Assembly (NCBI GenBank): GCA_021521415.1
Contig: JAIQDT010014655.1
Coordinates: forward strand, 42,501-106,500
From: Bidens hawaiensis
Taxonomy: Eukaryota > Streptophyta > Magnoliopsida > Asterales > Asteraceae
Length of the DNA stretch: 64,000 nt
Direction of reading: 5' to 3'
Under the pieces are notes generated by a model. It made no database searches. It had not been told where the DNA came from and worked only from the letters and a program-made list of their open reading frames with translations. Positions 1-64,000 of the stretch are shown piece by piece (position 1 is the first letter of the stretch; each line of letters opens with the position of its first letter). The translations under genes and the position numbers were made by a program.

Positions 1-2
1 AT

Positions 3-146
3 CCGATGCATCTAGTGAACTTGTTGCAAGCTGATCTGCAGGTGCTGAATGAGAAGAAAATCTTTTATATTCCTGCTTGGAAAGACGAAGCGAAGAAATA
101 TCAAAGAATTGTATCAGTTTGTGTACGCGAAGGAGTTCATGCTTGA
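3..146 (+). CDS. 3' end of ORF3 from a left-hand element copy (partial)
   Basis: This is the last 47 codons of the pol-distal ORF (ORF3), entering from outside the window and ending at TGA 144-146. It reads the conserved C-terminus with the motifs DPMHLVNL (its first residue lies before the window), KIFYIPAWKD and VCVREGVHA. By eye it differs from the ORF3 tail at 36687-36829 by about one base. It is followed at the normal distance by a polypurine tract and the LTR at 227. It therefore belongs to an element lying to the left that shares its 3' LTR with the 5' LTR of element A. The function of ORF3 is unknown; see the intact copy at 30921-33713. Confidence 0.85.
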   Translation, partial: PMHLVNLLQADLQVLNEKKIFYIPAWKDEAKKYQRIVSVCVREGVHA

Positions 147-215
147 AGATGAAGATGCAAGGTCGTTGAAGATTACAAGACACGTGTTTGAAGCTAAAGA
201 GATGAAGCTACTGCC

Positions 216-224
216 AAGGGGGAG
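216..224 (+). promoter_or_regulatory. Polypurine tract (plus-strand primer)
   Basis: AAGGGGGAG, followed by TC and the LTR start at 227. It is the standard PPT of this family and is repeated at 36899, 33768, 49997 and (minus strand) 4892. It belongs to the element copy that lies left of the window. Confidence 0.85.
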
Positions 225-226
225 TC

Positions 227-650
227 TGTTGGTGCATGATGTCAGTAGTTCAGTGTCGAGTGTCTGTAATCGTGTTAGTTAGATTTGAGTTTTGTATGTA
301 AGCGAAGTTATCACAAGTTCGCTAGTTATAGGCGAACTTGTGGAACAAGCGAAGTTAGGAACAACTTCGCTTGAACTTACCAGGCGAAGTTGTCGCCTAT
401 ATATTCAGCTAGGTTACGGCTTAGAAGAGGAATTATTGAGAGAGTTGATGTTTTGAGAGTTTGTATTCGAGTCAGAGAGTTTGTACTCAGTGATCATAGT
501 ATCACGTGTTTACGGTTGAAATACAACGTGTGTTTGATTATTGTATCGTGTGTTAGCTCGTATCGTTTTCTATACTTGTAACGTCTCATGTAGGGATTCC
601 GCACCTACGTAGAACGCGATATCTCGTGTAGATCCGGCTGGGAACCTACA
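227..650 (+). repeat. LTR of element A, shared with the left-hand copy
   Basis: A 424-bp LTR that begins TGTTGG and ends CCTACA. A PPT precedes it and a primer binding site follows it, so it serves as 3' LTR for the left copy and 5' LTR for element A. It contains GCGAAGTT/AACTTCGC inverted repeats (about 303-395), then a TATATA box at about 398-403. It pairs with the LTR at 36910-37335, with about 8 substitutions plus a small indel cluster (2-3% divergence by eye). Confidence 0.9.
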
Positions 651-1159
651 ATTGGTATCAGAGCATTTGCTCGATTGTGTGGTTCGGGATTATCACGCGG
701 GTGTAGAAATCGTTCCGTTCGATTATTCGCGGGACGAGTTTTCTGAGTTTTTGTGTCCTACTCACCTCCTACAATCATAAACAACCCATAACACCCTCAC
801 AAACCTCGTAAAATCCAGAAATCTAACCTGCATATTCATCGTGTTCATCAGGCGAAGTTGCCGTCACTGTTCGTAGGGTTTCGGCGAAGATATAAGGTTA
901 AGCGAAGTTATCCACAACTTCGCCTACCTTCTCAAATTCGCTTATCTCAAGCGAAGTTACCCACAACTTCGGCTACTTCACAAGTTCGCTTACCTTAAGC
1001 GAAGTTATACACAACTTCGCCGAATCAGGCGAATTTAAAAAGGAAGCGAAGTTCAGAATGAGCGAAGTTCAGACTTAAGCGAAGTTATCCTCAACTTCGC
1101 CTACAGTACTGTTTAAAATAAAATTTTTATTTTTCGAGTTTCTTTGGGTTTCGTGAAAG
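651..1159 (+). promoter_or_regulatory. Primer binding site and untranslated leader of element A
   Basis: TGGTATCAGAGC at 653-664 matches the 3' end of plant initiator tRNA-Met, the usual copia primer. The rest of the leader is non-coding and packed from about 850 to 1110 with GCGAAGTT and AACTTCGC motifs in both orientations, able to form several short hairpins. The leader ends at the gag ATG (1160). Confidence 0.88.
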
Positions 1160-3772
1160 ATGTCGTCAATCAACATTACGGAACTAGTTAAGATGGAAGT
1201 GGAAGCAGGTTCGGCTACAAAGGCACCGAAGATGCTTAAGAAAACTGATTATGTAGCGTGGAAAGATCGTTTTGAACAATATGTCAAGTACCAATATGCT
1301 AAGATGTGGGTATGCATACAAGATGGTTACATTCCACCTACTACTTAGTATGAGGGTCGTGATCAGATCAAGAAATACAAAGAGATGGAAGAAGAAGAGA
1401 AGAAAATGTATGAGGCCGAAAGCAAAGCTCATGCAGCAATTACAATGGCTCTTCCACAAGAGATTCTGCACACTTTCAGAAAGTATAAAACTGCCAGAGA
1501 GCTTTGGGAAGCGCTTGAAAACCGGTTTGAGGGCAATGTGGGAATTCGTGCATCGAAGATTAAACTTCTAAAAACCCAATTCTCGGTCTTCAAGTATCTG
1601 AAGAATGAATCACTTGATGATATCATCACTAGATATTATCATCTGATGACTGAACTCAGCAACTATTCAATTGTTTACAAAGAAGATGAGATTGTTGAAA
1701 AGCTTCTTGATGCTCTCCCACCGAAATGTGAGATGTATACTGTGTTGAGGACAGAAGACAAAGACTTTGCTGACTATGACCTGGAGACAGCAGTTAACAA
1801 GCTAAGAACGTTTGAACTGAACATGGTACGAAAGGAGACACCAACCGATCAGGTTCAAGATCCGGGTATGTATGGTGCAAAGGTTAACTCAGGATCAAGT
1901 TCGAAAACTGAATCATCTGCTTATTACTCTAAGGGAGAGTCAGGCGCTAGCTCAACACATGAAGGACATGTATCTCTCAACATGAACGGTGATGTGTGCT
2001 TTGTAGCTGGAGGATCAAATGCTTCTCAACCTCAAGCGACCAAGAATAGTTTTTCCCCAAGTGTTTCAAACAACAACTACTCGAAGATGCCCATGAGTGT
2101 TAAATCTGCTGAACAGCAGTTTGCTCTCTATGCATCTTTTATTGCTTCGTATGAGAATTACATTCAGGGTAAGATTGTTGATCCTGCAATTTTGGATGAA
2201 GACTATGATCAGATCGATGCTGATGATCTGGAGGAGATGGATCTGCAGTGGCAGATGGCTATGATTGTGAGAAGGGTTAAGAGGTTCATGAAGAAGACTG
2301 GCAGGAAGTTTGTCGGTGAGAGGCCAGGGTTTGATAAGTCGAAGGTTCGCTGTTACAACTGTCAGCAGAATGGCCACTTTGCAAAAGAGTGCAAAAATGA
2401 ACGTGTAGAACGCAGTCAAAATAGATCTACACAGCAGAGTGGTAGTGGTAATGACTATAGAGCCATGATTTCCAGACAGAACGAGGAGTACAACTGGAAT
2501 CTGCATGTTGAAGAAGTATTTGAACAGGCCAATTTGGCCAACATCGAAACTGCAGATAGTGAGAAGGGAACTGGCGAAAATGAAGCTTACATGGCAGATG
2601 TGGCAGACCAGCTCTCCGAGGTAAGTACCGAACTCCCTTGTACTAAGTGTGAACATCTGTCTGAACAACTGACAACTTTAACTGATCAGTTTGTTAGTTT
2701 GGATGCGCAATTTAAAACATTAAAAGAAGATCATCATTTCACTAAAGCTAGAGAAAATAGTTACAAAGTAAAAATTAAAGCTAGTGAGAAAGATATTAAA
2801 AGTCTTAAAGCAAAGCTTGCTGAAAAAATTCAAATGATTGATCTTAGCTATGAAGTACTAGAAGAGAAAACCAAACTAATAGCTGAAAGGGATAAACAGA
2901 TAGCTGATCACCAGGTGAAAGTGGTGGAACTTAACAGGAAACTTGAGAAATTCAGAAATTCCACCGCTATACTTGATCACCTCGTTAGTGATCAAGGTTC
3001 CCCAGTTAAAAGGGGAGGAATTGGTTATCATGAAGTTCCACCACCTTTCAATCATAATTACACTTATGACCCTAGTAATCAGAAATCTGTCGATGTTGAC
3101 TATGGTCAGACAGTTCCGGTTAAAGTAACGATTAAAGAACCAGAAGTTAGTAAAGGCGAAACAAGTAAGCCTGTTACTAGTGTTAAGATTTCTGCTCCGA
3201 GTCATGTCTCATCAAACTCGAACAAGACATCTGAGTCGAGTGAGACAAAACAAGAGGAAGTGTTACCAAAAAGTGGAGAGAAAGATAAAACACCTGAAAA
3301 GAAGTCTCCACTAAACCCGTATGTCCCACCATATGTGAGACAAACGGACAGTAATACAGCCTCAACATCTAAAACAACTATGGAAAAGAAAATTGAACAC
3401 AGGAGTTGTTTCAGATGTAATCAATTAGGACACCTAGTTGCTGATTGCCCTCTGAAGCAAAGATTCAGAGGTGTGAGGCCTTCGAGAACTGAGAATAGAA
3501 CTAACGGAAATGTTAAAACTGAAAACCCATCAAAATTCAGAAATTGGTCTAATTCAGGTTTTCAAAGAAATAGATCTCAGTTTTTCACTGCTAACAACCA
3601 AACCATAGGTAATAATTCTTTTAATTCTCGAAGGTTTGGATGGCCTCATAGACAATCCACAACAAGGTATCCTGTTAGGACTCACAGAAATTATTATGAT
3701 ACTAACTTTGGATAGCCAAGGTACGGGATGTATCGACTCAAGACCAATTGGTCTTGGGTCCCCAGATTTTAA
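1160..3772 (+). pseudogene. gag: gag of element A, broken by two nonsense codons
   Basis: Gag of a copia element: an N-terminal UBN2/DUF4219-like capsid region (starts MSSINITEL; motifs TDYVAWKDRF, LKTQFSVFKYLKNESLDD), a first CCHC knuckle (CYNCQQNGHFAKEC), a long coiled coil (about 2640-2960) and a second CCHC knuckle (CFRCNQLGHLVADC, about 3409). In-frame TAG codons at 1346-1348 and 3713-3715 interrupt it, and the normal stop is TAA 3770-3772. The start ATG at 1160 matches the start in B, D and E. Unlike B, D and E, gag and pol are in the same frame here, because of an indel between the splice signals. Confidence 0.9.
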
Positions 3773-3793
3773 TCATCTGCTTTAATCGTGCAG
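2621..3793 (+). other. Candidate gag-pol intron (element A)
   Basis: The donor is GAG|GTAAGT after 2620 and the acceptor is CGTGCAG|GAA at 3793/3794. Both fall between codons, so splicing would join Gag residue E to Pol residue E. The same signals occur in B, D and E. The branch-site motif is weaker here (TTAAT rather than CTAAY). This is inferred from sequence; no transcript evidence is available. Confidence 0.55.
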
Positions 3794-4414
3794 GAACAGT
3801 TGAACAGGGCTGCCAACAATCAATGGGTTGTGGATAGCGGCTGTTCCCGGCACATGACGGGTAACAAGAAATTGTTACACGACTGGAAACCTGTTCAAGG
3901 AGGAAGAATGAGTTTCACAGGAGAGAGCGGTGGAAGGATTACCGGAATAGGGACGGTGTCGAATGGAAAGATGACTTTGGAGAAAGTAAATTTTGTTGAA
4001 GAACTGAAGCACAATCTGCTGAGTGTTTCGCAGATCTGTGACAAAGAGTACACCGTACATTTTATAAAGAATGAGGCGATCGTGCTATATCCTGGTTTCA
4101 AGATACCAGAGAATTGGATTGTTATGAAGGCTCCAAGAGTGAAGAATACGTATATCATGGATATGAGGTCGACTGAGATGGCCACAGAAGAATCGTGTCT
4201 TCTGTCAAAAGCAACTGAATCGGAGTCCGAGTTGTGGCATAGGAGAATGGGGCATATTCATCTTCGGAAAATGAACTACCTTGTCAAAAATGGGCTTGTG
4301 CTGGGTGTTCCCTTGAAGAATTTCAACTTTGAAGACAAATGCTTATCATGCAAAAAGGGAAAGCAACACAAGAAATCCCATCTCACCAAGAAGGTCAATT
4401 CAATTGTCAGTACC
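3794..4414 (+). pseudogene. pol: pol of element A, part 1 (protease and integrase zinc domain)
   Basis: Begins with the aspartic protease motif VDSGCSRHMTG and runs through the pre-integrase zinc-binding region (LWHRRMGHIH, then CLSCKKGKQHKKSH). Element B interrupts it after codon 4412-4414. The reading frame resumes exactly at 16967 when B and one copy of GTACC are removed. If the candidate intron is used, translation enters at GAA 3794; otherwise no obvious ATG serves pol. Confidence 0.9.
4410..4414. repeat. Target site duplication of element B, left copy
   Basis: GTACC directly before the LTR at 4415, repeated at 16962-16966 directly after the other LTR. A 5-bp duplication is standard for copia integrase. 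The copies show that B is a clean insertion into A's pol. Confidence 0.95.
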
Positions 4415-4889
4415 TGTAGGTTCCCTGAACGGATCACACGAGATATCTCGATATACACAGGTGCGGAATCCCTGTGTAGATCGTTACGGACGTAGAATAT
4501 TAGCTCACGAACACACGTACACACGATACGAACAAAACTCACGTTATATTGATAACTCGAACCATGTTACTTACAGACTCACGTCAATAGACTCACACGT
4601 AACTGAACTCGATCAACCCAAGCACAAACTGACCAACTGATTAACCTTAAACCGTAAACAATTACACTACTTAAATACACGACAACTTCGCCTCATGCGA
4701 AGTTGTCAATAACTTCGCTCGTTGAACAAGTTCGCCTAGGCGAACTTGTCAACAACTTCGCTTGGTTAACAAGTTCGCCTAAGCGAACTTGTCAACAACT
4801 TCGCTTCTAAACAAACAATTACATAAACAATATTACAGACTCGATTACAGACTTTATACATATGAACTATTGACATCTATGCACCAACA
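4415..4889 (-). repeat. 3' LTR of element B
   Basis: 475 bp; the + strand reads TGTAGG...CCAACA, the reverse complement of a TGTTGG...CCTACA LTR. It contains GCGAAGTT-type inverted repeats at about 4682-4805. It is adjacent to the PPT at 4892-4900, which identifies it as the 3' LTR. Confidence 0.95.
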
Positions 4890-4891
4890 GA

Positions 4892-4900
4892 CTCCCCCTT
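4892..4900 (-). promoter_or_regulatory. Polypurine tract of element B
   Basis: The + strand reads CTCCCCCTT, that is AAGGGGGAG on the coding strand, two bases before the 3' LTR. Confidence 0.88.
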
Positions 4901-4953
4901 GGCAGTAGCTTCATATCTTGATCTTTCAGCTCTTGTCTCGTAATCCTGTATCT

Positions 4954-7785
4954 TCATGCGTGCACTCCTTCTCTCACACACACCGTGACTACTCGCTGAT
5001 ATTTCCTTGCTTCATCCTTCCAAGCAGGAATATAGAATATCTTCTTTTCGTTCAACACTTGCAAATCAGCTTTCGATAAGTTAACAAGATGCATTGGGTC
5101 GTACACCCTCAGCACTTCTTGTTCATCTTCGTCTTACATCACGGCTTCAGCAGTCTGGCAATCAACGTACCACCATTTCAGATTCTTCAACACATCTTGA
5201 GGCATATTCTTCATTGGAACCTCCTTGATGCATCGGATCGGCTTGTACTTCATCACCATCCATGGCTTGCCATCTGCTCTCAATCCCCTCTCTGTATCCT
5301 CCACGAGCTTTCCCTTTTGTGGTTTTAATAGTTCAAACTTCTTTTCTTTTACGCCTTCTTTCCACATAATCTTCTCAATCATTCTCTCCATATTGTTGTC
5401 ACTTCTGTTTATCAGGCCCAACCTGGCCAAATCCTTCACCTCGCATTCTGGCAACGTGTTGAAAGATCTCAACATTCTCTTGAAGTATTGAATGCCATCA
5501 TAACGCTTTACCACAAATAACTTGATCTGTTCATCATAAATCCAACAGATGATACCCTTCTTCGACTCAGCATAGCCTTTAATGTTATAGCTCTTCTTGA
5601 ACATGGCTGGAACAGCAGGCTTCTTGGTCTTGATAAACCAATGAGCACACCCTTCCTTCCACCTAGGCTGCTCCTCCCACTCAGTCTCATCTATCTCAGC
5701 ACTCACCTCGGCTTTCTCAACCTCATGGATCTCGTGTTCAACGTTTTCTTCTACTATCTCCCCCTCTTCTAATCCATCTTCAATCACAATCTGCTCGCCG
5801 ATCTTCTCAATCATATCACTCGGTAGCACATCTTCATCAAACAGCACATCGTCGCTGAACATATCATCATCAAGCTCTTTCAACGCATCAATAACATCAT
5901 CTTCAACCAACACTACATCATCACCAGAACCACCAGCCACGTCAGTAGACTCCCCCTCAGCTGTGGAAGTACCAAGAGCTTCAGAAGTTCTTGGCAGCTC
6001 ACCACCTGCATCTTTCGATGCATTGGGATCATCGTCACGGTCATTCCTCTTCTTCGTTCTGAGCTCGTCGCCCTTACAGCTCATCTCCCCCTGAGATGCC
6101 AAGAACTCCTTCAAGGCATCTATGATTTTCCCATGCTCGACCAGGAGGGATGCCTGTAGTTGATTTGCTTCCACTAGGCTTTGAATAGTCTTTGATTGTT
6201 CTGCCACAATCCGCTCTGGTGAAGCTATTCTTTCTGAATCTGACATTGGCGAAGGCGAGACTCCAGAAGCAGGCTTAACCGCAGGTGGTATCATACCTGA
6301 TAACCCTGCAGCTGTGACAACCGTTGACTCCACAAAACGAGCAGCTACCACCGATTGAGTAAGCGTTGGCGGCGGTAGAGACACGATCTCCGGAGTCGAC
6401 GTCTGGATGATAGTGGTGGATGGAATGCCAGCCGTTGATGTAGCCACCACGGGAACATCCGCAGCGCTTGTACTCGTCACCTGTACAGAAGAAGGAACAA
6501 TGGACATACCAGACAGTGCGGCCGGAGCAAATCGTACAGTCTTTGAAGTCTCTCCAGCTCCCATGCCAGCACCTGTCCTCTCCCGTCTTGATCTTCTAAT
6601 CAGCTTATGAATGTCCTATTCTTCTTCCGACTCATCATCATCCTCTGTTCTCTTCCTCTTCCCAATCGTTCTTTCTCGAGACACCATCAACCGTCTCCCC
6701 TCATTCATAATCTCGTCCAAATCGGAGTCAGCCATCGACGTGGCTGCTCTAGTCATACTCACACCCAAACTCTGTGCAGCTGAGACTTGCACCTCTTCCA
6801 CATGATCCATATCAAAATAGCCTTGACCTCCAAAAACAGCGTCAAGGTCTATATCCTCAGCAGTTGATATAACAGGCACAGCAGGAGCAGAAACAGCTTG
6901 AGTTGCTCTTGCCTGTTGCGGTTGAGGATCTCTGAACTCGTCCCCGCCAGCAGGAACATACTCTGGGTTGATTAAAAACCCAAATAGAGGAGTATGCCTG
7001 GGACGACGTTCAGGATTGCTCCTCGCACTTGACGTGCGGCACTGAGCAAAGATACGTTTGCTCACTGATTCGACGTATCTAATCGGGCGTCTCTGAGGTA
7101 GAGCCGGAGCAACATGGTTCAATATCATCTGTAAAAAGCGTGGGTACATGATGAACCGCTCCCGAGACATCGCCCTTCTTTGCCTGTCTATCTCGTAAAA
7201 GACCATTTGGCTGAAACTATAACGCTTGTTATAGGTCAGTGCAGTCATAGCAGACTGCATGGTCGCACCCATGCCATCTGTGCCCGCCTTCCTCCCCGAC
7301 ATGCACACGATCATGACGTGCATGAGGAAGCGCCACTGGTCTAGAAGGAAACCCTTCCTCCTCTGGGTATCTCCTAATGGACCAGAGTAGCCCATTCGAA
7401 GAAACGCTCCATCATGAAAAGGAGCTACGAACTCTGTAGGATCGTCTCGAGTCTCCTCACCAAATCGTAGCGCCACCCGGATCTGTTCAGAATTGAACTG
7501 AACTACTTGATTGTTCACCGTTGCTCTCATCACCGGGGGCTCCACACGGCAATCATATTCTACCGTCTGCCAGAAGTCTTCAATATTCGGCAGAGATATC
7601 GGCAACGTGTTGGTAATCGCGTGAAAAATCCTCGAGCGCAGGAGGAACGTGATAATCTCGCGGTAGTCGTCCACACCGCTCGCCTCTGGGTCAAGAGTGA
7701 TGTACATATTGTGACCCGGGAAAAACTGTCTCTGATTGTCACCATCATCGCCTCCTGCACCACCAGCACCCGCTATCGCAGCCAT
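4954..7785 (-). pseudogene. ORF3 of element B, two nonsense codons
   Basis: A 944-codon frame from ATG 7785 (MAAIAGAG, Gly/Asp-rich start) to TGA 4954-4956 on the minus strand, without frameshift. In-frame TAG at 6616-6618 and TAA at 5134-5136 cut it into three pieces. It carries the helical N-terminal region (motifs FWQTVEYD, LLDQWRFLMHV, MSGRKAGTDG), a low-complexity acidic middle and the conserved C-terminal domain (AHWFIKTKKPAVP, KSYNIKGYAE, LARLGLINR). The start is fixed by conservation with D and E and by the AG two bases upstream. Function unknown; not Env-like, since no signal peptide or membrane segment is seen. Confidence 0.88.
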
Positions 7786-9974
7786 ATCTGCAACAAACTA
7801 ACCAAGTTAGAACGACACAAAGACATAGCACAAGTTCGCTTTGTTACCATGAGCGAAGTTGTGATAAACTCTGTATAGGCGAAGTTAAAGTTGAGGCGAA
7901 GTTGGGAACAACTTCGCTTCAGCTTTAAGTTCGTCTAATTAAAACTAAGTAAAATTGATCTTAGGCGAAGTTAATGTTAACTTCGCCTCATCACAACATC
8001 GCCTCAGGCGAATTTAAGTTCTGGGCGAAGTTACGGATAACTTCGCCTCAGGCGAATTTAAGTTTCGGGCGAAGTTACGGATAACTTCGCCACAGGCGAA
8101 CTTAAGCTCCAGGCGAAGTTACAGATAACTTCGCCTAAACCCTAACTTCGCCTGAATCTGAATCGGCGACAGTGAGATTCATGGAACAACGTGCAGTTGA
8201 TGATTCGGCTAGTTTTAGACGATTAAGCACACGTAAACACAAGTTTTAAGGACATGTTGACGATCATTAGAGTGTTTAACACGTAAAAAAAACACAAGTT
8301 AAGAGAATCGGTTTCCAAACCGATTGGTTCGAGGTTAATAACCGGGTCGAAACGACCCTTGATTAGCATGAACGACCTTATCATATATGATAAAACAACA
8401 TCCGAACCTTTGATCGGTGAAAAAATCGGAATAAAAACACGTAATCGAGGTTAAATATCAAGTTCGCCGGAGAATAAGTGATCTGTGGATACAAGTTCGC
8501 TGATTGAATGAACAGTGAGACCTTTGAACATCCTTTTATAGAGGCTCTGTTATACAGGCGAAGTTACGAATAACTTCGCCTAGGCGAAGTTATTCACAAC
8601 TTCGCCTGTTCAACAACATCGCCTAAATATTTACAAAATCAAACCTTATAATTTTAACAATTTTCCAATTAAGTTATAAAGCTTTCCAAGAAGAAATAAA
8701 TATCATGATCAATTCTAAGTAACCAGTTAAAAAATCATAAAACTATCTAAGTACAAAGAACGTAAAAAAATTTAAAGTATAAGGGATCAAATTTCAGTCT
8801 CGATAGGGACTGCTACGTTTTAGAAAAGATCCGAACAGGAATCATACTAACTACGTGACTGTCACATAGATCCGTGTTTAGCTGTATTATGACATATAGA
8901 GATAGGTTGTAAGCAGGTAATATACTTAAGATGGTTTTCATCGTTTCTGTGATACGAGTTAGGTTCAATTAATCCTTAAAATTTAAGTGGGCAACAACTC
9001 AGAAATATTGATGCCTCCTATCTATCCTCAAAGCGTATTTGGCTTTCCCCAAGTCATCTCGAATTGACTTCGACCCATAGTGTCTGATTAAATATGTATG
9101 TACTCTTCTTCTGGTTCCCGTTCTTCTTCTTACTCTAAGATAGAGAAGTCTTGATATAGTGAACTCTAAAATGTTTCAATAACTCACATTTTTTTTTTTT
9201 TTTGATAAACTTAACATAGACTTCAGAGTAGTAACCAACTGCAAGTCCCGAATCTGGATCACTGCAGTATCTTGAAACGCTATCTTCACGGGACTCAGAA
9301 CACACATGGGCTCGTGTATGACTGGGTAATCGCTTTTCTGCCTATCATTCGGAAAGATATATGTGAAGACACGCAAAACTCTTAAGGAGTTTCCACGTAA
9401 AATCAAGTAAAATTAGTTTGTATCACATCTACTTTTACGCACCATAAAAAGTTACCTTGACATACAATGATTGTCCTAAAGCCTTTTAAGCCTAATAACA
9501 TCACTAGTTAAGCACACAGAATTAGTATATCTATCATCTTCCAAGGTTGGATCAATTTTCCGGTTAACATAGCTAACGAACTTCTTACGAAGTAACAGAC
9601 TTGAAAAGTAATTTCATTTCCCTTTTCTTTTTCAAAATTTAAACAAAAATCGCCCCGACCAAAACAAAGTCTTCAGGTAAACGGCTATCCCGAAGATCCA
9701 ATGGATCAGCTGGACCGACCACATACTAGTATGTGTCCTTCTAACTAAGTATGATCGACTAATTTTAAGCGAAAGAAAGAAAAACTCATCATAAACCGCC
9801 CCGGTCACTATCAGTAATCTGGTTAATGGCTATCCTCAAAATCTACAAGCAGAAAGTGAGGACCAAAACATATCCGAAGACAAGTCCTTCAAACTAATGT
9901 AACCGACATAATTTTAAGCGATTAGTGACGTTTTTTTTTTTTTTTTTTTGAATAAATAAACAAGAAAAACATGG
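7786..9974 (-). promoter_or_regulatory. Pol-ORF3 spacer of element B with internal promoter
   Basis: About 2.2 kb without a gene. Reading on the minus strand: a 19-A tract soon after the pol stop (9931-9949), then sequence conserved with A, D and E, then paired GCGAAGTT palindromes (about 8556-8607), a TATAAAA box at 8534-8540, and more palindromes (about 7840-8140). It ends with a CAG acceptor-like site (AG at 7788-7789) two bases before the ORF3 ATG. The arrangement suggests a separate ORF3 transcript, possibly spliced. Confidence 0.65.
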
Positions 9975-12900
9975 TTACTCGGGATTGATCATCCCATTTA
10001 GTTCAATAAGGTTTTGAAATCTGGATTTGTCAAACGCTTTAGTGTATAAATCAGCGAAATTATCAAGCGTATCCACCTTTTCCAGAATTATCAGTTTCTT
10101 CTCAGCACAATCCCGTATGAAATGATGACGTATGTCAATGTGTTTAGTTTTACTATGTTTCACGGGATTGTTAGTTACTGAGATAGCAGCAAATAGGAGT
10201 AAGTAAGAAATTCAGACCATAGTCGCGCAACTGTTGTTGTATCCAAAGAACCTGAGAGCAGCAGTTAGATGCAGCCATGTATTCTGCCTCACAGGTTGAG
10301 ATTGCGACTGAAGTCTGCTTCTTGCATTGCCACGACACCAATCTGCCACCAAGAAACTGACAACCTCCAGTTGTTGACTTCCGACTCTGATTGCACCCTC
10401 CATAATCAGAGTCTGTGTAAGCGACCAGCTCCAAGTCTCCTCCTCTTGGGTACCACAACCCCAGCTTTGGCTTGCCCTTGAGATACCGCAGTATCCTCTT
10501 TGCACCTTTCAAATGAGATTCTTTTGGATTTGCCTGAAAACGTGCACAAAGACAAACAGCAAACATTATATCAGGCCTAGATGCAGTTAAGTACATTAAA
10601 GAACCTATTATCGCCCGATATTGAGTTGGGTCCACATCTGCATCACCGTCTACTTCAGCACCCAATTTGTGATTGACGCAGATTGGATTATCATATGGAG
10701 AACTGTCCTCCATCTTGAAGCACTTGAGCACATCATGAACATACTTCGTCTGATGAATGAACATCCCGTCCTTCCTCTGATCAACCTGCAATCCTAGAAA
10801 GAAAGTTAGTTCACCCATAGCACTCATTTCAAACCTTTTCTTCATGACGGCTTCAAACTCCTGACACATGGAGACTTTTGATGCAGCAAATATCATGTCA
10901 TCCACGTAGACTTGAACCAGCAGGATGTCGCTTCCATCTCTTTTGAAGAACAACGTGCTATCAATTTTCCCTCTTTCAAAACCAATCTCGAGCAAGTAAT
11001 CCGATAAAGTTGCATACCAGGCACGAGGTGCCTGATGTAATCCATACAACGCCTTGCTCAACCTGTACACGTGATCTGGATAGTCTGGATCAGGAAAACC
11101 CGGTGGTTTCTCAACATACACAACCTCATCAACTATCCCATTCAAAAACGCACTCTTCACATCTAGCTGAAACACCTTCATCTTTTCATAAGCAGCAAAC
11201 GCCAGAAACAATCTTATGGCTTCCAATCTAGCAACAGGAGCGAACACTTCGTTGTAATCAATCCCCTCTTGTTGATTAAAACCTTTCACGACAAGCCTCG
11301 CCTTGTTTCTTATAATGATTCCCTTATCATCTCTCTTGCACTTGAACACCCATTTTGTGCCTATCGCATGCACATTCTTTGGTTTTTCAACCAAAGTCCA
11401 AACTTCCATCTTCTCGAATTGAGCCAACTCTTATTGCATGGCCTCGACCCACGAGCTGTCCTTTAAAGCCATTTGATAATTTTTCGGTTCAATCTGGCTT
11501 ATAAAGCAGGTATACAGGCATTCATCGATTATCCATGTCTCCTTAATGCTTGTATAAACACAGGTGTGTTCATTCAAGCTGCTTCTCGTTTGTACACCTG
11601 AGGACACATCACCAATCACATTATCCAAAGGGTGATCTTTATGAATTCTCGTGGTCGGAACAGAACCGACATGCAAATTATCTTCCAAATTAGAAGAGAT
11701 CTCATCAATGGTTGTTTCATGCTGAGAGTGAAAAGGATTGATAAATTCTTCTTCAGTTGAGGCAGCAGGGGTACCGATAGTGTTTGATGAGGAAGGTTGA
11801 CATTTTTCAAGCAGCTGTCTTTGTAATAAATTTTCTTCCTCATCGAGTATCATCTTCGTCGCAGCTCTTTCTTCTTCTTCAAAAATCTCCAAATCCGGTA
11901 CGTTAAACGACTTAAAAAGCTTAACATAGTCGAAAAGCTCAGCAGGTCCATTGCTTGGTTTTGGTGGTTGGTAACTTGTGATGTCAGTGTTACATACCAC
12001 CTCCACCTTGCAAGTCGAAGTATTGAAGACACGTCTGTTGGGTGTACCAACAACATAACCGACTAAGATTCCTTCATCGGCTACTTCACCAAATTTCGAG
12101 TTTGTCTTCAAGATCGAACAAGGGGACCCGAATGGTTCAAGACCACTCAAGTTGGGCTTCCTTCCATGCATAAGCTCGTAGCAAGTTTTACCAAGTCTCT
12201 TAATGGTTAACACCCTATTCAGAACATAGCAGGCTGTAGCAACTGCTTCAGCCCAGAACATCACAGGAAGCTTCGAATCTGCCAGCATAGTCCTGGCTCC
12301 TTCAATTAAAGTTCGCTTCTTCCTTTCAGCCACTCCATTCTGTTGCGGAGTATACGGAGCGCTGTATTGATGTTCAATTCCTTTCTGAAGACAGAAGATC
12401 TCCATTTCAAAGTTCTTGAACTCCGTCCCATTGTCACTTCTGATGAACTTAACTGTTTTACTCATGACGTTCTCAACTTTAGTAATCAAACTCTTCACCA
12501 TTTGAGCCGTCTCATCTTTCGATTTCAGAAAATATACCCACGAGTATCGCGAGTAGTCATCAGTGATCACCAAGCAGTAAGAAGTACCTCCTAGACTTTT
12601 TACATTCACGGGACCGAAGAGATCCAAGTGAAGCAGTTCTAGAGTACTGGAAATTGAGTTGACTTTCTTGGTGAGATGGGATTTCTTGTGTTGCTTTCCC
12701 TTCTTGCATGCAATACATTTGTCTTCAAAGTTAAAACTTTTCAAGGGAACGCCCATCACAAGCCCATTTTTGACAGTGTGGTTCATCTTTCGAAGATGAA
12801 TGTGCCCCATTCTCCTGTGCCATAGTTCGGATTCTGATTCGCTTGCTTTCGTCATCAAACATGATTCTCCCAAGGCCATTTCAGTAGACCTCATATCCAT

Positions 12901-13263
12901 CACATACGTATTTGTATCACGTGGAGCTGTCATCACTATCCACTCTTCTGGTATCTGAAAACCAGGCTTCAACACGATCGCCTCATTCTTCGTGAAGTGA
13001 ACAGTATACTCCTTATCACAAATCTGCGACACACTCAGCAGATTGTGCTTCAGCTCTTCCACAAAATTCACATTCTCAAGTGTCATCTTCCCATTGGACA
13101 CCGTACCTTTTCCAGTAATTCTTCCTCCACTTTCACCAGCAAAACTAACTCTCGCTCCCTGAACAGGTTTTAAGTCGTGCAACAAGTATTTGTTGCCCGT
13201 CATGTGCCGGGAACAGCCGCTATCTACAATCCAAAGACTGTGGGCAGCCCTATTCAACTGTTC
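9975..13263 (-). pseudogene. pol: pol of element B, one nonsense codon and a 14-bp deletion
   Basis: Copia Pol on the minus strand: protease (VDSGCSRHMTG), integrase zinc domain, integrase core (LDLFGPV; RSDNGTEFK; PQQNGVAERK), reverse transcriptase with YVDD, and RNase H (TDSDYGGC). A TAA at 11431-11433 replaces a Glu codon at the start of the RT region. A 14-bp deletion near 10192, between short GC repeats, shifts the frame inside RNase H; the C-terminal tail continues in another frame to the stop at 9975-9977. The pol frame is open back to about 13308 and overlaps gag. Entry at GAA 13263 follows the candidate acceptor. Confidence 0.92.
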
Positions 13264-14444
13264 CTGCACAATAAAGTAAAGGATTAGAATCAAGGGACCC
13301 AAGACCAATTGGTCTTGGATCTATACATCCCGTACTTCTGCTTTCCGAAGTTAGCATTTGAATAATTCCTGTCAGTCCTAGTAGGAAATCTCATTGGAGA
13401 TTGAGTGTGAGGCCTTCCAAACCTATGCGTATTGAAAGTATTATATCTTACGGTTTGGTGATTAGCATTGTAAAACTGAGGTCTGTTTCTTTGAAAACCT
13501 GAACTAGGTACGTTTCGAAACTTTGAATGGTTTTCAGTTTTAGCATTATTAAAATTACCAGTAGACTTATGCTCAGTTTTAATAGGCCTCACGCCTCTGA
13601 ATTTCGGCGTCAGAGGACAATCTGCAACAAGATGTCCTACCTTATTACACCGAAAACAACACCTATACTCCATTTTCTTTTCAAATGTTGTTTTGGATGT
13701 AGAGGCAGTGTTACCAGCCGTTCGTCTCACATAAGGTGGGACGTACGGGTTGAGTGGAGTACTCTTTTTAGAAGTTTTATCTTTATCTCCACCAGTGGGT
13801 AACACTACCTTCTCTTTTGTCTTACCCGATTCGGACAACTTATCCGAATCCGATGAGACTGGACTCGTAACAGAAATATTTACACTTGAAACAGGCGAAC
13901 TCGTTTCGCCACTACTAACTCTTGATTCTTTACTTGTAACCTTGATAGGAACTGTCTGAGGAACTTCAAAATCAGCAGATTTCTGTACACTAGGGTTAAA
14001 AGTGTAATTGTGGTTATACGGTGGTGGAACCTCGTGATAACCAATTCCTCCTCTCTTTGTAGAGGTACCTTGATCACTAACAAGGTGATCAAGAATAGCT
14101 GAGGAATTTCTGAACTGTTCTAGTTTTCGGTTCAGTTCCACCACTTTCACCTGGTGGTCAGCAATCTGCTTCTCTCGTTCAGCAATCAGTTTAGTTTTTT
14201 CTTCTAAAACCTCATAACTTAGATCAATTACTTCAATTTTTTCAGCAAGTTTAGTTTTTAAGCTTTTAACATCTTTTTCACACGCTTTAATTTTAACTTT
14301 GTAACTGTTTTCTCTTGCTTTTGTAAAGTGATGATCTTCTTTAAGAGTTTTAAATTCAGCATCTAAACGAACATACTGATCAGTTATGGTAGCAAGTTGC
14401 TCAGACAAATTCTCACACTTAGTACAAATAGATTTAGAACTTAC
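13264..14444 (-). other. Candidate gag-pol intron (element B)
   Basis: Minus strand: donor GAG|GTAAGT (exon ends 14445), acceptor TTTATTGTGCAG|GAA (exon resumes 13263), with a CTAAT branch-like motif about 25 nt before the acceptor. Length is 1181 nt. Gag and pol are in different frames, yet both sites are phase 0, so removal fuses them in frame. Confidence 0.62.
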
Positions 14445-15923
14445 CTCGGAGCGTTGATCATCGTTGTCTGCCATGAAAGCTTTTTCCTTACCAGTAGCTT
14501 TCTCTTCTCCGGTAGTCTTCTCACGTTCTTCACTCTCAACCTTAGCCATATTTGCCTGTTCACTCTTTTCATTCAAATGCAGGTTCCAGTTGTATTCACC
14601 TGCTTCTCTGGACAACATGGCATTGATTTCCTTATTATTCCCAGTGTGCTGTGCAGGCCTTCCTTGACCACGTTCAACTCTCTCGTTTCTGCAATCTTTG
14701 GCAAAGTGCCCGTTTTGTTGGCAGTTATAGCACCTTACCTTGGACTTGTCGAACCCTGGCCTGCCACCAACAAACTTTCTCCCCGTCTTTCTCATGAACT
14801 TCTTCACTCGCCTCACTATCATGGCCATCTGCCATTGTAAATCCATCTCCTCCAGATCATCAGCATCGATCTGGTCATAGTCTTCATCTAGCATTGCCGG
14901 ATCAACCACCTTTCCTTGAATATAGTTTTCGTATGAAGCAATAAATGAAGCATAGAGGCCAAACTGCTCTTCAGCAGATTTGACGCTCATTGGCATCTTT
15001 GAGTAATTATTGCTTGAGGAACTTGAAGATCCACTACTCTGGCTTGCTGTCTGTTGAGTACCACTTGATCCACCCGCAACAATGCAAACATCCCCATTTG
15101 TGTTTACTGACACATGCCCCTCTTGTGAAGAATTTGCACCCGACTCACCTTTCGAGTAGTAGGCGGCAGAGTCAGTCTTTGAACTTGTATTGGAGTTCAC
15201 TTTCGCACCATACATGCTCGGATCTTGAACCTGATCCATAGATGTTTCCTTTCTTACCATATTAAGCTCAAAAGTTCTGAGCTTGTTGACCGCGGTTTCA
15301 AGATCATAAGTAGAGAAGTCCTTGTCTTCTCTCATCAGTACAGTATACATCTCCCATTTTGGTGGGAGAGCATCGAGAAGTTTTTCTACAATCTCTTCTT
15401 CTCGGTAGGAAATGGAGTAGTTACTCAATTCAGTCATTAGATGATAATATCGCGTGATAATATCATCAAGAGATTCGTTCTTTAGGTACTTAAAGACTGA
15501 AAATTGAGTCTTGAGTAACTTTATCTTTGAGGCCCGAATGCCTACATTTCCTTCGAATCTGCTCTCAAGAGCTTCCCAAAGCTCTCTAGCTGATGTATAC
15601 TTTCTGAAAGTATGGAGGATCTCCTGTGGAAGAGCTATTGTGATTGCAGCATGAGTCTTGCTTTCGGCTTCATGCATCTTCTTCTCCTCTTCTTCCATTT
15701 TACTGTATTTCTTTATTTGGTCTCGTCCCTCATACTCCATGATCGGTGGAATATATCCATCTTGGATGCATACCCACATTTTTGCATCCTGGTACTTAAC
15801 ATACTGTATGAACCGATCCTTCCACGCAACAAAGTCGGTTCCCTTCAGCAACCTTGGGGCCTTTGTAGCTGACCCCGCTTCAACTTCCATCTTGACAAGC
15901 TCTGAAATATTGATTGACGACAT
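13290..15923 (-). CDS. gag: gag of element B, open
   Basis: An open 877-aa Gag starting MSSINISEL at 15923. It has the UBN2-like capsid region (WKDRFIQYVKYQDAKMWV; LDDIITRYYHLMTELSNY), CCHC knuckle 1 (CYNCQQNGHFAKDC), a lysine- and glutamate-rich coiled coil (about 14410-14090) and CCHC knuckle 2 (CFRCNKVGHLVADC). Its stop is a TGA two codons earlier than in D and E, a trivial shortening. It overlaps the pol frame by a few codons. Gag would form the virus-like particle and bind element RNA in the cytoplasm. The start is fixed by conservation across four copies. Confidence 0.93.
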   Translation of the reverse strand: MSSINISELVKMEVEAGSATKAPRLLKGTDFVAWKDRFIQYVKYQDAKMWVCIQDGYIPPIMEYEGRDQIKKYSKMEEEEKKMHEAESKTHAAITIALPQEILHTFRKYTSARELWEALESRFEGNVGIRASKIKLLKTQFSVFKYLKNESLDDIITRYYHLMTELSNYSISYREEEIVEKLLDALPPKWEMYTVLMREDKDFSTYDLETAVNKLRTFELNMVRKETSMDQVQDPSMYGAKVNSNTSSKTDSAAYYSKGESGANSSQEGHVSVNTNGDVCIVAGGSSGTQQTASQSSGSSSSSSNNYSKMPMSVKSAEEQFGLYASFIASYENYIQGKVVDPAMLDEDYDQIDADDLEEMDLQWQMAMIVRRVKKFMRKTGRKFVGGRPGFDKSKVRCYNCQQNGHFAKDCRNERVERGQGRPAQHTGNNKEINAMLSREAGEYNWNLHLNEKSEQANMAKVESEEREKTTGEEKATGKEKAFMADNDDQRSEVSSKSICTKCENLSEQLATITDQYVRLDAEFKTLKEDHHFTKARENSYKVKIKACEKDVKSLKTKLAEKIEVIDLSYEVLEEKTKLIAEREKQIADHQVKVVELNRKLEQFRNSSAILDHLVSDQGTSTKRGGIGYHEVPPPYNHNYTFNPSVQKSADFEVPQTVPIKVTSKESRVSSGETSSPVSSVNISVTSPVSSDSDKLSESGKTKEKVVLPTGGDKDKTSKKSTPLNPYVPPYVRRTAGNTASTSKTTFEKKMEYRCCFRCNKVGHLVADCPLTPKFRGVRPIKTEHKSTGNFNNAKTENHSKFRNVPSSGFQRNRPQFYNANHQTVRYNTFNTHRFGRPHTQSPMRFPTRTDRNYSNANFGKQKYGMYRSKTNWSWVP

Positions 15924-16487
15924 TCTTCTTGAAGACTAAGAAACCCGAAAAATTCTGAAAAGGGCGAAGTTAGAAAAGTTTCTTCGAAACAGTACTGTAG
16001 GCGAAGTTAAGGATAACTTCGCTTAAGTAATAACTTCGCTGGATCCTTCGTAAATTCGCGTAAATGGGCGAAGTTGAGAATAACTTCGCTTAGGATAAGC
16101 GAACTTAGAAAGTAAGCGAACTTGAAGAGAACTTCGCTGAACGAGGCGAACTTGAGAAGAACTTCGCTGAGTTAGGCGAAGTTGAGGAGGTAGGCGAAGT
16201 TGTGAATAACTTCGCTTCTCCTTATATCTTCGCTGAAACCCTACGAATCCTGACGGCAACTTCGCCTGATGAACAGCAACTTCGCCTGACGAACTTGAAC
16301 TTTCTGCAGATCTGAAAAACGGATTCTAACGACGATTTTGACGGTTTGAAGGCTTAAACACACTGGTAGGAAGCTAGAATGAGCAAACATACCACAAACT
16401 CGTCCCGGTAACACCCGAAATGAAACGAATTCTACACCCGCGTGAATATCCCGAACCACACAATCGAGCAAATGCTCTGATACCAAT
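15924..16487 (-). promoter_or_regulatory. Primer binding site and leader of element B
   Basis: The PBS for initiator tRNA-Met is at 16474-16485 (complement GCTCTGATACCA). The leader is non-coding, with more than a dozen GCGAAGTT/AACTTCGC-type motifs between about 15960 and 16290 in alternating orientation. Confidence 0.88.
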
Positions 16488-16961
16488 TGTAGGTTCCCTG
16501 GACGGATCACACGAGATATCCCGATATACACATGTGCGGAATCCCTGTGTAGATCGTTACGGACGTAGAATATTAGTTCACGAACACACGTACACACAAT
16601 ACGAACAACCACACGTTATATTGATAACTCAAACCGAGATGCTTACAGACTCACGTCAATAGACTCACACGTAACTGAACTCGATCAACCCAAGCACAAA
16701 CTGACCAACTGATTAACCTTAAACCGTAAACAGTTACACTACTTAAATACACGACAACTTCGCCTCAGGCGAAGTTGTCAATAACTTCGCTCGTTGAACA
16801 AGTTCGCCTAGGCGAACTTGTCAACAACTTCGCTTGGTTAACAAGTTCGCCTAAGCGAACTTGTCAACAACTTCGCTTCTAAACAAACAATTACATAAAC
16901 AATATTACAGACTCGATTACAGGCTTTATACATATGAACTACTGACATCTATGCACCAACA
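16488..16961 (-). repeat. 5' LTR of element B
   Basis: 474 bp, paired with 4415-4889 and flanked by the PBS on its left and the TSD GTACC (16962-16966) on its right. It is the 5' LTR in minus-strand orientation. Its palindrome cluster is at about 16755-16880. Confidence 0.95.
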
Positions 16962-16966
16962 GTACC
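16962..16966. repeat. Target site duplication of element B, right copy
   Basis: GTACC, identical to 4410-4414. Confidence 0.95.
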
Positions 16967-19663
16967 CTAGAATTACTTCACATGGATCTCTTTGGTCCCG
17001 TGAATGTAAAAATCCTAGGAGGAACATCGTACTGCTTGGTGATCACTGATGATTTCTCTCGATATTCCTGGGTATATTTCCTGAAGTCAAAGGATGAAAC
17101 AGTACAGTTGGTAAAGAATTTGATTACCAAGGTTGAGAATATCATGGGGAAACGGGTTAAATTCATCAGGAGTGACAATGGAACTGAGTTCAAGAACTAT
17201 GAGATGGAGATCTTCTGCTTACAGAAGGGGATAGAACACCAATACAGCGCACCGTATACACCGCAACAAAATGGAGTGGCTGAGAGAAAGAACAGAACCT
17301 TAATTGAAGGAGCCAGAACCATGCTGGCTGATTCAAAACTTCCCGTGGTGTTCTGGGCTGAAGCTGTTGCAACAGCCTGTTATATCCTTAATAGAGTGTT
17401 AACTGTTAAAAGATTAAATAAAACCTGTTATGAACTTATGCATGGGAGAAAGCCCAACTTGAGTGGTCTTGAACCATTCGGGTCCCCGTGTTCGATATTA
17501 AAGATCAATTCTAAATTTGGTGAAGTAGCCGACGAAGGAATCTTAGTCGGATACGTTGTTGGGACTCCCAACAGACGGGTCTTTAATACATCGACCAGCA
17601 AGGTTGAGGTGGTGTGTAACACTGATATCACAAGTTACAAATCACCAAAACCAAGCACGAGACCCGCTGGGGTTTTCGACTATGATAGACTTTTTAAATC
17701 TTTTAACATGCCTTATTTGGATTTTGCAGAAGTTGAGGAAAGAATTGCTACAAAGATGATATGCGATGAGGAAGACACTTTGGTGCAACGACCACAGTTT
17801 GATGAATGTCAGCCTTCCTCGTCAAATGCTGTCAATACCCCTGCTGCCTCTACTGAAGAGGAATTCATCAATCCGTTTCACTCTCAACATCAATCACCCA
17901 TTAATGAGCTATCTTCGAACTTGGAAGATAATCTGAATGTCAGTTCGGTTCCGACTACGAGAATTCACAAAGATCACCCTTTGGAGAACGTGATAGGTGA
18001 TCTGTCCGCCGGTGTACAAACAAGAAAAAGCTTGAATGAGCACACCTGTGTTTACACAAGCATTAAAGACACGGGCATTATCAACGAATGCTTGTACACT
18101 TGCTTCATCAGCCAGATTGAACCAAAGAACTATCAAATGGCTCTCAAGGACAACTCGTGGGTCGAAGCCATGCAAGAAGAATTAGCCCAGTTTAAGAAAA
18201 TGGGGGTATGGAACTTGGTTGCAAAACCAAAGAATGTGCATGCGATTGGCACAAAATGGGTCTTCAAATGCAAGAGAGATGAGAAAGGGATTATTATCAG
18301 GAACAAGGCGAGGCTGGTTGTAAAAGGTTTTAATCAGTAAGAGGGGATTGATTACAATGAGGTGTTTGCTCCTGTGGCAAGATTGGAAGCCATTCGTTCG
18401 TTTTTGGCATTTGCTGCTCATAAGGAGATGAAGGTCTTTCAGTTGGATGTGAAGAGTGCGTTCCTAAATGGTAAAGTCGATGAGGTTGTGTACGTTGAGC
18501 AACCTCCGGGTTTTCCTGACCCTGACTTTCCCGATCACGTGTACAAGCTAAGTAAAGCGCTGTATGGACTACATCAGGCACCTCGTGCCTGGTACTCAAC
18601 GTTATCCGATTACTTGCTTGAGAATGAGTTTGAAAAAGGTAAGATTGATAGCACATTGTTCTTCAAGAGAAAAGGGAGCGACTTACTACTGGTGCAGGTC
18701 TACGTGGACGACATTATCTTTGCTGCATCAAAGGTCGCCATGTGTCAGGAGTTTGAGGCCGTCATGAAGAAGAGATTTGAAATGAGTGCTATGGGTGAAC
18801 TAACCTTCTTTTTAGGATTGCAGGTTGATCAGAAGAAAGATGGTATGTTCATTCATCAGACGAAGTATGTTCATGATGTTCTCAAATGCTTCAAGATGGA
18901 GGACAGCACTCCATATGATACTCCAGTCTGCGTCAATCACAAATTGGGTGCTGATTCAGACAACGATGCAGACGTAGACCCAACCCAATATCGGGCAATT
19001 ATAGGTTCTTTAATGTACTTAACTGCTTCTAGGCCTGATATAATGTTTGATGTTTGTCTTTGTGCACGCTTTCAGGCAAACCCAAAAGAATCTCATTTGA
19101 AGGGTGCGAAGAGGATACTGCGGTATCTCAAAGGCAAGCCGAAGCTGGGGTTGTGGTACTCGAGAGGAGGAGATTTGGAGCTAGTCGCGTACACAGATTC
19201 TGATTATGGAGGGTGCAATCAGAGTCGGAAGTCTACAACTGGTGGATGTCAGTTTCTTGGTGGCAGACTAGTGTCATGGCAATGCAAGAAGCAGACCTCA
19301 GTCGCCATATCAACCTGTGAAGCAGAATACATGGCAGCATCCAACTGCTGCTCCCAGGTTCTTTGGATTCAACAACAGTTGCGCGATTATGGTCTGAATT
19401 TCTCACTTACTCCTATTTGCATTGATAACACTGCTGCTATCTCAGTAACTAACAATCCCGTAAAGCACAGTAAAACTAAACATATTGACATTCGTCATCA
19501 CTTTATATGGGATTGTGCTGAGAAGAAACTGATTGTGCTCGAAAAGGTTGATACGCTAGATAATTTCGCTGACATGTTTACGAAAGCGTTTGACAAAACT
19601 AGATTTCAAAACCTTGTTGAGCTGAATGGGATGATCAATCCCGAACCCTGCTTTTTGTCTTAG
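16967..19663 (+). pseudogene. pol: pol of element A, part 2 (integrase core, RT, RNase H)
   Basis: Continues the frame of 3794-4414. It carries the integrase catalytic core (LHMDLFGPV, RSDNGTEFK, PQQNGVAERK), the RT region (KWVFKCKRDEKG, YVDD at about 18701-18712) and RNase H (TDSDYGGCNQS, STCEAEYMA). A TAA at 18338-18340 replaces a Gln codon in the RT region (after GFNQ). The original stop after GMINPE is lost, so the frame runs five codons further to TAG 19661-19663. Confidence 0.92.
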
Positions 19664-21630
19664 TATTAAAAAAAAAAAAAAAAAAACGTCACTATCTCTT
19701 AGAACAATGTCGGTTGCCTCAGTTTGAAGGACATGTCTTCGGATATGTTTGGTCCTCATTTCTTCTTGTAGAATATGAGGATAGCCATTAACCAGATGAC
19801 TGAAAGTGACCGGGGCGGTTTATGATGTGTTTTTATTCTTTCGCTGAAAATTATTCGATCATACTTAGTTAGAAGGATACATACTTGTATGTGGTCGGTC
19901 CAGCTGATCCATTGGATCTTCAGGATAGCCGTTTACCTGAAGACTTTGACTTGATCGGGGCGATTGAAGTTAAAATTTTTTTAAGGGAGATGAAATTATT
20001 TTTCAAGTCTACTACTTCGTAAGAAGTTCCTTTACTATGTTTAACAGAAAATTGATCCAACCTTGGAAAGTGATAGATATACTGATTCTGTGTGCTTAAC
20101 TAGTGAAGTTATAAGGCCTAAAAGACTTTAGAACAGTCATTGTATGTCATGGTAGCTTTTTATGGTGCGTAAAAGTAGAAGTGATACTAACTAAATCTAC
20201 TCGATTTTATGTGGAGACTCCTTAAGAGTTGTGCATGTCTCCATATATATCTTTCCGAATGATAGGCAGAAAAGCGATTACCCAGTCATACACGAGCTCG
20301 TGAGTGTTCTGATTTCCGTGAAGATAACGTGTCAAGAAACTGCAGTGATCCAGATTCGGGACTTGCAGTTGTTTTCTACTTGAAGTTGTGTATATACATG
20401 TTAAATAAAAATAAAAAAAAAATGTATTCTAGAGTTCATAATGTTAATGATTCTCAATCAAGACGCAAGAAGGTGAACTGGAAGCAGAGTCTAAGATCGA
20501 AGTGTAATTACTACTAAATCAGACACTACGGGTCGAGGTCAATTCGGGGTGACTTGGGGAAAGCCAAATACGCTTTGAGAATAGATAGGAGACATCATAA
20601 TCTCTGAGTTGTTGCCCACTTAAGTTTTGAGCTTAATTGAACCTAACTCATATCACAGAAACGATGAAAACCATTTTAAGTATATTACCTGCTTACAACC
20701 TGTTTCTTTATGTCATAATACAGCTGAACACGGATCTGTGTGACAGTCACGTAATTAGTATGATTCCTGTTCGGATCTTTTCTAAAACATGGTAGTCCCT
20801 GTCAAGACTGAAATTTGATCCCGTGTACTTTAGTTTAAAAAGTTTTTCTACTTATGTAGTTGTATTATTTTATACGTGGTTACTTGGTCTTGATCGTATC
20901 ATTTAACGCTTTAAAGGATGTTTTAAAACTTAATTGCAAATTTGTCAAAGTATAGGGGTTTGTTTTGTAAATACCGGCGAACTTGTTCATAACTTCGCCT
21001 GGTATAGGCGAAGTTATCGATAACTTCGCCTGTACTAACTTTGACCCTATATAAAGAAGTTTTAAGGTCAGACTTCATTATTTCAAGGTGTGTAGGGTTC
21101 TTTTATCGTATAATCTCTGTCTATTGAGGTTAATCATCGGTCGTTTCGACTCGATTAACGACCTCGTTCTTTCGAACCTTAAACACCCGATTTCAAACTT
21201 GTTATTACGTGATAGTAATTTACTTGAACGTCTAAAACTTCATAAAATCATGTGTTACGGAGTCCTCGATCTCCAATTTCATCATCTACACGTCGTTTGA
21301 TACACCTAACTGTTGCCGATTCGAATTCGGCGAAGTTACAGTTTAGGCGAAGTTATCCGTAACTTCGCCTGAGGTTTAACTTCGCCTGTTTATAGATTTT
21401 GAAACAGTTTATGAGGCGATGTTGTGGTTAGGCGAAGTTACCATTAACCTCGCCTGGACCTTTTTACTTAACAGTTAACAGACGAAGTTAAAGTTGAAGC
21501 GAAGTTGTTTCCCAACTTCGCCCCACCTTTAACTTCGCCTATACAGAATAGATCACAACTTCGCTCATGGTAACAGGCGAACTTGTGATTTGTGTTGACG
21601 TGTATCTAACTTAGTCTGTTTGATGCAGAT
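19664..21630 (+). promoter_or_regulatory. Pol-ORF3 spacer of element A with internal promoter
   Basis: About 2 kb without a gene. It holds a 19-A tract (19668-19686), conserved non-coding sequence shared with B, D and E, a perfect 24-bp palindrome at 21007-21030 made of the GGCGAAGTT motif, a TATATAAA box at 21048-21055, further palindromes (about 21328-21590), and an acceptor-like CAG (AG 21627-21628) two bases before the ORF3 ATG. Confidence 0.65.
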
Positions 21631-21871
21631 ATGGCTGCTGTAGGTGGTGCAGGCGGAGATGACGGTGGTGATAACCAGAGACAGTTCTTCCCGGGTCATA
21701 ACATGTATATAACATTAGACCCGGAGGCGAGCGGAGTTGATGATTTTCGCGAAATCATCACATTTCTTTTACGCTCGCGGATATTCCACGCGATTACAAC
21801 AACTCTGCCGATATCCTTGCCCAACATTGAGGATTTTTGGCAGACCGTGGAATATGACTGTAGAGTCGAAC
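21631..21871 (+). pseudogene. ORF3 of element A, part 1
   Basis: The first 80 codons of ORF3 (MAAVGGAGGDDGG start, ITFLLRSRIFHAIT, FWQTVEYDCR). It is cut by element E after 21871 and resumes in frame at 34208. The last five bases (CGAAC) are the target duplication. Confidence 0.9.
21867..21871. repeat. Target site duplication of element E, left copy
   Basis: CGAAC directly before the LTR at 21872, repeated at 34203-34207. Confidence 0.95.
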
Positions 21872-22295
21872 TGTTGGTACATGTGTGTCATTAGTTCATA
21901 GTCTAGCATTTATAATCGAGTCTGTAATGCAATTATGTTTTGATTATGTTTGTAACACGCGAAGTTGTCAACAAGTTCGCTCTGGCGAACTTGTTGAACC
22001 AGCGAAGTTATTGACAACTTCGCCTATGGCGAAGTTGTCGTGTATATAAACTGTTTCAGCCGAAACAGTTTGGTGTTGGTCGTTTAGGGTTTCGTTTCAC
22101 TTGTTCACTTCGTGTGTTACGTGTCATTGTCTGTAACAGTGACCTCGGGTCACGTGTTTGTTATCAATATAACGTGGTTGGTTTATTGCTTGTGTGTTCG
22201 ATCTCTACATACTCTACACTCGTATCTACCTACGCAGGGATTCCGCACCTGCGTTGTTAGCGACATCCCGTGTACGATCCGTCCGGGAACCTACA
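21872..22295 (+). repeat. 5' LTR of element E
   Basis: 424 bp, TGTTGG...CCTACA. The palindrome cluster at about 21956-22039 is followed by a TATATAAA box at 22043-22050, the likely genomic RNA promoter. The PBS follows at 22298. Confidence 0.95.
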
Positions 22296-22854
22296 ATTGG
22301 TATCAGAGCCATCGGCTCGATTGTGAGGTTCGGGATTTCACGCGGGTGTAGAAAACGTCTCGTTTGACCTATTCGCGGGACGTGTTTTTGTTGGGATTGT
22401 GTTTTGCTCGTGCTTGACAGTCATTTTCAAGCCATTGCATTGATCGGAAACTGCTGGATTGACGAAAACAGATCTGAACAGTTTCCTTGTTCATCGGGCG
22501 AAGTTACCGTTCTTCGGGCGAAGTTACCATTCTTCAGGCGAAGTTGCCGTCACTGGAATTAGGGTTTCGGCGAAGATATAAGGATTAGCGAAGTTAACCA
22601 CAACTTCGCTTACCTCATAAGTTCGCCTTAGCGAAGTTATCCGCAACTTCGCTTTCCACCCAAGTTCGCTTACCTCCTAAGTTCGCTCATTCTAAGCGAA
22701 GTTATTTTTAACTTCGCCAAGTCTAGCGAATTTAAGACCCAGCGAAGTTCTCTTTTCAGCGAAGTTAACTTTCAAGCGAAGTTATTCTTAACTTCGCCTA
22801 CTGAGCTGTTTTAATATTTTTTTGTATTTTCAGGTTTTTCAGGTTTTCGCAAGG
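22296..22854 (+). promoter_or_regulatory. Primer binding site and leader of element E
   Basis: TGGTATCAGAGCC at 22298-22310 matches initiator tRNA-Met. The leader from about 22495 to 22800 holds a dense run of GCGAAGTT, AACTTCGC and AAGTTCGC motifs in both orientations, with no ORF of note. It ends at the gag ATG. Confidence 0.88.
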
Positions 22855-25479
22855 ATGTCGTCAATTAACATCTCCGATTTGGTCAAGATGGAAGTAGAAG
22901 CGGGGTCTGCCACTAAGGCCCCGAGGCTGATGAAAGGAACTGACTTCGTGGCATGGAAGGACAGATTCATCCAATACATCAAATACCAGGATGCCAAAAT
23001 GTGGGTGTGCATCCAGGATGGATATATCCCTCCAACTGCGCAATACGAAGGTCGTGATGTGGTTAAGAAGTATAGCAAAATGGAGGACGAAGAAAAGAAA
23101 ATGTATGAGGCCGAGAGAAAGGCCCATGCTGCGATAACAATGGCACTTCCTCAAGAGGTTCTCCATACGTTCCGAAAGTACACTTCTGCGAGAGAGCTTT
23201 GGGATGCTCTTGAAAATAGATTCGAGGGGAATGTGGGTATCCGTGCATCAAAGATCAAACTCTTAAAGACCCAGTTCTCCGTCTTCAAATTTTTGAAGAA
23301 CGAATCACTGGATGATATTATCACCAGATACTATCATCTAATGACAGAGCTTAGCAATTATTCGATTGCTTACCGAGAAGAAGAGATCGTTGAAAAGCTT
23401 CTCGATGCTCTCCCACCGAAGTGGGAAATGTACACCGTTCTTATGAGGGAAGACAGAGACTTTCCTAATTATGATCTTGAAACGGCAGTAAACAAGCTCA
23501 GAACTTATGAGCTTAATATGGTTCGAAAAGAAACACCAACAGATCAGATACAAGACCCTGGTATGTATGGTGCAAAGGTTAACTCAGGCTCGAGTTCGAG
23601 GCCTGAATCTGCTGCTTATTACTCAAAAGGGGAGTCAGGTTCTGACTCTTCTCATGAAGGAAACGTTTCTGTAAACTCGAATGGTGATGTCTGTTTCGTT
23701 GCTGGAGGGTCAAGTACTTCAAAGCCTCAAGCATCCTCAAGTGGTTTTTCTGCAAATGCCTCAAGCAATAATTATTCCAAGATGCCTATGAGTGTAAAAT
23801 CTGCTGAAGAGCAGTTTGCAGTCTATGCATCATTTATTGCTTCCTACGAAAACTACATTCAGGGGAAGATTGTGGACCCTGCTGCACTGGATGAGGACTA
23901 CGAACAGATCGATGCTGATGATCTGGAGGAGATGGATTTGCAATGGCAAATGGCAATGATTGTGAGGCGTGTAAAACGGTTTATGAACAAAACTGGGAGA
24001 AAGTTTGTTGGTGGTAGGCCCGGGTTCGACAAATCCAAGGTAAGGTGCTATAATTGTCAACAGTACGGGCACTTTGCCAAGGAATGCAGAAATGAGAGGG
24101 TTGAACGAGGACAAGGTCGGCCTACACAACACTCTGGAGTTAACAGAGAGATTAACGCCATGTTGACCAGAGAAGCAGGTGAGTACAACTGGAACCCGCA
24201 TTCAAGTGGTTCTGGTGAGCAAGCGAACATGGCTGAGGCTGAAGTTAAAGAATGTGAGAAGGTTGATGGAATTGAGAAAGCTACTGAAGAAGAAACAGCT
24301 TTCATGGCAGATGACAAGGATAATCGCTCCGAGGTAAGTACTAAGAATATTTGTACTAGTTGTGAGAATTTGTCTGAGCAACTTACAACGATAACTGATC
24401 AGTATGTCCGTTTAGATGCTGACTTTAAAACTATTAAAGAAGATCACCATTTTACGAAAGCAAGAGAAACAAGTTATAAAATTAAAATAAAAGCATGTGA
24501 AAAAGACATTCAAAGCTTAAAAATTAAACTTGCTGAGAAAATTGAAATAATTGATCTTAGTTATGAAGTTTTAGAGAAAAAAACAAAATTGATTGCTGAT
24601 CGAGATAAACAGATTGCTGACCACCAGGTGAAGGTGGTGGAACTGAACCGCAAACTTGAGCAGTTCAGGAATTCCTCGGCAATCCTTGATCACCTCGTGA
24701 GTGATCAAGGTACCTCTACAAAGAGGGGAGGAATCGGATATAACGAAGTTCCACCACCCTTTAACCACAACTATACTTATAATCCGAGTGTTCAGAAATC
24801 TGTTGATTTCGAAGTTCCTCAGACAACTCCAATCAAGATTACAAGTGTAAAACCAAGTGTTAGCTGTGGCGAAACAAGTTCGCCTGTTTCTAATGTGAAT
24901 ATTTCTGTTTCTAGTCCAGTCTCATCGGATTCGGATAAGTTGTCCGAATCTGGTCAGACAAAAGAGAAGGTAGGGTTACCCACCGATGGAGATAAAAATA
25001 AAGTTTCTAAAAAGAGTTCTCTACTCAATCCGTACGTCCCACCTTATGTGAGACGAACGGCTGGTAACACTGCCTCTACATCCAAACCAACATTTGACAA
25101 GAAAATGGAGTGTCGGTGTTGCTTTAGATGTAACAAATTAGGGCATTTAGTTGCAGATTGCCCTCTGGAGCCGAGATTCAGAGGTGTGAAGTCAAATAAA
25201 ACTGAGTATAAGCGTCATTTTGCTACTGCTAAAAATGAAAACTTTACAAAATGCCAAAATGTAACGAATTCAAGTTTTCATAAAAACATACCTCAGTTTT
25301 ACAACCAAACCACAAGATATAACACTTTCAATTCTCAAAGGTTTGGGAGGCTTTACCCTCAATCTGCAAGGAGATTCCCTAACAGGACTTACAGAAATTA
25401 TCCTGATGCTAACTTGAGAAAGCCAGGGTACGGGACGTATCGATCCAAGACCAATTGGTCTTGGGTCCCAAGATTCTAA
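22855..25479 (+). CDS. gag: gag of element E, intact (874 aa)
   Basis: Capsid/nucleocapsid protein of the element. Residues about 1-260 are the UBN2/DUF4219-like copia Gag region. CCHC knuckle 1 is C398-C401-H406-C411. Residues about 505-620 are a charged coiled coil. CCHC knuckle 2 is C756-C759-H764-C769, and the C-terminus is Asn/Arg-rich, ending WSWVPRF. ATG 22855 is chosen because MSSINIS is conserved in all copies; the open frame upstream has no ATG. The gag frame overlaps the open pol frame by 67 nt (25413-25479). At residue 493 the sequence contains a perfect splice donor. At 874 aa it is long for a copia Gag; long coiled-coil Gags are typical of Sireviruses. Confidence 0.95.
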   Translation: MSSINISDLVKMEVEAGSATKAPRLMKGTDFVAWKDRFIQYIKYQDAKMWVCIQDGYIPPTAQYEGRDVVKKYSKMEDEEKKMYEAERKAHAAITMALPQEVLHTFRKYTSARELWDALENRFEGNVGIRASKIKLLKTQFSVFKFLKNESLDDIITRYYHLMTELSNYSIAYREEEIVEKLLDALPPKWEMYTVLMREDRDFPNYDLETAVNKLRTYELNMVRKETPTDQIQDPGMYGAKVNSGSSSRPESAAYYSKGESGSDSSHEGNVSVNSNGDVCFVAGGSSTSKPQASSSGFSANASSNNYSKMPMSVKSAEEQFAVYASFIASYENYIQGKIVDPAALDEDYEQIDADDLEEMDLQWQMAMIVRRVKRFMNKTGRKFVGGRPGFDKSKVRCYNCQQYGHFAKECRNERVERGQGRPTQHSGVNREINAMLTREAGEYNWNPHSSGSGEQANMAEAEVKECEKVDGIEKATEEETAFMADDKDNRSEVSTKNICTSCENLSEQLTTITDQYVRLDADFKTIKEDHHFTKARETSYKIKIKACEKDIQSLKIKLAEKIEIIDLSYEVLEKKTKLIADRDKQIADHQVKVVELNRKLEQFRNSSAILDHLVSDQGTSTKRGGIGYNEVPPPFNHNYTYNPSVQKSVDFEVPQTTPIKITSVKPSVSCGETSSPVSNVNISVSSPVSSDSDKLSESGQTKEKVGLPTDGDKNKVSKKSSLLNPYVPPYVRRTAGNTASTSKPTFDKKMECRCCFRCNKLGHLVADCPLEPRFRGVKSNKTEYKRHFATAKNENFTKCQNVTNSSFHKNIPQFYNQTTRYNTFNSQRFGRLYPQSARRFPNRTYRNYPDANLRKPGYGTYRSKTNWSWVPRF

Positions 25480-25499
25480 CTCTTTGTTTTATTGTGCAG
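24334..25499 (+). other. Candidate gag-pol intron (element E)
   Basis: The donor GAG|GTAAGT is at 24331-24339, the acceptor TTTATTGTGCAG|GAA at 25499/25500, and a CTAAC branch-like motif overlaps the gag stop about 25 nt upstream. The length is 1166 nt (not a multiple of three), and both sites are phase 0 in their own frames. Splicing would give a 1593-aa Gag(1-493)-Pol fusion that keeps knuckle 1 and loses the coiled coil and knuckle 2. Confidence 0.65.
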
Positions 25500-28400
25500 G
25501 AACAGTTGAACAGGGCTGCCAACAATCTTTGGATTGTAGATAGCGGCTGTTCCCGGCACATGACAGGCAACAAACACTTGTTGCAAGACTTAAAACCTGT
25601 TCAGGGAGCAAGAGTTAGTTTTGCTGGTGAGAGCGGTGGTAGGATTACTGGTAGAGGAACAGTGTCGAATGGGAGAATGACACTTGAGAATGTAAATTTT
25701 GTGGAGGAATTAAAGTACAATCTGCTGAGTGTGTCGCAGATTTGTGATAAAGATTACACTGTCCATTTCACGAAGAATGAAGCGATCGTATTGAAGCCTG
25801 GTTTTCAAATACCAGACGAATGGATAGTAATGAAAGCTCCACGTGAAACGAATACATATGTGATGGATATGAGGTCTACTGAAATGGCCACTGGAGAATC
25901 CTGTTTAATGACAAAAGCAAGCGAATCAGAATCAGAATTATGGCACAGGAGAATGGGACATATTCATCTTCGGAAGATGAACTTCATTGTCAAGAATGGG
26001 CTTGTGATGGGCGTTCCCTTAAAAAGTTTTAACTTTGAAGACAAATGTATAGCATGCAAGAAGGGAAAGCAACACAAGAAATCCCATCTCACCAAGAAGA
26101 TTAACTCAATTGCCGGTACTCTAGAACTACTTCATATGGATCTCTTTGGTCCCGTGAATGTACAAAGTCTAGGAGGTACCTCTTACTGCTTGGTGATCAC
26201 TGATGACTACTCGCGATATTCGTGGGTATATTTTCTGAAAACGAAAGATGAGACGGCTCAAATGGTGAAGAATCTAATTACAAAAGTTGAGAACGTCATG
26301 AGTAAATCAGTTAAATTCATCAGAAGTGACAATGGGACAGAGTTCAAGAACTTTGAAATGGAAATCTTCTGTCTTCAGAAGGGAATTGAACATCAATACA
26401 GCGCTCCGTATACTCCGCAACAGAATGGAGTGGCTGAAAGGAAGAACCGAACGTTAATTGAAGGAGCCAGAACTATGCTGGCAGACTCGAAGCTTCCTGT
26501 GATGTTCTGGGCTGAAGCAGTTGCTACAGCCTGCTATGTTCTGAATAGGGTGTTAACCGTTAAGAGACTTGGAAAAACTTGTTACGAGCTTATGCACGGA
26601 AGGAAGCCCAACTTGTGCGGTCTTGAACCATTTGGGTCTCCTTGTTCGATTTTGAAGACTAATTCGAAATTTGGTGAAGTAGCCGATGAGGGAATCCTAG
26701 TCGGTTATGTTGTTGGGACTCCCAACAGACGGGTCTTCAATACGTCGACTTGCAAGGTGGAGGTGGTTTGTAACACCGACATTACTAGTTACCAACCGCC
26801 AAAACCAAGCAATGGACCTGCTGAGCTTTTCGATTATGTTAAACTTTTTAAGTCGTTTAACGTACCTGATTTGGAAATTTCTGAAGAAGACGAAAGAGCT
26901 GTGACGAAGATGATACTTGATGAGGAAGAGAATCTATTGCAACATCAGATGTTTGAGAAAACTCAACCTTCCACATCAAACCCTATCGATACCCCTGCGG
27001 CCTCAACTGAAGAAGAATTTATTAATCCTTTTCACACTCAACCTGAAACAATCATAGATGAGATCTCTTCAAACTTGGAAGACAATTTACATGTCGGTGC
27101 TGTTCCGACCACGAGAATTCACAAAGATCACCCATTGGAGAACGTTATAGGTGATGTGTCCTCCAGTGTACAAACCAGAAGTAGCTTGAATGAGCACACC
27201 TGTGTTTATACAAGCATTAAAGAAACGGGTATAATGAACGAATGTTTGTACTCCTGCTTTATAAGCCAAATTGAACCAAAGAACTATCAAATGGCTTTAA
27301 AGGACAGCTCGTGGGTCGAGGCCATGCAAGAAGAGTTGGCTCAGTTCGAGAAAATGGAAGTTTGGACCTTGGTTGAAAAACCAAGGAATGTGCATGCTAT
27401 AGGCACAAAATGGGTGTTCAAGTGTAAGAGAGATGATAAGGGAATTATTGTAAGAAATAAGGCGAGGCTGGTTGTTAAAGAATTTAATCAGCAAGAGGGT
27501 ATTGATTACAATGAGGTGTTTGCTCCTGTCGCCCGGTTAGAAGCGATTCGATTGTTTTTGGCGTTTGCTGCATTTAAAAAGATGAAGGTATTTCAGTTGG
27601 ATGTGAAGAGCGCGTTTCTAAACGGGAAAGTTGATGAGGTTGTGTATGTTGAGCAACCTCCGGGTTTTCCTGACCCAGACTTTCCTGATCACGTATACAG
27701 GTTGAGCAAGGCATTGTATGGGTTACATCAGGCACCTCGTGCCTGGTATTCAACGTTATTGGACTACTTGCTGGAAAATGGTTTTGAAAGGGGATTGATT
27801 GACAGTACGTTGTTTGTGAAGAGAGAAGGATGTGACTTCCTACTGGTTCAAGTCTACGTGGATGATATCATTTTTGCTGCATCAAGAGTATCCATGTGTC
27901 AGGATTTTGAAGCTGTCATGAAGAAACGATTCGAGATGAGTGCTATGGGTGAACTAACTTTCTTTCTAGGATTGCAGGTTGATCAGAAGAAGGATGGGAT
28001 GTTCATTCATCAAACGAAGTACGTTCATGATGTGCTGAAAAGATTCAAGATGGAGGACAGTTCTCCATATGATACTCCAATCTGCGTCAATCACAAATTG
28101 GGTGCTGAATCAGATGGTGACGCAGATGTGGACCCAACTCTGTATCGGGCGATAATAGGTTCATTAATGTATTTAACTGCTTCTAGGCCTGATATAATGT
28201 TTGCTGTTTGTCTTTGTGCACGTTTTCAGGCAAATCCGAAAGAATCTCATTTGAAAGGTGCAAAGAGGATACTACGGTATCTCAAGGGCAAGCCGAATCT
28301 GGGGTTGTGGTACCCGAAGGGAGGAGACGTTGAACTGGTGGCATATACAGATTCTGATTATGGGGGATGCAATCAGAGTCGGAAGTCAACCACAGGAGGC

Positions 28401-28802
28401 TGTCAGTTTCTTGGAGGAAGATTAGTTTCCTGGCAGTGCAAGAAACAGACATCAGTTGCAATTTCAACATGCGAAGCTGAATACATGGCAGCATCCAACT
28501 GCTGCTCTCAGGTTTTGTGGATTCAGCAACAATTGCGCGACTATGGTCTGAATTTCTTACTCACTCCTATTTTAATTGATAACACTGCCGCCATCTCAGT
28601 AATTAACAATCCCGTGAAGCACAGTAAAACTAAGCATATTGACATTCGTCATCATTTCATACGGGATTGTGCTGAGAAGAAACTGATCAAGATCGAAAAA
28701 GTTGATACACTTGAAAATTTTGCTGATCTGTTTACAAAAGCGTTTGATAAATCCAGATTTCAAAACCTAATTGAGCTGAACGGGATGATCAATCCCGAGT
28801 AA
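25500..28802 (+). CDS. pol: pol of element E, intact polyprotein (PR-INT-RT-RH)
   Basis: Open frame to TAA 28800-28802; 1100 aa if entered at GAA 25500 after the candidate acceptor (frame open from 25413). Counting from the TTG at 25455: protease Asp29 in VDSGCSRHMTG; integrase HHCC zinc domain about 150-210; integrase core D229, D292, E328 (35-residue D-E spacing); RT from about 625 with YVDD at 801-804; RNase H with TDSDYGG and STCEAEYMAAS. All catalytic motifs are present. INT before RT is Ty1/copia order. There is no ATG at its start, so it needs splicing, frameshifting or similar to be made. Confidence 0.95.
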   Translation, partial: EQLNRAANNLWIVDSGCSRHMTGNKHLLQDLKPVQGARVSFAGESGGRITGRGTVSNGRMTLENVNFVEELKYNLLSVSQICDKDYTVHFTKNEAIVLKPGFQIPDEWIVMKAPRETNTYVMDMRSTEMATGESCLMTKASESESELWHRRMGHIHLRKMNFIVKNGLVMGVPLKSFNFEDKCIACKKGKQHKKSHLTKKINSIAGTLELLHMDLFGPVNVQSLGGTSYCLVITDDYSRYSWVYFLKTKDETAQMVKNLITKVENVMSKSVKFIRSDNGTEFKNFEMEIFCLQKGIEHQYSAPYTPQQNGVAERKNRTLIEGARTMLADSKLPVMFWAEAVATACYVLNRVLTVKRLGKTCYELMHGRKPNLCGLEPFGSPCSILKTNSKFGEVADEGILVGYVVGTPNRRVFNTSTCKVEVVCNTDITSYQPPKPSNGPAELFDYVKLFKSFNVPDLEISEEDERAVTKMILDEEENLLQHQMFEKTQPSTSNPIDTPAASTEEEFINPFHTQPETIIDEISSNLEDNLHVGAVPTTRIHKDHPLENVIGDVSSSVQTRSSLNEHTCVYTSIKETGIMNECLYSCFISQIEPKNYQMALKDSSWVEAMQEELAQFEKMEVWTLVEKPRNVHAIGTKWVFKCKRDDKGIIVRNKARLVVKEFNQQEGIDYNEVFAPVARLEAIRLFLAFAAFKKMKVFQLDVKSAFLNGKVDEVVYVEQPPGFPDPDFPDHVYRLSKALYGLHQAPRAWYSTLLDYLLENGFERGLIDSTLFVKREGCDFLLVQVYVDDIIFAASRVSMCQDFEAVMKKRFEMSAMGELTFFLGLQVDQKKDGMFIHQTKYVHDVLKRFKMEDSSPYDTPICVNHKLGAESDGDADVDPTLYRAIIGSLMYLTASRPDIMFAVCLCARFQANPKESHLKGAKRILRYLKGKPNLGLWYPKGGDVELVAYTDSDYGGCNQSRKSTTGGCQFLGGRLVSWQCKKQTSVAISTCEAEYMAASNCCSQVLWIQQQLRDYGLNFLLTPILIDNTAAISVINNPVKHSKTKHIDIRHHFIRDCAEKKLIKIEKVDTLENFADLFTKAFDKSRFQNLIELNGMINPE

Positions 28803-30920
28803 CCATGTCTTTGTATTTATTTAAAAAAAAAAAAAAAATGTGTCATTATTGCTTAAAATTAGTCGGTTACCTCAGTTTGATGGACATATCCTCGGATATG
28901 TTTTGGTCCTCGTTTCGACTTAGAGAATGAGGATAGCCATTAACCGGAAGACTGAAAGTGACCGGGGCAGTTATGACGTGTGTTCTTTCAGTTGCTGAAA
29001 ATTAGTCGGTCATTCTTAGTAAGAAGGACACATACTTGTATGTGGTCGGTCCAGTTGATCCATTGGATCTTCAGGATTGCCGTTTACCTGAAGACTTTGA
29101 CGTGATCGGGGCGATTGAAATCAAAAATTTTAAGGGAAATGAAATTACTTTTCAAGTCTAATACTTCGTAAGAAGTTCTTTGCTGTGTTTAACAGAAAAT
29201 TGATCCAACCTTGGAAAATGATATATATACTGATTGTGTGTGCTTAACTAGTGAAGTTATTAGGCTTAAAAGGCTTTAGAACAGTCATTGTATGTCATGG
29301 TAATTTTTTATGGTGCGTAAAAGTGTATGTGATACTAACTTAAACTACTCGAATTTACGTGGAAACTCCTTAAGAGTTTTGAATGTCTTCACACATATCT
29401 TTCCGAATGATAGGCAGAAAAGCGACTACCCAGTCATACACGAGCCCGTGAGTGTTCTGATTCCCGTGAAGAAAGCATTTCAAGACACTGCAGTGATCCA
29501 GATTCGGGACTTGCAGTGGTTTAGTACTCCGAAGTCAATAAGAATGTTTGGTATAAAAAAAAAAAATATATATATATATATATACATGTATATTTTTAGT
29601 ACTTATGAGACATAGTAACAATCAAGACTTCTCAATTCTGGAGTAAGAAGAGAACGGGAAGCAAACAACGAGTATATACAAGTTAATCAGACACTATGGG
29701 TCGAAGTCAATTCGGGGTGACTTGGGTATAGCCAAATACGCTTTGAGAATAGATAGAAGACATCATTATCTCTGAGTTGTTGCCCACTTAAAATTTTGAG
29801 CTTAACTGAACCTTAATCCGTATCACAGAAACGATGAAAACCATTTAAGTTATTTACATGCTTACAACCTGTTTCTCTATGTCATAATACAGCTAAACAC
29901 GGATCCAAGTGACAGTCACATAGTTAGTATGATTCCTGTTGGGATCTTTTCTAAAACGTAGTAGTCCCTGAGTAGACTGAAATTTGATCCCTTATTTCGT
30001 TAAATTTTTATAAGTTTTTCTATTTTTGTAGTTATGTTATTTTATAACTGGTTACTTGGACATGATCCTTTTTGTTTAAACTCTTTTTGGAAGCTTCTAA
30101 TGTTAAGTGCATGATTCTTCAAACTTAAAGGGTAGATTTTGAACTTACGGGCGATGTTGTTGAATTCGGCGAAGTTGTGCTTAACTTCGCCAAGGCGAAG
30201 TTAAGCGTAACTTCGCCTGAACAAACTCTGCCCTATATAAAGACTTTGAAACAGTAACAGTTCATTATTCTCAACTCATTCCGGCGAATTTACGAATATT
30301 TCCGGCGAACTTGATTATATTTTCGATTTCGATCGTTGTTTCCAGTTTCTCGTGTTTATTGACGGTATGTGTTGTCAATATCATTCACAAACTTACTCGT
30401 TCGGTATAGTTTTACCCGGTTCGAGACCTCGGGTCATCGAACCTTCAAAACCTAGTTTTTCAACCGTGTATTACGTGTTCATGGACGACCTTTTCGTCTC
30501 AAAACCATTAATATAAGCTGTTCTCTACTCCTGGATCGTCAAATCGTTGCGAAAACATCGGATCTATGGCCTTTGAATCTGAACAGTCGCCGTTTCAGAT
30601 TCAGGCGAAGTTAAGGTTTAGGCGAAGTTATCCACAACTTCGCCAGGAGATTAATTTCGCCTGTGGCGAAGTTATCCGTAACTTCGCCTTGAACTCAAGT
30701 TCGCCTGTGGCGATGTTGTGATAAGGCGAAGTTATCATCAACTTCGCCTATACCAATTTACTTAACAGTTTTGACGAACTTACAGTTGAAGCGAAGTTGT
30801 TCCCAACTTCGCCTCACCTATAAGTTCGCCTGTACAGGTTTAATCACAACTTCGCATGTGGTACATAGCGAACTTGTGAGTTGCTTAACTGTTCTCTAAC
30901 TTGTTTTGTTTTGTGCAGAT
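28803..30920 (+). promoter_or_regulatory. Pol-ORF3 spacer of element E with internal promoter
   Basis: 2.1 kb without a convincing gene. In order: a 16-A tract (28823-28838), a long stretch conserved in A, B and D, an A-run plus (TA)n microsatellite (about 29555-29584), two adjacent GGCGAAGTT...AACTTCGCC hairpins (the second at 30194-30217), a TATATAAA box at 30234-30241, further palindromes (about 30602-30870), and an acceptor-like TTTTGTGCAG (AG 30917-30918) directly before the ORF3 start. The hairpin-plus-TATA order copies that of the LTR. Confidence 0.68.
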
Positions 30921-33713
30921 ATGGCTGCTGTTGGAGGTGCTGGTGGTGACGACGGTGATGATCAACGACAATTCTTTCCAGCCCATAACCAGTACATCAC
31001 TTTAGATCCAGACGCACGAGGCGTAGAAGACTACAGGGAGATTATCACGTTTCTCCAGCGATCAAGAGTCTTTCATGCGATCACAAATACACTGCCCATT
31101 TCTCTGCCTAACATTGAAGACTTTTGGCAGACAGTGTACTATGATTGCAGGCCTGAGCCTCCGGTGATGCGAGCAACCGTAAATGGTCATAACATACAGT
31201 TTTCCTCGGAAGATATACGGTTGGCTCTGCAGTTCGGTGAAGAAACAAGAGATGACCCAACGGAGTTCGTAGCTCCTTTCCGTGATGGAGCTTATTTGAG
31301 GATGGGTTATTCGGGTCCGCTGGGGGACTCGCAGAGGAGGAAAGGGTTTTTGCTGGATCAATGGCGCTTCCTGATGCATGTATTGATTGTATGCATGTCC
31401 GGCAGGAAGGCAGGAACAGATGGGATGGGCGCGACGATGCAGTCAGCCATGATAGCGCTGACTTACAACCGCCGATATTCTTTTAGTCAGCTGATATTCT
31501 ACGAGATCGATCGTCAGAGAAGGGCTGTAGCGCGCGAGCGATTCACTATGTATCCTCGTTTCTTACAGATGATTTTGAATCATGTCGCTCCGTCGCTACC
31601 GCAGAGACGCCCGATTAGATACGTCGAATGCGTGACGAAACGTATCTTTGCTCAGTGCCGAACTTCGAGCACTCGTAGCAAGCCTGAGCTGCGTCCCAGG
31701 CATACTCCACTGTTCGGGTATCTTATCAACCCGGGGTATGTTCCTGCAGGAGGGGACGAGTTCAGAGACCCACAGCCACATCAGGCGGCAGCACCACATG
31801 CTGTATCAGCTGCGCCTGTTGTATCTACTGTTGCCTCTGCTGCTATGCCAGCTGTGGTATCTCCTGCTGTGTCTACTGCTGAAGACGTTGATCTTGCTGC
31901 TGCCTTTGGCGTACATGGTGTGTTTGATATGGATGTCTCGGGTCCTCAGTTTATGGATGTTACTAGAGCAGTTACTTCGGTAGCTGACTCCGATCTAGAC
32001 GAAACGTTTGCTGAAGCGAGACGACTTATGGTGTCTCGGGAGAGAATTACGGGAAAGAGGCCGAGAACTGTAGACGAGGATGAGGACGAAGTTGATGAAG
32101 AGGAGGCAGTGCAGATTGTGCTCAGACGTTCACGAAGAGAACAGACAGGTATGGGTTCGGGAGCTGGAGAATCTTCAAGGCTGGTACGTTTTGCTCCACC
32201 TGCCTTGTCTGGTATGTCTCTTATTCCTACTACAGCACAGGTTACTGCTGTCGAGACGTCGGCCCCAGCAGTTGTGTCTCTACCACCCCAATCGCTTACT
32301 ACACCGGTGGTGGTTGCACGATTTGTGGAGTCGACCATCACTACTACTGCAGGGTTACCAAGTGTACCACCTGCGGTCACTTTTGCTGCTGATGTCCCGC
32401 CAACTCCAACGCCTACTTCAGATTCCGAGAGGATTACATCACTAGAGCGGATTGTTGCTGATCAGACAAAGACCATTCAAAGCCTAGTGGAATCCAATCG
32501 ACTACAAGCAGCCCTCCTGGTTGAACACGGTAAAGTTATAGATGCCTTCAAGGCATTCTTGGCATCTCAGGGGGAGAAGACTTGTAGGGGAGATGAGTTG
32601 AGGACGAAACGGAGAGAAGATCATGACGATGATCCCAATGCACCGGAAGGTGCAGGTGGTGAGCTGCCAAGAACCTCTCAGGCTCTTGGGGCTTCCACAG
32701 CTGAGGGGGAGTCTACAAATGCAGCTGGTGACGATGTTGTAAATGGTGATGATGATGCTGATGTTGAAGATGTTATCGACGCATTGAAAGAGTTGGATGA
32801 GGAGGATGATGAGTTTATGATTGAAGATAATGTGCGGCCAGTTGATGAGATCGAGAGGATTGGAGAGCAGATTACGGTTGAAAACGTATTAGAGGAAGGT
32901 GAGATTGTAGATGACTCCGTGGAACACGAGATTCCGGAGGTTGAGAGACCAGAGCTGGGTGATGAGAACGTGGAGGAAGATGCTGAGTGGGAGGAACAAC
33001 TGAAATGGAAGGAGGGTTGTGCCCACTGGTTCGTAAAGACGAAGAAGCCGGCGGTCCCTAAGATGTTCAGAAAAAGTTACAATATTAAGGGATACGCGGA
33101 AGCCAAGAAAGGTATTATCTGCTGGTTATACGACGAGCAGCTGCGGCTCTTCGTGATCAAGAGATACGATGGCATTCAGTACTTCCAGAGAAAGTTGAGA
33201 TCTCTAAACACACTGCCAGAATGTGAAGTAAAAGATTTAGCCAGATTGGGATTGGTAAACAGAAGTGAAGACAAGATGGCTAGAATCATTGCGAAGATCG
33301 TGTGGAAAGAGTGCGTTAAAGAGAAAAAGTTTGAGCTACTGAAACCACAAAAAGGGAAACTTGTCGAAGACAAGGATAGAGGTCTGAGAGTTGATGGAAA
33401 ACCTTGGATGGTCATGAAATACAAACCGATCCGGTGCCTTAAAGAAGTACCGATGAAGCTCATGCCCAAGGACGTGCTCAAAGATCTAAAATGGTGGTAC
33501 GTGGATTGTGAGACAGCTGAGGCGGTAATGGAAGATGAGGATGAACAAGAAGTACTTCGGGTTTACGACCCGATGCATCTTGTTAATCTATCGCAGGCTG
33601 ATCTGAAAGTGCTCAACGAGAAGAAGATCTTCTACATTCCTGCTTGGAAGGATCAAGCTAGGAAATATCAACGGGTGGTGTCGGTATGTGTTAGAGAAGG
33701 AGCGCACGCGTAG
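30921..33713 (+). CDS. ORF3 of element E, intact 930-aa protein of unknown function
   Basis: Pol-distal ORF. Residues 1-20 are Gly/Asp-rich. About 35-260 is a probably helical globular region (FLQRSRVFHAITN, FWQTVYYD, LLDQWRFLMHVLIVCMSG, YPRFLQMILNHV). About 270-500 is low-complexity Val/Pro/Ser/Thr with a basic, NLS-like patch (GKRPR about 377, RRSRRE about 400). About 500-550 is a short amphipathic helix or coiled coil. About 560-690 is highly acidic. About 690-930 is a conserved C-terminal domain (KTKKPAVP, KSYNIKGYAE, LARLGLVNR, FYIPAWKD). I see no signal peptide, membrane segment or enzyme motif, so an Env role is unlikely. Similar pol-distal ORFs occur, as I recall, in Asteraceae copia elements; their role is not known to me. 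ATG 30921 is conserved in all copies. Confidence 0.88.
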   Translation: MAAVGGAGGDDGDDQRQFFPAHNQYITLDPDARGVEDYREIITFLQRSRVFHAITNTLPISLPNIEDFWQTVYYDCRPEPPVMRATVNGHNIQFSSEDIRLALQFGEETRDDPTEFVAPFRDGAYLRMGYSGPLGDSQRRKGFLLDQWRFLMHVLIVCMSGRKAGTDGMGATMQSAMIALTYNRRYSFSQLIFYEIDRQRRAVARERFTMYPRFLQMILNHVAPSLPQRRPIRYVECVTKRIFAQCRTSSTRSKPELRPRHTPLFGYLINPGYVPAGGDEFRDPQPHQAAAPHAVSAAPVVSTVASAAMPAVVSPAVSTAEDVDLAAAFGVHGVFDMDVSGPQFMDVTRAVTSVADSDLDETFAEARRLMVSRERITGKRPRTVDEDEDEVDEEEAVQIVLRRSRREQTGMGSGAGESSRLVRFAPPALSGMSLIPTTAQVTAVETSAPAVVSLPPQSLTTPVVVARFVESTITTTAGLPSVPPAVTFAADVPPTPTPTSDSERITSLERIVADQTKTIQSLVESNRLQAALLVEHGKVIDAFKAFLASQGEKTCRGDELRTKRREDHDDDPNAPEGAGGELPRTSQALGASTAEGESTNAAGDDVVNGDDDADVEDVIDALKELDEEDDEFMIEDNVRPVDEIERIGEQITVENVLEEGEIVDDSVEHEIPEVERPELGDENVEEDAEWEEQLKWKEGCAHWFVKTKKPAVPKMFRKSYNIKGYAEAKKGIICWLYDEQLRLFVIKRYDGIQYFQRKLRSLNTLPECEVKDLARLGLVNRSEDKMARIIAKIVWKECVKEKKFELLKPQKGKLVEDKDRGLRVDGKPWMVMKYKPIRCLKEVPMKLMPKDVLKDLKWWYVDCETAEAVMEDEDEQEVLRVYDPMHLVNLSQADLKVLNEKKIFYIPAWKDQARKYQRVVSVCVREGAHA

Positions 33714-33767
33714 AGATGCAAGATTACAAGACTCAAGATTTGAAGATCAAGATATGAAGCTACTGCC

Positions 33768-33776
33768 AAGGGGGAG
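33768..33776 (+). promoter_or_regulatory. Polypurine tract of element E
   Basis: AAGGGGGAG, two bases before the 3' LTR at 33779. Near-copies of it lie inside ORF3 at 32569-32576 and 32703-32714. Confidence 0.9.
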
Positions 33777-33778
33777 TC

Positions 33779-34202
33779 TGTTGGTACATGTGTGTCAGTA
33801 GTTCATAGTCTAGCATTTGTAATCGAGTCTGTAATGCAATTATGTTTTGATTATGTTTGTAACACGCGAAGTTGTCAACAAGTTCGCTCTGGCGAACTTA
33901 TTGAACCAGCGAAGTTATTGACAACTTCGCCTATGGCGAAGTTGTCGTGTATATAAACTGTTTCAGCCGAAACAGTTTGGTGTTGGTCGTTTAGGGTTTC
34001 GTTTCACTTGTTCACTTCGTGTGTTACGTGTCATTGTCTGTAACAGTGACCTCGGGTCACGTGTTTGTTATCAATATAACGTGGTTGGTTTATTGCTTGT
34101 GTGTTCGATCTCTACATACTCTACACTCGTATCTACCTACGCAGGGATTCCGCACCTGCGTTGTTAGCGACATCCCGTGTACGATCCGTCCGGGAACCTA
34201 CA
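33779..34202 (+). repeat. 3' LTR of element E
   Basis: 424 bp, differing from 21872-22295 at about 3 positions by eye. TATATAAA lies at 33950-33957. It is followed by TSD CGAAC. Confidence 0.95.
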
Positions 34203-34207
34203 CGAAC
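34203..34207. repeat. Target site duplication of element E, right copy
   Basis: CGAAC, identical to 21867-21871. Confidence 0.95.
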
Positions 34208-36829
34208 CCCCGGTGATGCGAGCAACAGTAAACAATCAGATTGTTCAGTTCTCTTCTGAACAAATCCGGGCGGCTTTACGTTTTGGAAATGAGACAAGGG
34301 ATGACCCGACATAGTTTGTAGCTCCTTTCCGTGATGGAGCGTTTTTGAGGATGGGATACTCTGGTCCCTTGGGGGATACTCAGAGAAGGAAAGGATTTTT
34401 GCTTGACCAGTGGCGCTTTCTCATGCATGTCATGATTGTATGCATGTCAGGGAGAAAGGCGGGCACTGATGGCATGGGCGCGACCATGCAGTATGCGATG
34501 ACTGCTCTGACTTACAACAAGCGATACAGCTTTAGTCAGATGGTCTTCTATGAGATTGATCGTCAGAGAAGGGCGATGGCGCGTGAGAGATTCATCATGT
34601 ATCCAAGATTCTTGCAAATGATCTTGAATCATGTTGCTCCTACGCTACCTCAGCGCCGTCCAATCAGATATGTAGAGAGTGTGAACAAAAGAATCTTTGC
34701 CCAATGCAGATCTTCAAGTGCGAGGAGCAAACCTGAGCTCCGTCCTCGACATACTCCACTTTTTGGGTACTTGATCAACCCAGGGTATGTGCCTGCTCGT
34801 GGGGATGAGTTTAGGGACCCGGCACCACAACAGGCAGGAGCACCTCAAGCTATACCTGCTGCTCCTGTTGTGTCACCGGAGGAGAACGTTGACCTTGACG
34901 CAGCGTTTGGCGGTCAAGGATTTTTTGACATGGAAAGGGTTGATCCAGAGGAGAATGTACAGGTCCCGGTTGAACGCGTGTCGACTGTGAATGTTACTAA
35001 GACAGCTGCTACGGTGGCTGGTTCTGATGAGGCAAGAAGGATGTTGGTAACACATGAACGGACTCATGGGAAGAGAAAGAGAACTGATGATGACAGCGAG
35101 TCAGATTACGAGGAGGAGGTACAACAGTTAATACGGAGGTCAAGAAGGGAACGGATAGGTGCAGGATCGGGAGTCGGTGAGAGCTCTAGGGTGGTACGTT
35201 TCACTCCACCAGCACTATCCGGTATGATAATGGTTCCCTCATCATTACAGGTTACAAGGCCAAGCGCTACGGTTGTTCCCATGGTGGCTACCTCATCTAC
35301 ATTTGGCCTCCCACCCACTACGTTCCAACTTTCGGCTCCTGAGATCGTTTTGTTGCCGCCTCCGACTGTTACTCCAACGGAGGTCGTGGCACAATTTATC
35401 GAGTAGACTGTTGTGGCCACTGCAGGGTTATCGGTGACGATACCACCTGCGGTTACGTCTTTGCCTACTTCTGAGGTCCCGGTGACATCGGAAATCCCTC
35501 CTCAGTACACTCAAGATATATCACATATGAGGTTCGATTTCGATGCAACCTTATCAGACTCAGAACAAATAGCAGCACTTGAAGGGTCGTGGCAGAACAA
35601 TCCAGGATTAATCTTATCCAGACCCAGGCTATTCAACGCCTAGTTGCAGAGAATCTGATGCAGTCGTCCCTGCTGGTAGAACATGGAAAAATCATAGATG
35701 CTCTGAAGGAGTTCTTGGCATCTCAGGGGGAGACGAGCTGTAAAGGCGATGAGTTGAGGACGAAGAAGCGCAATGATAGAGACGATGATCCCAATGCATC
35801 GAAAGGTGCAGGTGGTGAGTTGCCAAGAACTGTACAAGCTCTTGGGACTTCCACAACTCAGGGGGAGTCGACAACTGCGGCTGGTGGTGATGATGTGGTG
35901 GTAGTGGAGGTTGAGAAGATGGATGATGAGTTGGTTGGTGATGATGATGTATTACCAGTGGAAGAGATAGAGAAGATTGGTGAAGAGATTGTGATTGATA
36001 CAGAGATAGAAGAGGAGAGATAGTTGAGGAGAATGTAGAGCATGACATTCCAGATGTTGAGAAAGCAGATATGAGTAAAGAGATGGCAAGTGATGAATCT
36101 GAATGGGAAGAGCAGCCTAGATGGAAAGAAGGCTATGCTCAGTGGTTCGTCAAAACGAAGAAACCAGCGGTTCCTACAATGTTTAAGAAGAGTTACAACA
36201 TTAAAGGTTATGCTGAAGTGAAGAAAGGGATTATTTGCTGGATATATGATGAGCAGTTGAGGCTTTTCGTGATTAAAAGATATGACGGTGTTCAGTATTT
36301 CAAAAGACTTTTAAGATCACTGAATACACTGCCAGAATGTGAAGTGAAAGACTTAGCCAGATTGGGGTTGATTAACCGAAGTGATGATAATATGGCTAGA
36401 GTTATTGGGAAAATTGTGTGGAAAGAGAGTATAAAAGAGAAGTAATTTGAGCTGTTGAAACCACAAAAGGGAAAACTTGTTGAAGACAAGGATAGAGGTT
36501 TGAGAGAAGATGGAAAACCTTGGATGATTATGAAGTATAAGCCTATCCGGTGCCTTAAAGAAGTGCCGATGAAACAGATGCCCAAGGATGTGCTCAAAGA
36601 TCTAAAGTGGTGGTTTGTTGATTGTGAAACAGCTGAAGCAGTGATGGAAGACGAAGATGAACAAGAGCTGCTAAGAGTTTATGATCCGATGCATCTAGTG
36701 AACTTGTCGCAAGCTGATCTGCAGGTGCTGAATGAGAAGAAAATCTTTTATATTCCTGCTTGGAAAGACGAAGCGAAGAAATATCAAAGAATTGTATCAG
36801 TTTGTGTACGCGAAGGAGTTCATGCTTGA
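34208..36829 (+). pseudogene. ORF3 of element A, part 2 (degenerate)
   Basis: Continues ORF3 after element E, in frame with 21631-21871. Breaks: TAG 34312-34314, TAG 35404-35406, a frameshift near 35590, a second near 36015, and TAA 36443-36445. The C-terminus (VCVREGVHA, TGA 36827-36829) is intact and almost identical to positions 3-146. The domain layout matches the intact copy in element E. Confidence 0.9.
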
Positions 36830-36898
36830 AGATGAAGATGCAAGGTCGTTGAAGATTACAAGACACGTGTTTGAAGCTAAAGAGATGAAGCTACTGCC

Positions 36899-36907
36899 AA
36901 GGGGGAG
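36899..36907 (+). promoter_or_regulatory. Polypurine tract of element A
   Basis: AAGGGGGAG two bases before the LTR at 36910. Confidence 0.88.
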
Positions 36908-36909
36908 TC

Positions 36910-37335
36910 TGTTGGTGCATGATGTCAGTAGTTCAGTGTCGAGTGTCTGTAATCGTGTTAGTTAGATTTGAGTTTTTTATGTAAACGAAGTTATCACAAG
37001 TTCGCTAGTTATAGGAGAACTTGTGGAACAAGCGAAGTTAGGAACAACTTCGCCTGAACTTACCAGGCGAAGTTGTCGCCTATATATTCAGCTAGGTTAC
37101 GGCTTAGAGGATAATGATTATTGAGAGAGTTGATGTTTTGAGAGTTTGTATTCGAGTCAGAGAGTTTGTACTCAGTGATCATAGTATCACGTGTTTACGG
37201 TTGAAATACAACGTGTGTTTGATTATCGTATCGTGTGTTAGCTCGTATCGTTTTCTATACTCGTAACGTCTCACGTAGGGATTCCGCACCTAAGTAGAAC
37301 GCGATATCTCGTGTAGATCCGGCTGGGAACCTACA
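36910..37335 (+). repeat. 3' LTR of element A
   Basis: 426 bp, TGTTGG...CCTACA, with the same subfamily-specific sequence as 227-650. It is followed directly by plastid atpF exon 1 sequence. The expected target duplication (first five bases after it, GGGTT) would have its partner left of the window. Confidence 0.93.
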
Positions 37336-37932
37336 GGGTTTAATACCGATATTTTAGCAACAAATCTAATAAATCTAAGTGTAGTGCTTGGGGTCTTGAT
37401 CTTTTTTGGAAAGGGAGTGTGTGCGATATTTTACCAGATGTACTTTTTCTGTTATAACTAGGAAAGTGATATCTAAGAAAGAAGAGTGCATGATCTCGCG
37501 AATTACTTCTGAATCAATTCAGAAATCATATGTAAGAACTATAGCATTTCGTAATTTATTGGAAAATCCACTTTGATTCTCTATCAACCAATAATGTGGG
37601 ACCATTAACATGGTTAAAGCTAAACTGTTTGAAGTCCAGACGCAGCATGGTATTCTTTCTACCACTATGTTAAGATAGAGATGGTTTCAAAATAAATATT
37701 TTATCAATATAAAACACTCATATCGATAAAATGATTTGAACTACTTATTGGGGTTTTTTAGCCAATGCTGAATCGATGACCTATTTATTGTGTATAAAGT
37801 AAGAAAAACTTCTTTGATTAAAAAAAGTAAACAACTTTGCTGACAATTACATATTTTTTGTTTGGTCAGAAGAGTCCTCCGAATATTTTGATCTTGGATT
37901 AGTGATTCCTTTTGATTTTGATATTTTGATTT
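37336..37932 (+). pseudogene. atpF: Nuclear plastid DNA: atpF exon 1 (3' part) and 5' part of its group II intron
   Basis: 37336-37419 translates as the end of atpF exon 1 (F-type ATP synthase subunit b; [10 protein letters not shown] and [13 protein letters not shown]), starting mid-exon where element A inserted. From about 37420 the sequence is the start of the intron (GTGTGCGA near the boundary), to 37932. It continues at 50475 after element D. The first 20 or so codons must lie left of element A. In the nucleus this is a NUPT and not a working gene: two retrotransposons interrupt it and it lacks plastid context. Identification is from memory of conserved atpF sequence. Confidence 0.88.
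37928..37932. repeat. Target site duplication of element D, left copy
   Basis: GATTT directly before the LTR at 37933, repeated at 50475-50479. Confidence 0.93.
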
Positions 37933-38399
37933 TGTTGGTACATAGATGTCAGTAGTTCATATGTCTAATGTCTGTAATCGAGTCTGTAATATTGTTTATG
38001 TAATTGTTTGTTTAGAAGCGAAGTTGTTGACAAGTTCGCTTAGGCGAACTTGTTAACCAAGCGAAGTTGTTGACAAGTTCGCCTAGGCGAACTTGTTGAA
38101 CGAGCGAAGTTAAGGACAACTTCGCCTGAGGCGAAGTTGTCGTGTATTTATATTGTTTACTGTTTACTGTTTACGGGTTGGTCGTTAGAGAGTTCAGTTG
38201 ATCGAGTCGTGTAATTCAGTGAGTCTATTGACGTGAGTTTGTAAGTAACACGGTTCGAGTTATCAATATAACGTGTGGTTGTTCGTATCGTGTGTACGTG
38301 TGTTCGTGAGCTAATATTCTACGTCCGTAACGATCTACACAGGGATTCCGCACCAGTGTATATCGGGATATCTCGTGTGATCCGTCCAGGGAACCTACA
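37933..38399 (+). repeat. 5' LTR of element D
   Basis: 467 bp, TGTTGG...CCTACA. The palindrome cluster (about 38015-38140) is followed by a TATTTATATT box at 38145-38154. The PBS follows at 38402. Confidence 0.95.
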
Positions 38400-38962
38400 A
38401 TTGGTATCAGAGCTTTTGCTCGATTGTGTGGTTCGGGATATTCACGCGGGTGTAGAATTCGTTCCATTTCGGGTTTTACCGGGACGAGTTTGTGGTGTTT
38501 TTGCTCATTCTAGCCTCCTACCAGTGTGTTCAAGCCTTCAAACCGTCAAAATCGTCGTTAAAATTCGATTTTCAGATCTGTAGAAAGTTTCAGTTCGTCA
38601 GGCGAAGTTGCTGTTCATCAGGCGAAGTTGCCGTCAGGATTCGTAGGGTTTCAGCGAAGATATAAGGAGAAGCGAAGTTATTCACAACTTCGCCTACCTT
38701 CTCAACTTCGCCTAACTCAGCGAAGTTCTCATCAAGTTCGCCTAGCTCAGCGAAGTTCTCTTCAAGTTCGCTTACTTTCTAAGTTCGCTTAGACTAAGCG
38801 AAGTTATTCTCAACTTCGCCCAGTCACGCGAATTTAAGAAGAATCCAGCGAAGTTATTACTTAAGCGAAGTTATCCTTAACTCCGCCTATAGTACTGTTT
38901 CGAAGAAATTTTTTAACTTCGCCCTTTTCAGAATTTTTCGGGTTTCTTAGTCTTCAAGAAGG
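38400..38962 (+). promoter_or_regulatory. Primer binding site and leader of element D
   Basis: TGGTATCAGAGC at 38402-38413. The leader is rich in GCGAAGTT/AACTTCGC/AAGTTCGC motifs from about 38600 to 38925 and runs to the gag ATG at 38963. No ORF of note. Confidence 0.88.
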
Positions 38963-41593
38963 ATGTCGTCGATCAACATTTCGGAGCTTGTCAAGATGGA
39001 AGTTGAAGCGGGGTCAGCTACAAAGGCCCCAAGGTTGCTGAAGGGAACCGATTTTGTCGCGTGGAAGGATCGGTTCATACAGTATGTTAAGTACCAGGAT
39101 GCAAAAATGTGGGTATGCATCCAAGATGGATATATTCCACCGATCATGGAGTATGAGGGTCGAGACCAAATCAAGAAATACAGTAAAATGGAAGAAGAGT
39201 AGAAGAAGATGTATGAAGCCGAAAGCAAGGCTCATGCTGCAATCACAATGGCTCTTCCACAGGAGATCCTCCATACATTCAGAAAGTATACATCAGCTAG
39301 AGAGCTTTGGGAAGCTCTTGAGAGCAGATTCGAAGGAAATGTAGGCATTCGGGCCTCAAAGATAAAGTTACTCAAGACTCAATTTTCAGTCTTTAAGTAT
39401 TTGAAGAACGAATCTCTTGATGATATTATCACTCGATATTATCATCAAATGACTGAATTGAGTAACTACTCCATTTCATACCGAGAAGAAGAGATTGTGG
39501 AGAAACTTCTCGATGCTCTCCCACCAAAATGGGAGATGTATACTGTACTGATGAGAGAAGACAAGGACTTCTCTACTTATGATCTTGAAACCGCGGTCAA
39601 CAAGCTCAGAACTTTTGAGCTTAATATGGTAAGAAAAGAAACATCTATGGATCAGGTTCAAGATCCGGGCATGTACGGTGCTAAAGTAAACTCCAATACA
39701 AGTTCAAAGACTGACTCTGCCGCCTACTACTCGAAGGGTGAGTCGGGTGCCAATTCTTCACAGGAGGGGCATGTGTCAGTAAACTCAAATGGGGATGTTT
39801 GCTTTGTTGCGGGTGGATCAAGTGGTACTCAACAGACAGCAAGCCAGAATAGTGGATCTTCTAGTTCCTCAAGCAATAATTACTCTAAGATGCCAATGAG
39901 CGTCAAATCTGCTGAAGAGCAGTTTGGCCTCTATGCTTCATTTATTGCTTCATATGAAAACTATATTCAAGGAAAGGTGGTTGATCCAGCGATGCTAGAT
40001 GAAGACTATGACCATATCGATGCTGATGATCTGGAGGAGATGGATTTACAATGGCAGATGGCCATGATAGTGAGGAGAGTGAAGAAGTTCATGAGGAAGA
40101 CGGGGAGAAAGTTTGTTGGTGGCAGGCCAGGGTTCGACAAGTCCAAGGTGAGGTGCTATAACTGTCAACAAAACGGGCACTTTGCCAAAGATTGCAGAAA
40201 CGAGCGAGTTGAACGTGGCTAGGGCCGGTCTCCACAGCACACTGGGAGTACTAAAGAAGTCAATGCCATGCTGTCCAGAGAAGCAGGTGAATACAACTGG
40301 AACCTGCATTTGAATGAAACTAGTGAACAGGCAAATATGGCTAAGGTTGAGAATGAAGAACGTGAGAAGACTACCGGAGAAGAGAAAGCTACTGGTAAGG
40401 AAAAAGCTTTCATGGCAGATAACAATGATCAAATCTCCGAGGTAAGTTCTAAATCTATTTGTACTAAATGTGAGAATTTGTCTGAGCAACTTGCTACCAT
40501 AACTGATCAGTATGTTCGTTTAGATGCTGAATTTAAAACTCTTAAAGAAGATCATCACTTCACAAAAGCAAGAGAAAACAGTTACAAAGTTAAAATTAAA
40601 GCATGTAAAAAAGATGTTAAAAGCTTAAAAACTAAACTTGCTGAAAAAATTGAAGTAATTGATCTAAGTTATGAGGTTTTAGAAGAAAAGACTAAACTGA
40701 TTGCTGAACGAGAAAAGCAGATTGCTGACCACCAGGTGAAAGTGGTGGAACTGAACCGAAAACTAGAACAGTTCAGAAATTCCTCAGCTATTCTTGATCA
40801 CCTTGTTAGTGATCAAGGTACCTCTACAAAGAGAGGAGGAATTGGTTATCACGAGGTTCCACCACCGTATAACCACAATTACACTTTTAACCCTAGTGTT
40901 CAGAAATCTGTTGATTTTGAAGTTCCTCAGACAGTTCCAATCAAGGTTACGAGTTCAGAACCAAGTGTTAGTAGTGGCGAAACGAGTTCGCCTGTTTCAA
41001 GTGTGAATATTTCTGTTACGAGTCCAGTCTCATCGGATTCGGAAAAGTTGTCCGAATCGGGTAAGACAAAAGAGAAGGTAGTGTTACCCACTGGTGGAGA
41101 AAAAGATAAAACTTCTAAAAAGAATACTCCACTCAACCCGTACGTCCCACCTTATGTGAGACGAACGGCCGGTAACACAGCCTCTACATCCAAAACAACA
41201 TTTGAAAAGAAAATGGAATATAGGTGTTGTTTTAGGTGTAATAAGTTAGGACATCTTGTTGCAGATTGTCCTCTGACGCCGAAATTCAGAGGCGTGAGGC
41301 CTATTAAAACTGAGCATAAGCTTAATGGTAATTTTAAAAATGAAAACCCTTCAAAGTTTCAAAATGTAACTAATTCAGGTTTTCAAAGAAACAAACCTCA
41401 GTTTTACAATGCTAATCACCAAACCGTAAGATATAATACTTTCAATACACATAGGTTTGGAAGGCCTCACACTCAATTTCCAAGGAGATTTCCTAACAGG
41501 ACTGACAGGAATTATCCAAATGCTAACTTTGGAAAGCAGAAGTACGGGATGTATAGATCCAAGACCAATTGGTCTTGGGTCCCTAGATTCTAA
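38963..41593 (+). pseudogene. gag: gag of element D, two TAG codons
   Basis: An 877-codon Gag frame, collinear with B and E and free of frameshifts. TAG at 39200-39202 replaces a Glu codon in a Glu/Lys run, and TAG at 40220-40222 lies just after knuckle 1 (CYNCQQNGHFAKDC). Coiled coil at about 40460-40800; knuckle 2 (CFRCNKLGHLVADC) near 41230. The stop is TAA 41591-41593, overlapping the branch-like CTAAT of the candidate intron. Confidence 0.92.
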
Positions 41594-41613
41594 TCATTTG
41601 CTTTATTGTGCAG
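40442..41613 (+). other. Candidate gag-pol intron (element D)
   Basis: Donor GAG|GTAAGT after 40441; acceptor TTTATTGTGCAG|GAA at 41613/41614; CTAAT at about 25 nt upstream. Length 1172 nt. Both sites are phase 0, so gag and pol join in frame despite lying in different frames. Confidence 0.62.
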
Positions 41614-44600
41614 GAAAAGTTGAACAGGGCTGCCCACAGTCTTTGGATTGTAGATAGCGGCTGTTCCCGGCACATGACGGGTAACAAATATTTGTTACAC
41701 GACTTAAAACCTGTTCAGGGAGCGAGAGTTAGTTTTGCTGGTGAAAGTGGAGGAAGAATTACGGGAAAAGGTACGGTGTCCAATGGAAAGATGACACTTG
41801 AGAATGTGAATTTTGTAGAAGAGCTGAAGCACAATCTGCTGAGTGTGTCGCAGATTTGTGATAAGGAGTATACTGTTCATTTCATGAAGAATGAGGCGAT
41901 CGTGTTGAAGCCTGGTTTTCAGATACCAGACGAGTGGATAGTGATGACAGCTCAACGTGATACAAATACTTATGTGATGGATATGAGGTCTACTGAAATG
42001 GCCTCAGGAGAATCATGTTTAATGACGAAAGCAAGCGAATCAGAATCCGAACTATGGCACAGGAGGATGGGGCACATTCATCTTCGAAAGATGAACCACA
42101 TTGTCAAAAATGGGCTTGTGATGGGCGTTCCCTTGAAAAGTTTTAACTTTGAAGACAAATGTATAGCATGCAAGAAGGGAAAGCAACACAAGAAATCCCA
42201 TCTCACCAAGAAGGTCAACTCTATTGCTAGTACTCTAGAACTGCTTCACATGGATCTCTTTGGTCCAGTGAATATAAAAAGTCTAGGAGGTACTTCTTAC
42301 TGCTTGGTGATCACTGAGGACTACTCGCGATATTCGTGGGTATATTTTCTGAAATCGAAAGATGAGACGGCTCAAATGGTGAAGAATTTGATTACTAAAG
42401 TTGAGAACGTCATGAGTAAAACAGTTAAGTTCATCAGAAGTGACAATGGGACAGAGTTCAAGAATTTTGAAATGGAGATCTTCTGTCTTCAGAAAGGAAT
42501 TGAACATCAATACAGCGCTCCGTATACTCCGCAACAGAATGGAGTGGCTGAAAGGAAGAACCGAACTTTAATTGAAGGAGCCAGGACTATGCTGGCAGAT
42601 TCGAAGCTTCCTGTGATGTTCTGGGCTGAAGCGGTTGCTACAGCCTGCTATGTTCTGAATAGAGTGTTAACCGTTAAGAGACTTGGTAAAACTTGTTACG
42701 AGCTTATGCATGGAAGGAAGCCCAACTTGAGTGGTCTTGAACCATTCGGGTCCCCTTGTTCGATCTTGAAGACAAACTCTAAATTTGGCGAGGTAGCCGA
42801 CGAAGGAATCTTAGTCGGTTATGTTGTTGGTACACCCAACAGACGTGTCTTCAATACTTCGACCTGCAAGGTGGAGGTGGTGTGTAACACTGACATCACA
42901 AGTTACCAACCGCCAAAACCTAGCAATGGACCTGCTGAGCTTTTCGACTATGTTAAGCTTTTTAAGTCGTTTAACGTACCGGATTTGGAGATTTCTGAAG
43001 AAGAAGAAAGAGCTGCGACGAAGATGATACTCGATGAGGAAGAAAATCTATTGCAAAGACAGCTGATTGAAAAATGTCAACCTTCCTCATCAAACACTAT
43101 CGGTACCCCTACTGCCTCTGCTGAAGAAGAATTTATCAATCCTTTTCACTCTCAGCATGAAACAACCATTGATGAGATCTCTTCTAATTTGGAAGATAAT
43201 TTGCATGTCGTTTCTGTTCCGACCACGAGAATTCATAAAGATCACCTTTTGGATAATGTGATTGGTGATGCGTCCTCAGGTGTACAAACGAGAAATAGCT
43301 TAAATGAACATACCTGTGTTTATACAAGCATTAAGGAGACAGGAATAATCGATGAATGCCTGTATACCTGCTTTATAAGCCAGATTGAACCGAAGAACTA
43401 TCAAATGGCTTTAAAGGACAGCTAGTGGGTCGAAGCCATGCAAGAAGAGTTGGCTCAATTCGAGAAGATGGAAGTTTGGACTTTGGTTGAAAAACCAAAG
43501 AATGTGCATGCGATAGGCACAAAATGGGTGTTCAAGTGCAAGAGAGATGATAAGGGGATCATTATAAGAAACAAGGCGAGGCTTGTCGTGAAGGGTTTTA
43601 ATCAACAAGAGGGGATTGATTATAACGAAGTGTTCGCTCCTGTCGCCAGATTGGAAGCCATAAGATTGTTTTTGGCGTTTGCTGCTTATGAAAAGATGAA
43701 GGTGTTTCAGCTAGATGTGAAGAGTGCGTTTTTAAATGGGAAAGTTGATGAGGTTGTGTATGTTGAGCAACCTCCGGGTTTTCCTGACCCAGACTATCCA
43801 GATCACGTGTACAGGTTGAGCAAGGCGTTGAATGGATTACATCAGGCACCTCGTGCCTGGTATGCAACTTTATCGGATTACTTGCTCGAGAATGGTTTTG
43901 AAAGAGGGAAAATTGATAGCACGTTGTTCTTCAAAAGAGATGGAAGCGACTTCCTGCTGGTACAAGTATACGTGGATGACATTATTTTTGCTGCATCAAA
44001 AGTCTCCATGTGTCAGGAGTTTGAAGCCGTCATGAAGAAAAGGTTTGAGATGAGTGCTATGGGTGAACTAACTTTCTTTCTAGGATTGCAGGTTGATCAG
44101 AGGAAGGACGGGATGTTCATTCATCAGACGAAGTATGTTCATGATGTGCTCAAGCGCTTCAAGATGGAGGACAGTTCTCCATATGATACTCCAATCTGCG
44201 TAAATCACAAATTGGGTGCTGAAGTAGACGGTGATGCAGATGTGGACCCAACTCAATATCGGGCAATAATAGGTTCTTTAATGTACTTAACTGCATCTAG
44301 GCCTGATATAATGTTTGTTGTTTGTCTTTGTGCACGTTTTCAGGCAAATCCAAAAGAATCTCATTTGAAAGGTGCAAAGAGGATACTGCGGTATCTCAAG
44401 GGCAAGCCGAAGCTGGGGTTGTGGTACCCGAGAGGAGGAGACTTGGAGCTGGTCGCTTACACAGACTCTGATTATGGAGGGTGCAATCAGAGTCGGAAGT
44501 CAACAACTGGAGGATGTCAGTTTCTTGGTGGCAGATTGGTGTCGTGGCAATGCAAGAAGCAGACTTCAGTCGCAATCTCAACCTGTGAGGCAGAATACAT

Positions 44601-44916
44601 GGCTGCATCCAACTGCTGCTCTCAGGTTCTTTGGATACAACAACAATTGCGCGACTATGGTCTGAATTTCTTACTTACTCCTATTTGCATTGATAACACA
44701 GCTGCTATCTCAGTAACTAACAATCCCGTGAAACATAGTAAAACTAAACACATTGACATACGTCATCATTTCATACGGGATTGTGCTGAGAAGAAACTGA
44801 TAATTCTTGAAAAGGTGGATACGCTTGATAATTTCGCTGATTTATACACTAAAGCGTTTGACAAATCTAGATTTCAAAACCTTATTGAACTGAATGGGAT
44901 GATCAATCCCGAGTAA
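41614..44916 (+). pseudogene. pol: pol of element D, one nonsense codon
   Basis: Complete Pol frame with protease (VDSGCSRHMTG), integrase zinc and core domains, RT (YVDD) and RNase H (TDSDYGGC), ending TAA 44914-44916 after GMINPE. A TAG at 43423-43425 replaces a Ser codon just before the RT region. Two substitutions fall at otherwise constant sites: VITEDYSRY in place of VITDDYSRY in the integrase, and KALNGLHQ in place of KALYGLHQ in RT. Confidence 0.93.
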
Positions 44917-44933
44917 CCATGTTTGTCTTATGT

Positions 44934-44975
<42 letters not shown>

Positions 44976-45703
44976 GTCACTAATCGCTTAAAAATATGTC
45001 GGTTACATCAGTTTGAATGACTTGTCTTCGGATATGTTTTGGTCCTCATTTTCTACTTGTGGATTTTGAGGATAGCCATTAACCAGATTACTGATAGTGA
45101 CCGGGGCGGTTTATGATGAGTTTTTCATTTTTTCGCTTAAAATTAGTCGCTCATACTTAGTTAGAAGGACACATACAAGTATGTGGTCGGTCCAGCTGAT
45201 CCATTGGATCTTCGGGATAGCCGTTTACCTGAAGACTTTGTTTTGGTCGGGGCGATTAATGTTAAAATTTTTTAAAGGGAAATGAAATTATTTTTCAAGT
45301 CTGTTACTTCGTAAGAAGTTCGTTAGCTATGTTAAACGGAAAATTGATCCAACCTTGGAAAATGATAGATATACTAAATTTGTGTGCTTAACTAGTGAAG
45401 TTATTAGGCTTAAAAGGCTTTAGGACAGTCATTGTATGTCATGGTAACCTTTAATGGTGCGTAAAAGTAGATGTGATACAAACTAATTTTACTTGATTTT
45501 ACGTGGAAACTCCTTAAGAGTTTTGCGTGTCTTCATATATATCTTTCCGAATGATAGGCAGAAAAGCGATTACCCAGTCATACACGAGCCCATGTTTGTT
45601 CTGATTCCCGTGGAGATAGCGTCTCAAGATACTGCAGTGATCCAGATTCGGGACTTGCAGTTAATTTCTACTTTGAAGTCTATGATTATTTCAAAAAAAA
45701 ATA

Positions 45704-45734
<31 letters not shown>

Positions 45735-47126
45735 AATAATTTGGAGTTATTGAAATATATTAGTGATGATAAAATAAAGTCTTCACAATCGTTGAGTAAG
45801 AAGAAAAACGGGAACCAGACGAAGAGTACTTACATGTTTAATCAGACACTATGGGTCGAAGTCAATTCGGGGTGACTTGGGGAAAGCCAAATACGCTTTG
45901 AGGATAGATAGGAGGCATCAATATTTCTGAGTTGTTGCCCACTTAAATTTTAAGGATTAATTGAACCTAACTCGTATCACAGAAACGATGAAAACCATCT
46001 TAAGTATATTACCTGCTTACAACCTGTCTCTATATGTCATACTACAGCTAAACACGGATCTATGTGACAGTCACGTAGTTAGTATGATTCCTGTTCGGAT
46101 CTTTTCTAAAACGTAGCAGTCCCTATCGAGACTGAAATTTGATCCCTTATACTTTAAATTTTTGACCTTAGATAGTTTTAGGGTTTTTTAACTGGTTACT
46201 TAGAATTGATCATGTTATTTATTTCTTCTTGGAAAGTTTTATAACTTAATTGGAAAATTGTTAAAATTATAAGGTTTGATTTTGTAAATATATAGGCGAT
46301 GTTGTTGAACAGGCGAAGTTGTGGTTAACTTCGCCTAGGCGAAGTTATCCGTAACTTCGCCTGTATAACTCCGCCCATATAAAAGGATTATCAACAGTCA
46401 TCTGTTCATTAATATCAGCGAACATATCCACAGTCAAACTATTCTCCGGCGAACTTGTTATTAACCTCGATTACGTGTTATTTATTTCCGATTTTCACAC
46501 CGATCAAAGGTTCGAGATGTTGTATTATCGTATATTACAAGTTCTTTCATGATAATCAAGGGTCGTTTCGACCCGGTTATTAACCTCGAACCATCGGTTT
46601 TGAAACCGATTTTCATAACCTATGTTTTTACGTGTTGAACACTATACTGATCGTCAACATGTCCTTAAAACTTGTGGTTTAGAGTTCTTAATCGTCTAAA
46701 CTAGCCGAATCATCAACTGCACGTTGTTCCATTAATCTCACTGTCGCCGATTCAGATTCAGGCGAAGTTAGGGTTTAGGCGAAGTTATCCATAACTTCGC
46801 CTGGAGCTTAAGTTCGCCTGAGGCGAAGTTATCCGTAACTTCGCCCGAAGCTTATGTTCGCCTGAGGCGAAGTTATCCGTAACTTCGCCTGAAACTTAAA
46901 TTCGCCTGAGGCGATGTTGTGATGAGGCGAAGTTAACATCATCTTCGCCTAAGATCATTTTACTTAATGTTGATTAGACGAACTTAAATCTGAAGCGAAG
47001 TTGTTCCCAACTTCGCCTCACCTTTAACTTCGCCTATACAGAGTTTATCACAACTTCGCTCATGGTAACAAAGCGAACTTGTGCTATGTCTTTTTGTCGT
47101 TCTAACTTGGTTAGTTTGTTGCAGAT
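44917..47126 (+). promoter_or_regulatory. Pol-ORF3 spacer of element D with internal promoter
   Basis: 2.2 kb without a gene. It holds a 37-A tract (44938-44974), the conserved spacer sequence shared with A, B and E, an A/AAAAT-rich microsatellite (about 45692-45738), two adjacent GGCGAAGTT hairpins (about 46312-46361, the second with a TCCG loop), a TATAAAA box at 46378-46384, more hairpins (about 46758-47070), and an acceptor-like TTTGTTGCAG (AG 47123-47124) two bases before the ORF3 ATG. Confidence 0.66.
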
Positions 47127-49943
47127 ATGGCTGCGGTAGCTGGTGCTGGAGGTGCAGGAGGAGATGATGGTGACAATCAGAGACAATTCTTCCCGGGTCA
47201 CAATATGTACATTACAGTTGACCCAGAGGCGAGCGGTGTGGACGACTATCGCGAGATTATCACTTTCCTCCTGCGCTCGAGGATCTTTCACGCGATCACC
47301 AACACTCTGCCGATATCTCTGCCGAATATCGAAGACTTCTGGCAGACGGTTGAATACGACTGCCGTGTTGAGCCCCCGGTCATGAGAGCAACAGTGAACA
47401 ATCAAGAAGTTCAGTTCAATTCTGAACAGATCCGGGTGGCATTAAGGTTTGGTGAAGAGACTAGAGATGACCCTACAGAGTTCGTAGCTCCGTTCCGTGA
47501 TGGAGCGTTTCTTCGAATGGGCTACTCTGGTCCATTAGGAGATACCCAGAGGAGGAAGGGTTTCCTTCTAGATCAGTGGCGCTTCCTCATGCACGTTATG
47601 ATCGTGTGCATGTCGGGGAGGAAGGCGGGCACAGATGGTATGGGTGCGACCATGCAGTCTGCCATGACTGCACTGACCTATAACAAGCGTTATAGCTTCA
47701 GTCAAATGGTCTTCTACGAGATTGATAGGCAAAGAAGGGCGATGTCTCGGGAGCGGTTCATTATGTACCCACGTTTTATTCAAATGATATTGAACCATGT
47801 GGCTCCGAGTCTTCCTCAGATACGTCGAATCAGTGAGCAAACGTATCTTTGCTCAATGCCGCACGTCAAGTGCGAGGAGCAACCCTGAACGTCGTCCCAG
47901 GCATACTCCTCTATTTGGGTTTTTAGTTAACCCAGAGTATGTTCCTGTTGGTGGGGACGAGTTCAGAGATCCTCAACCGCGACAGGCAAGAGCAACTCAA
48001 GCTGTTCCTGCTCCTGCTGTGCCTGTTGTGTCTACTGCAGAGGATATAGACCTTGACGCTGTTTTTGGAGGTCAAGGCTATTTTGATATGGATCATGTGG
48101 AAGAGGTGCAGGTCTCGGCTGCACAAAGTTTGGGTGTAAGTATGACTAGAGCAGCTACGTCGATGGCTGACTCCGATTTGGATGAGATTATGAATGAGGG
48201 GAGACGGTTGATGGTGTCTAGAGAGAGAACGATTGGGAAGAGGAAGAGAACGGAAGATGATGATGAGTCGGAAGAAGAAGAAGACATACATAAGCTGATT
48301 AGAAGATCAAGACGGGAGAGGACAGGTGCTGGCATGGGAGCTGGAGAGACTTCAAGGACTGTACGATTTGCTCCGGCCGCACTGTCTGGTATGTCCATTG
48401 TTCCTTCTTCTGTACAGGTGACAAGTACAAGCGCTGCGGATGTTCCCGTGGTGGCTACATCAACGGCTAGCATTCCATCCACCACTACCATCCAGACGTC
48501 GACTCCGGAAATCGTGTCTCTACCGCCTCCAACGCTTACTCAGTCGGTGGTAGCAGCACGATTTGTAGAGTCAACGGTCGTTACTGCTGCAGGGTTATCA
48601 GGTATGGTACCACCTGCGGTTACGCCTGCTTCTGGTGTCTCGCCTTCGCCTACTTCAGATTCAGAAAGAATAGCTTCACTAGAGTGGATCGTGGCAGAGC
48701 AGTCGAAGACTATTCAAAGCTTAGTGGAAGCAAATCAACTACAGGCATCCCTCCTAGTTGAGCAAGGGAAAGTTATAGATGCCTTGAAGGAGTTCTTGGC
48801 ATCTCAGGGGGAGATGAGCTGTAAGGGCGACGAGCTCAGAACGAAGAAGAGAAACGACCGTGACGATGATCCCAACGCATCGAAAGATGCAGGTGGTGAG
48901 CTGCCAAGAACTTCTGAAGCTCTTGGTACTTCCACGGCTGAGGGGGAGTCTACCGACGTGGCTGGTGGTTCTGGTGATGATGTAGTGTTGGTGGAAGATG
49001 ATGTGATTGATGCGCTGAAAGAGCTTGATGATGATATGTTCAGCGACGATGTACTGTTTGATGAAGATGTGCTGCCGAGTGATGTGATTGAAAAGATCGG
49101 TGAGCAGATTGTGATTGAAGATGGAATAGAAGAGGGGGAGATAGTAGAAGAAGGAGTTGAACATGAGATCCCTGATGTAGAGAAAGTCGACATGGGTGCT
49201 GAGATGGATGAGACTGAGTGGGAGGAGCAGCCTAGGTGGAAGGAAGGCTGTGCTCATTGGTTTATCAAGACCAAGAAGCCTGCTGTTCCAGCCATGTTCA
49301 AGAAAAGTTATAACATCAAAGGCTATGCTGAGTCGAAGAAGGGAATTATCTGTTGGATTTATGATGAACAGATAAAGTTTTTGTGGTGAAGCGTTATGAT
49401 GGTATTCAATACTTCAAGAGAATGTTGAGATCTCTCAATACGTTGCCGGAATGCGAGGTGAAAGATTTGGCCAGGTTGGGCCTGATAAATAGAAGTGACA
49501 ACAATATGGCAAGAATGATTGAGAAGATTGTGTGGAAAGAAGGCAAAAAAGAAAAGAAGTTTGAACTATTAAAGCCACAGAAGGGAAAGCTCGTAGAGGA
49601 TACAGAGAGGGGATTGAGAGCAGATGGCAAGCCATGGATGGTGATGAAGTACAAACCGATCCGATGCATCAAGGAGGTTCCGATAAAGAATATGCCTCAA
49701 GATGTGTTAAAGAATCTAAAATGGTGGTACGTTGATTGCCAGACTGCTGAAGCTGTGATGGAAGATGAGGATGAACAAGAGATCCTTAGATTTTACGATC
49801 CGATGCATCTTGTAAACTTATCGCAAGCTGATCTGAAGATGCTCAACGAGAAAAAGATCTTTTATATTCCAGCTTGGAAGGATGAAGCAAGAAAGTATCA
49901 ACGAGTTGTGACGGTATGTGTTAGAGAAGGAGTGTACGCATGA
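47127..49943 (+). pseudogene. ORF3 of element D, two deletions
   Basis: Starts MAAVAGAGGAGG at 47127 and ends TGA at 49941-49943. A 14-bp deletion near 47818, between AG repeats, shifts the frame after the MILNHVAPSLPQ motif. A 1-base deletion in a T run near 49378 restores the original frame, so the C-terminal domain (RYDGIQYFKRML to VCVREGVYA) is read in the starting frame. The middle 1.5 kb is read in another frame. Otherwise collinear with the intact ORF3 of element E. Confidence 0.92.
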
Positions 49944-49996
49944 AGATACAGGATTACGAGACAAGAGCTGAAAGATCAAGATATGAAGCTACTGTC

Positions 49997-50005
49997 AAGG
50001 GGGGG
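49997..50005 (+). promoter_or_regulatory. Polypurine tract of element D
   Basis: AAGGGGGGG, a variant of AAGGGGGAG, two bases before the 3' LTR. Confidence 0.82.
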
Positions 50006-50007
50006 TC

Positions 50008-50474
50008 TATTGGTACATAGATGTCAGTAGTTCATATGTCTAATGTCTGTAATCGAGTCTGTAATATTGTTTATGTAATTGTTTGTTTAGAAGCGAAGTT
50101 GTTGACAAGTTCGCTTAGGCGAACTTGTTAACCAAGCGAAGTTGTTGACAAGTTCGCCTAGGCGAACTTGTTGAACGAGCGAAGTTAAGGACAACTTCGC
50201 CTGAGGCGAAGTTGTCGTGTATTTATATTGTTTACTGTTTACTGTTTACGGGTTGGTTGTTAGAGAGTTCAGTTGATCGAGTCGTGTAATTCAGTGAGTC
50301 TATTGACGTGAGTTTGTAAGTAACACGGTTCGAGTTATCAATATAACGTGTGGTTGTTCGTATCGTGTGTACGTGTGTTCGTGAGCTAATATTCTACGTC
50401 CGTAACGATCTACACAGGGATTCCGCACCTGTGTATATCGGGATATCTCGTGTGATCCGTCCAGGGAACCTACA
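50008..50474 (+). repeat. 3' LTR of element D (starts TA, not TG)
   Basis: 467 bp and collinear with 37933-38399. By eye it differs at three positions, including the terminal TG, which is TA here. The TSD GATTT follows at 50475. Confidence 0.93.
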
Positions 50475-51055
50475 GATTTCATTTTGGAATATGACAAAAG
50501 AATAGAGGATAGGCTCAGTACATTAACAATCAAAACAAGGGAATTTATATTGAGCATGAGAGCCAAATGAATCGAAAGATTCATGTTTGGTTCGGGAAGG
50601 GATCATGGAATTTTTGAAATGAATGGAAAGATAATCTACTTTCATTAAGTGATTTATTAGATAATCGAAAAAAGAGAATCTTGAATACTATTAGAAATTC
50701 AGAAGAATTGCGCGAAAGGGCCATAGAACAGCTGGAAAAAGCCCGGGCTCGCTTGCGGAAAGTAGAAATAGAAGTAGATGAGTTTCGCGTGAATGGATAC
50801 TCTGAAATAGAGCGAGAAAAATTGAATTTGATTGATTCAACTTATAAGACTTTGGAACAACTAGAAAATTACAAAAATGAAACTATAAATTTTGAACAAC
50901 CAAAGGCCAGTAATCAAGTCCGACAACGGGTTTTCCAACAAGCCTTACAAGGAGCTCTAGGAACTCTGAATAGTTGTTTAAACAACGAGTTACATTTACG
51001 TACTATCAGTGCCAATATTGGCATATTGGCGGCGATGAAACAAATAACGGATTAG
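50475..51055 (+). pseudogene. atpF: Nuclear plastid DNA: atpF intron 3' part and exon 2
   Basis: Begins with the right TSD copy (GATTT, 50475-50479), continues the group II intron to about 50644, then exon 2 from about 50645 ([22 protein letters not shown]) to TAG 51053-51055 (ends AAMKQITD). Exon 2 is fully open, about 136 codons, and encodes the stalk coiled coil of ATP synthase subunit b that links CFo to CF1 in the plastid. The open frame shows the plastid transfer is not ancient. It is separated from exon 1 by element D and has no nuclear promoter or transit peptide, so it is not functional. Confidence 0.9.
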
Positions 51056-51094
51056 TCCTTCTAAGCGTCAAGTTGGCGTGAGGGCATAATTATT
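51056..51094. other. NUPT-satellite junction with inverted satellite fragment
   Basis: After the atpF stop come about 18 bases of spacer (51056-51073), perhaps plastid atpF-atpA spacer. Then 51074-51094 is the reverse complement of the satellite segment AATAATTATGCCCTCACGCC plus one base. The forward array starts at once, so 51078-51092 pairs with 51106-51120 as a 15-bp inverted repeat with a 13-nt loop. Confidence 0.8.
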
Positions 51095-54000
51095 TATCGG
51101 ATCAATAATTATGCCCTCACACCACCCCGTGGCCCGTTCGAAATTTTGCCAGTATTGCCAAAGGGGGTAGTACACGAGTCGGAGGAAAAACTGAGTATGG
51201 GTCGAACCACTGAATCGGATCATAAATTCGGTCCAGGAGACTGCCATACAATATTATATGACCCTAAGAAAGAATCAGATCAATAATTATGCCCTCACAC
51301 CACCCCCGTGGCCCGTTCTAAATTTGCCAGTATTGCCAAATGGGGTAGTACATGAGCCGGAGGAAAACCTGAGTATGGGTCAAACCACTGAATCGGATCA
51401 TAAATTCGGTCTAGGAGACTGCCATACAATATTTTATGACCCTAAGAAAGAATCAGATCAATAATTATTCGCTCACGCCACCCCGTGGACCGTTCAAAAT
51501 TTTGGTCGTATTGCCAAAGTGGGTAGTACACGAGCCGGAGGAAAAACTGAGTATGGGTCGAACTACTGAATAGGATCATAAATTCGGTCTAGGAGACTGC
51601 CATACAATATTTTATGACCCTAAGAAAGAATCGGATCAATAATTATGCCCTCACGCCACCCCGTGGCCCGTTCAAAATTTTGGTCGAATTGCCAAAGGGG
51701 GTAGTACACGAGCCGGAGGAAAAAACTGAGTACGGGTCGAACCACTGAATCATATCATAAATTCGGTCCAGGAGACTGCCATAAAATATTTTATGACTCT
51801 AAGAAAGAATCAGATTAATAATTATGCCCTCACGCCACCCCGTGGCCCGTTCGAAATTTTGATCGTATTGCCAAAGGGGGTTGTACACGAGCCGGAGGAA
51901 AAAACTAAGTGTGGGTCGAACCACTGAATCGGATCATAAATTCGGTCTAGGAGACTGCCATACAAAATTTTATGACTCTAAGAAAGAATCGGATCAATAA
52001 TTATGCCCTCACGCCACCCGGTGGCCTGTTCCAAATTTTAATCGTATTGCCAAATGGGGTAGTACACGAGCTGGAGGAAAAAACCAAGTATGGGTCGAAC
52101 CACTGAATCGGATCATAAATTCGGTCTAGAAGACTGCAATACAATATTTTATGACCCTAAGAAAGAATCGGATCAATAATTATTCGCTCACGCCACCATG
52201 TGGCCCGTTCGAAATTTTGGTCGTATTGCCAAAGGGGGTAGTACACGAGCCGGAGGAAAACCTGAGTATGGGTCGAACCACTAAATCGGATCTTAAATTC
52301 TGTCTAGGAGACTGTCATACAATATTTTATGACCCTAAGAAAGAATCGGATCAATAATTATGCCCTCACGCCACCCCGTGGCCCGTTCGAAATTTTGGTC
52401 GTATTGCCAAAGGGGGTAGTACACGAGCCGGAGGAAAAAACTGAGTATGGGTCGAACCACTGAATCGGATCATAAATTCGGTCATGGAGACTGCCATACA
52501 ATATTTTATGACTCTAATAAAGAATCGGATCAATAATTATACCCTCACATCACCCCGTGACCCGTTCAAAATTTTGCCACTATTGCCAAAGGGAGTAGTA
52601 CACGAGCCGGAGGAAAAACTGAGTATGGGTCGAACCACTGAATCGGATCATAAATTCGGTCCAGGAGACTGCCATACAATATTTTATGACTCTAAGAAAG
52701 AATCAGATAAATAATTATGCCCTCACGCCACCCCGTGGCCCGTTCGAAATTTTAGTCGTATTGCCAAAGGGGGTAGTCTACGAGCCGGAGGAAAAAACTA
52801 GTATGGTTCGAACCACTGAATCGGATCATAAATTCGGTCTAGGAGACTGCCATACAATATTTTATGACCCTAAGAAAGAATCGGATCAATAATTATGCCC
52901 TCACACTACCCCGTGGCCCGTTCGAAATTTTGCCAGTATTGCCAAAGAGGGTAGTACACGAGCCGGAGGAAAAACTGAGTATGGGTCGAACCACTGAATC
53001 AGATCATAAATTCGGTCCAGGAGACTGCCATTCAATATTTTATGACTTAAGAATCAGATAAATAATTATGCCCTCACGCCACCCCGTGGCCCGTTCGAAA
53101 TTTTGATCGTATTGCCAAAGGGGGTTGTACACGAGCCGGAGGAAAAAACTAAGTATGGGTCGAACCACTGAATCGGATCATAAATTCGGTCTAGGAGACT
53201 GCCATACAATATTTTATGACTCTAAGAATGAATCGGATCAATAATTATGCCCTGACGCCACCCCGTGGCCCCTTCGAAATTTTAATCTTATTGCCAAAGG
53301 GGGTAGTACACGAGCCGGAGGAAAAAACCAAGTATGGGAAACCACTGAATCGGATCATAAATTCGGTCTAGAAGACTGCCATACAATATTTTATGACCCT
53401 AAGAAAGAATCGGATCAATAATTATTCGCTCACGCCACCCCGTGGCCCGTTCGAAATTTTGGTCGTATTGCCAAAGGGGATAGTACACGAGCCGGAGGAA
53501 AAAACTGAGTATGGGTCGAACCACTGAATCGGATCATAAATTCGGTCTAGAAGACTCCATACAATATTTTATGACCCTAAGAAAGAATCGGATCAATAAT
53601 TATGCCCTCACACCACCCCGTGGCCCGTTCGAAATTTTGCCTGTATTGCCAAAGGGGGTAGTACACGAGCCGGAGGAAAAAATGAGTATGGGTCGAACCA
53701 CTGAATCGGATCATAAATTCGGTCCAGGAGACTGCCATGCAATATTTTATGACCCTAAGAAAGAATCGGATCAATAATTATGCCCTCACGCCTCCCCCGT
53801 GGCCCGTTCGAAATTTTGGTCGTATTGCCAAAGGGGGTAGTACACGAGCCGGAGAAAAAAACTAAGGATGGGTCGAACCACTGAATCGGATCATAAATTT
53901 GGTCATGGAGACTGACAAACAATATTTTATAACCCTAAGAAAGAATCAGATCAATAGTTTTGACCTCACGCCACCCCGTGGACCGTGCGAATATTTGTTC

Positions 54001-57000
54001 GTATTGCCAAAGGGGTTAGTACACGAGTCGGAGGAAAAACTTAGGATGGGTCGAACTACTGAATCGGATCATAAATTCGGTCTAGGAGACTTCAATAGTA
54101 TATTTTATTACCCTAAGAAAGAATCGGATCAATAATTATGCCCTCACGCACCCCGTGGCCCGTTCGAAATTTTGGTCGTATTGCCAAAGGGAGTAGTACA
54201 CGAGCAGGAGGAAAACCTGAGTATGGGTCGAACCACTGAATCGGATCGTAAATTCGGTCTAGGAGACTGCCATACAATATTTCATGACCCTAAGAAAAAA
54301 TCGGATCAATAATTATTCGCTCACGCCACCTCGTGGCCCGTTCGAAATTTTGGTCGTATTGCCAAAGGGGGTAGTACACGAGCCGGAGGAAAAACTGAGT
54401 ATGGGTCGAACTACTGAATCGGATCAAAAATTCGGTCTAGGAGACTGCCATACAATATTTAATGACCCTAAGAAAGAATCGGATCAATAATTATGCCCTC
54501 ACGCTACCCCGTGGCCCGTTCAAAATTTTGGTCGTATTGCCAAAGGGGGTAGTACACGAGCCGGAGGAAAAAACTGAGTACGGGTCGAACCACTGAATCA
54601 GATCATAAATTCGGTCTAGGAGACTACCATACAATATTTTATGACTCTAAGAAAGAATCGGATCAATAATTATGCCCTCACGCCACCCCGTGGCCCGTTC
54701 GAAATTTTAATCGTATTGCCAAAGGGGGTAGTACACGAGCCGAAGGAAAATCTGAGTATGGGTCGAACCACTGAATCGGATCATAAATTCGGTCCAGGAG
54801 ACTGCCATAAAATATTTTATGACTCTAAGAAAGAATCAGATAAATAATTATGCCCTTTCGCCACCCCGTGGCCCGTTCGAAATTTTGATCGTATTGCCAA
54901 AGGGGGTTGTACACGAGCCGGAGGAAAAAACTAAGTGTGGGTCGAACCACTGAATCAGATCATAAATTAGGTCTAGGAGACTGCCATACAAAATTTTATG
55001 ACTCTAAGAAAGAATCGGATCAATAATTATGCCCTCACGCCACCCCGTGGCCCGTTCGAAATTTTAATCGTATTGCCTAAGGGGGTAGTACACGAGCCGG
55101 AGGAAAAAACCAAGTATGGGTAGAACCACTGAATCGGATCATAAATTCGGTCTAGAAGACTGCCATACAATATTATATGACCCTAAGAAACTATCGGATC
55201 AATAATTATTCGCTCACGCCACCCCGTGGCCCGTTCGAAATTTCGGTCGTATTGCCAAAGGGGGTAGTACACGAGCCGGAGGAAAACCTGAGTATTGGTC
55301 GAACCACTAAATCGGATCATAAATTCGGTCTAGGAGACTGTCATACAATATTTTATGACCCTAAGAAAGAATCGGATCAATAATTATGCCCTCACGCCAC
55401 CCCGTGGCCCGTTCGAAATTTTGGTTGTATTGCCAAAGGGGGTAGTACATGAGCCGGAGGAAAAAACTGAGTAAGGGTCGAACCACTGAATCGGATCATA
55501 AATTCGGTCATGGAGACTGCCATACAATATTTCATGACCCTAAGAAAGAATCGGATCAATAATTATGCCCTCACGCCTCCCCCGTGGCCCGTTCGAAATT
55601 TTGGTCGTATTGCCAAAGGGGGTAGTACACGAGCCGGAGAAAAAAACTAAGGATGGGTCGAACCACTGAATCGGATCATAAATTTGGTCATGGAGACTGA
55701 CAAACAATATTTTATAACCCTAAGAAAGAATCAGATCAATAGTTTTGACCTCACGCCACCCCGTGGACCGTGCGAATATTTGTTCGTATTGCCAAAGGGG
55801 TTAGTACACGAGCCGGAGGAAAAACTTAGGATGGGTCGAACTACTGAATCGGATCATAAATTCGGTCTAGGAGACTTCAATAGTATATTTTATTACCCTA
55901 AGAAAGAATCGGATCAATAATTATGCCCTCACGCACCCCGTGGCCCGTTCGAAATTTTGGTCGTATTGCCAAAGGGAGTAGTACACGAGCAGGAGGAAAA
56001 CCTGAGTATGGGTCGAACCACTGAATCGGATCGTAAATTCGGTCTAGGAGACTGCCATACAATATTTCATGACCCTAAGAAAAAATCGGATCAATAATTA
56101 TTCGCTTACGCCACCTCGTGGCCCGTTCGAAATTTTGGTCGTATTGCCAAAGGGGGTAGTACACGAGCCGGAGGAAAAACTGAGTATGGGTCGAACTACT
56201 GAATCGGATCAAAAATTCGGTCTAGGAGACTGCCATACAATATTTAATGACCCTAAGAAAGAATCGGATCAATAATTATGCCCTCACGCTACCCCGTGGC
56301 CCGTTCAAAATTTTGGTCGTATTGCCAAAAGGGGTAGTACACGAGCCGGAGGAAAAAACTGAGTACGGGTCGAACCACTGAATCAGATCATAAATTCGGT
56401 CTAGGAGACTACCATACAATATTTTATGACTCTAAGAAAGAATCGGATCAATAATTATGCCCTCACGCCACCCCGTGGCCCGTTCGAAATTTTAATCGTA
56501 TTGCCAAAGGGGGTAGTACACGAGCCGGAGGAAAATCTGAGTATGGGTCGAACCACTGAATCGGATCATAAATTCGGTCCAGGAGACTGCCATAAAATAT
56601 TTTATGACTCTAAGAAAGAATCAGATAAATAATTATGCCCTTTCGCCACCCCGTGGCCCGTTCGAAATTTTGATCGTATTGCCAAATGAGGTTGTACACG
56701 AGCCGGAGGAAAAAACTAAGTGTGGGTCGAACCACTGAATCAGATCATAAATTCGGTCTAGGAGACTGCCATACAAAATTTTATGACTATAAGAAAGAAT
56801 CGGATCAATAATTATGCCCTCACGCCACCCCGTGACCCGTTCGAAATTTTAATCGTATTGCCAAAGGGGGTAGTACACGAGCCGGAGGAAAAAACCAAGT
56901 ATGGGTAGAACCACTGAATCGGATCATAAATTCGGTCTAGAAGACTGCCATACAATATTATATGACACAAAGAAACTATCGGATCAGTAATTATTCGCTC

Positions 57001-60000
57001 ACGCCACCCCGTGGCCCGTTCGAAATTTTGGTCGTATTGCCAAAGGGGGTAGTACACGAGCCGGAGGAAAACCTGAGTATTGGTCGAACCACTAAATCGG
57101 ATCATAAATTCGGTCTAGGAGACTGTCATACAATATTTTATGACCCTAAGAAAGAATCGGATCAATAATTATGCCCTCACGCCACCCCGTGGCCCGTTCG
57201 AAATTTTGGTCGTATTGCCAAAGGGGGTAGTACATGAGCCGGAGGAAAAAACTGAGTATGGGTCGAACCACTGAATCGGATCATAAATTCGGTCATGGAG
57301 ACTGCCATACAATATTTTATGACTCTAATAAAGAATCGGATCAATAATTATACCCTCACATCACCCCGTGACCCGTTCTAAATTTTGCCACTATTGCCAA
57401 AGGGGGTAGTACACGAGCCGGAGGAAAATCTGAGTACGGGTCGAACCACTGAATCGGATCATAAATTCGGTCCAGGAGACTGCCATAAAATATTTTATGA
57501 CTCTAAGAAAGAATCAGATAAATAATTATGCCCTCACGCCACCCTGTGGCCCGTTCGAAATTTTGATCGTAATGCCAAAGGGGGTTGTACACGAGCCGGA
57601 GGAAAAAACTAAGTGTGGGTCGAACCACTGAATCGGATCATAAATTCGGTCTAGGAGACTGCCATACAAAATTTTATGACTCTAAGAAAGAATCGGATCA
57701 ATAATTATGCCCTCACGCCACCCCGTGGGCCGTTCGAAATTTTAATCGTATTGCCAAAGGGGGTAGTACACGAGCCGGAGGAAAGAACCAAGTATGGGTC
57801 GAACCACTGAATCGGATCATAAATTCGGTCTAGAAGACTGCCATACCATATTATATGACCCTAAGAAACTATCGGATCAATAATTATTCGCTCACGCCAC
57901 CCCGTGGCCCGTTCGAAAATTTGGTCGGATTGCCAAAGTGGGTAGTACACGAGCCGGAGGAAAACCTGAGTATGGGTCGAACCACTAAATCGGATCATAA
58001 ATTCAGTCTAGGAGACTGTTATACAATATTTTATGACCCTAAAAAAGAATCGTATCAATAATTATGCCCTCACGCCACCCCGTGGCTCGTTCAAAATTTT
58101 GGTCGTATTGCCAAAGGGGGTAGTACACGAGCCGGAGGAAAAAACTGAGTACGGGTCGAACCACTGAATCAGATCATAAATTCGGTCTAGGAGACTGCCA
58201 TACAATATTTTATGACTCTAAGAAAGAATCGGATCAATACTTATGCCCTCACGCCACCCCGTGGCCCGTTCGAAATTTTAATCGTATTGCCAAAGGGGGT
58301 AGTACACGAGCCGGAGGAAAATCTGAGTATGGGTCGAACCACTGAATCGGATCATAAATTCGGTCCAGGAGACTGCCATAAAATATTTTATGACTCTAAG
58401 AAAGAATCAGATAAATAATTATGCCCTTTCGCCACCCCGTGGCCCGTTCGAAATTTTGATCGTATTGCCAAAGGGGGTTGTACACGAGCCGGAGGAAAAA
58501 ACTAAGTGTGGGTCGAACCACTGAATCAGATCATAAATTAGGTCTAGGAGACTGCCATACAAAATTTTATGACTCTAAGAAAGAATCGGATCAATAATTA
58601 TGCCCTCACGCCACCCCGTGGCCCGTTCGAAATTTTAATCGTATTGCCTAAGGGGGTAGTACACGAGCCGGAGGAAAAAACCAAGTATGGGTAGAACCAC
58701 TGAATCGGATCATAAATTCGGTCTAGAAGACTGCCATACAATATTATATGACCCTAAGAAACTATCGGATCAATAATTATTCGCTCACGCCACCCCGTGG
58801 CCCGTTCGAAATTTTGGTCGTATTGCCAAAGGGGGTAGTACACGAGCCGGAGGAAAACCTGAGTATTGGTCGAACCACTAAATCGGATCATAAATTCGGT
58901 CTAGGAGACTGTCATACAATATTTTATGACCCTAAGAAAGAATCGGATCAATAATTATGCCCTCACGCCACCCCGTGGCCCGTTCGAAATTTTGGTCGTA
59001 TTGCCAAAGGGGGTAGTACATGAGCCGGAGGAAAAAACTGAGTAAGGGTCGAACCACTGAATCGGATCATAAATTCGGTCATGGAGACTGCCATACAATA
59101 TTTCATGACCCTAAGAAAGAATCGGATCAATAATTATGCCCTCACGCCTCCCCCGTGGCCCGTTCGAAATTTTGGTCGTATTGCCAAAGGGGGTAGTACA
59201 CGAGCCGGAGAAAAAAACTAAGGATGGGTCGAACCACTGAATCGGATCATAAATTTGGTCATGGAGACTGACAAACAATATTTTATAACCCTAAGAAAGA
59301 ATCAGATCAATAGTTTTGACCTCACGCCACCCCGTGGACCGTGCGAATATTTGTTCGTATTGCCAAAGGGGTTAGTACACGAGCCGGAGGAAAAACTTAG
59401 GATGGGTCGAACTACTGAATCGGATCATAAATTCGGTCTAGGAGACTTCAATAGTATATTTTATTACCCTAAGAAAGAATCGGATCAATAATTATGCCCT
59501 CACGCACCCCGTGGCCCGTTCGAAATTTTGGTCGTATTGCCAAAGGGAGTAGTACACGAGCAGGAGGAAAACCTGAGTATGGGTCGAACCACTGAATCGG
59601 ATCGTAAATTCGGTCTAGGAGACTGCCATACAATATTTCATGACCCTAAGAAAAAATCGGATCAATAATTATTCGCTTACGCCACCTCGTGGCCCGTTCG
59701 AAATTTTGGTCGTATTGCCAAAGGGGGTAGTACACGAGCCGGAGGAAAAACTGAGTATGGGTCGAACTACTGAATCGGATCAAAAATTCGGTCTAGGAGA
59801 CTGCCATACAATATTTAATGACCCTAAGAAAGAATCGGATCAATAATTATGCCCTCACGCTACCCCGTGGCCCGTTCAAAATTTTGGTCGTATTGCCAAA
59901 AGGGGTAGTACACGAGCCGGAGGAAAAAACTGAGTACGGGTCGAACCACTGAATCAGATCATAAATTCGGTCTAGGAGACTACCATACAATATTTTATGA

Positions 60001-63000
60001 CTCTAAGAAAGAATCGGATCAATAATTATGCCCTCACGCCACCCCGTGGCCCGTTCGAAATTTTAATCGTATTGCCAAAGGGGGTAGTACACGAGCCGGA
60101 GGAAAATCTGAGTATGGGTCGAACCACTGAATCGGATCATAAATTCGGTCCAGGAGACTGCCATAAAATATTTTATGACTCTAAGAAAGAATCAGATAAA
60201 TAATTATGCCCTTTCGCCACCCCGTGGCCCGTTCGAAATTTTGATCGTATTGCCAAATGAGGTTGTACACGAGCCGGAGGAAAAAACTAAGTGTGGGTCG
60301 AACCACTGAATCAGATCATAAATTCGGTCTAGGAGACTGCCATACAAAATTTTATGACTCTAAGAAAGAATCGGATCAATAATTATGCCCTCACGCCACC
60401 CCGTGACCCGTTCGAAATTTTAATCGTATTGCCAAAGGGGTTAGTACACGAGCCGGAGGAAAAAACCAAGTATGGGTAGAACCACTGAATCGGATCATAA
60501 ATTCGGTCTAGAAGACTGCCATACAATATTATATGACACAAAGAAACTATCGGATCAGTAATTATTCGCTCACGCCACCCCGTGGCCCGTTCGAAATTTT
60601 GGTCGTATTGCCAAAGGGGGTAGTACACGAGCCGGAGGAAAACCTGAGTATTGGTCGAACCACTAAATCGGATCATAAATTCGGTCTAGGAGACTGTCAT
60701 ACAATATTTTATGACCCTAAGAAAGAATCGGATCAATAATTATGCCCTCACGCCACCCCGTGGCCCGTTCGAAATTTTGGTCGTATTGCCAAAGGGGGTA
60801 GTACATGAGCCGGAGGAAAAAACTGAGTATGGGTCGAACCACTGAATCGGATCATAAATTCGGTCATGGAGACTGCCATACAATATTTTATGACTCTAAT
60901 AAAGAATCGGATCAATAATTATACCCTCACATCACCCCGTGACCCGTTCTAAATTTTGCCACTATTGCCAAAGGGGGTAGTACACGAGCCGGAGGAAAAT
61001 CTGAGTACGGGTCGAACCACTGAATCGGATCATAAATTCGGTCCAGGAGACTGCCATAAAATATTTTATGACTCTAAGAAAGAATCAGATAAATAATTAT
61101 GCCCTCACGCCACCCTGTGGCCCGTTCGAAATTTTGATCGTAATGCCAAAGGGGGTTGTACACGAGCCGGAGGAAAAAACTAAGTGTGGGTCGAACCACT
61201 GAATCGGATCATAAATTCGGTCTAGGAGACTGCCATACAAAATTTTATGACTCTAAGAAAGAATCGGATCAATAATTATGCCCTCACGCCACCCCGTGGG
61301 CCGTTCGAAATTTTAATCGTATTGCCAAAGGGGGTAGTACACGAGCCGGAGGAAAGAACCAAGTATGGGTCGAACCACTGAATCGGATCATAAATTCGGT
61401 CTAGAAGACTGCCATACCATATTATATGACCCTAAGAAACTATCGGATCAATAATTATTCGCTCACGCCACCCCGTGGCCCGTTCGAAAATTTGGTCGGA
61501 TTGCCAAAGTGGGTAGTACACGAGCCGGAGGAAAACCTGAGTATGGGTCGAACCACTAAATCGGATCATAAATTCAGTCTAGGAGACTGTTATACAATAT
61601 TTTATGACCCTAAAAAAGAATCGTATCAATAATTATGCCCTCACGCCACCCCGTGGCTCGTTCAAAATTTTGGTCGTATTGCCAAAGGGGGTAGTACACG
61701 AGCCGGAGGAAAAAACTGAGTACGGGTCGAACCACTGAATCAGATCATAAATTCGGTCTAGGAGACTGCCATACAATATTTTATGACTCTAAGAAAGAAT
61801 CGGATCAATAATTATGCCCTCACGCCAGCCCGTGGCCCGTTCGAAATTTTAATCGTATTGCCAAAGGGGGTAGTACACGAGCCGGAGAAAAATCTGAGTA
61901 TGGGTCGAACCACTGAATCGGATCATAAATTCGGTCCAGGAGACTGCCATAAAATATTTTATGACTCTAAGAAAGAATCAGATAAATAATTATGCCCTCA
62001 CGCCACACGTGGCCTGTTCGAAATTTTGATCGTATTGCCAAAAGGGGTAGTACACGAGCCGGAGGAAAAACTGAGGATGGGTCGAACCACTGAATCGGAT
62101 CATAAATTCGGTCTAGGAGACTGCCTACAATATTTTATGACCCTAAGAAAGAATCGGATCAATAATTATACCCTCACGCCACCCCCGTGGCCCGTTCTAA
62201 ATTTTGCCAGTATTGCCAAATGGGGTAGTACATGAGCCGGAGGAAAACCGGAGTATGGGTCGAACCACTAAATCGGATCATAAATTCGGTCTAGGAGACT
62301 GCCATACAATATTTTATGACTCTAATAAAGAATCGGATCAATAATTATGCCCTCCAACCACCCCGTGGCCCGTTCGAAATTTTGCCAGTATTGCCAAAGG
62401 GGGTAGTACACGAGCCGGAGGAAAAACTGAGGATGGGTCGAACCACTGAATCGGATCATAAATTCGGTCTAGGAGACTGCCATACAATATTTTATGACCC
62501 TAAGAAAGAATCGGATCAATAATTATGCCCTCACGCCACCCCGTGGCCCGTTCGAAATTTTGGTCGTATTGCCAAAGGGGGTAGTACATGAGACGGAGGA
62601 AAAAACTGAGTATGGGTCGAACCACTGAATCGGATCATAAATTCGGTCATGGAGACTGCCATACAATATTTTATGACTCTAATAAAGAATCGGATCAATA
62701 ATTATACCCTCACATCACCCCGTGACCAGTTCTAAATTTTGCCACTATTGCCAAAGGGGGTAGTACACGAGCCGGAGGAAAAAACTGAGTACGGGTCGAA
62801 CCACTGAATCAGATCATAAATTCGGTTTAGGAGACTGCCATACAATATTTTATGACTCTAAGAAAGAATCGGATCAATAATTATGCCCTCACGCCAGCCC
62901 GTGGCCCGTTCGAAATTTTAATCGTATTGCCAAAGGGGGTAGTGCACGAGCCGGAGGAAAATCTGAGTATGGGTCGAACCACTGAATCGGATCATAAATT

Positions 63001-64000
63001 CGGTCCAGGAGACTGCCATAAAATATTTTATGACTCTAAGAAAGAATCAGATAAATAATTATGCCCTCACGCCACACGTGGCCCGTTCGAAATTTTGATC
63101 GTATTGCCAAAAGGGGTAGTACACGAGCCGGAGGAAAAACTGAGGATGGGTCGAACCACTGAATCGGATCATAAATTCGGTCATGGAGACTGCCATACAA
63201 TATTTTATGACTCTAATAAAGAATCGGATCAATAATTATACCCTCACATCACCCCGTGACTAGTTCTAAATTTTGCCACTATTGCCAAAGGGGGTAGTAC
63301 ACGAGCCGGAGGAAAATCTGAGTATGGGTCGAACCACTAAATCGGACCATAAATTCGGTCCAGGAGACTGCCATAAAATATTTTATGACTCTAAGAAAGA
63401 ATCAGATAAATAATTATGCCCTCACGCCACCCCGTGGTTCGTTCAAAATTTTGATCGTAATGCCAAAGGGGGTTGTACACGAGCCGGAGGAAAAAACTAA
63501 GTGTGGGTCGAACCACTGAATCGGATCATAAATTCGGTCTAGGAGACTGCCATACAAAATTTTATGACTCTAAGAAAGAATCGGATCAATAATTATGCCC
63601 TCACGCCAGCCCGTGGCCCGTTCGAAATTTTAATCGTATTGCCAAAGGGGGTAGTACGCGAGCCGGAGGAAAATCTGAGTATGGGTCGAACCACTGAATC
63701 GGATCATAAATTCGGTCCAGGAGACTGCCATAAAATATTTTATGACTCTAAGAAAGAATCAGATAAATAATTATGCCCTCACGCCACCCGTGGCCCGTTC
63801 GAAATTTTGATCGTATTGCCAAAGGGGGTAGTACACGAGCCGGAGGAAAAACTGAGGATGGGTCGAACCACTGAATCGGATCATAAATTCAGTCTAGGAG
63901 ACTGCCTACAATATTTTATGACCCTAAGAAAGAATCGGATCAATAATTATACCCTCACGCCACCCCCGTGGCCCGTTCTAAATTTTGCCAGTATTGCCAA
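51095..64000 (+). repeat. Tandem satellite array, monomer about 178 bp, about 72 copies
   Basis: Uninterrupted head-to-tail repeats that continue past the window edge. The unit is 178-179 bp, for example 52151 to 52329 or 52686 to 52864. Conserved blocks in each unit: AATAATTATGCCCTCACGCC, GTGGCCCGTTCGAAATTTT, CGTATTGCCAAAGGGGG, TAGTACACGAGCCGGAGGA, GGGTCGAACCACTGAATCGG, AGGAGACTGCCATACAATAT. Monomers differ by scattered substitutions and 1-3 bp indels. The length is typical of plant centromeric or pericentromeric satellites, but I do not recognise the family. Confidence 0.95.
54640..61990 (+). repeat. Higher-order repeat in the satellite (3,571-bp period, 20 monomers)
   Basis: Monomer variants recur at a fixed distance: the variant at 55177 recurs at 58748, 55684 at 59255, 56069 at 59640, 56426 at 59997, 56962 at 60533, 57855 at 61426, each 3,571 bp apart. 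Private variants are shared too (AAATTAGG at 54965 and 58536). A shorter 1,785-bp period (10 monomers) links 53899 to 55684, 54284 to 56069 and 55177 to 56962. The pattern breaks down before about 53,770 and after about 61,990. Confidence 0.85.

What the first reader, a model, noticed from the sequence alone, without database searches (positions are those of the whole stretch)
24331..25502. A conserved intron may switch the element between Gag and an in-frame Gag-Pol
Seen: in A, B, D and E a full-consensus donor GAG|GTAAGT lies at the same mid-gag codon (2618-2620, 14447-14445, 40439-40441, 24331-24333), and a TGTGCAG|GAA acceptor with a T-rich tract, preceded about 25 nt upstream by a CTAAY branch-like motif in B, D and E (TTAAT in A), lies at the gag/pol boundary. 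Donor and acceptor are both phase 0 in all four. In B, D and E gag and pol are in different frames and the intron length is not a multiple of three, so the in-frame fusion is not automatic. Established: Drosophila copia and plant BARE use splicing to favour Gag, and Ogre (Ty3/gypsy) elements splice within gag-pol. Inference: here the unspliced RNA makes full Gag, and splicing makes Gag-Pol that drops the Gag coiled coil and second zinc knuckle, setting the ratio by splicing and not by frameshift or stop readthrough.
Basis: partly seen in the sequence, partly recalled or inferred. Interest (0 to 1): 0.88.

Follow-up and report, generated by a model that had tools for sequence, protein, structure and literature searches.

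The report
Retrotransposon intron joining Gag to Pol
In a family of plant jumping genes, splicing appears to cut a protein-coding piece out of the coat-protein gene and so join it in frame to the enzyme gene; rare genomic copies that look copied back from the spliced RNA indicate that this cut really happens.

Summary
Donor and acceptor are real, and splicing between them has left copies in the host genome. A search for the predicted spliced junction gave 32 hits. Of 30 examined, 10 are intronless: gag exon 1 joined in phase to pol exactly at the predicted sites, the ~1.17-kb intron gone; 18 keep the intron and 2 are other rearrangements. On two trees the intronless state needs 7 changes, at least 6 forced. 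LTR sequence lies upstream in 8 of 10; the one copy read at both ends has a target-site duplication. Unspliced acceptors number 11,138, so spliced templates are about 0.1%. The intron is itself coding, with Gag's second zinc knuckle and dN/dS 0.19-0.36. RNA and protein were not measured, and one shifted-junction control did not complete. Addition: the 3' ORF has its own acceptor in all four elements, and one recent LTR copy joins the gag donor to it. The elements look like Sireviruses, whose pol expression is described as unresolved recoding.

The parts
21872..34202 (+). Element E, complete LTR retrotransposon (LTRs 21872-22295 and 33779-34202, 99.3% alike; flanking repeat CGAAC)
   Evidence: self-comparison; flanks
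22855..24333 (+). gag exon 1 (493 codons; capsid domain PF14223 and first CCHC knuckle)
24331..24339 (+). splice donor GAG|GTAAGT, phase 0 in gag
24334..25499 (+). intron of 1166 nt that is also coding (381 codons of Gag C-terminus: heptad-like segment, second CCHC knuckle)
   Evidence: absent from 10 genomic copies
25442..25467 (+). hairpin, 11-bp stem with 4-nt loop, inside the intron before the branch-like motif
25476..25480 (+). CTAAC branch-like motif; contains the gag stop TAA (25477-25479)
   Evidence: branch function inferred
25493..25502 (+). splice acceptor TGTGCAG|GAA, phase 0 in pol
25500..28802 (+). pol exon (protease region, integrase, reverse transcriptase)
30895..30920 (+). second acceptor CTAAC...TTTTGTGCAG|AT before the 3' ORF of E (join at 30918|30919)
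   Evidence: one genomic copy joins the gag donor to it
30921..33713 (+). 3' extra ORF of E (930 codons, no Pfam family)
13264..14444 (-). homologous coding intron of element B (1181 nt)
40442..41613 (+). homologous coding intron of element D (1172 nt)
2621..3793 (+). homologous coding intron of element A (1173 nt)

Best explanation
These are Sirevirus-like (SIRE lineage) Ty1/copia retrotransposons whose gag contains a coding intron that host splicing can remove. Unspliced RNA is the genome and the mRNA for full-length Gag, which in E ends at a stop inside the branch-like motif. Splicing from mid-gag GAG|GT to CAG|GAA removes the Gag C-terminal part (second zinc knuckle) together with the stop and puts Gag exon 1 in frame with Pol, giving Gag-Pol. 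Shown from DNA: the sites; precise removal of the intron in copies scattered over the family; the in-phase junction; coding constraint in the intron. Inferred: that these copies come from spliced RNA (very likely), that both proteins are made, and that the splicing rate sets their ratio. A second acceptor before the 3' ORF has been used with the same donor at least once.
For: Spliced-junction search of the whole genome: 32 hits, reversed-pattern control 0; 10 of 30 examined hits are intronless at the exact sites. LTR sequence upstream in 8 of 10, directly abutting the leader in 6; one copy read at both ends has the flanking repeat ATTAT and LTRs 98.1% alike. 7 state changes on each of two trees, at least 6 forced. 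In phase at the junction 10 of 10. Top-ranked sites. Intron length mod 3 varies (0 in 10, 1 in 3, 2 in 3 of 16 loci outside the E-like set), so a single fixed frameshift would not serve. dN/dS of the intron in gag frame 0.19-0.36. Six Helianthus gene models among 120 listed relatives make the same join.
Against: No transcript or protein evidence. Intronless copies are about 10 against 11,138 unspliced acceptor sites. Seven of the 10 carry a stop within 100 codons of the junction, so the fused frame is mostly not kept after insertion. The search looked only for the predicted junction with up to 3 mismatches, so deletions that join other gag positions were not surveyed; two of 30 hits (L054, L060) are other rearrangements ending at the same place. 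A control for a junction shifted by 3 nt did not complete. Some frame variation between loci may be decay.
Confidence: 0.86

Rival explanations
1. Pol is made by translational recoding (frameshift, bypass or internal entry) at the gag/pol boundary, helped by the conserved hairpin, as proposed for Sireviruses; splicing is incidental.
For: The hairpin is there: 17 of 21 distinct intron ends have a full 11-bp stem, one has 10 of 11 pairs, three are broken (fold). In E pol overlaps the end of gag in the -1 frame. Recoding is what the literature proposes.
Against: The gag/pol frame relation differs between subfamilies. By eye no usual shift heptamer precedes the hairpin in E (not scanned by a tool). 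Precise intron removal recurs and restores the frame.
Confidence: 0.08
2. The spliced RNA serves to make a shorter Gag or simply loses the C-terminal Gag part; its in-frame run into Pol is a by-product.
For: Copia, BARE1 and EVD use splicing to make Gag-only RNA. The gag donor to 3' ORF copy would end Gag 28 codons after the join in E, 4 in A.
Against: The pol junction is in phase in all 10 intronless copies and donor and acceptor are both phase 0 while intron length is free to vary; Pol has no other visible start before its conserved N-terminus.
Confidence: 0.04
3. The intronless copies arose by chance deletions or by gene conversion from one old intronless copy, not by splicing.
For: Both ends share AG, so a deletion could be guided by two bases. 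One intronless group (L037-L039, L044) did multiply.
Against: The same exact join recurs in 10 copies needing 7 state changes, and both exons mostly group with the same intron-bearing relatives. The ends are the best-ranked splice sites.
Confidence: 0.02

Closest known systems
Ogre (Ty3/gypsy)
   Same: An intron spliced from a subset of transcripts lets the whole polyprotein be translated; unspliced RNA gives the upstream product (PMC6317226, passage).
   Different: Ogre is Ty3/gypsy and its intron lies between gag-prot and the rest; here the element is Ty1/copia and the intron lies inside gag and codes for its C-terminus.
BARE1 (barley) and EVD (Arabidopsis), Ty1/copia
   Same: Plant copia elements with alternative splicing in the gag region that sets Gag against Pol (PMC3735527, PMC8892269, passages).
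   Different: There the spliced RNA makes Gag only and the unspliced RNA makes Gag-Pol; here it is the other way round.
Sireviruses (SIRE lineage)
   Same: Copia domain order, large gag with zinc knuckle, boundary hairpin, pol often out of frame with gag, extra 3' ORF.
   Different: Pol expression there has been attributed to recoding and the env-like ORF to stop suppression or an internal promoter; splicing was not found in the papers I could search.
Retroviral env splicing
   Same: A 3' ORF reached from an upstream donor while unspliced RNA is the genome (general knowledge).
   Different: In retroviruses Gag-Pol comes from recoding of unspliced RNA; here Gag-Pol itself appears to need splicing, and the 3' ORF join rests on one genomic copy.

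Membership tests
Sirevirus (SIRE lineage, Ty1/copia) | Ty1/copia domains and order (gag, protease region, integrase, reverse transcriptase) | tested here: met
   Pfam hits in order
Sirevirus (SIRE lineage, Ty1/copia) | Large gag with central CCHC knuckle and downstream coiled coil | tested here: inconclusive
   Two CCHC knuckles found; coiled coil judged by eye, no predictor run
Sirevirus (SIRE lineage, Ty1/copia) | Conserved inverted repeat (11-bp stem, 4-nt loop) at the gag/pol boundary | tested here: met
   against the description in PMC5009743; the published letters were not compared
Sirevirus (SIRE lineage, Ty1/copia) | Extra ORF between pol and the 3' LTR (many members) | tested here: met
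   E 30921-33713; homologues in D and B, start in A
Sirevirus (SIRE lineage, Ty1/copia) | Placement by reverse transcriptase phylogeny | not tested
   No reference SIRE sequences were aligned
Ogre-type intron | Intron removal opens the polyprotein | tested here: met
   In-phase junction in 10 of 10 intronless copies, (DNA level)
Ogre-type intron | Ty3/gypsy element with intron between gag-prot and pol ORFs | tested here: not met
   RVT_2 and gag_2 of copia type; intron lies in gag
BARE1/EVD-type splicing | Spliced RNA encodes Gag only | tested here: not met
   Splice to the pol acceptor continues into Pol; the single 3' ORF join would end Gag soon
Retroviral-type env splicing | Upstream donor joined to an acceptor just before the 3' ORF | tested here: inconclusive
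   Acceptor in all four elements; one genomic copy with the join; translation of the ORF unexplained

The most novel reading that the evidence does not exclude
Sirevirus-like elements use one mid-gag donor and two acceptors much like a retrovirus: unspliced RNA for genome and full Gag, one splice for Gag-Pol, a second for a pol-less RNA carrying the 3' ORF. The conserved boundary hairpin, so far read as a recoding signal, is an intronic splicing control. The system is general in Sireviruses and explains their out-of-frame pol.
Probability: 0.42. Interest if true: 0.9.

Novelty: new variant of a known kind. Interest (0 to 1): 0.83.

Why it matters
How Sireviruses make Pol is described as unresolved, with a hairpin and odd frames taken as signs of unusual recoding. 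A coding intron that switches Gag to Gag-Pol would settle this for the present family, reverse the logic known from other plant copia elements (splicing makes Gag-Pol, not Gag), and give Gag a C-terminal part that Gag-Pol lacks. The intronless copies also show that spliced RNA is occasionally reverse transcribed, and they let the idea be tested in any sequenced genome without RNA.

Tried and rejected
Without result: relatives in viral contigs (none) and genome contigs (7 pattern matches, none a relative); Rfam at gathering threshold on 21871-34202 (0); Pfam for the 3' ORF (0 for the stretches sent); donors in leader and LTR (no strong site shared by the four elements); LC8-type motifs in the intron-coded part of E (none, by a recalled pattern). 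Donor constancy among 31 young copies was rejected as evidence: 27% of nine-column windows are equally constant. For the gag|3' ORF junction, 9 hits at 2 mismatches were rejected beside a reversed-pattern control of 4; they were not opened. L071-L073 are unspliced copies with a mutated acceptor. L054 and L060 were set aside as other rearrangements. Two of the 32 junction hits were not cut out and not examined. The script stopped at L054; searches covered all 60 loci. A control with the junction shifted by 3 nt was sent seven times and never answered. Tree rows: 33 of 64 available in the first (25 E-like loci and 6 short or rearranged ones left out), 36 in the second.

Full report
What is there. 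The window lies in a 3.47-Gb assembly of 15,902 contigs. The named protein relatives listed come from Asteraceae such as Helianthus, Smallanthus, Tanacetum, Arctium and Centaurea. The window holds nested Ty1/copia elements. E is 21872-34202 (LTRs 99.3% alike, flanking repeat CGAAC). D is 37933-50474 (99.6%, GATTT). B, minus strand, is about 4415-16962 (96.4%, GTACC). E has a gag ORF with PF14223 and two CCHC knuckles, a pol ORF with Pol_BBD, gag_pre-integrs, rve and RVT_2, and a third ORF before the 3' LTR without a Pfam family. The gag ORFs of A, B and D carry the same gag domains (D's gag is broken); the pol ORFs of A, B and D were not sent to Pfam but match that of E in DNA. This is the SIRE (Sirevirus) layout.

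The observation. With an approximate plant matrix whose frequencies I recalled, they are the best donor and best acceptor of the scanned gag-pol stretch in each of the four elements. The gag stop of E lies inside the branch-like CTAAC. An 11-bp hairpin with a 4-nt loop lies just upstream, inside the intron; it is complete in 17 of 21 distinct intron ends, one pair short in one, broken in three.

The test. If RNA is spliced here and sometimes reverse transcribed, the genome should hold copies with the intron cleanly gone. I searched it for the 27-nt spliced junction with up to 3 mismatches: 32 hits, none for the reversed pattern. Thirty were cut out and examined. Ten (L031-L039, L044) are intronless: gag runs to ...GAG and continues as GAACAG..., the start of the pol exon. 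Eighteen keep the intron and were hit because their acceptors resemble the pattern. Two (L054, L060) are other rearrangements. The search could see only this junction, so other deletions were not surveyed, and a control with the junction shifted by 3 nt did not complete.

Where they come from. Pieces around the ten show gag exon 1, pol and downstream element sequence and no intron match. LTR sequence lies upstream in eight of ten, directly abutting the leader in six; L061 (the L031 copy) lacks the upstream part, and L070 (the L044 copy) shows leader but no LTR hit. The copy on contig C45 was also read at its 3' end: LTRs 98.1% alike, ATTAT on both sides. On a tree of the pol exon (33 rows) the intronless state needs 7 changes, at least 6 forced by well-supported branches. 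A tree of the last 300 nt of exon 1 (36 rows) gives the same numbers and mostly the same partners, for example L034 with L049, L032 near D and B, L031 with L041 and L057. Four copies form one intronless group. So the exact join arose repeatedly, which fits splicing and not chance deletion. Unspliced acceptor sites number 11,138 at the same mismatch limit, so intronless copies are about one in a thousand.

Reading frames. The junction reads in phase (…SE|EQLNRAANN… or close, L036 TE|) in 10 of 10; 7 of 10 have a stop within 100 codons of it, so most are decayed. Of 48 intron-bearing loci, 46 have an alignable donor: GTAAGT in 41, GTATGT in 5. In the 16 of these outside the E-like set, intron length mod 3 is 0 in 10, 1 in 3 and 2 in 3; decay adds noise, but a single fixed frameshift would not serve them all. 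The intron is coding: no stop in gag frame over the stretches compared, dN/dS 0.19-0.36 in six pairs of A, B, D, E, against 0.08-0.12 for pol and 0.07-0.53 for exon 1, where the values above 0.11 come from 66-72 codon comparisons with D. Retention therefore appears to matter as well as removal.

Other species. In six Helianthus gene models among the 120 listed relatives (P0020, P0055, P0097, P0099, P0103, P0112) the same Gag position runs directly into Pol. Other models use this Gag position with other joins, or join Pol to other upstream places. Gag relatives of several genera show Glu, Gln or Lys followed by Val at that place, as a GAG|GT, CAG|GT or AAG|GT donor would encode (seen in the listing, not counted). 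Gene models are predictions, not transcripts.

A second acceptor. A T-rich CTAAC...TGCAG stands two bases before the ATG of the third ORF in A, B, D and E. One genomic copy joins the same gag donor exactly to it (L074). It is a 5.7-kb LTR element with LTRs 99.8% alike (1 difference in 433), CTTGA on both sides and the third ORF open for 927 codons. The genome search found no second exact case, and 1202 sites match the ORF start pattern, so this rests on one copy. In such an RNA the gag frame ends 28 codons after the join in E and 4 in A. It could be a message for a short Gag, for the third ORF, or both.

Comparison with the literature. Ogre splices to open its polyprotein (PMC6317226, passages). 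BARE1 and EVD splice to make Gag only (PMC3735527; PMC8892269; passages). For Sireviruses a 2016 review describes out-of-frame pol and a 27-nt motif with an 11-bp stem as a puzzle (PMC5009743, passages). A 2010 paper names internal entry or bypass for pol, and stop suppression or an internal promoter for the env-like gene (PMC2829016, section 3 and passages); MASiVEdb says the same of the env-like gene (PMC3414828, passages). Papers sought but not held were Gao 2003, Havecker 2005, Steinbauerova 2008 and Oberlin 2017; I know them only through citing papers. Searches for Sirevirus or SIRE with splicing terms and related wording showed, in listings and in the passages I opened, no report of gag-pol splicing in Sireviruses; most subscription papers are not in this library.

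Verdict. Splicing at these sites is strongly supported from DNA alone. Its role as the Gag to Gag-Pol switch is the best reading (0.86) but awaits RNA and protein data. It is a new variant of a known kind of control.

Noticed in passing
window 30895-30921, 21605-21631, 47101-47127, and about 7787 on the minus strand: A good acceptor stands two bases before the ATG of the 3' extra ORF in all four elements; one genomic LTR copy (L075) joins the gag donor to it.
   Followed up: partly
   Followed up: yes
L037, L038, L039, L044 (pieces L067-L070): Four intronless copies group together on both trees, as if an intronless lineage had gone on multiplying.
   Followed up: partly
window 51096-64000: Tandem array of a 178-bp satellite unit, about 72 copies, next to element D.
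   Followed up: no
window 22520-22820, 21329-21592, 30604-30883: Many short copies of GGCGAAGTT/AACTTCGCC in the leader and in the stretch before the 3' ORF, also in LTRs.
   Followed up: no
window 22821-22842: An acceptor-like TTTGTATTTTCAG|G stands just before the gag start of E; a leader intron is possible.
   Followed up: no
L060 1124-1507: About 380 nt without a match to the E features compared, after LTR sequence, run straight into the pol exon at the acceptor position; a chimeric spliced or rearranged copy.
   Followed up: no
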